A stretch of 41,738 nucleotides of DNA, taken from positions 1-41,738 of the forward strand of contig JACRIU010000109.1 of assembly GCA_016235775.1 (NCBI GenBank), written 5' to 3'. This stretch comes from Hydrogenophilales bacterium. GTDB taxonomy: Bacteria > Pseudomonadota > Gammaproteobacteria > Burkholderiales > Thiobacteraceae. This document shows, piece by piece, positions 1-41,738 of the stretch (positions within the stretch are counted from its first letter, which is position 1; the number at the start of each line of letters is the position of its first letter). Both the position numbers and the translations under genes were made by a program. The notes beneath the pieces were generated by a model. The model made no database searches. It was not told the origin of the DNA and saw only the letters and a program-made list of their open reading frames with translations.

Positions 1-519
1 CAGCAGAGTCTGGATAAAATTCTTGCGCCAGGCGGTGCTGCCGGCATCGCTGGCCGCCAGATAAGACAAGGGGAATCCCCCACGCAACCAGTGCCGCTCC
101 GGGGATGGGTTGCCCAACTCACCCAGACTGAAACCGCGGAGCGTCAGGGTTTCCATCCGGCCAGCCAGTGTCTCGGACGACTGCCGGAGCAGATCGCCGG
201 ATGCACTGCCGAGAATGAGAAATCTGCCTTCAAACTTCTTGCGATCCGCCAGCACCCTGAGCACCGGAAACAGATCGGGGCGGCGTTGCACCTCATCAAT
301 CACCACCAAACCCTTCAGCGCACCCAGCGCCGTCACGGGCTCAGCGAGGCGAGCCAGACTGACGGGATCCTCCAGATCGAAATAATTGGCAGACTCTTCA
401 GAAAGAAAAAAGCGTGCAAGGGTCGTCTTCCCGCATTGGCGCGGGCCGATCAGCGTCACAATCCGGCTTCGCGAAAGGGCAGCCTGAATCGCTTCTATTT
501 GGGCTGAACGTATAATCAT
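1..519 (-). CDS. AAA ATPase, DUF4143-type (3' part cut by window edge)
   Basis: This is the N-terminal 173 residues of an ATPase of the AAA_14/DUF4143 family; the rest lies left of the window. The protein starts MIIRSAQIEAIQ and has a Walker A motif GPRQCGKTT at about residue 24 and a Walker B motif LVVIDEVQ at about residue 70, followed by a sensor-like stretch ending in LGSAS and an RGFS segment typical of the family. These proteins are widespread cytoplasmic ATPases of mostly unknown role, frequent in mobile or defence-rich regions. It lies downstream of a decayed RhuM gene and the restriction-modification cluster, on the same strand. The ATG at 519 is the first Met before the ATPase core. 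Confidence 0.85.
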   Translation of the reverse strand, partial: MIIRSAQIEAIQAALSRSRIVTLIGPRQCGKTTLARFFLSEESANYFDLEDPVSLARLAEPVTALGALKGLVVIDEVQRRPDLFPVLRVLADRKKFEGRFLILGSASGDLLRQSSETLAGRMETLTLRGFSLGELGNPSPERHWLRGGFPLSYLAASDAGSTAWRKNFIQTLL

Positions 520-919
520 GAGGGTTTTATACCATGAATATCGGTTATTACACGAATGATTTTCATGGTAAGTGCCGGGGCGGATTCGCAATGACTCAGT
601 ATAAATCTTGCGCAACCTCGCTGCTTGCCCTCGGATTCATCTGTTCGGAAAAACCGAACAACTGAATTTTCAACCAGTTCGCCATCTTCAAAGGTGTCAG
701 TGAAGGCGTCGGCGATGCGGAAGTCCATCAGGTCAACACCATGTCCAAGTTGTAGTGCTCCACCTCGCGGGTCACTTCACGTTCCCCCTCGGCTTGAACT
801 GTTCGGAATAACCGAACAGTTGCCGCCGGAGTCATCTCGCCATCTTCGCTTTGGTAGATCAGGAATTGGTGGGGTTTACTCAAGATGCGAGTCGAGTCAG
901 TTAGTTCCAGCCAGCGCAA
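520..919 (-). pseudogene. Decayed RhuM-family (virulence RhuM) remnants, two fragments
   Basis: Two short overlapping reading frames each resemble part of the RhuM family. The upstream one (about 919 to 728) has the family N-terminus HQFLIYQSEDGE joined directly to the later family block VQAEGEREV...EHYNLDM, so the middle part is missing, and it ends in a stop. The second (728 to about 516) begins on an overlapping ATG and holds a second version of the same central block (FEDGELVENSVVRFFRT) before losing similarity. The motif order shows deletion plus residues of two related copies, so no intact product is expected. RhuM genes often accompany restriction-modification loci. The first frame overlaps the 3' end of the OLD-like gene. 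Confidence 0.6.
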
Positions 920-2645
920 TCAACTTGCCGATGAAATGATGTACATCCTCATGAATTTCCTCTGCGACCATACTCATAGTCACCTGTTCGCGAGTGAGCC
1001 TCACGGTTGGTGAGCTTTTTCGTAGCTGGTGGAAAAGTGAGTCGTCGTTCTCGAACAGGATGCGCTTGCCGTCCACCACGCTGAATACGTTCGCGGTGAC
1101 ATTTCGCCAAGTCTTTCCGGGCGGCAAGGTCAAATTCTGGTCAGAAAAAAAAGCGTCAATAGCCTGCAAGATCGATTGCGCGAAGAGGTCGTCCTCACCG
1201 CATTCCATCTGCCTCAGCGCTGCCCGTTTCCAGGCATCCGGCACCAGTAGGTAGTTTTCGATATTTTTGCGTTTCCATTCAGCCAACGTCTGGTTATCCG
1301 GCTTGGGGTGGAAAGCAGCGTCGCCGCTGTCATAGTCAAAAAGCATCAGCCTCGACACACCCGGAATGATTTGCTTCAGCGCAGCAAAATGCTCGTCTGC
1401 TCTGGTCTTCATGTTCTCCTTGCTGCCGCCATCCATCGATTTGAAACAGACTTTGTCCATCGCGGCCTGGGCACCGCATTGATCCGCCCATCCACGCAGG
1501 ATGCGCTCGTCACTCTCCCCTTCGACATAGAGGATATAAGCCGACGCCATCAGCCGGGCAATCTCCTCGTTTGACACTTCCGCCATAGCACGCAGCACTT
1601 CAGGCGTGGACTGGACGCGCTTGGGCACGTGGCTTAACAGAGAAACGATCTGGCCGGCATCTACGCCGCGTGCAAACTCTTCAGCATGTGTGGCGATTAG
1701 GAACTGCGTGTTTCGCTCAAGAGATTTCCTCTTGAAGTAGTCAAGAATCTCACGTTGCAAGTTGACGTGCAGGTGAGCATCTGGTTCGTCGAGCAGGATA
1801 GTTGTTGGCTGATAGCCGTACAGAAAAGCCAGCAACGTCAAGGTCTGATGAAAACCGCTCCCCCCGGCGATGATGTCGTAGTCCTTGCCGTTCTGACGGT
1901 ACTCGACCGTGATATAGACATCCTTGGCGGAGTCGTATTTCGGCTCTTGAATTTTGACAGAGAACCAACGCTCAATCACGCCAGCTACTTCTTGCCAATC
2001 CACAGGGGGTTTATAGCCCTTGACGATACGCCCATCCTGCCCACGGACGGGTGAAGGACAAACTTGCAACAGCAGATTTCTTAGCACACTGCCGGGCTGG
2101 CCTTTACCCACCTGCTGGCGGATCGGCGCAACATCCAGCCACTTCTCCATCGGCTCAAGGCCGGAAAACGGTGGCACATAGGCGATTTTCGGCAAGTCGC
2201 CCTGCTTCTCGCAGGCACGGAATTTCGCCCAGCCATCGCTGGGAATGGCGTAAATGGTTTGTGGTGAGTGATAGCGTAATTCCACGCCAAACGAATCGGT
2301 CTCACCTGTCCCCCGCCGCCATTCCACACGAATGCCGATCAGGATGTATTCCTGCTTTTTGCTGCCGTTTACCAATGGCCAGTGCCGATCTGTTCTATCC
2401 TTCCAAAGCAGGTTGAATTCCGGTACTGGCAAGGCAGTAAAATTGGGCAGCACAACTTGAATTCCCTTTGAGCCACTGCGTTTTGACCGATGAAATTCCT
2501 CAACGCAAAACTGCCAGATGGCTAGAGCTTGGAGCACGGTGCTCTTGCCACTGTTATTGCGCCCGACCAGCAGGTCAAATTGCGTAAAGTCGTAGGTCTG
2601 TTCGCCGATGCTCTTGAAGTTGCGCAGGGTCAGTCGAGTGATCAT
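897..2645 (-). CDS. OLD-like ATP-dependent endonuclease (AAA ATPase + TOPRIM)
   Basis: A 582-residue protein of the OLD (overcoming lysogenization defect) type. An SMC-like ATPase starts at the N-terminus (RLTLRNFKSIGE) with Walker A GRNNSGKST at residues 28-36, Walker B LLDEPDAHLH near residue 285 and a switch region QFLIATHAEE. A C-terminal TOPRIM nuclease domain follows, with YVEGESDE near 372 and LFDYDSGD near 437, the expected acidic metal ligands. OLD nucleases are DNA nucleases linked to phage defence. The gene is the last intact member of the minus-strand island and follows mod by about 70 bp, so co-transcription with res-dinD-mod is plausible. The substrate cannot be predicted from sequence. 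Confidence 0.85.
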   Translation of the reverse strand: MITRLTLRNFKSIGEQTYDFTQFDLLVGRNNSGKSTVLQALAIWQFCVEEFHRSKRSGSKGIQVVLPNFTALPVPEFNLLWKDRTDRHWPLVNGSKKQEYILIGIRVEWRRGTGETDSFGVELRYHSPQTIYAIPSDGWAKFRACEKQGDLPKIAYVPPFSGLEPMEKWLDVAPIRQQVGKGQPGSVLRNLLLQVCPSPVRGQDGRIVKGYKPPVDWQEVAGVIERWFSVKIQEPKYDSAKDVYITVEYRQNGKDYDIIAGGSGFHQTLTLLAFLYGYQPTTILLDEPDAHLHVNLQREILDYFKRKSLERNTQFLIATHAEEFARGVDAGQIVSLLSHVPKRVQSTPEVLRAMAEVSNEEIARLMASAYILYVEGESDERILRGWADQCGAQAAMDKVCFKSMDGGSKENMKTRADEHFAALKQIIPGVSRLMLFDYDSGDAAFHPKPDNQTLAEWKRKNIENYLLVPDAWKRAALRQMECGEDDLFAQSILQAIDAFFSDQNLTLPPGKTWRNVTANVFSVVDGKRILFENDDSLFHQLRKSSPTVRLTREQVTMSMVAEEIHEDVHHFIGKLIALAGTN

Positions 2646-2715
2646 TCCGGCACCCCATTTTTTCTGGATTGTGGCACTTTCGCCTCGTGTATTTTCATGT
2701 CGTTCTCTTCCCCCA

Positions 2716-5640
2716 TCATCCTACCCTAAACACCTTCATCACCTCATCCCCCAGGTGGTTGATGACCTTCACCGCGATGCGCCCTGATTTGGGTTTGTCG
2801 AAAGGCCGTGAGGTGTCACTGTTCAGCGATGCCCAGGCTTCTTCGTTGATCTCGGCTTTGAGCGTGGTCTTGAGTGCTTTGTAGGGATCGTTCGCGCCGA
2901 GGAAATACGCATGCCGGACGAAGAAGCTTTCTTCGTTGTAGTCGGTGTCGATGAACCAGCAGGCGATGCCTTCGGCGCCGTCGCTGCGGACTTCGCCGGT
3001 GTTGGGGTGGAACACGTCGACGCCGTTGACCTTGACGCGGACTTGACCGCCTTCTGCTTCGAGAATGTCGATGTCCGGTTCGCCGAAGATAACGAACAGG
3101 TTGCCCTTGCCGGTGTTCTTGAGATCGTCGGCCATGTGCAGGTCGGCATTCATGCGCGCTTTGAGTACGGGGATGCGGCCGAGTTTGTCGAATTCCGTTG
3201 AGCGGGCGTCGTAGTTGAAGGCGCAGGCGATCAGCACATCGAAACCGGCATCACCGGCCTCGCGGGCGGCTTCCACCAGATCGGGGCGGGAGACGGTGCC
3301 GAACTCGGGGCCTATGAAAATCGCTGCGCGCTTTTCATTGAATTTGGAATTGGGAATTTCGAATTTCGAAGTTTCAGCTTCCTTCCCTTTTTCACTATTC
3401 ACCATTCCCAAATCACTATTCTCCTCGTATCGCGCCTCAGCGCATACGAGGTCGCCCGGCCACGGGGTGAGTGCGGTGAAGCTGATCTTGTCTTCCTTAT
3501 GCGCCTGTTGCACCCCGGCGGTTTTGAGGTTTTCCAGAATGATCTGCACGAAGTCACGTTCGCCGTAGCCCGCCTCGGGCTGGGCGGTGGTGTTGGGGTC
3601 GATCAGTTCGTCGTTTTCATCTACGGCCAGTACGCGGTGGGGTGAGAGGCTTTCGACGGTGAATGGTCCAGCAACGCGGACTTTCTTCTTGTCCTCGTAG
3701 GGCTTGTCGTAGAGGTATTCGTGCTCGGCCTTGGCGGCGATGGAGGCGTCGATTTCCTTTTGGCGGGCGATACGCGCCTTCCACCATTCGAGGTGGGCCA
3801 GACTGGCTGAGGTCGTCCAATCCTTGCCTGCCTCACGCGGGATTTCCCATTCTTCCCACTTCTTGCCCAAGGCCTTATTCAACTTTTCGCGCAACGGTTC
3901 CAGTGTTTGTTGAAACTTGTCCCAGATCACGTCGATCTCGGCGTTATTGGCGATGGATTTCAGGGTGATGTGCGGCACGCGCTCGTAGACGAAGCCCTGG
4001 CGGATATTGCCGCGTGTGGGCTGGCTGCTAGGAATGCTGCGGGTGACTTCCGCTTCTTTGATCTGTCCGTCGCGGCTATCGGCGAGCAGATAGTAGGGAT
4101 AGCGGGCACCCATGATGCGTGCGCGGGCCAAGGCGAGAGCGACGCGGGAGGTGTCGAGGGTAATCCAGCGTCGGCCCCATTGTTCGGCGACATAGGCAGT
4201 GGTACCCGAGCCGCAGGTGGGGTCAAGGACGAGGTCGCCGGGGTCGGTGGTCATGAGGATGCAGCGTTCAACTACGCGAAGTCCAGTTTGAACAACGTAT
4301 ATCTTTGATCCACCGTACTGGCTCTGTCCAACGGTGTCCGTCCAAACATTCGATAGGGGTAGGCCTGCAAAGTCGTCCAAGTAGCGAACATAGCCGACCC
4401 CTCCCTGGCCTGATGCGTATATGCGATTCGCTGCCCGTAGTCTTTCGATGCCAATCGGCGTGGTTGACCATCCACGAATTCCTGATGGGAAATAGTTCCT
4501 GCCATTCAACTCGACTGCGAAATGCATTGCAGACCCTTCACCGGATTCTCGACCCTGCCGCTGAGAAGAAAGGTCACCGATTGCCACGAGACGAAATCCT
4601 TCCGGCACCGGCACTTCACCGCTCTTCTCCTCTTGTGTCAGCGGGCGCCAATCAAAAGGGCCCTTTTCTGCGAACCGGTAACCGGTTGTTCCCTCTCCTC
4701 CCAACTCCTTCAACTTCAATAACGAGCGGTACTTCAACGATTCCTTACGCTTCGCGTACCATAAGCAATAGTCGGTAGTACCCGGCAGGTAGTCAGCGGT
4801 CTGTCCAACCGTCTTGGCGAAAACGATTTCGCTTACAAGATTGTCATCGCCGAATACTTCATCCATCACTGCCCGAACCCGGTGCACATTCTCATCCCCA
4901 ATCTGCACAAAGATCGACCCGGAATCGGTCAACAAATCCCGCGCCACGGTCAGCCGGTCGCGCAGATAGGTCAGGTAGGAGTGAATGCCGTCGCGCCAAG
5001 TATCGCGAAACGCTTTGACCTGTTCGGGCTCTCTGGAAATGTGCTCTCTCTTGCCATCGGTCACCGTCCTGCTCGTGGTACTCCACTGGAAGTTTGAATT
5101 GAATTTGATGCCATAGGGCGGATCGAAATAGATGCACTGCACCTGGCCGCGCAGACCTTCACGCTCGGCCAAGCTGGCCATGACTTGCAGGCTGTCGCCG
5201 AGGATCATGCGGTTGGCCCAGTGGGCGTCGTGCTGGTAGAACTCGGTCTTGGCGTTGTCGTCGGGCAGGCCGTTGAAGTCGGCGAAGAGGTCGAATTGTT
5301 CGCCTGTGCCGTGTTTCCCCCTCTCCCCCGGCCCCTCTCCCTCCAGGGGAGAGGGGTGAAAACGTTTCAGGTCGTCGATCAGTACCTTGGGGTGGACTTT
5401 TTCCTGGATGTAGAGCGGCGGGGCGTGTACCACCAGATCAGACCAGTCTTGCTCGTCCTTGCCACGCCATACCAGTTGCGGGTCCAGGTCGCGGTTGCGG
5501 CGCTCGTAGGCGACGCGGACGGGGCTTTGCTCTTCCTTCTGCATCACCGACTGGTATTCGGCGGTGGGGATATTTTTGCGCGTGGCGTCGTCGTGCTTGA
5601 GGGTTTCGACGGTGAGCTTGGATGTTGGTTTTTTGGCCAT
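2716..5640 (-). CDS. mod: Type III restriction-modification methyltransferase (Mod)
   Basis: A 974-residue N6-adenine DNA methyltransferase. Catalytic motif IV DPPY is at residues 173-176 and the SAM-binding motif DPTCGSGTT at 473-481; this order (IV before I) marks the beta class used by Type III systems. A long target-recognition region lies between them and a long C-terminal region follows. It would methylate host sites and form the ModRes complex with the helicase-nuclease encoded upstream at 6659. Two stretches look foreign to the family and match intergenic repeat sequences read in frame: residues about 96-110 (SPLEGEGPGERG) and about 739-767 (SKFEIPNSKF). The frame stays open through both. 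ATG at 5640 follows dinD closely (22 bp). Confidence 0.93.
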   Translation of the reverse strand: MAKKPTSKLTVETLKHDDATRKNIPTAEYQSVMQKEEQSPVRVAYERRNRDLDPQLVWRGKDEQDWSDLVVHAPPLYIQEKVHPKVLIDDLKRFHPSPLEGEGPGERGKHGTGEQFDLFADFNGLPDDNAKTEFYQHDAHWANRMILGDSLQVMASLAEREGLRGQVQCIYFDPPYGIKFNSNFQWSTTSRTVTDGKREHISREPEQVKAFRDTWRDGIHSYLTYLRDRLTVARDLLTDSGSIFVQIGDENVHRVRAVMDEVFGDDNLVSEIVFAKTVGQTADYLPGTTDYCLWYAKRKESLKYRSLLKLKELGGEGTTGYRFAEKGPFDWRPLTQEEKSGEVPVPEGFRLVAIGDLSSQRQGRESGEGSAMHFAVELNGRNYFPSGIRGWSTTPIGIERLRAANRIYASGQGGVGYVRYLDDFAGLPLSNVWTDTVGQSQYGGSKIYVVQTGLRVVERCILMTTDPGDLVLDPTCGSGTTAYVAEQWGRRWITLDTSRVALALARARIMGARYPYYLLADSRDGQIKEAEVTRSIPSSQPTRGNIRQGFVYERVPHITLKSIANNAEIDVIWDKFQQTLEPLREKLNKALGKKWEEWEIPREAGKDWTTSASLAHLEWWKARIARQKEIDASIAAKAEHEYLYDKPYEDKKKVRVAGPFTVESLSPHRVLAVDENDELIDPNTTAQPEAGYGERDFVQIILENLKTAGVQQAHKEDKISFTALTPWPGDLVCAEARYEENSDLGMVNSEKGKEAETSKFEIPNSKFNEKRAAIFIGPEFGTVSRPDLVEAAREAGDAGFDVLIACAFNYDARSTEFDKLGRIPVLKARMNADLHMADDLKNTGKGNLFVIFGEPDIDILEAEGGQVRVKVNGVDVFHPNTGEVRSDGAEGIACWFIDTDYNEESFFVRHAYFLGANDPYKALKTTLKAEINEEAWASLNSDTSRPFDKPKSGRIAVKVINHLGDEVMKVFRVG
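3341..3425 (-). repeat. AT-rich intergenic-type repeat inserted in frame in mod
   Basis: This stretch is AT-rich against its GC-rich surroundings and made of short reiterated words (gaattt, gggaattt, cactattcacc). Read in the mod frame it gives NSEKGKEAETSKFEIPNSKF, a peptide characteristic of a dispersed repeat that is occasionally translated inside genes. It lies between two well-ordered parts of the Mod C-terminal region. The identification as a dispersed repeat rests on recognising the word pattern; other genomic copies are not in this window. Confidence 0.55.
5311..5360 (-). repeat. Palindromic repeat read in frame near the mod N-terminus
   Basis: The plus strand shows a run of ctctccc/cccctctccc followed by its complement gggagagggg, forming a strong hairpin. 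In the mod frame it encodes SPLEGEGPGERG (residues about 97-108). This is the well-known type of intergenic palindromic repeat that recurs in many proteobacterial genomes, here inside a coding sequence without breaking the frame. Confidence 0.65.
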
Positions 5641-5662
5641 GATTCAGTCTTGAAGGTTGTTT

Positions 5663-6511
5663 TCAGGAGTCAAGCGCATCAGGATTTTTAAGTGCTTTTT
5701 TCTCATCCGCTGCCAAGCGCCGCTCGACCTTTTTTAAATCTTCAGCAGCAGGCAGACTCTCTGGACGGATGCCTCGTTCTAGCAGCGTTTTACGGACTGC
5801 CTCGTTGTTGGTGATGTGTTCTTTGGAGATGGCTGCTTCCGTTCCCATCTGGTGCTGCCGTGCATTGAAGATGGTGATCTCCGTGGCGAAGTCCTTGGCC
5901 TTGAGGATGATGGTGGGGGCGAAGTCAGCCAGCGGTCTATTGTCCGGCACCTTCCATTGCGACTTCATGGCCTGAGTGTTTTTGCCGAACAGTGCTTGAT
6001 CGCCTTTGCTGCGAATGAGCGCAAAATTTTGATTGTCGCCCGTTTGCTCATAAATCACTTCGGATAGTTCTTTTTCCGTGGATGTGAGTTTCTTGCGTGC
6101 GGATACTCGCTCGGCTTCGAGCAGCCGTTGTTCGATCTGCTCCGCCTTGCGGGTCTGCATGGCGAAGTAGGTTTGGGCAAAAGCGATTTGCTGCTTTCTG
6201 GGGTCGCCGTTCTGGGCAATCAGATAGCAGGCGTAGCGGGTGAGCATAAGATCAGGAACTTCTTTCTCCGCTCCTTTGGGCATGGAAATCGTTTTGTTGA
6301 CGTCAACAAAATGATCGGCAATTGGATGCCCTGACAATTCGCACGCGGTTTTTGCCTTGATGATTACGGTCGTAAAGTTCCGCCATTCATCGTAACCGAG
6401 CAGGTACTGAAGGTCTCGGGCAAGCCAGAATTCGATACCGTTTTCTGCTTGCTGGGTGTGAGCTTCGAAGGTGTCGGTGAGTGTATGAACGATCTCAGTT
6501 TTCATGGGCAA
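5663..6511 (-). CDS. dinD: DNA damage-inducible protein D (DinD)
   Basis: A 282-residue DinD homologue, full length for the family. The N-terminal part carries the family pattern FEFWLARDLQ-like (IEFWLARDLQYLLGY) and LTRYACYLIAQNGD, and the central part IYEQTGDNQNFALIRSKGDQALFG. In Escherichia coli DinD is SOS-induced and inhibits RecA-driven strand exchange. Here it sits between res and mod of a Type III system, in the same orientation, 22 bp before mod. That position suggests a function joined to restriction, for instance moderating recombination at restriction breaks, but this is inference. An alternative start is the next Met at 6505. No clear LexA box is visible in the upstream spacer. 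Confidence 0.9.
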   Translation of the reverse strand: MPMKTEIVHTLTDTFEAHTQQAENGIEFWLARDLQYLLGYDEWRNFTTVIIKAKTACELSGHPIADHFVDVNKTISMPKGAEKEVPDLMLTRYACYLIAQNGDPRKQQIAFAQTYFAMQTRKAEQIEQRLLEAERVSARKKLTSTEKELSEVIYEQTGDNQNFALIRSKGDQALFGKNTQAMKSQWKVPDNRPLADFAPTIILKAKDFATEITIFNARQHQMGTEAAISKEHITNNEAVRKTLLERGIRPESLPAAEDLKKVERRLAADEKKALKNPDALDS

Positions 6512-6604
6512 CCCTTTTTTCTAACAACGGCAGTTACCGAGGAATCCTCGGTAACTGATGTCTCGTCAAATTCCTTGTCCGCGAAGATGTGCTTGAAGTA
6601 GGGT

Positions 6605-6646
6605 AGGTCGGGCTTTAGCCCGACATGTCGGGTTGAAACCCGACCT
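6605..6646. repeat. REP-like double hairpin between res and dinD
   Basis: Two adjacent perfect hairpins, GTCGGGCT-tt-AGCCCGAC and GTCGGGTT-ga-AACCCGAC, are enclosed by an outer arm pair AGGTCGGG/CCCGACCT. This is a typical dispersed intergenic palindromic element. It lies in the 147 bp spacer between res and dinD and could affect transcript stability; no T-run follows, so it is not a good terminator. Confidence 0.75.
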
Positions 6647-6658
6647 GCATTTAATGAA

Positions 6659-9600
6659 TTATTGAGGTTCATGAGCCAGCCCTTCGATCATCTTATTGAA
6701 CTCGGTTTCGACCTTGGCCTTGAAGTCGGCCTCGATCTGGTACACCTCGGTGAATTCGGCAAAGGCCCAGCGACCGTATTGCTTGAGGTGGTTCACGCCG
6801 GGCACCCAGTAGATGTCCATGGTGTTCTTCTTTTCCTTGGCGTCTTCGCGGCGGTAGCCCTTGATTTCGACGATGAGATGCAGCAAGTCGTCTTCGCCGT
6901 GGCCGTCATCAACCAGCACGATGAAGTCTGGAATGTATTTGCGCGTTTCGGAGCCATAACGATAGGGTACTTCCAGACCGAGGTTATGATTTTTGACGTA
7001 GGCTTTGACGCGCGGGTGCGACTCGGCCACACGGCAGAATTCACCCTCCCAGTCGCTGTCGAGGATCACCCAGTTGAGGTGGCAGCGGCGGGCATCGGTT
7101 TCCCAGCGGTCCATCTTGGAGGTGTTGAAGTTGACATGCGCTGTACTGCCCGCAGGGTTGTAGGGGTCGAGCACGGCTTTGATGGGACGTTTGCCGAGAT
7201 CAGATCGGGTGATGCCTGCCACGATTTTTTCACAGGCCATGTCAGCCAGCATCTTATATCTGAGTTGCGCTGGGTAGCTGCCGCCCTTGCACACCAGATA
7301 ACCTTCGATCCACTGACGTGTGATGCGCTTGAGTTGGCCGAACAGGTTGAGCTGAGGGTCGCCGTTAGCGTCACGGAATTTTGTTAGCAGTAGATGCGAG
7401 GTGAGTTCGTAGATGACTTGGGATGGGCGAACATCGCCGGTATGCACCAGATTCAAATCCACTGTTTCGCCAATGATGGCGGAATTAATGGTTACTGTTG
7501 CGCCCACCAGATCGGGGGTGAGTTCGAGCACGGAGTCGTCGTTGAATTCGGCAGTGAGGCGATCTTCCGGCAGCTCGGTGCGATAGCCTTGCACGCGCGG
7601 GAATGTGATCTCGCAGTCATCGCGGTCGGGGCGGATGGCTTTGACCTGGATGGTCTCGCGCGGTTTTTGTGGAGGCGCGACCACCGGCTTGGCGGTGAAA
7701 TCAAAAGGGATGCCCAGCACATCGGCGTATTCGACGTTAAACAGACCTTCTTCGTTGAGTTCGTAGGACTGGCGGCGCAGCGCACGGCCAATCACCTGCT
7801 CGCACAGCAACTGGGTGCCGAAGGCTCGCACACCGAGGACATGGGTGACGGTGTTGGCGTCCCAGCCCTCGGTGAGCATGGAAACGGACACAACACAGCG
7901 AATGGAATCGCCTAGTCGCCCTGCCTTGCCGACGGTGTTCATTACCTCGCGTAACAGCTCCTGATCGGTGATGTTCTCGGCCTGCTGCCGATCACCGGTG
8001 CGCTCGATGATCTCGCTGCGGAAGCGCTCGATCTCGTCAGACGCCATATTGCGGAAATTGTCGTCCAGCGCATCACCGGATTCGAGTTGCTCGCTGTCTA
8101 TCAGTAAGGTGCGCGGACGGCCCAGCGGGTTGCCATGTTCGTCGTGGTTGCGGAACAAGGCAAAACGTCCATCCACCAGTTTGCTGGAACCATCTTCATG
8201 CTGCTGCTGAAAACCGGAAATGTAGTCATACACCAGCTTGGATGCGGATGTGTTGTTGCAGACGACGATGAAGCAAGGCGGCACAGAGATTTTTTCTTTG
8301 GCCCAAAGCTCGAAGGTCTTTTCATAATGGCCATAGAGTGCTTCGAGCGCGGTCTGCAACTGGGTTGGCAGGTCGAGCGGGTTAAGCGTGTCGCCTTTGC
8401 CTCGCCCTTTCTTTGGCATCTTGGCGCGAATGTGTTCCCACAGATTGCGGAACATGGGCATTTCATTGCCGGGAATGTTGTCGGCCACTGGCACGCGCGG
8501 CAGCTTGACGATGCCGCACTCGATGGCATCCATCAGCGAAAAGTCGCTCATGGTCCAGGGAAACAATGTGCCTTCAACATAGCCGGAGCCACTCAGGAAA
8601 AAAGGTGTGGCGGAAAGATCGATGACGCGGGGCACACCCAGCTTGCGGTTGACGGCTTCGAGGCCGGAAATCCATAAGCGTGCCGCCTCGTTATTTTCTT
8701 GTGCTTCCTTTTTCTCGTCACCTTTCAGGTCTTCGTCATCGGTTTCTGCTTTCGGCTTCTCGCGGTAGCAGTGATGCGCTTCGTCATTGATGACCAGGAC
8801 GTTCTTCATGCCCATCAGTTCCGGCATGACGCGCTGGAGCATCTGGCCTTCAGTTTCGAGGGTGTCGAGTGGATCGCCGCCACGCCCTTGCAGCAGCAAT
8901 CGTCCACCTTTGGATAATTCCATCCGTTCACGCAGTTTGAATGCATGGTAGTTGGTGATGACGATTTTGGCGCGCTCCAGATCGCCCATCATGTCACTGG
9001 GTACCAGTTCGCGGCTTTTGAAATAACTATCTGGGTCGTTGGGTTGCAATACTCTCAAACGATCTTTGATGGTAAGTCCGGGCGCGACAATCAAAAAGCC
9101 GCGGGTGAATTTCTTACTGTTTGGATGACGCACGGCATTGATGGTCTGCCACGCAATCAGCATGGCCATGACGGTAGTCTTGCCCGCACCGGTAGCCAGT
9201 TTCAGCGCCAGCCGCATCAGTTCGGGGTTGGCATCGTTGTTGGCGTTGGTCAGATAATCCAGAAACCGTTCCGATGATTTGCCCAACTGGGGTGCGACTT
9301 CAGTCAGCCAGATAAGCGTTTCAACCGCCTCGACCTGACAGAAAAAGGGACGAACGCCGCTGAAATTGTGATGCCGCCAATGTTGCAACAGCCGCGCAGT
9401 TTCTGGCGAGACATGCCAAGTGTTGGGATTAGACAATGCACGCCACTTGCCCACTTCCTGGCGAACTGCATTGATGATGGCCGCCGTTTTTTGATATTCC
9501 TGCGCTTGGGTTGAAAGCCCCTTGTCATCGTCCAGCAACAGCGATGTTTGTTCGGCTTGGCCTTTCCGTTTCTTAGGCTTGGGAAGCGGGGTTATATATT

Positions 9601-9721
9601 CCGCAGGGCGGCGTTTCTCAATAATCTGCTGTGTGGGCTGCCCATGATCGAGCTCCCAATGCCGAGATGGGTGCTCGTAGGGGGAGTTGAGGATTGGTTT
9701 CTCGAAGAATTGATTATTCAT
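6659..9721 (-). CDS. res: Type III restriction endonuclease helicase-nuclease subunit (Res)
   Basis: About 1020 residues from the Met at 9721 (MNNQFFEKPIL), a start that matches the family N-terminus; the frame is also open to an ATG at 9799, but the added residues are low-complexity. Superfamily 2 helicase motifs are in order: Walker A LATGAGKTT near residue 175, DEAH box INDEAHHC near 310, motif III LSATPFF near 366, motif V/VI LTEGWDANTV and QVIGRALRR near 646. A C-terminal PD-(D/E)XK nuclease has PDFIVLVDD near 930 and EIKGY near 951. It would translocate or switch on DNA and cleave unmethylated sites with Mod. It is first in the presumed res-dinD-mod-OLD unit. Confidence 0.92.
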   Translation of the reverse strand: MNNQFFEKPILNSPYEHPSRHWELDHGQPTQQIIEKRRPAEYITPLPKPKKRKGQAEQTSLLLDDDKGLSTQAQEYQKTAAIINAVRQEVGKWRALSNPNTWHVSPETARLLQHWRHHNFSGVRPFFCQVEAVETLIWLTEVAPQLGKSSERFLDYLTNANNDANPELMRLALKLATGAGKTTVMAMLIAWQTINAVRHPNSKKFTRGFLIVAPGLTIKDRLRVLQPNDPDSYFKSRELVPSDMMGDLERAKIVITNYHAFKLRERMELSKGGRLLLQGRGGDPLDTLETEGQMLQRVMPELMGMKNVLVINDEAHHCYREKPKAETDDEDLKGDEKKEAQENNEAARLWISGLEAVNRKLGVPRVIDLSATPFFLSGSGYVEGTLFPWTMSDFSLMDAIECGIVKLPRVPVADNIPGNEMPMFRNLWEHIRAKMPKKGRGKGDTLNPLDLPTQLQTALEALYGHYEKTFELWAKEKISVPPCFIVVCNNTSASKLVYDYISGFQQQHEDGSSKLVDGRFALFRNHDEHGNPLGRPRTLLIDSEQLESGDALDDNFRNMASDEIERFRSEIIERTGDRQQAENITDQELLREVMNTVGKAGRLGDSIRCVVSVSMLTEGWDANTVTHVLGVRAFGTQLLCEQVIGRALRRQSYELNEEGLFNVEYADVLGIPFDFTAKPVVAPPQKPRETIQVKAIRPDRDDCEITFPRVQGYRTELPEDRLTAEFNDDSVLELTPDLVGATVTINSAIIGETVDLNLVHTGDVRPSQVIYELTSHLLLTKFRDANGDPQLNLFGQLKRITRQWIEGYLVCKGGSYPAQLRYKMLADMACEKIVAGITRSDLGKRPIKAVLDPYNPAGSTAHVNFNTSKMDRWETDARRCHLNWVILDSDWEGEFCRVAESHPRVKAYVKNHNLGLEVPYRYGSETRKYIPDFIVLVDDGHGEDDLLHLIVEIKGYRREDAKEKKNTMDIYWVPGVNHLKQYGRWAFAEFTEVYQIEADFKAKVETEFNKMIEGLAHEPQ

Positions 9722-9816
9722 TGATTTTCTTATTGATGAATCTACTACCCCCTTGGCATGCCCCTGCATCGGCATGGCTTGCTGCTGCATGCTTGGCATT
9801 ATGTTCCATACCCGCT

Positions 9817-9869
9817 ATATCAACCAGCGTAAAGCTTGTCCAATGACCACTCCCTACACGGGTTGATAT
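9817..9869. promoter_or_regulatory. Spaced inverted repeat upstream of res
   Basis: Perfect 9-bp arms ATATCAACC (9817-9825) and GGTTGATAT (9861-9869) are separated by 35 bp, just upstream of the res start region. Spaced inverted repeats in such a position can be operators for a dimeric or looped repressor. A weak sigma-70-like match on the minus strand (TTGGAC, 18 bp, TATAGC) overlaps one arm. No regulator gene is visible in the island. Confidence 0.35.
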
Positions 9870-9881
9870 TGTCAGCCTTTA

Positions 9882-9902
9882 CTGGCTCATGGCGTGAGCC
9901 AG
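9882..9902 (-). terminator. Hairpin after the response regulator gene (weak terminator)
   Basis: An 8-bp perfect stem CTGGCTCA/TGAGCCAG with a 5-nt loop lies 22 bp past the stop of the minus-strand response regulator gene and before res. On the minus strand it is followed by taaagg and not a U-run, so intrinsic termination would be weak. Confidence 0.35.
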
Positions 9903-9923
9903 CGTTTGGCCGGAATCCCAACC

Positions 9924-11285
9924 TCACTCCGCCTCCAGCTCATACCGCTTGAGCTTGCGCCACAGCGAGACGCGGTCGATGCCGAGGATTTGCGCGGCCT
10001 GGGTCTGGTTGCCGCCGGCTTCTTCCAGCACCCAGCGGATGTAGTCTTTCTCCTGCTCTTCCAATGATGGAATGCGGCCGTCTTTTTTGCGGAAGGTGCG
10101 GATGGACAGGTCGCGCAAATCCTCGGGCAGGTGCGCGGCTTCGATCACCGCGCCGGTGCTGATGGCCACGCCGCGCTCGATGATGTTTTCCAGCTCGCGG
10201 ATATTGCCCGGAAACTCGTAAACCTTGAGCAGTTCCAGGGCGTCGGGCGCGATTTCCGTCACGTCTTTTTTCATCAGCGCGGCGTATTTTCTGAGGAAGT
10301 GGTAAGCCAAGAGCGGCACATCCTCTTTGCGTTGCGACAGCGGCGGGATGTGCAGGTTGACCACGTTCAACCGAAAATATAAATCCTGGCGGAAGCCGCC
10401 TTGGCGCATCATGTCCTGCACGTCGCGGTTGGTGGCGGCGATGAAGCGCACGTCCACTTTGATCGGCACGGTGCCGCCCAGGGGCAGCACTTCCCGCTCC
10501 TGTATCACGCGCAACAGCTTCACTTGCATGGCGGGCGACATCTCGGTGATTTCGTCCAGGAACAGGGTGCCGCCGGTCGCTGCTTCCAGCAGCCCTTTCT
10601 TGTCCGTGCCCGCGCCGGTGAAGGCGCCCTTGGTGTGGCCGAACAATTCGTTGGACAGCAACTCCTCGTTGAACGCGCCGCAGTTGACCGCCAGGAACGG
10701 CCCCTCGCTGCGTTCGCCGTGGGCGTGCAGATAGCGTGCGAATAATTCCTTGCCGGTGCCGGATTCGCCGGTGATCAGGATGTTGCAGCCGGTGGGCGCG
10801 ACCTGGCGCGCCATTTCCAGCAGGCGCTGCACCTTGATGTCCTGGGTGATGATTTTGACCTTGCCCTGAAAGCTTTCCACCTGCTCGCGCAGGCTGCGGT
10901 TCTCGCGCTTGAGATGGATTTTTTCCACCGCCTCGGCCACCACTTTCCGCACTTCGTCCAGGCGGAACGGCTTGGCGATGTAGTAAAACGCGCCGTGCTT
11001 CATCGCCTCCACCGCCGATTCCAGTGTGGCGTAGCCGGTGATCAGCACCACTTCCGTATCGGGACAGGCCTCGCGGCATTTGCGCAGAATCTGCATGCCG
11101 TCCACTTTCTCCATCCTGAGATCGGTGAGCACCACGTCGAAGGGCTGCTTCTCCAGAAAGGCCAGGGCATGCGCGCCGCTCTGGGTCGCGGTGACTTCAT
11201 AGCCTTCCTTCTTCATGACGTGTTCCAGATTCTTGAGGGCGACTTTTTCGTCGTCCACGATCAGCAGTTTTCCTTGGCTAGGCAT
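9924..11285 (-). CDS. Sigma-54-dependent response regulator, NtrC/AtoC family
   Basis: A 453-residue regulator. A receiver domain (residues 1-120) has the acidic pair DDE at 11-13 and phospho-acceptor D55 in VVLTDLRM. The central AAA+ domain carries Walker A GESGTGKE, the sigma-54 contact motif GAFTGA and Walker B GGTLFLDEI. A C-terminal Fis-type helix-turn-helix follows (GNQTQAAQILGIDRVSLWRKLKRY). The frame is open farther upstream, but the ATG at 11285 gives the canonical receiver N-terminus (KLLIVDDE) and overlaps the kinase stop by 8 bp, the usual arrangement for a cognate pair. It should activate an RpoN promoter; the best candidate is the one at 12967 in the divergent spacer before the SulP operon. 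Confidence 0.93.
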   Translation of the reverse strand: MPSQGKLLIVDDEKVALKNLEHVMKKEGYEVTATQSGAHALAFLEKQPFDVVLTDLRMEKVDGMQILRKCREACPDTEVVLITGYATLESAVEAMKHGAFYYIAKPFRLDEVRKVVAEAVEKIHLKRENRSLREQVESFQGKVKIITQDIKVQRLLEMARQVAPTGCNILITGESGTGKELFARYLHAHGERSEGPFLAVNCGAFNEELLSNELFGHTKGAFTGAGTDKKGLLEAATGGTLFLDEITEMSPAMQVKLLRVIQEREVLPLGGTVPIKVDVRFIAATNRDVQDMMRQGGFRQDLYFRLNVVNLHIPPLSQRKEDVPLLAYHFLRKYAALMKKDVTEIAPDALELLKVYEFPGNIRELENIIERGVAISTGAVIEAAHLPEDLRDLSIRTFRKKDGRIPSLEEQEKDYIRWVLEEAGGNQTQAAQILGIDRVSLWRKLKRYELEAE

Positions 11286-12792
11286 GATGTTCTCCCGCCG
11301 GCAGCGGCAGGCGAATGAAGAACGCCGTGCCCTGGCCCGGCTCGCTCTCCACCGCGATGCAGCCGCCGTGTTCTTCGATGATTTCAAAAACGATAAATAG
11401 TCCCAGTCCCGAGCCCTTGCCCACTTCGCGCGTGGTGAAGAAGGGATCGAAAATGCGCGGCAGAATCTCGGGCGGGATGCCCGCGCCGTTGTCCCGAATT
11501 TCGATATCCACCACTTCTCCATGGCCCTCGCAGCGGCCGAAGGCGAGGAAGTGCGCGCCCTTGCCGGAGGGTGCCGAATCGCCCGTTGCGCGCCCCCTGC
11601 GCGCGGTGATGCGGATTTCCCCCGCACCCTCCAGCGCTTCCACGGCGTTCTTGATCAGGTTGAGGAAAACCTGCTGCAAGCGCTGCTTGTCGCCATGCAG
11701 CAGCAGATCGGGCGGAATTTCGGTTGCGATCATCACGCGCGCCGGCACTTGGCCCTTGAGAAAGCGCAGGGTTTCCTCGAACAATTGTGCGAGATGCAAA
11801 GGCTCGGTCTTGAATTCGCGATCGCGGGCAAAATCGAGCAGGGAGCGCACGATGTTGCGCGCCCGGATGGTCTGCTCGTCGATCTGGCCCAGCAGCTCGC
11901 GCCGGAACGCCGGATCGGCCTGATCGCCCTCCTCCATCAATATCTGGCAGGAAGAGGAAATATTGGACAGGGGGTTGTTGAGCTCATGCGCCACGCCGGA
12001 GAGCAGCGTGCCCAGCGCGGCCAGCTTCTCGGCGCGCACCAGATGTGTCTGGCGCAACTCCAGTTCCTGCAGGACATGGTTGAAGGCGTGGGTCAGCGAG
12101 GCGATCTCGCGGTCGTCGCTCTCCCGCTCAAGCTGCGTCAGGCGGCCCTGGGCCACCGCCTCCATATTGTCCTCCAGGCTTTTCAGCGGCCGCGCCACGC
12201 GCCGCGACAAGAGCTGGCCGATGACGACCACCGCCAGCACCAGCACCGCGATCGAGATCACCAGCACGCGCCGGTGCCGGTCGAGAGAGGATTGCAGGGA
12301 AGTGCGCTCGGTGCGGGCGATTTCCTCGGCCAGCGTGACGATCTCTTTGCCGGCCTTGCGGATGCGCATTTCCAGCGCCTCGGTGCGCGCCGTGCCCGCG
12401 TCGCCCAAGCTCTCGTATTCACCCATCAGGACGGTATATTGCGCCAACTCGTCTTGCAGAACGGCGATCCGCGCAGCGCTGGCGATGGCGTCGAACACGC
12501 CGTGATTCTCCCGCAGCAGCGCCTGCGCCTGAAGCACATAACGCCGAGTCTCGCTCATATCCGCCGCCTGCCGGTACAGAAAATAATTCTTCTCGAAGCG
12601 GCGAATCTCCAGCGTGGCGTCGAAGAATTCGGAAATCCGCCCGCCGGCCAGAATCTTGTTCTCGATCAGCCGCAACTCCACAAAGGCAAACAGGGAAAGG
12701 CCGACGATCAGGGTGCCGACGGCGTAATAGCCGAAGGTGATTTTTTGGCGCAGGGAATTCATGGGGCACCAGAATAATTTAAATAATTGCAT
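11278..12792 (-). CDS. Membrane sensor histidine kinase
   Basis: 504 residues from the ATG at 12792; the next Met (12762, MNSLRQKITF) is an equally good start. Membrane segments at about 19-39 and 176-196 flank a helical periplasmic sensor domain of about 135 residues, rich in charged coiled-coil positions and without a recognised ligand motif. A HAMP linker follows, then a HisKA domain with H269 in GVAHELNNPLSN, an N box (NLIKNAVEAL), and G boxes DNGAGIPPE and GKGSGLGLF. It overlaps the response regulator gene and should phosphorylate that protein. The signal is unknown; the neighbouring transporter suggests an anion or envelope cue. Confidence 0.92.
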   Translation of the reverse strand: MQLFKLFWCPMNSLRQKITFGYYAVGTLIVGLSLFAFVELRLIENKILAGGRISEFFDATLEIRRFEKNYFLYRQAADMSETRRYVLQAQALLRENHGVFDAIASAARIAVLQDELAQYTVLMGEYESLGDAGTARTEALEMRIRKAGKEIVTLAEEIARTERTSLQSSLDRHRRVLVISIAVLVLAVVVIGQLLSRRVARPLKSLEDNMEAVAQGRLTQLERESDDREIASLTHAFNHVLQELELRQTHLVRAEKLAALGTLLSGVAHELNNPLSNISSSCQILMEEGDQADPAFRRELLGQIDEQTIRARNIVRSLLDFARDREFKTEPLHLAQLFEETLRFLKGQVPARVMIATEIPPDLLLHGDKQRLQQVFLNLIKNAVEALEGAGEIRITARRGRATGDSAPSGKGAHFLAFGRCEGHGEVVDIEIRDNGAGIPPEILPRIFDPFFTTREVGKGSGLGLFIVFEIIEEHGGCIAVESEPGQGTAFFIRLPLPAGEHHA

Positions 12793-12799
12793 TTTGCAA
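12787..12799. promoter_or_regulatory. Candidate upstream activator site 1 (TTGC-N5-GCAA)
   Basis: TTGC-ATTTT-GCAA, a perfect 4-bp-arm palindrome overlapping the start of the kinase gene. The same pattern recurs at 12876-12888. It lies about 180 bp upstream of the sigma-54 promoter that serves the SulP operon, within the normal distance for an enhancer-type activator site. Confidence 0.45.
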
Positions 12800-12848
12800 C
12801 ATACGGCCCATCCAATGCAACACTGCGTAAAAGACTAAAACTTAATGG

Positions 12849-12864
12849 GGCAGGCAAGCCTGCC
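12849..12864. repeat. Small palindrome in the kinase/SulP divergent spacer
   Basis: GGCAGGC-aa-GCCTGCC, a 7-bp perfect palindrome, lies between the two candidate activator sites. It resembles common short intergenic palindromes more than an operator. Confidence 0.4.
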
Positions 12865-12874
12865 GGTTTCGATT

Positions 12875-12889
12875 GTTGCTATATGCAAC
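12875..12889. promoter_or_regulatory. Candidate upstream activator site 2 (GTTGC-N5-GCAAC)
   Basis: GTTGC-TATAT-GCAAC, a perfect 5-bp-arm palindrome of the same TTGC-N5-GCAA form as at 12787, centred about 90 bp upstream of the sigma-54 promoter. Two matched copies at this distance fit binding of the adjacent Fis-type response regulator. Assignment to that regulator is inference. Confidence 0.5.
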
Positions 12890-12966
12890 TATTTATGACT
12901 TAAATAAATCATGGCCAATGAGCATTATTTCCGTTTAATTCATATGCTTGAAGATGATTTTCAAGG

Positions 12967-12983
12967 CTGGCACGAAAACCGCT
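12967..12983 (+). promoter_or_regulatory. Sigma-54 (-24/-12) promoter for the UspA-like/SulP genes
   Basis: cTGGCACG-aaaa-CCGCT matches the RpoN consensus TGGCACG-N4-TTGC with invariant GG at 12969-12970 and GC at 12981-12982, exactly 10 bp between them. Transcription should begin near 12994, only about 3 nt before the ATG at 12997. A CTTGAA-N7-TTCAAG inverted repeat (12947-12965) abuts it upstream. Confidence 0.65.
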
Positions 12984-12996
12984 ATGTAAAAAAACC

Positions 12997-13380
12997 ATGA
13001 CCCGCCAGGAACCGGAAAAAAAAGTGCTGCTTGCCGTGCGCGAAAACTGCATCGACCAGCGCCTGCTCACCTCCGCGCTCAATCTGTGCAAAAGAATGGA
13101 TGCGGGCCTGGAGATTTTAGCTATCGTCAAGGGTGAAACACTGCCTCAGCCCTTGCAGGTGCTGTTGGAGGCGTTGCGCGAGGAAGGGCTATATTTCAAC
13201 TTGACGCGGAAACCGGATTTGCGGCGCCGCGACATCGTGGATTACGCCAACACGCACGAGTGCATTTCCGCCGTGGTGATCGATTCCCTCGAGGGCTGGG
13301 AAACCCTGGCCCAGGACCGAAGCAGCGACCCCTGGAAAAAACTGGAATGCCCCTTGGTTACCGCCACACCCCGCAAATGA
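12997..13380 (+). CDS. Small universal-stress-like cytoplasmic protein
   Basis: A 127-residue soluble protein. The start KKVLLAVRENCID followed by a helix and LEILAIVKG resembles the first beta-alpha-beta unit of the universal stress protein fold, and the C-terminal part has the strand AVVIDSLEGWE; the glycine-rich nucleotide loop of ATP-binding Usp proteins is not seen. It precedes the SulP gene by 12 bp on the same strand and likely shares its sigma-54 promoter. The ATG at 12997 lies almost at the predicted transcript start and has no Shine-Dalgarno, so translation may be leaderless or begin at the GTG at 13024, which has GGAA 6 nt upstream. The family assignment is moderate. Confidence 0.65.
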   Translation: MTRQEPEKKVLLAVRENCIDQRLLTSALNLCKRMDAGLEILAIVKGETLPQPLQVLLEALREEGLYFNLTRKPDLRRRDIVDYANTHECISAVVIDSLEGWETLAQDRSSDPWKKLECPLVTATPRK

Positions 13381-13392
13381 AATTGGACAAAC

Positions 13393-15564
13393 ATGCCCAG
13401 CGAAATCGCCGAAAAACTTTCAACGACCCGAGTCAACCTCATGTCACCCGCTAAATTCCTGCCCTTCCTGAAATGGTTTCCGATCCGCGGCGACGCGATC
13501 CGCGCCGATCTGCTCGCCGGCATCACGGTCGCGCTGGTGCTGATTCCGCAATCCATGGCCTATGCGCAACTGGCGGGGCTGCCCGCCTATTACGGCCTGT
13601 ATGCGGCCTTCCTGCCCGGCATCATCGCCGCCTTGTGGGGTTCGTCCGCGCAGTTGGCCACCGGGCCGGTGGCCGTGGCCTCGCTCTTGACCGCCTCAGC
13701 ACTCGCGCCCCTGGCCGCGACCGGCTCCGAAGCTTTCGTCGCGCTCGCCATTTTGTTGGCGCTGCTGGTGGGCATCGTGCAATTGACGCTGGGCGTATTC
13801 AAGCTCGGCGTGGTGGTGAATTTCCTCTCGCACCCGGTGATTGTCGGCTTCACCAATGCCGCCGCCATCATCATCGGCCTGTCGCAGCTCAACAAGATTT
13901 TCGGCGTCTCCATGGGGCGCAGCGAACATTTCATCAATGACATCTGGGGCGTGCTGCTGCAAATCGGCGAAACCCATGTGCCGACCCTGCTCATGGGCGT
14001 CTCCGCTTTCGCCATCATGTGGGGGCTGAAGAAATATGCGCCCAAGCTGCCCGGCGTACTGATCGCCGTGACGCTGACCACGGTCGTGAGTTATTCGATC
14101 GGCTTCGAGCGCAACAGCGTGGGCCGGGTCGAGCAGATCATGGACAGCGAAGTCCGCACCCTCGCCGGCGATTTTTCGGGCACCGAGCAAAAAATCGGCG
14201 AGATCAATCAGCAGATCAGCGCCAAATCGGCTGCGATCAAAACCCAGGAAAAAGCCGAAAAAGAAACCAACCAGCACCTTGCCGCGCTGCATTATGAAGT
14301 CGAGTTGCTGCGCCTGAGTTTGACCGATCTGGAAGCGGAAAACCGCAAGCGCAACCGGGCGTTGCGCAAATTCATCCTCGAACGCGTGCCCGGCGCCGCG
14401 GGGGAATCCGACCGCCTGTATCTCCAAGGGCAGACGCCGCGCGATTTGAAATCCGATGGCCATCGCTGGCGCATCAAGAAGATCGGCCAGGGCGAAATCA
14501 AGCTGGTCGGCGGCGGCGAAGTGGTGGGCGGCATTCCCTCCGGCTTGCCCAGCCTCGAAGTCCCCAAGATCAGTTGGGATCTGATCGGCGCCCTGCTCTC
14601 CAGCGCCCTGGTGATTTCGTTGGTGGGCTTCATGGAAGCAATCTCCATCGCCAAGGCCATGGCCGCAAAAACCAAGCAGCGCATCGATCCGAATCAAGAG
14701 TTGCTTGGCCAGGGCATCGCCAATATCGTGGGCAGCCTGTCGCAATCCTTCCCGGTGTCCGGCTCGTTCTCGCGCTCGGCGGTGAACTTGAATGCCGGCG
14801 CCAAGACGGGGCTATCCTCGGTGTTCACCGGCCTGATCGTGCTGGTGACGCTGCTGTTTTTGACGCCGCTGCTGTATCACCTGCCGCAAGCGGTGCTGGC
14901 GGCGGTGATCATGATGGCGGTGATCGGCCTGATCAATTTCAAGGCGATCAAGCATGCCTGGCATGCGCACAAGCATGACGGCATCGCCGCCGTCGTGACC
15001 TTCGTCGCGACGCTGGCGTTCGCGCCGCATTTGGACAACGGCATCATGGTGGGCGCCGGGCTGGCGATCATTCTCTATCTGTTGCGCACCATGACGCCGC
15101 GCGTCGCCATTCTCGGTCGCCACGCCGACGGCACGCTGCGCGACGTAAAAGTGCATAATCTGCCTACCAGCGAGCATGTGGTGGCGATCCGCTTCGACGG
15201 TTCGCTCTACTTCGCCAACGTCGCCTACTTCGAAGACGCGATTCTGGAAGCGGCGGCGGACAACCCCAAGGCCAGGTACATTCTGGTGGTGGGCGACGGC
15301 ATCAACCAGCTCGACGCGTCGGGCGAGGAAGTCATTCATCACCTGGTGGAACGGCTGCGCGACAACGGCGTGACGCTGCTGTTCAGCGGCCTCAAAAAAC
15401 AAGTGCTGGACGTCATGGAGCACACCGGTCTGCGCCAGTTGATCGGCGAGGAAAACATCTTCGCCACGGAAGACATGGCGCTGGATGTGGTGTATCGCCA
15501 GGTGTGTGAAATCGATGGCAATACCGAGTTTTGCCTGCTGCGCCCGGCAAGCGGCGCGGCCTGA
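13393..15564 (+). CDS. SulP-family anion transporter with coiled-coil insertion and STAS domain
   Basis: A 723-residue inner-membrane SulP/SLC26 transporter. The signature IPQSMAYAQLAGLPAYYGLYAAFLP-like region (51-75), the QLATGPVAV motif (87-95) and the later VGFMEAISIAKAMA and SFPVSGSFSRSAVN segments are all present, followed by a C-terminal STAS domain (about 575-700). Unusually, about 135 residues are inserted at 240-376, between two membrane segments: a charged, heptad-like helical stretch (EQKIGEINQQISAKSAAIKT and onward) then a short basic segment. Substrates of the family are sulfate, bicarbonate or other anions; the sequence does not decide. The gene follows a small stress-type gene under a sigma-54 promoter. 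A second possible start is at 13441. Confidence 0.9.
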   Translation: MPSEIAEKLSTTRVNLMSPAKFLPFLKWFPIRGDAIRADLLAGITVALVLIPQSMAYAQLAGLPAYYGLYAAFLPGIIAALWGSSAQLATGPVAVASLLTASALAPLAATGSEAFVALAILLALLVGIVQLTLGVFKLGVVVNFLSHPVIVGFTNAAAIIIGLSQLNKIFGVSMGRSEHFINDIWGVLLQIGETHVPTLLMGVSAFAIMWGLKKYAPKLPGVLIAVTLTTVVSYSIGFERNSVGRVEQIMDSEVRTLAGDFSGTEQKIGEINQQISAKSAAIKTQEKAEKETNQHLAALHYEVELLRLSLTDLEAENRKRNRALRKFILERVPGAAGESDRLYLQGQTPRDLKSDGHRWRIKKIGQGEIKLVGGGEVVGGIPSGLPSLEVPKISWDLIGALLSSALVISLVGFMEAISIAKAMAAKTKQRIDPNQELLGQGIANIVGSLSQSFPVSGSFSRSAVNLNAGAKTGLSSVFTGLIVLVTLLFLTPLLYHLPQAVLAAVIMMAVIGLINFKAIKHAWHAHKHDGIAAVVTFVATLAFAPHLDNGIMVGAGLAIILYLLRTMTPRVAILGRHADGTLRDVKVHNLPTSEHVVAIRFDGSLYFANVAYFEDAILEAAADNPKARYILVVGDGINQLDASGEEVIHHLVERLRDNGVTLLFSGLKKQVLDVMEHTGLRQLIGEENIFATEDMALDVVYRQVCEIDGNTEFCLLRPASGAA

Positions 15565-15640
15565 CGGGATTTTTAAAAACATGTTAACCACAAAATTCAG
15601 CAGATCCCTTCCGCTTGTGGGAGGGACTGAGCCGGGTTTT

Positions 15641-15686
15641 GTAGCGCAAGCATCCTGCTTGCATGCCGGCTGGAAGCCGGCGCTAC
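15641..15686. repeat. Cruciform REP-like element
   Basis: Outer arms GTAGCGC/GCGCTAC enclose two perfect hairpins, GCAAGCA-tcc-TGCTTGC and GCCGGCT-gga-AGCCGGC. It lies in the 277 bp spacer between sulP and hyfB. A related element with TAGCGC outer arms and GCCGGC cores is at 36849-36909. The rest of this spacer holds no gene; no convincing sigma-70 promoter for the hyf operon was found. Confidence 0.75.
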
Positions 15687-15841
15687 ACGAGCCCGCTGTC
15701 CTGATGGGTGTGATGGATATGGGTGGGAGCAACACCGTGGGCTGCAACTTGCTGAACTTCGTGGCTAATCAGGAATGTGTTTGGGTGCCCCGTCCCCCCG
15801 TAGTTATTTGCTTTTCTTAAGATAAGATAAAAAACCAAACC

Positions 15842-17866
15842 GTGGAAACCCTGTTGTCCTTGCTTCCTATCGATATCGCGGGCGGAGTCGTCGTGTACTG
15901 GCTGGTGCTGGGCATGCTCTCCCTGCTGCTAAGTGCTTCTCCCAAGCTGATCTCACAAATTATCTTCCCGGCGGGCGCGCTCGGCGCGCTGGTGCTGGCG
16001 GGCGCCGGCTTGGCGGCGCTCGGCCAGGCGCCGAATGTCGCGGTGCTCCCGCTCGGCCTGCCCGATCTGCCCTTCCACATGCGCATCGACGCGTTGTCGG
16101 CGTTTTTCCTTCTGCTGCTGGGCGCTGCCGGTTTTGCGATTTCGGTGTATGGCGCGGGCTATTTCCGGCACATGGAAGCTCGCGCGCTGGCGCTGCTGGC
16201 GCTGGAATACCATGTGTTCCTGGCGAGCATGGCGCTGGTGTTGATGGCCGACGACGCGTATTTGTTCATGGTGGCGTGGGAGTCGATGGCGCTCTACTCC
16301 TATTTCCTGGTCACCACCGATCACAAGGTGCCGGAGATTCGCAAAGCGGGTTATCTCTATCTGCTGATTGCGCATGTGGGCGCCATCAGTATTCTCTTGG
16401 CCTTCGGCGTGATGCAAGGCGGCCATGGCATTGCGGCGTACACCTTCGACGCCATGCGCGCCGCGCATCTGACGCCGTTCTGGGCTTCGATCACATTCTC
16501 GCTCGCGCTATTCGGTTTCGGCGCCAAGGCCGGTCTGCTGCCGGTGCATGTATGGCTGCCGGAAGCGCATCCGGCCGCGCCCTCGCCGGTGTCGGCGATG
16601 ATGAGCGGCATCATGTTGAAGACCGCGATCTATGGCTTATTGCGCATCACCTTCGATTTTCTGGGCGGGGAAATTTGGTGGTGGGGCGTGCTCGCGCTGA
16701 CGCTGGGGCTGATCACCGCTTTGTTCGGCGTGATGTTCGCCGCCGTGCAGACCGATATGAAGCGCCTCTTGGCTTATTCCTCGATCGAGAACATCGGCAT
16801 TCTACTGGTCGGCATCGGGCTCGCCATCCTGTTCCACGCCAATGGCAAACAAGCGCTCGCCGCTTTGGCCCTGACCGCCACGCTGTATCACGCCATTAAC
16901 CACGCCTTCTTCAAGAGCCTGTTGTTTCTCGGCACGGGGGCCGTGCTGCACACCACGGGCGAACGCAACTTGGGCCGGCTCGGCGGATTGATCCGGCGCA
17001 TGCCGTGGGTCGCGACCCTGGTCTTGGTGGGCACCCTGGCCATTGCGGGCCTGCCGCCGCTGAATGGTTTCGTCTCGGAATGGCTGCTGTTGCAAGCCTT
17101 CCTGCTCACGCCCGATTTGCCGCAGCCTTATCTGAATATGTTGATCCCGGTGGCAACCGCCGCCATCGCGCTCGCCGCCGCCCTGGCCGCGTATGTGATG
17201 GTGAAGTTCTACGGCATCGTGTTCCTGGGCCAGCCGCGCGATGAAAAGCTCAAGGATGCGCACGACGCCGGCCGGTGGGAGCGTCTGGGGCTGGCCTGGC
17301 TCGCGCTCGGTTGTGTCTTGCTGGGTCTCTTCCCGGTGCAAGTCATCCTGCAATTGGATCATGTGACGCAGGCGCTGATCGGCGACTCCCTCGGCATGAC
17401 CGCCGCCAAAACCGGCTGGCTCTTCCTGACCCCGATCGCGCCGGAACGCGCGAGCTACAGCCCACTCATCTTCCTGCTGGCGATTCTGGTGGTGCTCGCC
17501 ATCACCTTCCTCGCGGTGCGCCGCTTCTATCATGGCCGCCTGCGCCGCGGCCCGGCCTGGGACTGCGGTTTTCCGGAACAAACGCCGCGCATGCAGGATA
17601 CGGCGGAGGGTTTCGGCCAGCCGATCCGGCAAATTTTCGAACCGTTCTTTTTGATCGAGCGTGAAGTGCCCAGCCCCTTCGACCGCGCGCCGCGCTATCA
17701 CGGCCGCAGCGAGGACAAGCTGTGGTACGGACTCTATCTGCCGATCGCGAAAGCGGCGGACAAACTCTCTGGCTGGATTTCCATCCTGCAGCATGGACGG
17801 ATTCATCTGTACCTGATGTACAGCTTCGTCACGCTGCTACTGATGTTGGTATTGGTGAGATGGTAA
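15842..17866 (+). CDS. hyfB: Ehr/hydrogenase-4-like proton-pumping subunit HyfB (NuoL-like)
   Basis: 674 residues, GTG start. A polytopic inner-membrane antiporter-like subunit of the Mrp/NuoL family, as in HyfB/HycC. The core motif GLLPVHVWLPEAHPAAPSPV and the following SAMMSGIMLKTAIYGLLRI segment carry the conserved His, Glu and Lys of the proton path, and an IENIGI segment follows at about 318. It begins a tight operon hyfB-C-E-F-G-I; its stop codon overlaps the hyfC ATG by one base. As the catalytic subunit of this operon lacks Ni ligands, HyfB here serves a proton-translocating complex of unknown substrate. Confidence 0.9.
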   Translation: METLLSLLPIDIAGGVVVYWLVLGMLSLLLSASPKLISQIIFPAGALGALVLAGAGLAALGQAPNVAVLPLGLPDLPFHMRIDALSAFFLLLLGAAGFAISVYGAGYFRHMEARALALLALEYHVFLASMALVLMADDAYLFMVAWESMALYSYFLVTTDHKVPEIRKAGYLYLLIAHVGAISILLAFGVMQGGHGIAAYTFDAMRAAHLTPFWASITFSLALFGFGAKAGLLPVHVWLPEAHPAAPSPVSAMMSGIMLKTAIYGLLRITFDFLGGEIWWWGVLALTLGLITALFGVMFAAVQTDMKRLLAYSSIENIGILLVGIGLAILFHANGKQALAALALTATLYHAINHAFFKSLLFLGTGAVLHTTGERNLGRLGGLIRRMPWVATLVLVGTLAIAGLPPLNGFVSEWLLLQAFLLTPDLPQPYLNMLIPVATAAIALAAALAAYVMVKFYGIVFLGQPRDEKLKDAHDAGRWERLGLAWLALGCVLLGLFPVQVILQLDHVTQALIGDSLGMTAAKTGWLFLTPIAPERASYSPLIFLLAILVVLAITFLAVRRFYHGRLRRGPAWDCGFPEQTPRMQDTAEGFGQPIRQIFEPFFLIEREVPSPFDRAPRYHGRSEDKLWYGLYLPIAKAADKLSGWISILQHGRIHLYLMYSFVTLLLMLVLVRW

Positions 17867-18819
17867 TGAGCGCGCAACTTTCCGGCATTCTGTTTCAGTT
17901 ATTCCAGTCGCTGCTGGTGGTGGCGATCGCGCCGCTGCTGCTGGGCTGGGTCAATCAATGCCGCGCCTGGCTGCAAAACCGCACCGGCGCCGGCGTGCTG
18001 CAACCCTATCGCACCTTGCGCAAACTGTTCCACAAAGATGCGGTGATTGCGCACAACGCCTCGCCCCTATTCCGGGTGACGCCGTACATTCTGTTCGCCT
18101 GCATGTGGCTGGCGGCGGGCGTGGTGCCGGTGCTGGCGACCGATCTGCCTTTTTCACCGGCGGCTGACGTGATCGCACTGGTCGGTATTTTCGCCTTGGC
18201 GCGCGTGTTTATTGCGCTCGCGGCGATGGATATCGGTACTTCCTTCGGCACCCTCGGCGCACGGCGCGAAATGCTGGTGGCGTTTCTGGCGGAACCGGCG
18301 TTGCTGATGGTGTTTTTTACCGCTTCGCTGATTAGTCATTCCACGCAATTACCCACCATCGTCGAAGCCCTGGCGCATCAACAATTTTCGCTTTACCCCA
18401 GCATGGCGTTCGCCGCGGTGGCGTTCGTGATGATATTGCTCGCGGAAAATGCGCGCATCCCGGTGGACAATCCGACTACCCATCTCGAACTCACCATGAT
18501 CCACGAGGCGATGATCCTCGAATACTCCGCGCGCCACCTGGCGCTGATCGAATGGGCGAGCAGCATCAAGCTGCTGGCCTATACCACCATCGGTTTCGCG
18601 CTGTTTGTTCCCTATGGCATTGCCGAGGCGGGCAATTGGACCGCATTGCCGCTGGCCCTGGTGGCGCTCGGCGTGAAGCTGGCGGCGGCCGGCGCCGGCC
18701 TCGCCCTGCTGGAGACGATTTCGGCCAAGATGCGCATCTTCCGTGCGCCGGAATTCCTGGGCACCGCTTTCCTGCTCGCGGTGCTGGGCATGCTCATTCA
18801 TTTCCTGTTGGGAGCCTGA
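17866..18819 (+). CDS. hyfC: Ehr/hydrogenase-4-like membrane subunit HyfC (NuoH-like)
   Basis: 317 residues from the ATG at 17866, which overlaps the hyfB stop (taATG); the frame is open farther upstream but inside hyfB. A polytopic protein of the NuoH/HycD/HyfC family that anchors the soluble arm to the membrane. Seen motifs: the basic first loop GAGVLQPYRTLRKLFHK, the central DIGTSFGTLGARREM and the conserved acidic loop ENARIPVDNPTTHLELTMIHEAMILEYS (about residues 196-223). It is followed after 1 bp by hyfE. Confidence 0.92.
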   Translation: MSAQLSGILFQLFQSLLVVAIAPLLLGWVNQCRAWLQNRTGAGVLQPYRTLRKLFHKDAVIAHNASPLFRVTPYILFACMWLAAGVVPVLATDLPFSPAADVIALVGIFALARVFIALAAMDIGTSFGTLGARREMLVAFLAEPALLMVFFTASLISHSTQLPTIVEALAHQQFSLYPSMAFAAVAFVMILLAENARIPVDNPTTHLELTMIHEAMILEYSARHLALIEWASSIKLLAYTTIGFALFVPYGIAEAGNWTALPLALVALGVKLAAAGAGLALLETISAKMRIFRAPEFLGTAFLLAVLGMLIHFLLGA

Positions 18820-18820
18820 G

Positions 18821-19483
18821 ATGTCGGTTTCCTTGAGCGGACAATTGATCAACCTGCTGGCGGCGTTGCTGCTCTTGATCGCATTCGGCATGCTCTCCCA
18901 GCGGCGCGTGCTGTCTTTAATCAATTTATTTACGTGGCAAGGCTTCATTTTGTCGATCAGCACGCTGGTGGTCGCCATGAGCACGCAGCAGCAGCACCTG
19001 TATTACTCGGCCGCGCTGACCCTGGTGTTGAAAGTCATCATCCTTCCTTGGATTCTGCATCGCCTGATCCGCAAGCTGAACGTGAAATGGGATGTGGAGA
19101 CGCTCATCAACATTCCCACCACCATGCTGGCCGGCATCGCACTGGTGATTTTCGCCTTCAATCTGGCGCTGCCGATTACGCAGCTTGCCGGCACCATCAC
19201 GCGCAGCACGCTGGGCATCGCCATCGCCATCGTGCTGCTGTCCTTCCTGATGATGCTGACGCGGCGCAAGGCGATTCCGCAAGTGATCGGTTTTCTGGCC
19301 ATGGAAAACGGTTTATTTTTCGCCGCGACCAGCGCCACCTACGGCATGCCGCTGGTGGTGGAACTCGGTATCGCATTGGACGTGCTGGTGGGGGTGTTCA
19401 TTCTCGGCATCTTCTTCTTCCAGATCCGCGAGGCCTTCGACAGCCTCGATCTGAAGCACATGGAAAAACTCAAGGACGAATGA
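18821..19483 (+). CDS. hyfE: Hydrogenase-4 component E-like subunit HyfE
   Basis: 220 residues starting at the ATG directly after the hyfC stop. An integral membrane protein with six to seven predicted hydrophobic segments; the C-terminal half (RKAIPQVIGFLAMENGLFF, then a segment ending VFILGIFFFQIREAF) has the NuoK-like glutamate in a membrane helix, as known for HyfE. It would form part of the membrane arm. The next gene begins 2 bp later with GTG. Confidence 0.9.
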   Translation: MSVSLSGQLINLLAALLLLIAFGMLSQRRVLSLINLFTWQGFILSISTLVVAMSTQQQHLYYSAALTLVLKVIILPWILHRLIRKLNVKWDVETLINIPTTMLAGIALVIFAFNLALPITQLAGTITRSTLGIAIAIVLLSFLMMLTRRKAIPQVIGFLAMENGLFFAATSATYGMPLVVELGIALDVLVGVFILGIFFFQIREAFDSLDLKHMEKLKDE

Positions 19484-19484
19484 A

Positions 19485-20936
19485 GTGGAAATTCTCTGGC
19501 TACTAGGCATTCCCCTATTTGGCGGGATTTTTCTCGCAGCGACGGGCTGCCGCCGTTTCGCGCCCGAGGTGAATTCGGTATTCAGCTTCGCCACCTTCAT
19601 CGCAGCTGCGGTGTTGACGAATCGCATTATCAACGACGGCCCGATCACGGCCTTCAATGAACAGTTCTTTATCGATTCGTTCAATGTGTTCCTGGTGGCG
19701 TTGACCGCCTTCGTCGGCTTCACCACCTCGCTCTTCTCGCGCCCTTATATGCGCATCGAGCAGCATCACGGCAAGCTCACCATCAATATGCAGCGGCTGT
19801 ATCACAGCATGTATCAACTGTTCACCTTCACCATGCTGCTGGCGTTGACCACAAACAACATGGGCATCTTGTGGGTGGCGATGGAAGCGGCGACCTTGAC
19901 CACCGTACTGCTGGTCAGCTTGTATCGCACTCCGGCTAGCCTGGAAGCGGCGTGGAAATATTTCATCTTGTGCGGCGTGGGCATCGCACAAGCACTGTTC
20001 GGCACCATCCTGCTCTACTTCGCGGCGGAGAGGGTGTTGGGGCCGGGCGGAAATTCGCTTTTGTGGACACACTTGAATGCGGTGAAAACACAACTGGAGC
20101 CGACCGTACTGTCGCTGGCCTTCGTGTTTTTGCTGGTGGGCTACGGCACCAAGGTCGGCTTGGCGCCGCTGCACAACTGGTTACCGGACGCGCATGCCGA
20201 AGGCCCGACGCCGGTCTCGGCGGTGCTCTCCGGCCTACTATTGAACGTGGCGCTGTACGCCGTGGTGCGCAGCAAGGTGTTGGCCGATGGCGCGCTCGGT
20301 ACAGATTTCGCCGGTAATCTGATGATGGGCTTCGGCCTGCTGTCGGTGGTGGTGGCGGCATTTTTCCTGTCGCGGCAAAAAGACGTGAAACGCATGTTCG
20401 CCTACTCCTCGATCGAGCACATGGGCTTGGTGACCTTCGCCTTCGGCATGGGCGGGGCGGTGGCCACCTTCGCCGGCTTGCTGCACATGACCGTGCATTC
20501 ACTGACGAAATCCGCGATCTTTTTTGCCGTCGGCCATGCCACACAAACCACCGGCACCCAGCTCATGGAAAATATTCGCGGCTTGATCAAGCAAAGCCCC
20601 ACTGTCGGTTGGGGGCTGATGCTGGGCACGCTGGCGATTTTGGGCATGCCGCCGTTCGGCGTGTTCGCCAGCGAATTTTTAATTCTCACCACCGCCATGC
20701 ATAGCCATCCGTGGGCGACCCCGATTTTATTGTTGGCGCTGGGCGTGGCCTTCGCGTCGATTTTTGCCAAGGTGCAGCCGATGGTATTCGGCGAAACCGA
20801 TTTACCGCGCCTGCCGCACCCGCCGGCATTGGTGCCGGTGTTTGTGTATCTGGCGCTAGTATTGCTGCTGGGGCTGTTCATTCCGCCCTACCTTGCCGGC
20901 TGGTATCAGCAGGCTGCGGCGCTGCTTGGGAAATAG
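19485..20936 (+). CDS. hyfF: Ehr/hydrogenase-4-like proton-pumping subunit HyfF (NuoN/L-like)
   Basis: 483 residues, GTG start 2 bp after hyfE. A second antiporter-like subunit: the signature GLAPLHNWLPDAHAEGPTPV with following LSGLLLNVALYAVVR is at about residues 225-261, and SSIEHMGLVTFAFGMGG follows. Two different antiporter-like subunits (HyfB and HyfF) are the hallmark of hydrogenase-4-type complexes. An interesting variation is Asn in place of the more common Lys in the LSGLLLNVALY helix compared with HyfB (SGIMLKTAIYG). Confidence 0.9.
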   Translation: MEILWLLGIPLFGGIFLAATGCRRFAPEVNSVFSFATFIAAAVLTNRIINDGPITAFNEQFFIDSFNVFLVALTAFVGFTTSLFSRPYMRIEQHHGKLTINMQRLYHSMYQLFTFTMLLALTTNNMGILWVAMEAATLTTVLLVSLYRTPASLEAAWKYFILCGVGIAQALFGTILLYFAAERVLGPGGNSLLWTHLNAVKTQLEPTVLSLAFVFLLVGYGTKVGLAPLHNWLPDAHAEGPTPVSAVLSGLLLNVALYAVVRSKVLADGALGTDFAGNLMMGFGLLSVVVAAFFLSRQKDVKRMFAYSSIEHMGLVTFAFGMGGAVATFAGLLHMTVHSLTKSAIFFAVGHATQTTGTQLMENIRGLIKQSPTVGWGLMLGTLAILGMPPFGVFASEFLILTTAMHSHPWATPILLLALGVAFASIFAKVQPMVFGETDLPRLPHPPALVPVFVYLALVLLLGLFIPPYLAGWYQQAAALLGK

Positions 20937-20945
20937 GCCAGAATC

Positions 20946-22493
20946 ATGCAACTCGAAGACCTGAATATTGAAACGCAAGCACTGCCCGGCGCAATCCCCG
21001 CCTGGCGCGCGCAGATCGCCGCCGACCGTCTGCAGCAGGTGTGCGCGCAAGTACGCGAGAGCGGCGGACGCTTGCTCGCCCTGTGGGGCAGCGACGAGCG
21101 TGCAAACGGAAAAGGTTTTGCGCTACACGTCGCGCTTGCTACCCATCCCGGTTTGTTGGTGCTGAACTTAACGCTCGACGCGAACCAGCCTGCTTATCCG
21201 GACATCGGCGCGATCTTTCCGCAGGCCGAGCGCATGCAGCGCGCCACCTATGACATGCTGGGCCTCGTCGCACAAGACGCGGTGGATCAGCGCAAATGGA
21301 TGCGTCATGGTTGTTGGCCCGAGGGTCAGTTTCCGCTGCGCCGCGAATTCGACTTCACGCAGAAAATGACTGCTGGGCTCGACACCTACCCTTTCATTCC
21401 CGTGGTCGGTGACGGCGTACATGAAATCCCTGTCGGTCCGGTACATGCGGGCACCATCGAACCCGGTCACTTCCGTTTTTCGATCGTGGGTGAACGCGTG
21501 CTGCGCTTAGAAGAGCGGCTCGGCTACAAACACAAAGGTATCGAAAAATTGGCCGAGACCATGGGGCTACTGCAAGGCGCCAAGCTCGCCGGCCGCGTCT
21601 CGGGTGACTCCACTTGCGCTTACGCCTGGGCCTACGCCATGGCGCTGGAGAGCATGACCGGCGTTACGCCACCGCCGCGTGCTTTGCTGCTACGCGCCCT
21701 GCTGTTGGAGCGCGAGCGCATTCACAATCATCTAGGCGACTTGGGTTATCTCGGCAACGATGTGGCGCTGTCCTTCGGCTTCGCGCAGTTCTGGATTTTG
21801 AAAGAGGACGTGCTGCGCGCCAATGGCGAATTATTCGGCCACCGTTATCTGATGGATCGCATTATCCCCGGCGGTGTAGCCTGCGATCTGCCCCCGCAAG
21901 GCAAAGCACGCTTGCTGGCGGAAGCAGAACACTTGGAGCAGGAAATAGGCACGCTACGCGCCATCTACGAAGAGCACGCCGGCGTGCAGGACCGCTTCCT
22001 CACCACTGGCCGCGTCTCGCCCGACCGCGCGGCCAAGCTGGGGCTGACCGGACTACCCGGCCGCGCCAGCGGCCAAGCCTGGGATCTGCGCGCGCAATAT
22101 CCCTGCGCGCCTTACCACGAATTGGATGTGCGCATGGCCACCCATCGCAACGGTGACGTGGCGGCACGCTCGATTGTGCGCATCGAAGAAATCTTGGAAT
22201 CGCTGCGCCTGACGCGGCTGATTTTGGACAAGCTGACCGATGGCCCGTTCAGCGTCGCTGTGCCGCAAGCACCGGCTGGCAGTTACGGTATTGGCATGGT
22301 GGAAGGCTGGCGCGGCGAAGTGTTGATTGGATTGCAAGCAGGCGCAGACAATCGCATTGCGCGCATGCACCCACATGATCCTTCCTGGCAAAACTGGCCC
22401 GTGCTGGAACACGCGGTGATCGGCAATATCGTGCCCGATTTCCCACTGATCAATAAATCGTTCAACTTGAGCTATACCGGACAGGACTTGTAG
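20946..22493 (+). CDS. hyfG: Ehr large subunit, HyfG-like, lacking the Ni-binding cysteines
   Basis: 515 residues: a NuoC-like N-terminal domain (about 1-115) fused to a NuoD/hydrogenase large-subunit domain (about 145-515), as in HyfG/HycE. Family blocks are clear: VGPVHAGTIEPGHFRF, ERLGYKHKGIEKLAE, and RERIHNHLGDLG. The first Ni-site motif, normally RxCGxC, reads RVSGDSTC at 217-224, so both ligand positions are Ser. The second, normally DPCxxC near the C-terminus, reads KSFNLSY at 504-510, again without Cys, and the protein ends five residues later with no cleavable tail. It therefore cannot hold a NiFe centre. This identifies an energy-converting-hydrogenase-related (Ehr) complex. Confidence 0.9.
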   Translation: MQLEDLNIETQALPGAIPAWRAQIAADRLQQVCAQVRESGGRLLALWGSDERANGKGFALHVALATHPGLLVLNLTLDANQPAYPDIGAIFPQAERMQRATYDMLGLVAQDAVDQRKWMRHGCWPEGQFPLRREFDFTQKMTAGLDTYPFIPVVGDGVHEIPVGPVHAGTIEPGHFRFSIVGERVLRLEERLGYKHKGIEKLAETMGLLQGAKLAGRVSGDSTCAYAWAYAMALESMTGVTPPPRALLLRALLLERERIHNHLGDLGYLGNDVALSFGFAQFWILKEDVLRANGELFGHRYLMDRIIPGGVACDLPPQGKARLLAEAEHLEQEIGTLRAIYEEHAGVQDRFLTTGRVSPDRAAKLGLTGLPGRASGQAWDLRAQYPCAPYHELDVRMATHRNGDVAARSIVRIEEILESLRLTRLILDKLTDGPFSVAVPQAPAGSYGIGMVEGWRGEVLIGLQAGADNRIARMHPHDPSWQNWPVLEHAVIGNIVPDFPLINKSFNLSYTGQDL

Positions 22494-22495
22494 CC

Positions 22496-23008
22496 ATGTA
22501 CCAAATCCTGAAACAGATTCTGAAAACCGGCATCAAGACCGAGCCGCATCCTGTTGCCGATGACGCACTCCGAACTGAAGCGCAAAGCCTGCAAGCGGAA
22601 ATCTTGCGCGTGTTTGGCCAAGCACTCTCCATCCGCCATGTGGATGCCGGGTCGTGCAACGGCTGCGAATTGGAAATCCACGCACTGAACAATCCCTACT
22701 ACAACATCGAAGGTCTGGGCATCAAATTCACCGCCAGCCCGCGCCACGCCGACATGCTGTTGGTGACTGGCCCGGTGGCAAAGCACATGGAAGTCGCGCT
22801 CAAGCGCACTTTTGACGCCATGCCCGAACCCAAATTCGTGGTCGCCATCGGCGATTGCGGCTGTACCGGCGGCATTTTCGGCGAAAGCTATGCCAGCTGC
22901 GGCCGCGTGTCGAACGTCATTCCGGTGGATGCCGCGGTGCCCGGCTGCCCGCCGACCCCCATCGCCATCATGCAAGGCATCCTGGCCGCGATCAGCGCCG
23001 GTAAATAA
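22496..23008 (+). CDS. hyfI: Ehr small subunit, HyfI-like (NuoB-like, [4Fe-4S])
   Basis: 170 residues of the NuoB/HycG/HyfI family, starting 2 bp after hyfG. The N2-type cluster ligands are all present: CNGCELE (about residues 60-66), GDCGCTGGIFG (about 118-128) and PGCPPTP (about 150-156). Thus the complex keeps its proximal FeS cluster although the partner HyfG has lost the NiFe site. No HyfA or HyfH-type ferredoxin subunit is encoded in the operon, so the electron partner is not evident. It is the last gene of the operon. Confidence 0.92.
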   Translation: MYQILKQILKTGIKTEPHPVADDALRTEAQSLQAEILRVFGQALSIRHVDAGSCNGCELEIHALNNPYYNIEGLGIKFTASPRHADMLLVTGPVAKHMEVALKRTFDAMPEPKFVVAIGDCGCTGGIFGESYASCGRVSNVIPVDAAVPGCPPTPIAIMQGILAAISAGK

Positions 23009-23039
23009 GCCGGCGTTCCCTTCGCAAACTGCGATGGAC

Positions 23040-23067
23040 TTGATATTCCATAAGATTCTTCTATATC
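23040..23067 (+). promoter_or_regulatory. Sigma-70-like promoter upstream of the DUF3579 gene
   Basis: TTGATA (23040-23045), 16 bp spacer, TATATC (23062-23067), in an AT-rich stretch in otherwise GC-rich DNA, about 70 bp before the DUF3579 start, which has a clear AAAGGAG ribosome binding site. Confidence 0.45.
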
Positions 23068-23136
23068 TACTAAAGAAATACTCAGCTTTGCCGAAATACC
23101 TCACGCGGACCATTTTTCTTGTGAAAGGAGCCGCAA

Positions 23137-23472
23137 ATGCCCCAAACCACAGAACACTTCATCATTTCAGGCATTCAGGAAGACGGAAAAAAACTGCGCC
23201 CGACCGACTGGGTCGAGCGCATTTCCTCCACCCTTGCGAGTTTCGACGAAAACCACCGCTTGCATTATTCAGTGAGCGTGCAGCCCTGCTTGATCGATGG
23301 CGACAAATGCCTCGTGGTGGCGCGTTGTCTGGAAGAAACCAACCCGGCCGCCTACGAATTCGTAATGGAATTCGCCCGCAGCAACAAGCTGCGCATCCTG
23401 CCCGATCGCCGCACGGATGAACGCGCCTTACCCTGCGCCATTCCCCCCGCCCCTGCCGGAAAAGATAAGTAG
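23137..23472 (+). CDS. DUF3579 family protein
   Basis: A 111-residue soluble protein with the DUF3579 pattern: FIISGIQEDGKKLRPTDWVERISSTLA, a central VQPCLIDGDKCLVVARCLEE and AYEFVMEFARSNKLRI. The family is largely betaproteobacterial and of unknown role. AAAGGAG lies 8 bp before the ATG. It has its own likely promoter and is followed by an adenosyltransferase gene on the same strand. Confidence 0.85.
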   Translation: MPQTTEHFIISGIQEDGKKLRPTDWVERISSTLASFDENHRLHYSVSVQPCLIDGDKCLVVARCLEETNPAAYEFVMEFARSNKLRILPDRRTDERALPCAIPPAPAGKDK

Positions 23473-23528
23473 CCTTTTGCTTTAACGCTTTGCCGCGCAG
23501 GCCTACTTGCCTGATGGGAAAATGCTAT

Positions 23529-23555
23529 GCTCGCTGGAATTTTTCCAAAGCGAGC
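23529..23555 (+). promoter_or_regulatory. Hairpin over the ribosome binding site of the adenosyltransferase
   Basis: GCTCGCT (23529-23535) pairs with AGCGAGC (23549-23555), with an inner GGAA/TTCC pair; the 3' arm contains the only purine-rich stretch (AGCGAG) upstream of the ATG at 23561. The stem would hide the ribosome binding site. It is too small for a cobalamin riboswitch. Confidence 0.35.
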
Positions 23556-23560
23556 GAATC

Positions 23561-24109
23561 ATGGGCAAGCGCCTTTCCAAGATATACACCAAGACCGGCG
23601 ACGACGGCAGCACCGGCTTGGGCGACGGCGTGCGCGTGGCAAAAAACAGCGCGCGCATCGAAGCCATCGGCGACATTGACGAGCTGAATAGTCAGCTTGG
23701 CCTGCTGCTGACGGAAAATGCCTTGCCGGATTCCCTACGCATCACCCTGACGCGCATTCAACATGAGCTATTCGAGCTCGGCGGCGAACTCTCGATCCCC
23801 AACCATGTGCGCATAAGCGATGCGATGGTGACGCAGCTGGAGCAGGAACTGGATGCGATGAATGACGCGCTATTGCCGCTAAAAGAATTCATCCTGCCGG
23901 GCGGCTCGCGCCCGACGGCGCTGTGTCATGTGGCGCGCACGGTGTGCCGCCGCGCGGAACGGCGCTTGGTTGCGCTGAATCAGCAAGAACCGATCTCCCC
24001 CGCCGCGATGAAGTATCTCAACCGCCTATCCGACTTGCTGTTCGTGATGTGCCGCGCGATCAGCAAGGCGTTGGATGTACCGGATGTGCTGTGGCAACCT
24101 GGAAGTTAG
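23561..24109 (+). CDS. PduO-type cob(I)alamin adenosyltransferase
   Basis: 182 residues from the ATG at 23561 (MGKRLSKIYTKTGDDGSTGL); the frame is open upstream but the family N-terminus begins here. ATP-binding motif TKTGDDGSTGLGDG (about 10-23), the helix EAIGDIDELNSQLGLLL, LPGGSRPTALCHVARTVCRRAER near residues 127-149, and NRLSDLLFVMCRA near the end are family hallmarks. The enzyme transfers the adenosyl group of ATP to cob(I)alamin or cobyrinic acid diamide to make the coenzyme form of B12. No other cobalamin gene is adjacent. Confidence 0.92.
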   Translation: MGKRLSKIYTKTGDDGSTGLGDGVRVAKNSARIEAIGDIDELNSQLGLLLTENALPDSLRITLTRIQHELFELGGELSIPNHVRISDAMVTQLEQELDAMNDALLPLKEFILPGGSRPTALCHVARTVCRRAERRLVALNQQEPISPAAMKYLNRLSDLLFVMCRAISKALDVPDVLWQPGS

Positions 24110-24183
24110 GATTCTGGTATCCGGTAACTAAATAAGCCGCCTTTCCGGAATCCTCCTCTCTAAAACCGGTCACACAATACACA

Positions 24184-24212
24184 TTGACTATTTAATCAAT
24201 ATTTGCCATTAT
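24184..24212 (+). promoter_or_regulatory. Sigma-70 promoter of hipBA
   Basis: TTGACT (24184-24189), 17 bp spacer, CATTAT (24207-24212), in an AT-rich stretch. The predicted transcript start falls inside the palindrome at 24216-24231. Confidence 0.55.
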
Positions 24213-24215
24213 AAG

Positions 24216-24231
24216 ATCACGATTTCGTGAT
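24216..24231. promoter_or_regulatory. Probable HipB operator palindrome
   Basis: ATCACGA-tt-TCGTGAT, a 7-bp-arm perfect palindrome immediately downstream of the -10 box and before the antitoxin gene, the place where an autoregulatory HipB dimer would block transcription. A second, looser inverted repeat ATTGA/TCAAT overlaps the -35 region. Confidence 0.5.
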
Positions 24232-24249
24232 TTATTGATTGGAATGTCA

Positions 24250-24522
24250 ATGTCTAAACTGGCGATCACCCCTGATTCTGACTTTCTAACGGTGCTTGAC
24301 GAGATTCTGTTGACAGGAAAATCGCAGGATTTGCCCGCTTATGAACTAGCGCAACGGGCGGGCGTCACTCCGGAAACACTCTCGCGCATCAAAAAACGTG
24401 GCCATGGCGATTGGGCGGTGCTCAACCGCATGGCCAAAACCGTCGGGAAGCGCCTTACGCTCGTCCCCGACGACAGCACCATTGTCGCGCTGCGCCGAGG
24501 TGAGTTTTTCGAAACAAAATAA
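24250..24522 (+). CDS. HipB-like antitoxin / XRE-type regulator
   Basis: 90 residues from the ATG at 24250, with GGA 6 bp upstream; ATG 24244 and TTG 24235 are also in frame. A helix-turn-helix occupies about residues 30-60 (LPAYELAQRAGVTPETLSRIKKRG), followed by LNRMAKTVGKRLTLVP, typical of short HipB-like repressors. It precedes the hipA-like gene by 2 bp. It should neutralise HipA and repress the pair through the palindrome upstream. Confidence 0.8.
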   Translation: MSKLAITPDSDFLTVLDEILLTGKSQDLPAYELAQRAGVTPETLSRIKKRGHGDWAVLNRMAKTVGKRLTLVPDDSTIVALRRGEFFETK

Positions 24523-24524
24523 CC

Positions 24525-25874
24525 GTGGATCGTCACGCCGTCATCTGGACAAAAACCGCCGCCGGCCCCATCAAAATGGGCGACCTGGTCGTGACGGATA
24601 TTGACGCGCGTTTTGCCTATGGCGAAGCATTTCTAGAATCCGGCAACCCGGATGGGCTATCGCTTCTCACCTCGCCCAAAATTTACGGACGTGAAGCCGT
24701 GGTATTCCGGCTTCGCCCGAGCTTTCCCCTACACCCACGCTTGATGCAATTTATTCCCGGACATGGGCGCAACAACATTCAGCGCCGCCTCTATACCAAA
24801 GCACTGGAACGACGGCCGCAGCCGCCAAGCCCCGGGTTTGATACCGATTGGGAAATTCTGATGTTGGCCGGGCGAAACGGGATTGGCCATATTGATGTTT
24901 TTCGCGATGATGTAGTCGCAGGCGAATGGTATGAGCGGCCCGCCAAGGAAAAGCCATCCAACACCGATCGCAGCGCATTCTGGAAAGCCATTCGCGAGGA
25001 TATTTCCGAAGATATGGAGGCGATCAATCCGGATCAAATTGCGCAACTCCTCGGACCGACCCCCTCAGCTGGCGGCATGATTCCCAAACTATTGGTCGCC
25101 ATTCCAGATGAAACAAACTGGACCGGCGAATTCGCAGCGGCAGGCACCCGGCGTTCGAACAGCAAACCCTATGTGGACGTCCTGCTCAAAATCGAACCAC
25201 GCGAATACGAGGGTGTTGTTGCGCTAGAGTCACTGTGCATCGAACTGCATCGGGAATTAGGATTCGAGGTGCCAAGAATATGGCGCACATCCATCGATGG
25301 CATGCGCCTGCTCGCCGTCGAGCGCTTTGATCGTGACAAAAACGGACTGCCCATCCCTATGGAAAGTTTTTACTCCGTATTCGCGACCGGCGATACCGCA
25401 TTCAACGGCAATGAAGATACCGACATCGAAGAAGTCGGCCAGCGGCTGGAAAAACTATCCACCGTCGTCAACCTCAATCAAAAAGTGGCGCGCCGCGAAG
25501 TATATCGCCGCTTCTGCCTCGCCTTCTGCACCGGCAACGGCGATATGCACTTGGAAAATCTGTCCTTCCTAGGCGGCCCGAACAAGACACGCGTCGCACC
25601 GGTCTACGACCCCTCCCCTATGCGCGCCTGGCCACAACACAATGTGCGCTCGTCGATCCCGATTATTTTCGCGGACGGCTCCTTGCGCGAAAACATACTC
25701 AGAGTAGGCGCAGCATTTGGCTTGCCCTATCCCGAAGCAGCGAGCGCCTTGGATGAAATGCTGGAAGCCACCAAGACCTACGCTCAACGCGTAATGGATG
25801 CCGAAGCGGTGCCGGAAGAGCGGAAGCGAAATCTGACGGCGATCTTGGAGAAGGAGCGCTTGAATTTAACGTGA
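24525..25874 (+). CDS. hipA: HipA-family serine/threonine kinase toxin
   Basis: 449 residues, GTG start 2 bp after the antitoxin gene. HipA features: N-terminal domain with GREAVVFRLRPSF; the nucleotide loop/lysine strand DVLLKIEP near 218-225; LAVERFDRDKNG near 264; the catalytic loop TGNGDMHLENLSFL near residues 334-347 (Asp and Asn present); and the metal-binding block PVYDPSPMRAWP near 359-370. Such kinases phosphorylate aminoacyl-tRNA synthetases or related targets and cause growth arrest. The gene appears intact. The pair separates the central block from the nif region. Confidence 0.9.
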   Translation: MDRHAVIWTKTAAGPIKMGDLVVTDIDARFAYGEAFLESGNPDGLSLLTSPKIYGREAVVFRLRPSFPLHPRLMQFIPGHGRNNIQRRLYTKALERRPQPPSPGFDTDWEILMLAGRNGIGHIDVFRDDVVAGEWYERPAKEKPSNTDRSAFWKAIREDISEDMEAINPDQIAQLLGPTPSAGGMIPKLLVAIPDETNWTGEFAAAGTRRSNSKPYVDVLLKIEPREYEGVVALESLCIELHRELGFEVPRIWRTSIDGMRLLAVERFDRDKNGLPIPMESFYSVFATGDTAFNGNEDTDIEEVGQRLEKLSTVVNLNQKVARREVYRRFCLAFCTGNGDMHLENLSFLGGPNKTRVAPVYDPSPMRAWPQHNVRSSIPIIFADGSLRENILRVGAAFGLPYPEAASALDEMLEATKTYAQRVMDAEAVPEERKRNLTAILEKERLNLT

Positions 25875-26051
25875 TCGAATACTGGGATAGATCGCCTCAG
25901 CTAAAGCCCTATACAGCCGGGAGCATGTCCTTGCCCTACTTCCCTGGCCTTATTTGAAAATAATGTTTGTCGAGAGCAGCTTAACCAACTCGCCTATCCA
26001 TACCCAAACTCGCGCTCCAAAAAATACTCAGCCACGCCACTCTCGCGCTTT
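25875..26051. other. Non-coding stretch between hipA and the isc promoter
   Basis: No supportable gene, hairpin or repeat is visible in these 177 bp. The remaining part of the 358 bp gap carries the NifA/IHF/sigma-54 elements listed separately. Confidence 0.6.
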
Positions 26052-26067
26052 TGTCGTAAACATTACA
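26052..26067 (+). promoter_or_regulatory. NifA upstream activator sequence for isc genes
   Basis: TGT-cgtaaacatt-ACA, an exact TGT-N10-ACA NifA site, 80 bp upstream of the -24/-12 promoter at 26147. Confidence 0.8.
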
Positions 26068-26116
26068 AAACCCTACACACATCAGCCGCTGCTTTCCATT
26101 CAGCACCGCCTATATA

Positions 26117-26129
26117 AATCATCGACTTG
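26117..26129. promoter_or_regulatory. IHF binding site in the isc promoter
   Basis: AATCAT-CGAC-TTG matches the IHF consensus WATCAA-N4-TTR at all but one position and lies between the NifA site and the promoter, as in classical nif promoters. Confidence 0.55.
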
Positions 26130-26146
26130 ACCGCATATTGCCTTCA

Positions 26147-26162
26147 TGGCACACGGGTTGCT
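26147..26162 (+). promoter_or_regulatory. Sigma-54 promoter of iscS-iscU-erpA-iscA-hscA
   Basis: TGGCAC-acggg-TTGCT, a perfect RpoN -24/-12 element (GG 26148-26149, GC 26160-26161). The transcript should start near 26173, about 60 nt before iscS. Confidence 0.88.
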
Positions 26163-26232
26163 TAGTGTGATGCAAGGCTGCCGTTTTAATGCAGCAAGCA
26201 GTCAATTCGATTCACCCATTGTCGAGTGACAC

Positions 26233-27444
26233 ATGCTAAGACTACCGATTTATTTGGACTACTCCGCGACGACACCGGTAGACCCGCGTGTTGCGGCGAA
26301 GATGATTCCCTTCCTCACCGGGCAATTTGGGAATCCCGCGAGCCGTTCGCACCCCTTCGGCTGGGCAGCGGAACAAGCGGTGGAAGCCGCAAGAGAACAA
26401 GTCGCGGCGCTGGTCAATTGCGATCCGAAGGAAATCGTTTGGACCTCCGGCGCGACCGAATCGGATAACCTCGCCATCAAGGGCGCGGCGCAGTTCTACA
26501 AGGCCAAGGGCCGGCACCTGATCACGATGAAAACCGAGCACAAGGCGGTGATCGACACCCTGCGTGATTTGGAACGGCAGGGATTCGAAGTCACCTATCT
26601 CGACCCGGAACCGAACGGTTTGTTGGCCCTGGAAAAATTCACCGCCGCGCTGCGGCCCGATACCACGCTGGTCTCGATCATGCACGTCAACAATGAAATC
26701 GGCGTGATCCAGGATGTCACCGCCATCGGCGAACTCTGCCGCAGCCGCGGCGTAATCTTCCATGTAGACGCGGCGCAATCCAGTGGCAAAGTGCCGATCG
26801 ATCTGGCGAAACTCAAAGTCGACCTGATGTCGTTTTCCGCCCACAAAACCTACGGCCCGAAAGGTATCGGTGCGCTCTACGTGCGCCGTAAACCGCGCAT
26901 TCGCTTGGAAGCGCAAATACACGGCGGCGGCCACGAGCGCGGCATGCGCTCCGGTACCCTGGCCACGCACCAAATCACCGGCATGGGCGAGGCATTTCGT
27001 TTAGCGCGCGAGGAAATGGCGGCCGAGAACGAACGCATCCGCTATCTGCGCGACAAACTGTTGCAGGGCTTGAGCGGCATGGAAGAAGTCCACATCAACG
27101 GTGACTTGGAACAACGCGTGCCGCACAACTTGAACATCAGCTTCAATTTCGTCGAAGGTGAATCGCTGATGATGGCGGTGAAAGATCTGGCGGTGTCCAG
27201 CGGCTCGGCCTGCACCTCGGCCAGCCTGGAGCCATCCTATGTGCTCAAGGCACTGGGCCGCAGCGACGAACTGGCGCATAGCTCGATTCGCTTTACCGTG
27301 GGCCGCTTTACGACTGAAGAAGAGATCGACTATGCCGTGCAGTTGATGCACAAGCAGGTCGGCAAGCTGCGCGAACTTTCCCCTTTGTGGGATATGCACT
27401 GTGCCGGTATCGATCTCAGCACGGTGCAATGGGCCGCGCATTAA
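26233..27444 (+). CDS. iscS: Cysteine desulfurase IscS (nif-regulated)
   Basis: 403-residue PLP enzyme that takes sulfur from cysteine for FeS cluster building. The N-terminus [16 protein letters not shown], the PLP lysine in [10 protein letters not shown] (about residue 204) and the active-site Cys in [21 protein letters not shown] (about 327) are present; the last motif is of IscS type and not NifS type. Length matches the family. The gene sits behind a NifA/sigma-54 promoter and starts an isc-like set, so this copy is dedicated to nitrogenase conditions. Confidence 0.93.
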
Positions 27445-27469
27445 GACTAACCCGAGCGAGAAACACGAC

Positions 27470-27892
27470 ATGTCATACAGCGACAAAGTACTGGACCACT
27501 ACGACAACCCGCGCAATGCCGGGTCGTTCGAGCAGGGCGACGATTCGGTGGGCACTGGCATGGTGGGCGCCCCGGCCTGCGGCGACGTGATGAAATTGCA
27601 GATCAAGGTGAACGCGGACGGCATCATCGAGGAAGCGCGCTTCAAGACTTACGGCTGCGGCTCCGCCATCGCCTCCAGTTCCTTGGTCACCGAATGGGTG
27701 AAGGGAAAAACCTTGGATCAAGCGCTCTCCATCAAGAACACCCAAATCGCGGAAGAACTGGCGTTGCCGCCGGTAAAAATCCATTGCTCGATTTTGGCCG
27801 AGGATGCCATCAAGGCGGCGGTGTCGGACTACCGAACCAAGCACGAAACGGAACCAGCCGGCTACGCCGCCTGCAACCCGGCCGTGGCTTAG
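27470..27892 (+). CDS. iscU: FeS cluster scaffold IscU
   Basis: 140 residues from the ATG at 27470 (MSYSDKVLDHYDNPRNAGSF). The three cluster-binding cysteines are in PACGDVM (C37), YGCGSAIAS (C63) and KIHCSILAEDA (about C106), and the HscA-recognition motif LPPVK precedes the last one. GAGCGAG lies upstream of the start. It is the scaffold receiving sulfur from IscS. The C-terminal tail is slightly longer than in E. coli IscU (TEPAGYAACNPAVA). Confidence 0.95.
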   Translation: MSYSDKVLDHYDNPRNAGSFEQGDDSVGTGMVGAPACGDVMKLQIKVNADGIIEEARFKTYGCGSAIASSSLVTEWVKGKTLDQALSIKNTQIAEELALPPVKIHCSILAEDAIKAAVSDYRTKHETEPAGYAACNPAVA

Positions 27893-27919
27893 CGCCTTTT
27901 AACCGATAAGGAGTTCATC

Positions 27920-28273
27920 ATGCTGGAAACATCGACTGAAACCATGAGCCCCGTGCTCTTCACCGAGAATGCCGCGAACAAGGTGCGGGAAATGATCGGC
28001 GAGGAAGGCAATCCGAACCTCAAGCTGCGTATTTTCGTTTCCGGCGGCGGCTGTTCCGGATTCCAATACGGCTTCGCCTTCGACGAGACCAGCGCGGAAG
28101 ACGACACCGTGGTCGAAAAGTGCGGCGTCGCCTTGCTGGTCGATTCCATGAGTTTTCAATACCTGATGGGCGCGGAAGTCGATTATCAGGATGGACTCGA
28201 AGGCGCGCGCTTCGTCATAAAAAATCCGAACGCCACCGCGACTTGCGGCTGCGGCAGTTCGTTCTCGGTGTAA
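27920..28273 (+). CDS. erpA: A-type FeS carrier, ErpA-like
   Basis: 117 residues with RBS AAGGAG. The A-type carrier cysteines are at [12 protein letters not shown] and in the C-terminal CGCGSSFSV; the segment [23 protein letters not shown] is the ErpA form. A nine-residue N-terminal extension precedes the usual start. It would hand clusters to target proteins, here presumably nitrogenase and its electron carriers. It is followed by a second A-type gene. Confidence 0.88.
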
Positions 28274-28284
28274 AGGGAGGCGCG

Positions 28285-28608
28285 ATGGCCATTACCTTGT
28301 CGCAAAGCGCCGCCGGCCGCGTGCAGAAATTTCTGGCCCAGCGCGGCAAGGGCATCGGCCTGCGCTTGGGCGTGCGCACCAGCGGCTGCTCGGGGCTGGC
28401 CTATAACCTGGAATTCGTCGACGAGTCCGGGCCGGACGATGTGCAATTCGAATCCAAGGGCGTCACCGTGCTGATCGACCCGAAGAGCTTGGTTTACCTG
28501 GATGGCACCGAACTGGATTTCGTGCGCGAGGGCTTGAATGAAGGTTTCAAGTTCAACAACCCCAATGTGAAAGCCGCCTGCGGTTGCGGCGAAAGTTTCA
28601 ACGTCTAA
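28285..28608 (+). CDS. iscA: A-type FeS carrier IscA
   Basis: 107 residues, ATG at 28285 with GGGAGG upstream. Typical Isc[28 protein letters not shown] and the C-terminal CGCGESFNV. It is 11 bp after erpA; the two A-type carriers together are unusual in a single isc-like unit and may have different targets. Confidence 0.93.
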
Positions 28609-28622
28609 ACACGGATATCGCC

Positions 28623-30491
28623 ATGGCCCTTCTCCAAATCGCCGAACCCGGGTTGAGCACCGCGCCCCATCAGCACCGGCTGGCGGTGGGCATCGACTTG
28701 GGCACGACTAATTCGCTGGTGGCGACGGTGCGCAATAGCGCCGCCGCCATCATCGACGACGCAGATGGCCGCGCCCTGCTGCCCTCCGTGGTGCGCTTCC
28801 CCGTGGACGGCGAAGCGGAAGTCGGGCACGCCGCGCGGGCACGTTTGAGCGAGGACCCGCACAACACTATCGCCTCCGTGAAGCGTTTCATGGGGCGCAG
28901 CCTCAAGGATCTGCCGCACGCCGCATCCTCGCCCTATCGCTTCTTCGACGCGCCGGGCATGGTGCGGCTTGAAACCCGGGCCGGCATCAAGAGCCCGGTC
29001 GAAATCTCGGCGGAAATTCTCAAAACACTGCGCGCCCGCGCCGAAGCGGCGCTCGGCGGCGAACTCACCGGCGCGGTCATCACCGTGCCCGCCTATTTCG
29101 ACGATGCGCAGCGCCAAGCGACCAAGGATGCCGCGCGTCTGGCCGGGCTGCATGTACTGCGGCTGCTGAACGAACCCACCGCGGCGGCCGTGGCCTATGG
29201 CTTGGACAATGCCTCGGAAGGCGTGTATTGCATCTATGATCTGGGCGGCGGCACGTTCGACGTTTCCATCCTGCGGCTGCGCCAAGGCGTATTCGAAGTG
29301 GTCGCCACCAACGGCGATTCGGCGCTTGGCGGCGACGATTTCGATCAGCGCATTTATGACTGGATACTCGAGCAAAGCGGCCTGGCTCAACCCGCGGCAG
29401 GCGATGCGCGGCTGCTCTTGAGTCTGGCCCGAAGCGCGAAGGAAAGCCTCACCGCGCAGGATCAAGCGCACATTAATGCGACGCTCTCGAGCGGCGCAAC
29501 GATCGCGCTGCAACTAAGCACGCAAACTTTTTTCGCGCTCACCGCGGACCTGGTCAAGCAGACCCTCACCCCGACCCGCAAAGCCCTGCGCGATGCCGGA
29601 CTAAGCGTGGAAGACATCGACGGCGTGGTGCTGGTCGGAGGCTCTACCCGCATGCGCCATGTGCGCCTGGCCGTGGGCGAATATTTCAAGCGCGAGCCGC
29701 TCACTAATCTCGATCCGGATAAAGTCGTCGCCCTCGGCGCGGCGATGCAGGCCAATATGCTGGCCGGCAACAGCAAAGCAGACGACTGGTTGCTGCTGGA
29801 CGTGATCCCGCTCTCGCTCGGCCTCGAAACCATGGGCGGCTTGGCGGAAAAAGTCATTCCGCGCAACGTCACCCTCCCGGTCGCGCGCGCACAGGAATTC
29901 ACCACCTTCAAGGACGGCCAAACGGCGATGAGCATTCACGTCGTGCAAGGCGAACGTGAATTGGTGAGCGACTGCCGCTCGCTCGCGCGCTTCGAGCTGC
30001 GCGGCATTCCGCCGATGGTGGCGGGCGCGGCGCGCATCCAAGTCACGTTCCAAGTCGATGCCGACGGGCTGCTGTCGGTCTCGGCGCGAGAGCAGACCAG
30101 CGGTGTTGAAGCCGCGGTCGAGATCAAGCCCTCGTATGGCATGGGCGACGACGAAATCGCGCGCATGCTGCAAGACTCTTTCACCAACGCCCAGGAAGAC
30201 ATAGGTGCGCGCATGTTGCGCGAGCAACGGATGGACGCCCTGCGCCTCATGGATGCGACACAAGCGGCGCTGGAACAAGACGGCGAGCAACTGCTTGCGC
30301 CGCCCGAACGCGCCGTCATCGAACACGCCATCGCGGCGCTCAATGCGGTGCTGAACGGCGCGGAGCACGGCGCCATCAAACGCGCCGCCGACAAACTCAA
30401 TCGCGCCACCGCCGATTTCGCCGCCCAACGCATGAATGCGAGCATTCAACGCGCCTTGACCGGACAGCGCTTGGATGCGCTGGAGGCATAG
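28623..30491 (+). CDS. hscA: Fe-S protein maturation chaperone HscA (Hsp70 family)
   Basis: 622 residues from the ATG at 28623. The Hsp70 nucleotide domain shows [15 protein letters not shown] (about 22-36), [28 protein letters not shown] and [12 protein letters not shown]; the substrate domain ends in a helical lid. It is specialised for IscU, recognising LPPVK, and normally works with the J-protein HscB. No hscB is present between iscA and hscA, where it usually lies. The next reading frame is a truncated fdx. Confidence 0.94.
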
Positions 30492-30496
30492 CAGCC

Positions 30497-30601
30497 GTGC
30501 CGCAAATCATCGTTCTCCCCCACCCCGAACTCTGCCCCGAAGGCGCGCTGCTCGATGCGCCGGCGGGCGCGACACTCAACATGACCAAGGAAGGACACTA
30601 G
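30497..30601 (+). pseudogene. fdx: Truncated isc ferredoxin (fdx) 5' stub
   Basis: GTG start 5 bp after hscA, in the position of fdx in isc operons. The first about 26 codons match the N-terminus of the Isc [2Fe-2S] ferredoxin (VPQIIVLPHPELCPEGALLD, APAGATL), then the similarity stops and a few unrelated codons lead to a stop. The four cluster cysteines and over three quarters of the normal roughly 112 residues are missing, so it cannot bind a cluster. It runs directly into an alanine dehydrogenase remnant. Confidence 0.8.
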
Positions 30602-30602
30602 C

Positions 30603-30755
30603 CTTGCGCAACTGCGTGCGGGCCAAGTGTTGTTTTGTTATCTCCACCTCGCGCCAGACCCCCATTTCACGCGTGGCCAGCTGGCGCGCAAAGTGATCGG
30701 CATCGCCTATAAAACCGCCACCGGCGCGCAAGGCAATCTACCGCTCGCTGCCTGA
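30603..30755 (+). pseudogene. ald: Alanine dehydrogenase (ald) internal remnant
   Basis: An open 50-codon stretch without a start codon reads LAQLRAGQVLFCYLHLAPDP then IGIAYKTATGAQGNLPL. This matches the AlaDH/PNT N-terminal domain block LREGQVLFTYLHLAPDP...AIAYETV. It ends in a stop, and neither the true N-terminus nor the NAD-binding domain is present. A deletion that joined fdx to ald explains both stubs. Confidence 0.7.
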
Positions 30756-30765
30756 TATCTGGCAT

Positions 30766-30781
30766 TGTCGCAATCCTTACA
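30766..30781 (+). promoter_or_regulatory. NifA upstream activator sequence for nifV operon
   Basis: TGT-cgcaatcctt-ACA, an exact TGT-N10-ACA site, 83 bp upstream of the -24/-12 element at 30864. It begins just after the ald remnant. Confidence 0.8.
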
Positions 30782-30832
30782 ATCCCCGACAAACACCGCT
30801 TCACCCCCGTCAAGCAATCCACAACATTCCCG

Positions 30833-30845
30833 TAATGCATTGATA
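30833..30845. promoter_or_regulatory. IHF binding site in the nifV promoter
   Basis: TAA-TGCA-TTGATA is a full match to the IHF consensus WATCAA-N4-TTR on the minus strand, between the NifA site and the sigma-54 promoter. Confidence 0.65.
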
Positions 30846-30863
30846 TTTTTCACAAATCATTTC

Positions 30864-30879
30864 TGGCACGCCCCTTGCT
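30864..30879 (+). promoter_or_regulatory. Sigma-54 promoter of nifV-cysE-nifW-fixABCX
   Basis: TGGCAC-gcccc-TTGCT, a perfect -24/-12 element (GG 30865-30866, GC 30877-30878). The transcript should start near 30890, about 30 nt before nifV. Confidence 0.88.
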
Positions 30880-30919
30880 GAAGAGCAAATGAACACTCAT
30901 TTTTTGCATCGGAGCGGCC

Positions 30920-32056
30920 ATGCCGGATACCAAGATCATCGTGAACGACACCACCCTGCGCGACGGCGAACAAACCGCGGGGGTGGCATTCTCCGCCGAG
31001 GAAAAAATCGCCATCGCACGCGCGCTGGCCAATGCCGGCGTGCCGGAGATGGAAATCGGCATCCCGGTGATGTGCGAAGAGGAACGCGAAACCATTCTGG
31101 CCATCGCCACACTGGGGCTGCCCGCCAGTTTGATGGCGTGGGGCCGCATGTGCGATACCGACCTGGACGCCGCCGCGAGTTGCGGGGTGCATATCGTCAA
31201 CCTCTCGATTCCCGTTTCCGACATTCAAATCCGGCACAAGCTCGGACGCGACCGCGAGTGGGTGTTGGAAACCATCCCCTGCTTCGTTAAGCGCGCCTTG
31301 GATAGGGGCCTCGACGTCAGCATCGGCGGCGAAGATGCCTCGCGCGCCGATCAGGATTTTCTGCTGCGCGTGGTGGAGCAAGCGCAAGCGGCGGGTGCGC
31401 GCCGCTTCCGTTTCGCCGATACGCTCGGCCTGCTCGATCCGTTCTCCACCTACAAACGCATCAGCCAACTGCGCGACGCGACCGATCTGGAAATCGAAAT
31501 GCACGCCCACAACGATCTGGGGCTCGCGACCGCCAACACGCTGGCCGCGGTGCTTGCCGGCGCGAGCCACATCAACACCACCGTCAACGGCCTGGGCGAA
31601 CGCGCGGGCAACGCGGCGCTGGAAGAATCGGTGATGGGCTTGCACCATCTCTATGGCATCGAGACCGGCATCGACGGCCGCCACTTTCCGGACATATCGC
31701 GCTTGGTGGCGCTCGCCTCGGGCCGGCCGGTCCCCGTCAATAAAAGCATCGTGGGGGAGTCCGTCTTCACCCATGAATCCGGCATTCATGTCGACGGTCT
31801 GCTCAAGAATCTGCTCAACTATCAGGGCGTGGATCCCGAGGAAGTGGGACGCGAGCATCGCCTCATGCTGGGCAAGCACTCCGGCTCCAAAGCGGTGATG
31901 CAAGCCTACGCCGGTCTCGGCATTTTGTTGAGCGGCCTCGAGGCCAAAGCCCTGCTGGCGCGCATCCGCGACCATGCGGTCGCCACCAAGCGAGCGCCGA
32001 GCGCCAACGATCTGAAACGCTTCTATCTGGAAGCGATGCCTTGCCGCGGCAGCTAG
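30920..32056 (+). CDS. nifV: Homocitrate synthase NifV
   Basis: 378 residues; GGAGCGG precedes the ATG. The enzyme condenses acetyl-CoA and 2-oxoglutarate to homocitrate, the organic ligand of FeMo-co. The N-terminus [18 protein letters not shown] carries the metal/substrate residues (DGEQ), and the second signature [20 protein letters not shown] has the HxH metal ligands; [11 protein letters not shown] and [12 protein letters not shown] follow. Length is normal. It opens a nif operon on the plus strand. Confidence 0.96.
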
Positions 32057-32077
32057 TCCTGATGCAGAGGAAAAAGC

Positions 32078-32878
32078 ATGAATGCGATAAGCGATAACCA
32101 GGCCTTGATCGAACTCGAAGCAACACACGCGCCGGGCCTGCTCGGGCTGCTGCGCGAGGATATCGACTGCGTGTTCAAACGCGATCCCGCCGCGCGCAAT
32201 AAATGGGAAGTCGCCACCACCTACCCCGGCATCCATGCGCTGCTCATCCACCGCGTCAGTCATGCGCTGTGGCGGCTTCACTGGCGCTACGCGGCACGCT
32301 TCCTGAGTTTCCTCGCACGCATGTTCACGCAGATCGACATTCATCCGGGCGCCGCCATCGGGCGGCGTTTTTTCATCGATCACGGTTGCGGTGTGGTCAT
32401 CGGCGAGACCGCCGAGGTCGGCAACGACGTCACGCTGTATCACGGCGTCACGCTGGGCGGTGTGTCCTGGAACCCCGGCAAGCGGCATCCCACCTTGCAG
32501 GACGGCGTGGTAATCGGCGCCGGTGCGAAAATCCTCGGCCCCATCACCGTGGGTCAAGGCGTGCGCGTCGGCGCGAATTCGGTGGTGATCCAAGATGTCC
32601 CGGAAGGCATGACGGTGGTGGGCATTCCCGGCCGCATCGTATTGCCGGCTAACCAGCGCCGCATCACGCAACACGGCATCGATCTCGACCACCATTTGAT
32701 GCCCGACCCGGTGGGTAAAGCGATTGCCTGCATGCTCGATCGCATCGCCCAGCTCGAACAGCGTCTAGGCGAAACCACCGCGCCCGAACGGGAAGCAACG
32801 GGAAACGATTGCAACACTTGCACCGATACCTGCGACCCCGCCCACCTCGGCGCGGGCGTGAAGCGAACCACTCACTAA
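32078..32878 (+). CDS. cysE: Serine O-acetyltransferase CysE (nif-linked)
   Basis: 266 residues. The N-terminal helical domain is followed by a left-handed beta-helix of hexapeptide repeats (about 85-190): [22 protein letters not shown], then HGVTLGG and [16 protein letters not shown]. It makes O-acetylserine for cysteine synthesis; nif clusters often carry a dedicated copy to feed FeS cluster building. The last 40 residues, with [11 protein letters not shown], are cysteine-rich and beyond the usual domain. It lies 21 bp after nifV. Confidence 0.94.
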
Positions 32879-32902
32879 GCACCTAGCAACGGGAAAATAA
32901 CC

Positions 32903-33232
32903 ATGAGTGAATTATCGAAACACATGAGCACGCTGTCTTCGGCGGAAGAGTTCCTGAACTTTTTCCAAGTCGAATACGAGCAAGCGGTGGTGCACGTCAA
33001 TCGCCTGCACATTTTGAAGCGCTTTAACCAATACATGCGCACCACGCCGGGCACGGCGGACATGAATGACGACACCCTGCGCCGCACTTGCCGGGAATTG
33101 CTGACCCGTGCCTACGGTGACTTCGTGCGCTCTACCCCGGCCCAGGAAAAAGTCTTCAAAGTTTTCCAGGACCAGAACGGCCAAGGTGTTTCGCTCGACA
33201 AGCTGCGCCTGACGCTGCCCTCGCGCCAATAA
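32903..33232 (+). CDS. nifW: Nitrogenase-protective protein NifW
   Basis: 109 residues of the NifW family: SSAEEFLNFFQVEYEQAVVHVNRLHILKRFNQY, then the C-terminal STPAQEKVFKVFQ. NifW is a small protein that associates with the MoFe protein and helps protect it or mature it under oxygen stress. Slightly short but complete for the family. It is between cysE and fixA. Confidence 0.93.
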   Translation: MSELSKHMSTLSSAEEFLNFFQVEYEQAVVHVNRLHILKRFNQYMRTTPGTADMNDDTLRRTCRELLTRAYGDFVRSTPAQEKVFKVFQDQNGQGVSLDKLRLTLPSRQ

Positions 33233-33242
33233 GGAAGCCATC

Positions 33243-34088
33243 ATGCATATCGTGGTTTGCATCAAACAAGTACCGGACAGCGCGCAAATCCGCGTGCATC
33301 CGGTGACCAACACTATCATGCGCCAAGGCGTGCCGGCCATCGTCAATCCGTATGACCTGTTCTCGCTGGAAGAAGCACTGCGCCTCAAGGACAAATTCGG
33401 CGGACGCGTCACCGTGCTCTCGATGGGACCGCCGCAAGCGGAGACCGCGCTGCGCAAAGCGATTTCCTTCGGCGCGGACGATGCGATCCTGGTCACCGAC
33501 CGCGCCTTCGCCGGCTCCGACACCTTGGCCACGAGCTTCGCGCTCGCCTCGGCGATACGCAAAATTCAAGAAGACATGCCGGTGGACATCGTTTTCGCCG
33601 GCAAGCAAACCATCGACGGCGACACCGCGCAGGTGGGGCCGGGCATCGCCAAGCGCCTCGATCTGCAATTGCTGACTTATGTCTCCAAGATCGCGAAGCT
33701 GGATTTGGATCGCCGCGAAATCACCATCCACCGCCGCGCGGAAGGCGGCGTGCAAGTGATGCAAACCAAATTGCCTTGCCTCATCACCATGCTGGAGGGC
33801 ACCAACGACATGCGCTTCGCCACCATGACCAATATGTTTCGCGCCGCGCGCTATCCGCTCAAGCTGTGGGACAAAGACGCCGCCGGCATCGAGGACGTGA
33901 GCAAGATCGGCCTCAAGGGCTCGCCCACCATCGTCAGCAAAGTGTTCGCGCCGCAAGCCAAAACCCAGCGCGCCGAAATCATCCAATCGGAAAGCAACCA
34001 GCCGAAAGATCTCGCGGTGACGCTGCTGGCGAAAATGTTCACCAAGTACCCGAACCTGCGCGCCGAGATCGGTAAGCACGCCGAATAG
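33243..34088 (+). CDS. fixA: FixA, electron-transfer flavoprotein beta-type subunit
   Basis: 281 residues: MHIVVCIKQVPDSAQIRVHP, AIVNPYDLFSLEEALRLKD, and the AMP/FAD-binding FAGKQTIDGDTAQVGPGIAKRL. FixA and FixB form the electron-bifurcating flavoprotein of FixABCX, which oxidises NADH and sends electrons to ferredoxin or flavodoxin for nitrogenase and to quinone. It begins a complete fixABCX set, 10 bp after nifW. Confidence 0.96.
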   Translation: MHIVVCIKQVPDSAQIRVHPVTNTIMRQGVPAIVNPYDLFSLEEALRLKDKFGGRVTVLSMGPPQAETALRKAISFGADDAILVTDRAFAGSDTLATSFALASAIRKIQEDMPVDIVFAGKQTIDGDTAQVGPGIAKRLDLQLLTYVSKIAKLDLDRREITIHRRAEGGVQVMQTKLPCLITMLEGTNDMRFATMTNMFRAARYPLKLWDKDAAGIEDVSKIGLKGSPTIVSKVFAPQAKTQRAEIIQSESNQPKDLAVTLLAKMFTKYPNLRAEIGKHAE

Positions 34089-34119
34089 ATAAAAAGTTTT
34101 TAGAAATAAGGAACGCGAT

Positions 34120-35223
34120 ATGAGCGATACACCTGAGCAAAACCCAGCCGCCAAAAAACCCGCCGGCCGGCGCAAATTCGAACTGGACCCGCGCCTCGCG
34201 TCCTACAAAGGCGTGTGGGTGTTCGTCGAGCACGAGCGCGGCGTGGCGCATAGCGTTTCCTGGGAGTTGATGGGCGAAGGCCGCAAACTCGCCGACAAAC
34301 TCGGCGTGCCGCTCGCCGGCGTGCTCATGGGCGCGCCCGGCATCCCGACGCGGCGCTTCTGCCAAGAGGCGTTTCACTACGGCGCCGACTTGTGCTACCT
34401 GATCGAAGACCCGCTGCTGGCCAATTACCGCAACGAGCCGTTCACCAAGGGGCTGACCGATCTGGTGAATGCCTACCAGCCGGAAATTCTGCTGCTCGGC
34501 GCCACCACGCTGGGGCGCGATCTCGCCGGCAGCGTCGCCACGACTTTGCAAACCGGCCTCACCGCCGATTGCACCGAACTCAACATCGACATGGAAAACC
34601 GCAGCCTCGCCGCCACGCGTCCGACTTTCGGCGGCAGCCTGCTGTGCACTATCGTCACCTTGAACTACCGGCCGCAGATGGCCACGGTGCGCCCGCGCGT
34701 CATGCCCATGCCGGCACGCGACGACAGTCGTAACGGCGGCATCGTGGAGCACCCGCTCGGCCTGATCGAAACCGACATCATCACCAAGGTGCTCGAATTC
34801 ATCCCGGATAACTTACAGAACACGCCGCAACTGCCTTTCGCCGACATCATCGTGGCCGGCGGGCGCGGCATTAAACGGCCGGAGAATTTCCAGTTGGTTT
34901 GGGATCTGGCCAAGGTGCTCGGCGCGGAAGTCGGCGCCACGCGCCCGGTGGTGCAGGCAGGCTGGGTGGAAGCCGAACGCCAAGTCGGACAATCGGGCAA
35001 GACCGTGCGCCCCCGGCTCTACATCGCCGCCGGCATATCCGGCGCGATCCAACATCGGGTCGGCATGGAGGGCTCGGACGTGATTATCGCCATCAACAGC
35101 GACCCCAATGCGCCGATTTTCGATTTCGCCACTTACGGCATTGTCGGCAACGCGATGCAAATCCTACCGGCGCTCACCGATGCATTCCGCCAGCAGCTCG
35201 CGGTCTCAAAAGTAGCGGTGTAA
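34120..35223 (+). CDS. fixB: FixB, electron-transfer flavoprotein alpha-type subunit
   Basis: 367 residues. A charged N-terminal extension of about 28 residues comes before the conserved [16 protein letters not shown]-binding C-terminal domain: [58 protein letters not shown] and [19 protein letters not shown]. It partners FixA. An AT-rich 31-bp spacer separates the genes. Confidence 0.96.
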
Positions 35224-35245
35224 CGGGTCATTCAGGAGAACCATC

Positions 35246-36544
35246 ATGAAAGAACAATTCGATGCCATCGTAGTCGGCGCCGGTCCTTCCGGCAACGCCG
35301 CCGCCTTTACGCTGGCCAAGGCGGGACTGAAAGTCTTGCAGATCGAGCGCGGCGAATATCCCGGCTCCAAGAACGTGCAAGGCGCCATTCTGTACTCCGA
35401 TGCGCTGGAGAAAATCATCCCGGATTTTCGCGATGATGCGCCGCTGGAGCGCCATCTGATCGAACAGCGCATGTGGGTGCTGGACGACGAATCCTATATC
35501 GGCACCACTTACCGCTCGGACGATTTCAACAAGCCGCCCTACAACCGCTACACCATCATCCGCGCGCAGTTCGACAAGTGGTTCGCCAAAAAAGTCGAGG
35601 AAGCGGGCGCCCTGCTCATCTGCGAAACCACTGTGACGGATTTGCTCATGGACGGCCAGCGCGTGATCGGCGTGCAAACCGACCGCGAGGGCGGCGCGGT
35701 GTACGCCGATGTGGTGATTCTGGCAGACGGCGTGAATTCGCTGCTGGCGAAGAAGGCCGAATTTCACCCGGAGCTCCAGCCGAAAGACGTGGCCTTGGCG
35801 GTCAAGGAAATTCACTTCCTGCCGCAGGAAACCATCGAGAGCCGCTTCAATATTTCCGGCGACGAGGGCGTGGTGATCGAAATGGTGGGCAAGATCACCC
35901 AAGGCATGGTGGGTACGGGCTTCCTCTACACCAACAAGGAATCGCTCACCATCGGCGTGGGTTGCATGCTGTCCGATTTCAAGCAGCAGAAAACCTCGCC
36001 CTACGCGCTCTTGGAACAGATGAAGGAACATCCCTCGATCAAGCCGCTGCTCGCCAATAGCGAGATGAAGGAATACACCGCGCACCTGATCCCGGAAGGC
36101 GGTTACAAAGCGATGCCGGAAATTTGCGGCGAAGGCTGGATGATCGTGGGCGACTCCGGCATGTTCGTCAACGCGGTGCATCGGGAAGGCTCGAATCTCG
36201 CCATGACCACCGGACGCATCGCGGCGGAAACGATTATCGAACTGAAAGCGCAGCACAAACCCATGACTGCCGCGAACCTGGCGCTGTACCGGGAGAGTCT
36301 CGACGAAACGTTTGTGATGAAAGACTTGAAGAAGTACAAAAACATGCCGGACATCCTGCATAAAAATCCTCACTTCTTTTCCGCCTATCCCGAGCTGCTC
36401 AACCGCGCGGCGCACACCATGCTCAAGGTGGACGGCGTGGACAAGAAGAGCAAGGAGCGCGAAATCCGCCAAAGTTTTGTGGGCAAACGCTCGCTGTTCG
36501 GCCTGTTGAGCGATGCATTCAAGATGTGGAGGGCATTCGAATGA
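35246..36544 (+). CDS. fixC: FixC, ETF:quinone oxidoreductase-like flavoprotein
   Basis: 432 residues. N-terminal FAD-binding Rossmann motif [21 protein letters not shown] (about 5-25), then [28 protein letters not shown] and the second FAD block [19 protein letters not shown] (about 296-314). It passes electrons from FixAB to the quinone pool, the exergonic branch of the bifurcation. Its stop overlaps the fixX start (ATGA). Confidence 0.96.
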
Positions 36545-36834
36545 TTACCGTCAAAGTGGAAGAAAAGCTGTTCCAGAACCGCTACAAAGTGGACGCGGGC
36601 CGGTCTCACATCAACATCAAAAATCCGGATATCTGCCGGGTGGAATGCAAGACCCAGGAATGCGCCGTGTGCTGCCCCGCCGGCTGCTATACCGCGGAAG
36701 GCAACGGGCAAGTCGTACTGATCACTGATGGCTGCCTGGAATGCGGTACCTGCCGCATCATCTGCTCAGAATATCGCAACGTGGATTGGGAATATCCGCG
36801 TGGCGGCTACGGTATTTTGTTCAAGTTCGGCTGA
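36541..36834 (+). CDS. fixX: FixX, ferredoxin-like protein
   Basis: 97 residues from ATG 36541. Cysteine clusters [20 protein letters not shown] (about 38-57) and [11 protein letters not shown] (about 68-78) provide ligands for FeS cluster(s); IEKL-type start [15 protein letters not shown] is the family form. It binds FixC and relays electrons within FixABCX. Confidence 0.95.
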
Positions 36835-36848
36835 GGTTTCGAGCGCAC

Positions 36849-36909
36849 TAGCGCCGGCACCTTTGCCGGCAACCCCTGCGCCGAATAGCCGGCAAGGATG
36901 CCGGCGCTA
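36849..36909. repeat. Large REP-like inverted repeat after fixX
   Basis: A 22-bp arm beginning TAGCGCCGGCA (36849-36870) pairs with an arm ending TGCCGGCGCTA (36888-36909) with only two mismatches and a 17-nt loop. It is related to the element at 15641 by its TAGCGC ends and GCCGGC cores. It lies in the 133 bp spacer between fixX and the [2Fe-2S] ferredoxin and could stabilise the upstream transcript. Confidence 0.75.
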
Positions 36910-36967
36910 CAGGCCGTGGCATCGCTTGGCTTTGGATCAAGTTCAACATTTTTTTGGGAGAAGTAAA

Positions 36968-37291
36968 TTGACTAAACCCGCTAAACACGTTTTCATCTGC
37001 GGCCAGAATCGCGGCCCCGGCCATCCACGCGGCTCGTGCTCGCAAAGCGGCGCCCCCGCCGTGTGGGAGGAGTTCGCTTTCGAATTCCAGCAGCGCAACC
37101 TGAACGGCCAATTCGCGCTCACCAACACCGGTTGCCTCGGCCCCTGCAACGGCCCGCACGTGCTGGTGTATCCGGAAGGCGTGATGTATGCCAAGGTTTC
37201 CAAGGGCGATGTAAAAACCATCATCGAGGAACATCTGCTGGGCGATACGCCGGTAGCACGCTTGCAACTGCCGGCGGAGATATGGGGTTAA
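36968..37291 (+). CDS. Thioredoxin-like [2Fe-2S] ferredoxin (Shethna FeSII type)
   Basis: 107 residues. The start is the TTG at 36968, chosen because GGGAG lies about 9 bp upstream and the family N-terminus (KHVFICGQNRGPGHPRGSC) begins just after; the frame is open farther upstream without a ribosome binding site. Four cysteines fit the thioredoxin-like [2Fe-2S] fold: CGQNRGPGHPRGSC and TGCLGPCNGPHVLVYPEG. Similar ferredoxins occur in nif clusters and in Azotobacter protect nitrogenase from oxygen by complex formation. Its 3' end overlaps the next small gene by 10 bp. Confidence 0.85.
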   Translation: MTKPAKHVFICGQNRGPGHPRGSCSQSGAPAVWEEFAFEFQQRNLNGQFALTNTGCLGPCNGPHVLVYPEGVMYAKVSKGDVKTIIEEHLLGDTPVARLQLPAEIWG

Positions 37292-37548
37292 GCGCTCTTC
37301 CGGAACCGGCGAGCGCCGCGTTCTGTTTCGCTGCGCCGCCCGAGATCGACGCGCAGTTGCGCGAAGCGGAACACGCCGCCTTGCCCGGCCTCAAAGCGGC
37401 CGCCCAACAGGGTGGTTTTTCCGGCGATTGGACACAGTTGGACACGACATCAGCAGCATGGTCGCGTGTCGACGGTACGCAACATTTCTATCTCTTCACG
37501 CTCAAGGCGCTCGCCTTCACCCGCCTGCGCCTCGATCGTTTCAAATAG
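37282..37548 (+). CDS. Small protein of unknown function in the nif/fix operon
   Basis: 88 residues, start ATG 37282 overlapping the ferredoxin 3' end, which implies translational coupling. Not recognised. The N-terminal half is Ala/Pro/Glu-rich and probably helical (PPEIDAQLREAEHAALPGLK), the C-terminal half is more beta-like with aromatic residues (GTQHFYLFTLKALAFTRLRL). No cysteine except one near the N-terminus, no membrane segment and no signal peptide. Its context suggests a helper of the ferredoxin or nitrogenase, but this cannot be inferred from its sequence. Confidence 0.6.
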   Translation: MGLSALPEPASAAFCFAAPPEIDAQLREAEHAALPGLKAAAQQGGFSGDWTQLDTTSAAWSRVDGTQHFYLFTLKALAFTRLRLDRFK

Positions 37549-37606
37549 ACTGAGTCACTACACTAGCCACACATTTTATTATTCTCCCGCAAAAGGAATT
37601 TTACGC

Positions 37607-37741
37607 ATGGCCATCATCACCGAATCAGCAATCGCCAAACCGGAATCGGAAGGGCGTCTGTTCAATCCCGTTTACAAGGACAAGCCCGCCAGTAAGGCCA
37701 TTAAGGTCATTGCCATGAAGGCGCTGAAGGATTCCATCTAA
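37607..37741 (+). CDS. 44-residue small protein at the end of the nif operon
   Basis: MAIITESAIAKPESEGRLFN is followed by PVYKDKPASKAIKVIAMKAL and a short end. AAAAGGAA lies 9 bp upstream of the ATG, and a terminator follows 20 bp after the stop, so a real short gene is likely. The C-terminal half is a basic amphipathic helix. Not recognised; no motif suggests a role. Confidence 0.55.
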   Translation: MAIITESAIAKPESEGRLFNPVYKDKPASKAIKVIAMKALKDSI

Positions 37742-37760
37742 CGATTTGGCTGATAAGAAA

Positions 37761-37787
37761 AGCCCCGTCAAATCGATCGGCGGGGCT
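37761..37787. terminator. Bidirectional terminator between convergent nif operons
   Basis: AGCCCCG (37761-37767) pairs with CGGGGCT (37781-37787), loop 13 nt. On the minus strand it is followed by tttt-cttatc, a fair U-tract; on the plus strand by atTcaaTTc. It lies between the plus-strand small gene and the minus-strand nifQ. Confidence 0.75.
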
Positions 37788-37810
37788 ATTCAATTCATTC
37801 TATTTCCACT

Positions 37811-38419
37811 TTAGATGATGTTGGACAACGCCGTCGCCACCGCCTCTTCCGGCCCAAAACAACTACGATAATCCGCACACACTTGGCAACTCGGCGCCTT
37901 GCACAAGGTCACTTCCGCCCGCTCGCACAATTGCTTGTAGAAAAATTTCTTCCACTTCATGTTACCGGTATTTTTATCGTACAGCGATTGAAAATTCTGT
38001 TTGAGCAGGCCGGATAGCGCCTGGCGGTCCACCAACCCCATATCCTGCCATAAATGGTTGCGTCCCATGCAACTGGCGGCGATGGCGTAGGGGAGCCATG
38101 TCGATTCTTCGCGTTCGCTGCTGCGATGCTCCAGCAACAAAGCCAGCAAGTCTTGCATTTCTTCATCGCGGAAGGACGGGCAAGGCGTGCTCTCGCCGGT
38201 CAATTCGGCGGCGGCGAACAGGTCCAGCCACGCGTTCGGGAAATAACGATCGAGCAGGCAACCGAACTGCTTCTCGCTCAAGCCGAAGAACAACGCCGGA
38301 AACACGCCGCTATCAAAGGCGGTGCACACCGCGCCGGCGAACGCCTGCGTCAGCACATCGCCGGGGTTGCGGGCATACGCCATCAGTTGCTCATGACTCA
38401 TATTGTTCAGTACCCGCAT
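37811..38419 (-). CDS. nifQ: NifQ, molybdenum-sulfur donor for FeMo-co
   Basis: 202 residues. The NifQ signature C-X4-C-X2-C-X5-C is present near the C-terminus as CKAPSCQVCADYRSC (about 173-187), the ligands of its MoFe3S4 cluster; GRNHLWQDMGL and the preceding helical region also fit. NifQ delivers Mo to the NifEN/NifH FeMo-co assembly. The ATG at 38419 follows GAGGTG; the next Met at 38401 is possible. It is the last gene of the nifEN-led minus operon. Confidence 0.94.
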   Translation of the reverse strand: MRVLNNMSHEQLMAYARNPGDVLTQAFAGAVCTAFDSGVFPALFFGLSEKQFGCLLDRYFPNAWLDLFAAAELTGESTPCPSFRDEEMQDLLALLLEHRSSEREESTWLPYAIAASCMGRNHLWQDMGLVDRQALSGLLKQNFQSLYDKNTGNMKWKKFFYKQLCERAEVTLCKAPSCQVCADYRSCFGPEEAVATALSNII

Positions 38420-38435
38420 CTTGGCGCACCTCGTG

Positions 38436-38747
38436 TCACTCGGCGGTCATGCCGTCGTGGGTATAGCATTTCTTCGGACAAATTTTGGCGCACGCTTCGC
38501 AACCCACGCAGTTGAGTTGGTTGGCGATGGTCATGACTTTTTTCTCGTACTCACCCTCGTCGTCATCGTCGCCCAGTTGCATGGGCACCATCTCGCCCTC
38601 CTCGGTGACGCCGGCCAACTGCAATACTTCCCGGCCGCATACCCGGAAGCAGCGGCCGCAGCCGATACATTTTTCCTGATTGATTTCCTGGACGAACTTG
38701 GGCACCCAGGTCCGTCCATCGGGCATCACGACCGGAACATAAGCCAT
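38436..38747 (-). CDS. fdxB: Nif-specific ferredoxin III (FdxB), 2x[4Fe-4S]
   Basis: 103 residues. Two [4Fe-4S] motifs: CIGCGRCFRVCG near residues 27-38 and CVGCEACAKICPKKC near 80-94, separated by an acidic insertion (GDDDDEGEYEKK) typical of ferredoxin III of nif clusters. The N-terminus AYVPVVMPDGRTWVPKFV is characteristic. It may supply electrons to nitrogenase or FeMo-co assembly. It lies 16 bp before nifQ. Confidence 0.94.
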   Translation of the reverse strand: MAYVPVVMPDGRTWVPKFVQEINQEKCIGCGRCFRVCGREVLQLAGVTEEGEMVPMQLGDDDDEGEYEKKVMTIANQLNCVGCEACAKICPKKCYTHDGMTAE

Positions 38748-38759
38748 CGTCGTCTCCCC

Positions 38760-38957
38760 TCAGCTTCCAGCCGCCGCCAGCTTCTTGCGCGCAGCATCCA
38801 GGTTCTGGAAGGCGACGACGGTTTGCTGCGCCACGTCCATGACTTTTTCCAGACCGGCGGGCAGTTCTTCCGACAGGTCGTGCAATGCCATGCGCGCCTC
38901 CATGGCGCGTGCATTGAATTTCTTCACCTCTGCTTTGAGGGTTTCCTTATCTTCCAT
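38760..38957 (-). CDS. Rop-like small nif protein (CCE_0567 family)
   Basis: 65 residues from the ATG at 38957, which has GGGAAG upstream; a longer frame to 39008 would overlap the preceding gene and is less likely. Family pattern: LKAEVKKFNARAMEARMALHDLSEELP, a helical hairpin with conserved His and Glu that may bind metal. Members are found next to fdxB and DUF269 in nif operons; their role is not established. Confidence 0.88.
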   Translation of the reverse strand: MEDKETLKAEVKKFNARAMEARMALHDLSEELPAGLEKVMDVAQQTVVAFQNLDAARKKLAAAGS

Positions 38958-39000
38958 ATTGCTCTTCCCTTCAGGCTGCATTGCCGCACGCCCGTGCGGC

Positions 39001-39474
39001 TCAACCATAATTCGCCACGTCCGGATATTGCTTGATCATTTCGACGCCCATCGCCACGAACTTCTCGCCCTCTTCCGCGAGCTTGGCCATATCCACAAAA
39101 CCGAAGCGGTGCACATCGCGCAGTTGCTTGTTGTAAACGATCAAGCGCCCGGCCGACAGAATCAGGCGGCCGAAGCCTTCGTGGTGCATTTTCATCATGG
39201 GCGTGACCATGTTCCCGGTCGCGCGCTCGATGGCGAGCCCCACCGCGTTGTAAAACAATTCCAAGCGCCACAGCGTCTCCGGATCGGGATCGCCGATGAT
39301 GGGCATCTCTTTGCGTTGCGCTTTGGTGATGATGTAGGGTTCGAGCAACACCTCATCGCTCTTGCCTTCCCACGCGCCGTGCATGTCCTGGGCGCGCCAC
39401 TGTTTGATCAGTTCCTTCACAAACAACGATTGCATCGGATCGTCGATTTGCGCTACTGCTTGTGCTTCACCCAT
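39001..39474 (-). CDS. NifX-associated protein (DUF269)
   Basis: 157 residues from the ATG at 39474, which overlaps the nifX stop by 8 bp. DUF269 blocks: [46 protein letters not shown], and [27 protein letters not shown]. The family is always near nifX and is thought to act in FeMo-co synthesis, without a fixed biochemical role. Confidence 0.93.
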
Positions 39475-39877
39475 GTTCCACCTCATCTTCGAAATCGAAT
39501 TTTCTTTCCTGCCCCTTGTTCATCACCTTGCGCAACCAAGGGGGCGGCGTGCCCTGCAACACACCCTGCAATTTGTCCAGGATTTCGCCGATGTCTTCGG
39601 GTTGATTCACCTTGATCGGATGGATTTTATTGGCGACCACGCGCGCCGCGCCCGATCCGCCGATCGCCGCCACGTACAGAATGGCGCAGTCCTTGATGGC
39701 CTCGATCTTCGGCGCCAGCTTGTCTTCGTTGCCGTCCTCTTGCAGATCACCTTCGAACTGCACGGCCTCGACGAAGTGATGGCCCTGGGGCGAAACCTCA
39801 TATATGGCGATGTTTTTCGCCCACCCAAAATGGGCATCCACCCGTTTTAAATCCTGTGTTGCAAAAGCGATTTTCAT
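39467..39877 (-). CDS. nifX: NifX, FeMo-co precursor carrier
   Basis: 136 residues from the ATG at 39877, chosen for the strong CGGAGG ribosome binding site 5 bp upstream; an upstream open extension has no family similarity. NifX/NifB-C-terminal fold: [28 protein letters not shown], then [24 protein letters not shown]. NifX binds NifB-co or a FeMo-co precursor and passes it to NifEN. It lies about 60 bp after nifN. Confidence 0.94.
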
Positions 39878-39935
39878 AGAACCTCCGTTGGTGACCCCTT
39901 CCCTTCCGTTATCGGCGCGAGGGTTGGGCTTGCTG

Positions 39936-41294
39936 CTAATGAGCCGTAACCGGCGCACAAGCACTGCATTCTTCCTTGGACTGACCCCATGAGTCCGGCC
40001 CGGGCTCGTGGGCATCCGCCATAAACAGGTTGCCGATTTCAAAAATCAGATCGCGCGTGCCGCGATAGCCCGCCGCCAAGCGGTGCGCGGCGCCGAGCCG
40101 GTCAAACAGCGGCATCCCCATGCGTAGAAAAGGGATCGCCAGCCGTTCCGCCATTTGCCGCCCATGCGAATGGGTAATCAACAAATCGCAGCCCTGCGCG
40201 CGATTTTCCATATCTTCCAGATCGCCGATCAGCGCTTCCGCGGCGGGCATTTTTTCCAGCAGCGGCGAGTGCGTGGTGGTCACCGCGGCGCTAATTTCGC
40301 AGCCCATGTCCGCCAGCAAATTGCCGATGCCCCACAACAAATCCGGCTCGGCGCCGATGGCGATTTTTTTGCCGCTGAAGAAGAAATGACCATCCAGCAT
40401 CGCATCCACCAACTGGCTGCGCTGGCGGCGGTATTTGTTCGGCACCGGCTTGCCGGAGACTTCGGCCAGCAGCGCGATGAAGCGGTCGCTGGCTTCCAGG
40501 CCGGTGATCCGATCCAGCACCTCGAAGCGAGTGCCGCACTTGGCGTGCAGGGCTTCGGCTGCGGCGCGCATGTGTTCGCCGATGGCCAGGGTGAAGCCGG
40601 ATGCGCCCATGCGGCGGATATCGGCGAGCGTGGTGCCGCCCATGGTGGTGGGCGTGAATTCTTCGGGGATATGCCCGTCCAGCGAGCCGGACAAGTCGGG
40701 CAGGATGATGGGCTCCAGACCGAAGGCTTCGACCGTCTCGCGAATTTCCTCGATATCGCCGGGGGTCAAATGACTGCCGGCCAGAATGTTGACCTGTTTG
40801 GGCGTTGCATTTGCCGGCTCTATCAACACTTCCACCAAGCGCGTCACGGCGCGCGCCCAACCATCCTGGAACGCGTCTTTATAGTCCGGGGTGGAAACAT
40901 AAATGATGGCCAGATCGGCCAGCTCCGGATGCTTCTTGCGGATGAGCGTGATATAGCCGTCCACGTCGTCGCCCTTGGTTTCGGTCAGGCCGGTGGAAGC
41001 AATGCAAATGATTTGCGGCTTGGCCCGTGTCCAGATGTTCATGATGGCTTGCTCGATATTGTCCATGCCGCCGAGGATGGAGGTGGCCTCGTTCATGGCG
41101 GTGGTCTGCAGCGGAATGTTTTCGCGGAAATGGCGCACGAACAGCACCAGGCCGAAAGCCGTGCAGCCTTGCGAGCCGTGCAGCGCCGGCATGCATTGGT
41201 CGAGCCCGAGGAAGGCCAGCACCGCGCCGATGGGCTGGCTCATCTTGAGCGGGTTGACGGTGCAGGCTTTGCGCGAGGTGGTGACGGTTGCCAT
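39936..41294 (-). CDS. nifN: NifN, FeMo-co scaffold beta subunit
   Basis: 452 residues. N-terminal block CTVNPLKMSQPIGAVLAFLG and LHGSQGCTAFGLVLFVRHF have the cysteines for the NifEN FeS cluster; later blocks include STGLTETKGDDV, GGTTLADIRRMGASG and ITHSHGRQMAERLAIPFLRMGMPLFDRLGA. With NifE it forms the scaffold on which FeMo-co is finished before transfer to NifDK. The C-terminal end bears CSACAPVTAH, a Cys-X2-Cys tail. Confidence 0.95.
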   Translation of the reverse strand: MATVTTSRKACTVNPLKMSQPIGAVLAFLGLDQCMPALHGSQGCTAFGLVLFVRHFRENIPLQTTAMNEATSILGGMDNIEQAIMNIWTRAKPQIICIASTGLTETKGDDVDGYITLIRKKHPELADLAIIYVSTPDYKDAFQDGWARAVTRLVEVLIEPANATPKQVNILAGSHLTPGDIEEIRETVEAFGLEPIILPDLSGSLDGHIPEEFTPTTMGGTTLADIRRMGASGFTLAIGEHMRAAAEALHAKCGTRFEVLDRITGLEASDRFIALLAEVSGKPVPNKYRRQRSQLVDAMLDGHFFFSGKKIAIGAEPDLLWGIGNLLADMGCEISAAVTTTHSPLLEKMPAAEALIGDLEDMENRAQGCDLLITHSHGRQMAERLAIPFLRMGMPLFDRLGAAHRLAAGYRGTRDLIFEIGNLFMADAHEPGPDSWGQSKEECSACAPVTAH

Positions 41295-41315
41295 GAGTTA
41301 CCCCAGAACCTGTTT

Positions 41316-41390
41316 GCCACAGAGCACACAGAGATCACAGAGGCAAAAGCCGTGCTGGATTTTCTCTGTGCCCTCTGTGATCTCTGTGGC
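41316..41390. repeat. CACAGAG iterated palindrome in the nifE-nifN spacer
   Basis: Three CACAGAG units at 9-nt spacing (41318-41342) face three CTCTGTG units with the same spacing (41364-41388), around a 20-nt loop. This makes a long near-perfect hairpin in the 116 bp spacer between nifE and nifN, on their common transcript. Its composition matches a dispersed intergenic repeat type; it is not a CRISPR array, as there are no unique spacers. Confidence 0.75.
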
Positions 41391-41410
41391 CAATGCATTT
41401 TTCACTTGCC

Positions 41411-41738
41411 TTACTCCCACGGCGCCGGTTTGCGCACCTGTTCCCACATCGGGCTGTACAGCGCCTTGTCGATTTCCCGCACCAGCGCCACCATGCCGTC
41501 GTAACCGGCATAGGCGTGGTGCCGTTCCTGGTTGATGTCCAGCCAGGGCATCTTGGCCTTCAGCGCCACGAACTGCGAACGGCCGCCGGAGAGCATGATG
41601 TCGGCGCGCGCGTCCTTCAGCATCTTGTACATCTCGCGCGGCGTCATATCTTCGATCATATGCGCATCTTGACCCATCAGCTCCTTAATGCGCTCCTTGT
41701 CCTCCTTGGTGGACTTTTTCACCGAAGTGCCGACAAGC
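41411..41738 (-). CDS. nifE: NifE, FeMo-co scaffold alpha subunit (C-terminal part)
   Basis: The last about 108 residues of NifE; the gene continues beyond the right edge. The block DARADIMLSGGRSQFVALKAKMPWLDINQERHHAYAGYDGMVALVREID is the conserved NifD/NifE C-terminal region, and the end KPAPWE is as in NifE. It is the first gene in the window of the minus-strand operon nifE-nifN-nifX-DUF269-Rop-like-fdxB-nifQ. nifHDK would be expected upstream, outside the window. Confidence 0.93.
   Translation of the reverse strand, partial: LVGTSVKKSTKEDKERIKELMGQDAHMIEDMTPREMYKMLKDARADIMLSGGRSQFVALKAKMPWLDINQERHHAYAGYDGMVALVREIDKALYSPMWEQVRKPAPWE

What the first reader, a model, noticed from the sequence alone, without database searches (positions are those of the whole stretch)
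12787..12996. Sigma-54 promoter plus paired TTGC-N5-GCAA sites link the two-component system to the SulP operon
The spacer between the kinase and the divergent genes holds a -24/-12 element with exact GG-N10-GC spacing and two copies of one palindrome at about -90 and -180 relative to it. The neighbouring response regulator has the GAFTGA motif required for sigma-54 activation. The layout predicts the regulator's binding site directly. Transporters of this family are rarely described as RpoN-controlled.
Basis: partly seen in the sequence, partly recalled or inferred. Interest (0 to 1): 0.62.

Follow-up and report, generated by a model that had tools for sequence, protein, structure and literature searches.

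The report
Conserved switch for anion transporter genes
The stretch between a sensor gene pair and a transporter gene cluster holds two copies of a short mirror-image DNA site and a special type of promoter, and the same layout recurs beside the same sensor pair in distantly related bacteria, so it very probably is the switch through which the sensor pair turns the transporter genes on.

Summary
In detail: palindromes at 12787-12799 and 12876-12888 and a -24/-12 element with exact GG-N10-GC spacing (12968-12983) lie between a kinase/NtrC-type regulator pair and divergent USP-like, SulP and Hyf-like genes. In the window alone neither motif beats chance. Comparison settles it: of 20 loci with the kinase orthologue, 20 carry a strong -24/-12 element and 15 the exact palindrome (shuffles: mean 0.33 copies in all, maximum 3); of 26 further loci not used to form the idea, 16 carry the palindrome; an unbiased dyad scan ranks the motif first in both sets. 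Sites lie mostly 66-93 and 157-217 bp upstream of the -24; consensus TGTTGCA-www-TGCAACA. The regulator's recognition helix is nearly invariant. The SulP link is lineage-specific: the promoter usually reads first into an unnamed ~60-residue protein (34 of 51 loci), then SulP, TauE-type, ChrA or DUF599 genes. In the window's genus that gene is missing and the promoter abuts a degenerate USP gene, predicting a 3-nt leader. The mechanism is textbook; family, motif, small protein and SulP target appear undescribed.

The parts
9924..11285 (-). NtrC-family response regulator (receiver, sigma-54 AAA+ with exact GAFTGA, Fis-type HTH); predicted binder of the palindromes
   Evidence: Pfam Response_reg, Sigma54_activat, HTH_8; start codon and GAFTGA; near-invariant recognition helix GI[DN]R[VSA]SLWRK[LI]K in orthologues
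11278..12762 (-). sensor histidine kinase (HAMP, HisKA, HATPase_c; N-terminal sensor part without a Pfam match); conserved start at 12762
   Evidence: Pfam; alignment of 18 orthologues begins at this methionine
12787..12799 (.). distal palindrome TTGCATTTTGCAA, 181 bp upstream of the -24 and 24 bp from the kinase start; predicted enhancer site and possible autoregulation site
   Evidence: identical in the same-genus genome G003
12876..12888 (.). proximal palindrome TTGCTATATGCAA, 92 bp upstream of the -24; predicted enhancer site
   Evidence: G003 has TTACAATATGCAA at the matching place
12968..12983 (+). sigma-54 promoter element TGGCACGAAAACCGCT
   Evidence: block of 24 bases from TGG identical in G003; equivalents in all 20 discovery loci
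12994..12994 (+). predicted transcription start (12 bases after the -12 C)
   Evidence: inference from sigma-54 promoter geometry; not tested
12997..13380 (+). degenerate universal-stress-protein domain, 127 aa; first gene after the promoter; counterpart of the C-terminal half of fused proteins in relatives
   Evidence: no Pfam match; alignment; AlphaFold2 pLDDT 84; best PDB matches are USPs
13393..15564 (+). SulP-family anion transporter with STAS domain
   Evidence: Pfam and NCBIfam TIGR00815
15584..15768 (.). repeat element with 19-bp terminal inverted repeats between sulP and hyfB; may weaken read-through into hyf
   Evidence: 49 related places in the genome, inverted repeats; absent in G003 and G005
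15842..23008 (+). Hyf/Nuo-like membrane complex genes; large-subunit homologue has no CxxC pair

Best explanation
The spacer is the control region of a two-component, sigma-54-dependent switch. A membrane kinase senses an unknown signal and phosphorylates the neighbouring NtrC-type regulator. The regulator binds as dimers to the two palindromes (consensus TGTTGCA-www-TGCAACA), assembles its AAA+ ring there, loops to the promoter at 12968-12983 and opens it, giving a transcript from about 12994 that encodes the USP-like protein and SulP and, at least in relatives without the repeat element, the Hyf-like complex. The distal site, 24 bp from the kinase start, probably also tunes expression of the kinase/regulator genes. 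Shown here: sequence, architecture, conservation, spacing. Inferred: binding, phosphotransfer, transcript, autoregulation, signal.
For: Strong -24/-12 element divergent from the kinase in 20 of 20 discovery loci. Exact palindrome in 15 of 20 discovery spacers and 16 of 26 test spacers, against shuffle means of 0.33 and 0.30 copies (maxima 3 and 4); TTGC-N5-GCAA ranks first (in the test set equal first with its inner frame) of all 4-base dyads, in 15 and 16 spacers against at most 5 and 6 for any dyad in shuffles. In the discovery loci the exact palindrome is 143-fold denser in the spacer than elsewhere (20 in 4,926 bp, 8 in 280,829 bp). Flanking and central bases not used for selection are conserved too (T 0.69, G 0.66, central A/T 0.83-0.90). 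16 of 20 families have at least one site with at most 1 mismatch. Recognition helix nearly invariant. 19 SulP orthologues without the kinase-divergent spacer: 1 of 19 has an exact palindrome within 500 bp upstream and none has a promoter score of 19.0 or more (discovery loci score 19.8-21.5). rpoN present. Own genome: 1 of 18 strict promoter-like sites has the palindromes, this one.
Against: No binding, transcript or mutant data. 8 of 46 spacers have no site with at most 1 mismatch (L083, L210, L216, L218, L219, L222, L235, L240), and L235 and L240 have no credible promoter either. Only 24 of 46 have both a proximal and a distal site at that stringency. The window's -12 element is CGC, not the usual TGC. 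Five orthologous regulators have EAFTGA, EAYTGA or DAFTGA, so they may activate poorly. The predicted leader is only 3 nt. Many test genomes share one family (f255, 10 of 26), so they are not independent.
Confidence: 0.82

Rival explanations
1. The regulator does act here, but the real target is the first gene (small protein or USP-like protein); sulP and hyf downstream are expressed mainly from their own promoters, so the 'link to SulP' is incidental.
For: The small gene is the commonest immediate target (34 of 51 loci) while the transporter varies (SulP 11, TauE type 3, ChrA 1, DUF599 without SulP 3, unassigned 2 of 20). L080 has a separate high-scoring -24/-12 before its SulP. A repeat element splits sulP from hyfB in the window.
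Against: USP ends 12 bp before sulP starts in the window, and in G003 the gap is also short and sulP-hyfB is about 20 bp. Nearly all downstream genes are inorganic-anion transporter or membrane-protein types, which argues for a functional link.
Confidence: 0.25
2. The palindromes are operators of the kinase/regulator operon alone (autoregulation or another repressor) and the -24/-12 element is a chance match.
For: The distal site is 12-75 bp from the kinase N-terminal end in most loci. In L078 and L091 the palindrome lies just before a second SulP with no good -24/-12. The promoter motif alone is no commoner than chance.
Against: The -24/-12 element is present in 20 of 20 discovery loci, and the proximal site is tied to the promoter (66-93 bp), not to the kinase.
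Confidence: 0.07
3. Both motifs are chance in an A+T-rich spacer.
For: Window-wide counts match expectation.
Against: Independent test set, unbiased dyad scan and shuffles.
Confidence: 0.01

Closest known systems
NtrC-family two-component activators with upstream activating sites and a -24/-12 promoter
   Same: Domain order, GAFTGA, paired dyad sites upstream, sigma-54 element
   Different: Motif, kinase sensor part and target genes; among the models shown the regulator reaches no NCBIfam equivalog cut-off (best AtoC 467.9 bits, cut-off 714)
Desulfovibrio vulgaris DVU0539 / DVU0946 regulons (PMC3333781, PMC4641369)
   Same: Two-component sigma-54 activators that share one site type, autoregulate, and drive transport operons; PMC4641369 says nine sigma-54 operons encode TSUP or PSE transporters of unknown substrate (passages and sections read)
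   Different: The letters of their motif are in figures and supplements not available here, so identity of motif or proteins was not tested; targets tied there to lactate use
D. vulgaris DVU3305 regulon (PMC3333781)
   Same: Two-component sigma-54 activator beside an operon of membrane and UspA-domain proteins; the paper names orthologues in Thermodesulfovibrio, Thioalkalivibrio and Dechloromonas (passage read)
   Different: Includes a Lon-domain regulator and has GAFSGA; neither is seen at the window locus
SulP, Chr and DAC transporters of autotrophic bacteria (PMC12628692, PMC10880623)
   Same: Same transporter families discussed as dissolved-inorganic-carbon carriers (passages read)
   Different: By the find calls, 'two-component' is in neither main text and 'sigma' is not in PMC12628692; substrate of the window SulP unknown (BicA model 144 bits, cut-off 880)
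TeaD and other transporter-linked universal stress proteins
   Same: USP fold; that TeaD regulates the TeaABC transporter is recalled, its entry title names the TRAP transporter
   Different: Window protein is degenerate, with no Pfam Usp match

Membership tests
NtrC-family (bEBP) two-component response regulator | Receiver domain, sigma-54 AAA+ domain and Fis-type HTH in one protein | tested here: met
   Pfam matches over cut-off
NtrC-family (bEBP) two-component response regulator | Exact GAFTGA loop | tested here: met
   Window: yes; orthologues mostly
NtrC-family (bEBP) two-component response regulator | Binds the palindromes and activates transcription on phosphorylation | not testable with these tools
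   Needs protein and DNA
Sigma-54 promoter | GG-N10-GC with TGGCAC-like -24 and conserved position | tested here: met
   conserved in 20 of 20 discovery loci
Sigma-54 promoter | RpoN in the genome | tested here: met
   PF04552, E 2.3e-66
Sigma-54 promoter | 5' end about 12 bases after the -12 element, RpoN-dependent | not testable with these tools
   No transcript data
Universal stress protein (Usp) family, for 12997-13380 | Usp profile match | tested here: not met
   No Pfam match; relatives only weak, below cut-off
Universal stress protein (Usp) family, for 12997-13380 | USP fold | tested here: met
   Model pLDDT 84, the six PDB matches with E below 0.001 are all USPs; a fold resemblance, so it is called USP-like and not filed as a member
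SulP family, for 13393-15564 | Sulfate_transp plus STAS domains | tested here: met
   (TIGR00815 438 bits, cut-off 380)
[NiFe] hydrogenase, for the Hyf-like complex | CxxC nickel ligands in the large subunit | tested here: not met
   Five single cysteines, no CxxC in 20946-22493
DVU0539/DVU0946-type regulon | Same binding motif and orthologous regulator | not testable with these tools
   Motif letters only in figures/supplements not held; D. vulgaris genome not fetchable by name here

The most novel reading that the evidence does not exclude
This is one derived member of a widespread, unnamed signalling cassette (kinase, activator, twin TGTTGCA-www-TGCAACA enhancers, sigma-54 promoter) whose ancestral product is a two-part protein, a ~45-residue 'AEAGD' helical module joined to a degenerate USP domain, that senses the cell's state and gates whatever inorganic-anion or bicarbonate transporter is encoded next. 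Lineages kept one half or the other; the window's genus kept the USP half and now makes it from a nearly leaderless message.
Probability: 0.3. Interest if true: 0.75.

Novelty: new member of a known kind. Interest (0 to 1): 0.52.

Why it matters
It gives a precise, testable binding site and promoter for an apparently undescribed regulator family found beside transporter genes in the window's order, in other classes of its phylum, and in Desulfocapsa and Thermodesulfovibrionia assemblies. It puts a SulP transporter and a Hyf-like respiratory complex, whose substrate and role are unknown, under a sensory switch, so the inducing signal could reveal what they transport. It also points to a small protein family with no Pfam or NCBIfam entry that is the usual first product of the switch.

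Tried and rejected
Motif counts in the window alone were tried first and do not support the finding; they were replaced by comparison. A search for a larger regulon in the window's own genome found none: 3 TTGCAN3TGCAA sites, the other two not near a strict promoter-like site; 86 TTGCN5GCAA places against 30 for the reversed control, not followed up one by one. A strict helical-phase claim was rejected: over 64 sites the spacing shows periodicity near 10.2 and 11.2 bp, but over the 34 distinct distances it is weak (best p about 0.01, many periods tried), so I only say that distances cluster. The small gene was sought elsewhere in the window's genome and not found (best E 0.089). The idea that the Hyf-like complex is a hydrogenase was rejected. 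A tblastn search of plasmids with SulP gave only distant relatives. The PDB search by sequence with the USP alignment gave only a weak match to UspA 3s3t (E 0.0041). Paper searches for a published description gave none; only listings were seen apart from the papers named. PMC9045368 was looked at by passages and is irrelevant; PMC6456213 by passages, for background on DVU0539.

Rows dropped before counts: six test loci whose flank was cut by a contig end (L214, L221, L223, L230, L234, L238). Of the 80 loci I examined 15 and did not count them among the 46; of these L093, L095, L102 and L114 have an exact palindrome near the kinase, L094, L095 and L096 a -24/-12 match scoring 20 or more, and most of the others neither. 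Five of them (L093-L096, L102) are in the 51. The phylum search matched 29 genomes at 31 places; 20 loci were returned, two of them the window and G052 (a discovery genome), so 18 were new. The small-gene count of 34 of 51 includes weak matches (E 0.01 to 0.1).

Full report
WHAT IS THERE. The spacer was read directly. Palindromes TTGCATTTTGCAA (12787-12799) and TTGCTATATGCAA (12876-12888) and the element TGGCACGAAAACCGCT (12968-12983) are as described. Left of them, on the minus strand, lie a histidine kinase (11278-12762) and an NtrC-family regulator (9924-11285) with receiver, sigma-54 AAA+ and Fis-type HTH domains and an exact GAFTGA. Right of them, on the plus strand, lie a 127-residue protein (12997-13380), a SulP transporter (13393-15564) and Hyf/Nuo-like genes from 15842. 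The genome has rpoN.

CHANCE. In the window the exact palindrome occurs twice, which is what shuffles give (2.00), and the promoter pattern is no commoner than expected. On its own the observation would be weak. The longest kinase ORF would overlap the first palindrome, but the alignment of 18 orthologues starts at the methionine at 12762, and in L087 the extra upstream codons contain a stop (gone once 11 codons were left off).

DISCOVERY SET. A search of 250 related genomes with the kinase found 81 genomes with a match at E 1e-30; 20 places (window included) match over nearly the full length at 42% identity or more, and all others are shorter kinase-domain matches. I took regions of up to 14 kb around 19 of these plus the window; the remaining region (L092, genome G005) has the SulP-hyf genes without the kinase and without an exact palindrome. 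In all 20 loci the best -24/-12 match divergent from the kinase scores 19.8 to 21.5 of 22.3. The consensus weights are recalled from the published sigma-54 consensus, not from a call. The exact palindrome occurs 20 times in 4,926 bp between kinase and promoter and 8 times in 280,829 bp elsewhere in these loci.

TEST SET. Kinase-profile searches of 369 genomes of the class (15 matches) and 398 of the phylum (29 matching genomes) gave 32 new loci with flanks; 26 had an uncut flank. The motif had been fixed before these were seen. 16 of 26 have the exact palindrome, 29 copies, against a shuffle mean of 0.30 and maximum of 4; for the discovery set 15 of 20, 20 copies, mean 0.33, maximum 3. A scan of every 4-base dyad at every gap from 0 to 12 puts TTGC-N5-GCAA first in the discovery set and equal first (with its inner frame TGCA-N3-TGCA) in the test set; the best dyad of any kind in shuffled sets reached at most 5 and 6 spacers. 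Two test loci, L235 and L240, show neither sites nor promoter.

THE SITE. From 64 sites with at most one mismatch the symmetrised consensus is TGTTGCA-www-TGCAACA; outer T and G (0.69, 0.66) and the A/T-rich centre were not used to select the sites. Distances from the start of a site to the TGG cluster at 66-93 bp and 157-217 bp, with a subgroup at about 66-68 and 118-120 when two mismatches are allowed. 38 of 46 loci have at least one such site and 24 have both classes; by family 16 of 20. In the same-genus genome G003 the distal site and a 24-base block from the -24 are identical to the window although the rest of the spacer has diverged. The distal site is also near the kinase start, 24 bp in the window and within 75 bp in most loci, so autoregulation is likely (inference).

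WHO BINDS. The recognition helix of the regulator reads GI[DN]R[VSA]SLWRK[LI]K or nearly so in almost every orthologue, including those in a Thermodesulfovibrionia MAG (L102), a Desulfocapsa MAG (L095) and Thermodesulfatator autotrophicus (L096). Of 19 SulP orthologues outside the module, 1 has an exact palindrome within 500 bp upstream and none has a promoter score of 19.0 or more. In the window's own genome, 1 of 18 strict promoter-like sites has palindromes within 350 bp, this one. These facts tie the motif to the kinase/regulator pair, not to the transporter.

WHAT IS SWITCHED. Reading downstream from the promoter shows a conserved short ORF in most discovery loci. A profile of 14 of these finds it within 400 bp after the promoter in 34 of 51 loci, and nowhere else in those loci at E below 0.01 except in L093, where the promoter was not placed well. 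Some of the 34 matches are weak (E between 0.01 and 0.1), and 14 of the 34 built the profile, so the count is approximate. It has no Pfam or NCBIfam family. It is absent after the promoter in the window, L088, L073 and L095, and from the window's genome. In L090, L094, L096 and L102 it is fused to a domain that aligns with the window's 127-residue protein; the model of that protein (mean pLDDT 84) has universal stress proteins as its six matches at E below 0.001, among them the KdpD USP domain, an Archaeoglobus USP, TeaD and UspA. So the window keeps the USP half and many relatives keep the other half. Beyond these genes come SulP (11 of 20 discovery loci), TauE type (3), ChrA (1), DUF599 without SulP (3), unassigned (2) (Pfam checked for L074, L075, L084 and L090, the rest judged from the sequences or from tblastn), and Hyf-like genes in 8 of 20.

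THE LEADER. By standard geometry transcription would start near 12994, three bases before the ATG at 12997. L073 has the equivalent ATG 118 bases after its -24, so the window's genus seems to have lost the intervening stretch. The message would be nearly leaderless, or translation would begin at GTG 13024. This is unresolved.

THE OPERON. USP and sulP are 12 bp apart. Between sulP and hyfB the window has an element with 19-bp terminal inverted repeats, related to 49 places in the genome; G003 and G005 lack it and have short gaps. Whether the promoter still serves hyf in this genome is open.

KNOWN AND NEW. The mechanism is that of NtrC-type activators. The nearest published systems I found are DVU0539/DVU0946 and DVU3305 in D. 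vulgaris (PMC3333781: passages and section 9 read; PMC4641369: abstract, sections 5 and 6 and passages read). PMC4641369 reports nine sigma-54 operons with TSUP or PSE transporters of unknown substrate. Their motif letters were not available, so identity with the family here is untested. Nine paper searches of an open-access library found no description of this family, of its motif or of sigma-54 control of a SulP operon, judging by the listings; subscription papers are not covered. I therefore call it a new member of a known kind, with an apparently undescribed motif, small protein and target set.

Noticed in passing
window 15584-15768: Repeat element with 19-bp terminal inverted repeats inserted between sulP and hyfB; related sequence at 49 places in the genome, absent at this place in two same-genus genomes.
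   Followed up: partly
window 13393-15564, residues about 242-373: The SulP protein has a ~130-residue insert splitting the transport domain (Pfam match 37-241, NCBIfam match again from 375) with a weak coiled-coil-type match (ATG16).
   Followed up: no
window 20946-22493: Hydrogenase-like large subunit without any CxxC pair: the Hyf-like complex is not a [NiFe] hydrogenase.
   Followed up: partly
window 26147-26162 and 30864-30879: Two perfect TGGCAC-N5-TTGCW elements, one 86 bp before an ORF that looks like a cysteine desulfurase (26233) and one before a homocitrate-synthase-like ORF (L200), suggesting a sigma-54-controlled nitrogen-fixation-type cluster in the same window; gene names judged by eye.
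   Followed up: no
L102 3282-4017 (reverse-complemented), L225, L226, L231, L233: Two copies of the small 'AEAGD' gene after the promoter, the second fused to a USP-like domain in L102.
   Followed up: partly
L078 and L091, just before the second SulP gene: An exact palindrome lies 71-74 bases before the first matched SulP codon (about residue 21) of another SulP, with no good -24/-12 nearby: possible repression site.
   Followed up: no
L093 21-5890 (reverse-complemented): Two kinase/regulator pairs of related type stand back to back.
   Followed up: no
L079, L081, L082, L086, L210 regulators: GAFTGA is EAFTGA, EAYTGA or DAFTGA in these orthologues, unusual for working sigma-54 activators.
   Followed up: no

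What the first reader, a model, noticed from the sequence alone, without database searches (positions are those of the whole stretch)
14110..14521. About 135-residue coiled-coil insertion inside a SulP transporter
Between two membrane segments of the transport domain (residues about 240-376) lies a charged heptad-like helix followed by a basic segment. The usual SulP has only a short loop here. Flanking SulP motifs and the STAS domain are intact, so it is a real insertion and not a fusion. It might mediate oligomerisation, sensing or docking to another protein.
Basis: seen in the sequence. Interest (0 to 1): 0.68.

Follow-up and report, generated by a model that had tools for sequence, protein, structure and literature searches.

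The report
Structured periplasmic domain inside SulP transporter
A bacterial anion transporter of the SulP/SLC26 family carries an extra 135-residue domain, predicted to fold as a helical hairpin on a small beta base, spliced into the outer-face loop that joins the two halves of the transporter; many sulfur- and iron-oxidising and other Pseudomonadota have it, no database searched describes it, and what it does is untested.

Summary
The insertion is real. SulP gene 13393-15564 (723 aa) has residues 239-373 (14107-14511) where other SulPs have about 7 residues. Across 195 relatives the loop is either 4-19 or 130-141 residues long, apart from one wrong-frame artefact. AlphaFold2 folds the segment alone at pLDDT 93: one strand, an antiparallel helical hairpin, then four strands. 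So it is a small domain, not just a coiled coil plus a basic stretch. It lies between TM7 and TM8, the junction of the two 7-TM inverted repeats. The TM7-8 loop of human SLC26A11 is glycosylated, so the domain should be periplasmic. No Pfam or NCBIfam model covers it and no PDB match is convincing. It occurs in 50/300 genomes of the order, about 32/369 of the class and 17/398 of the phylum, always in SulP-sized genes. It is under purifying selection (dN/dS 0.08-0.29; core 0.04-0.11). Gammaproteobacterial relatives about 70% identical lack it and nest inside the insert clade, so probably lost it. Conservation peaks in the beta base (P349, D355, W359-R360-I361) and is lowest at the hairpin tip. 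I favour an action on the transporter's own gate-core movement over docking by the tip; this step is inferred.

The parts
13393..15564 (+). SulP/SLC26 transporter gene, 723 aa, with STAS domain
   Evidence: PF00916 E 5.7e-109 and STAS E 1.2e-15; TIGR00815 over cut-off
13489..14100 (+). First inverted repeat, TM1-TM7 (residues 33-236)
   Evidence: AlphaFold2 helices; alignment to AtSULTR4;1 and prestin
14107..14511 (+). The inserted domain (residues 239-373)
   Evidence: bimodal loop length in 195 SulPs; stand-alone AlphaFold2 model pLDDT 93.2
14107..14127 (+). Insert strand 1 (residues 239-245)
14146..14253 (+). Insert helix 1 of the hairpin (residues 252-287)
14269..14367 (+). Insert helix 2 of the hairpin (residues 293-325)
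14374..14514 (+). Insert strands 2-5 (residues 328-374), the most conserved and basic part, ending in the GGG before the usual SulP VVGxIPxGLP motif
14467..14475 (+). W359-R360-I361, among the most conserved residues of the insert, on strand 4
14575..15093 (+). Second inverted repeat, TM8-TM14 (residues 395-567)
15160..15477 (+). STAS domain (residues 590-695)
12997..13380 (+). 127-aa gene 12 bases upstream, probably co-transcribed; no Pfam or NCBIfam match, universal-stress-protein-like by eye
11278..12792 (-). Divergent sensor histidine kinase (HAMP, HisKA, HATPase)
   Evidence: such genes near 17 of 68 insert SulPs
9924..11285 (-). NtrC-type response regulator following the kinase
   Evidence: by sequence; conserved neighbour cluster
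15842..23008 (+). Hydrogenase-4/complex-I-like six-gene membrane complex directly downstream
   Evidence: such genes near 17 of 68 insert SulPs

Best explanation
A SulP/SLC26 anion transporter in which the usually short periplasmic TM7-TM8 tether between the two inverted repeats is replaced by a folded domain: a helical hairpin several nanometres long on a small beta base. Shown by sequence or prediction: the insertion, its exact site, its fold, its homology across Pseudomonadota, purifying selection, and greatest conservation in the membrane-proximal beta base. By homology: the site is periplasmic and joins the gate (scaffold) domain, which includes TM7, to the core (transport) domain, which includes TM8. 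Inferred: the base packs over the outer face of its own transporter and constrains or gates the elevator movement, and perhaps anion entry through its basic strands. Inferred more weakly: the hairpin is a lever or a contact arm to the other subunit. Substrate is inferred only from neighbours: bicarbonate and/or sulfate in sulfur- and iron-oxidising bacteria.
For: Loop length 4-19 or 130-141, nothing between apart from one wrong-frame artefact. Stand-alone model pLDDT 93.2, pTM 0.82; same elements in the full-length model. The insert falls between prestin residues 308 and 314, at the junction of the 7+7 repeat; gate = TM5-7, 12-14 and core = TM1-4, 9-11 in PMC6656431, with TM8 counted as core in PMC8755724. 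[quoted passage not shown] In UraA the TM7-8 loop is a long unstructured tether joining the repeats, and interdomain linkers control the conformational cycle (PMC11362169). Conservation: beta base 0.52-0.54, hairpin tip loop 0.18. dN/dS 0.08-0.29 in ten close pairs. Only 1 of 109 inserts has a cysteine. Neighbours: DabA, gamma-carbonic-anhydrase-like, Hyf-like, SoeABC-like, SoxYZ.
Against: Close relatives without the domain (about 70% core identity, probable loss) presumably transport well, so it is not essential for transport. The full-length model has lower confidence in the insert's later part (pLDDT 68-77), and its placement relative to the membrane domain could not be inspected. Selection on the insert is 2-3 times weaker than on the core. 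No transport or topology data exist here.
Confidence: 0.45

Rival explanations
1. Oligomerisation or docking arm: the hairpin tip reaches the second subunit or a periplasmic or neighbouring membrane protein, as the alpha-hairpins of membrane fusion proteins do.
For: Foldseek's best hits, though not significant, are AcrA/MexA-type adaptors with an alpha-hairpin on a split beta domain (best E 0.043). SLC26 proteins are dimers with a small membrane interface (PMC6497670).
Against: The tip is the least conserved part (0.18), whereas a shared docking tip should be conserved. The AcrA alignments have about 17 A rmsd. No neighbour gene is common to all insert loci: Hyf 17, Soe 15, DabA 10, HK/RR 17 of 68.
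Confidence: 0.25
2. Docking site for the divergently encoded sensor kinase, making the transporter a co-sensor, as DauA works with DctA in E. coli.
For: Kinase or NtrC-type regulator genes lie near 17 of 68 insert SulPs and near 2 of 18 insert-less ones. A DauA signalling precedent exists (abstract of PMC5703999).
Against: Most insert SulPs (51 of 68) have no such gene nearby, and the difference is not corrected for relatedness.
Confidence: 0.1
3. Structural passenger: an old, tolerated insertion of a stable domain with no important function.
For: Probable clean loss in a gammaproteobacterial clade; weaker constraint than the core; hairpin sequence very variable.
Against: Retained at near-constant length in sequences down to 21% insert identity; dN/dS well below 1; conserved W359, R360, P349, D355.
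Confidence: 0.15
4. A substrate-handling domain: the basic strands bind bicarbonate or sulfate, or hold a periplasmic carbonic anhydrase, near the pore mouth.
For: Basic C-terminal strands with conserved R360; carbonic-anhydrase-like and DabA genes nearby in some loci.
Against: No pocket or ligand evidence; the gamma-CA-like gene neighbours only 9 of 68.
Confidence: 0.05

Closest known systems
Human SLC26A11 (PMC13408680)
   Same: Same family and the same site: an extension with a beta-hairpin in the extracytosolic TM7-8 loop. It also has a TM8 glutamate; the window protein has invariant E415 in TM8, aligned with a glutamate of AtSULTR4;1.
   Different: SLC26A11's extension is a short glycosylated, mobile beta-hairpin without a helical hairpin; the window's is 135 residues and predicted to be well folded.
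Bacterial SulP transporters SLC26Dg and cyanobacterial BicA
   Same: 14-TM fold of the same family; VIA-align Z about 48 to each.
   Different: They have only a short TM7-8 loop where the window protein has the domain.
UraA (SLC23) interdomain linkers (PMC11362169)
   Same: Same 7+7 fold; the TM7-8 loop joins the inverted repeats and the two moving domains.
   Different: There the TM7-8 loop is described as an unstructured tether.
Membrane fusion proteins AcrA/MexA
   Same: An alpha-hairpin emerging from a split beta domain in the periplasm.
   Different: No significant structural or sequence match (best Foldseek E 0.043, rmsd about 17 A); one strand before the hairpin instead of half a lipoyl domain; variable tip.
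SulP-carbonic anhydrase fusions (Felce and Saier 2004, cited in PMC6458275)
   Same: SulP with an added domain and a link to bicarbonate.
   Different: There the extra domain is an enzyme fused to the transporter, not a domain of unknown function between the repeats.

Membership tests
SulP/SLC26 transporter | Sulfate_transp membrane domain with 7+7 TM fold | tested here: met
   PF00916 E 5.7e-109; TIGR00815 438 bits over cut-off 380; Z 54 to AtSULTR4;1
SulP/SLC26 transporter | C-terminal STAS domain | tested here: met
   PF01740 at residues 590-695, E 1.2e-15
SulP/SLC26 transporter | Anion transport activity and substrate | not testable with these tools
   No assay; neighbours suggest bicarbonate and/or sulfate
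BicA bicarbonate transporter (NF050096) | Curated NCBIfam equivalog score | tested here: not met
   144 bits against cut-off 880; it may still carry bicarbonate
DauA (NF008660) | Curated NCBIfam equivalog score | tested here: not met
   217 bits against cut-off 614
Any described Pfam or NCBIfam domain, for the insert | Score over the curated cut-off | tested here: not met
   The window insert passes no cut-off; the best hits of 89 inserts are generic coiled coils such as ATG16 (24 against 33.7 bits)
Membrane fusion protein (AcrA/HlyD) alpha-hairpin | Fold match | tested here: inconclusive
   Best Foldseek E 0.043 with rmsd 16.9 A; VIA-align list filled by generic helical hairpins, Z 10-12
Canonical coiled coil | Clear heptad periodicity | tested here: inconclusive
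   Helix 1 family average p = 0.01, helix 2 p = 0.24; the model gives two antiparallel helices

The most novel reading that the evidence does not exclude
The domain is a periplasmic regulatory module built into the hinge between the two repeats of an elevator transporter, so that an external signal or a partner bound to the hairpin directly controls gate-core movement. That would be a kind of control not described for SulP/SLC26, whose known regulatory domain (STAS) is cytoplasmic.
Probability: 0.25. Interest if true: 0.62.

Novelty: new variant of a known kind. Interest (0 to 1): 0.42.

Why it matters
SLC26/SulP proteins include human disease transporters, prestin and bacterial bicarbonate importers. 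All rely on movement between a core and a gate domain, and the TM7-8 linker joining them on the outer face is usually short or loose. A natural subfamily with a folded domain there, together with close relatives that lack it at about 70% identity, gives a ready-made comparison for testing how the linker affects transport. It may also help decide which SulPs of carbon-fixing, sulfur- and iron-oxidising bacteria carry bicarbonate and which export sulfate.

Tried and rejected
Fusion, frameshift or assembly artefact: rejected; one open frame, homologous inserts in many independent genomes, dN/dS below 1. Extra membrane helices: rejected by hydropathy. Insert common to most SulPs: rejected. Known domain family: none in Pfam or NCBIfam; the ATG16, SMC and sigma-1 hits (PDB profile search, best E 0.00087, helices only) are coiled-coil noise. 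Link only to the Hyf-like operon: rejected, other contexts are equally common. Marker of autotrophy only: rejected; RuBisCO is enriched (33 of 50 against 104 of 250 genomes, Fisher p 0.0018, not corrected for relatedness) but 17 insert genomes lack it, and a Legionella adelaidensis plasmid SulP has the insert. Single gain without loss: disfavoured by the tree but not excluded (p-AU 0.123). Literature searches in the held open-access library found no description of this insert; this is a limited library. Phyla other than Pseudomonadota were not tested. The AcrA-like architecture was considered and not adopted as membership.

Full report
What is there. The gene at 13393-15564 (+) encodes a 723-residue SulP/SLC26 transporter with an intact membrane domain and a C-terminal STAS domain. 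The Pfam and NCBIfam models match it in two pieces, and alignments to solved relatives stop at residue 214 (AtSULTR4;1) or 237 (prestin) and resume at 377 or 374. Residues 239-373 (14107-14511) are therefore extra.

Is it more than chance. In 195 SulP proteins collected from 150 loci, the loop between the alignment columns of residues 236 and 376 is either 4-19 residues or 130-141 residues long. One odd value of 80-90 is a wrong-frame ORF. The same genome holds a second SulP, 57% identical, with a homologous insert, and a third without it. In ten pairs of close homologues the insert has dN/dS 0.08-0.29 against 0.04-0.11 for the transport core, so it is under purifying selection, though about 2-3 times weaker.

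What it looks like. AlphaFold2 with an alignment of 89 inserts folds the segment alone with mean pLDDT 93.2 and pTM 0.82: strand, helix of about 37 residues, tight turn, helix of about 32 residues, then four strands. The full-length model (mean pLDDT 81) shows the same elements between TM7 and TM8. The segment is hydrophilic and has no cysteine; only 1 of 109 inserts has one. Heptad periodicity is weak by hydropathy alone, so 'coiled coil' is a fair but loose description. Model coordinates are not given by the tools, so the domain's orientation to the membrane part was not inspected.

Where it lies. SLC26 membrane domains are two inverted 7-TM repeats, arranged as a core (TM1-4, 9-11 in PMC6656431; TM8 is also counted with the core in PMC8755724) and a gate (TM5-7, 12-14). 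The insert sits exactly at the junction of the repeats. That loop is on the outer face: in human SLC26A11 it carries a glycosylated beta-hairpin extension (PMC13408680). With N- and C-termini in the cytoplasm and seven preceding membrane segments, the window's domain should be periplasmic, and the charges of the other loops agree. In UraA, a relative with the same fold, the TM7-8 loop is described as a long, flexible tether, and linkers between the two domains control the transport cycle (PMC11362169).

Who has it. A search with the insert alone finds it in 50 of 300 genomes of the order. In the class it is 35 of 369, of which 3 are weak hits in proteins that are not SulP-sized. In the phylum it is 19 of 398, of which 2 are such weak hits. 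All the loci read back are SulP genes except one broken copy that was not analysed. It also occurs in a Legionella adelaidensis plasmid SulP, WP_058462458.1. On a tree of the core with insert columns left out, the insert needs three changes among 51 representatives. The closest insert-less proteins, about 70% identical and from gammaproteobacteria such as Thiomargarita and other mostly unclassified lineages, nest inside the insert clade with good support. One ancient gain and later loss is therefore the simplest reading, although the alternative is not rejected (p-AU 0.123). Phyla outside Pseudomonadota were not tested.

What surrounds it. Of 68 insert SulPs with readable neighbourhoods, 17 lie near a hydrogenase-4-like complex as in this window, 15 near SoeABC-like genes, 10 near DabA (inorganic carbon uptake), 9 near a gamma-carbonic-anhydrase-like gene, 9 near SoxYZ-like genes and 17 near a sensor kinase or NtrC-type regulator. 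Many are in tandem with a short SulP. This points to bicarbonate and/or sulfate as substrates in sulfur- and iron-oxidising bacteria. No context is shared by all, so no partner can be named. RuBisCO is commoner in insert genomes, but not universal.

How it may work. The most conserved residues (W359, R360, I361, P349, D355, L371, G373-G375) are in the beta base next to TM8, while the hairpin tip is the least conserved. That pattern suggests that the base works close to its own transporter, constraining or gating the movement of core against gate, and that the tip has no common partner. The long hairpin might add subunit contacts. These functional steps are inferred; none was tested.

Comparison with the known. 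It is a SulP by every sequence test made. It is not BicA or DauA by NCBI's curated scores. The insert matches no Pfam or NCBIfam family, and its PDB profile hits are coiled-coil helices only. The nearest architecture is the alpha-hairpin on a split beta domain of membrane fusion proteins, at E 0.043 with poor superposition. The nearest precedent in the family is the small TM7-8 beta-hairpin of SLC26A11. I therefore call it a new variant of a known kind.

Score. The domain is widespread, well folded by prediction and undescribed as far as I could search, and it sits at a mechanistically telling place with natural deletions for comparison. It remains an accessory domain of a known transporter with an untested function, hence 0.42.

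Noticed in passing
15842-23008 (+): Hydrogenase-4/complex-I-like cluster directly after the SulP gene. By eye the large subunit (20946-22493) lacks the usual nickel-binding cysteine pairs (GRVSGDSTCAYAW; no C-terminal CxxC), so it is probably an energy-converting-hydrogenase-related complex and not a hydrogenase.
   Followed up: partly
L002 (own genome, contig C90): The paralogous insert SulP lies beside a gamma-carbonic-anhydrase/CcmM-like gene, a pairing seen at 9 of 68 insert SulPs.
   Followed up: partly
12997-13380 (+): 127-aa gene 12 bases upstream of the SulP, with no Pfam or NCBIfam match; it looks like a small universal-stress-protein-like fold. Some insert-less relatives also have a universal-stress-like gene upstream.
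   Followed up: partly
L038, L039, L044-L046, L048, L056, L057, L069: Tandem pairs of a short SulP and an insert SulP next to SoeABC-like genes, some also near ATP sulfurylase, SoxY or flavocytochrome c: possible sulfate export linked to sulfite oxidation.
   Followed up: partly
L081, L077, L084: Two different insert SulPs encoded next to each other, one with a shorter insert of 131 residues in each locus.
   Followed up: no
window residue E415 (14635-14637): Invariant TM8 glutamate in the insert family, aligned with a glutamate of the plant sulfate transporter AtSULTR4;1; it hints at proton-coupled transport.
   Followed up: no
897-9799 (-): AAA-ATPase-like gene followed by genes that look like a restriction-modification system.
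   Followed up: no
39936-41294 (-): Looks like a nitrogenase cofactor scaffold gene (NifN-like), next to other possible nif genes.
   Followed up: no
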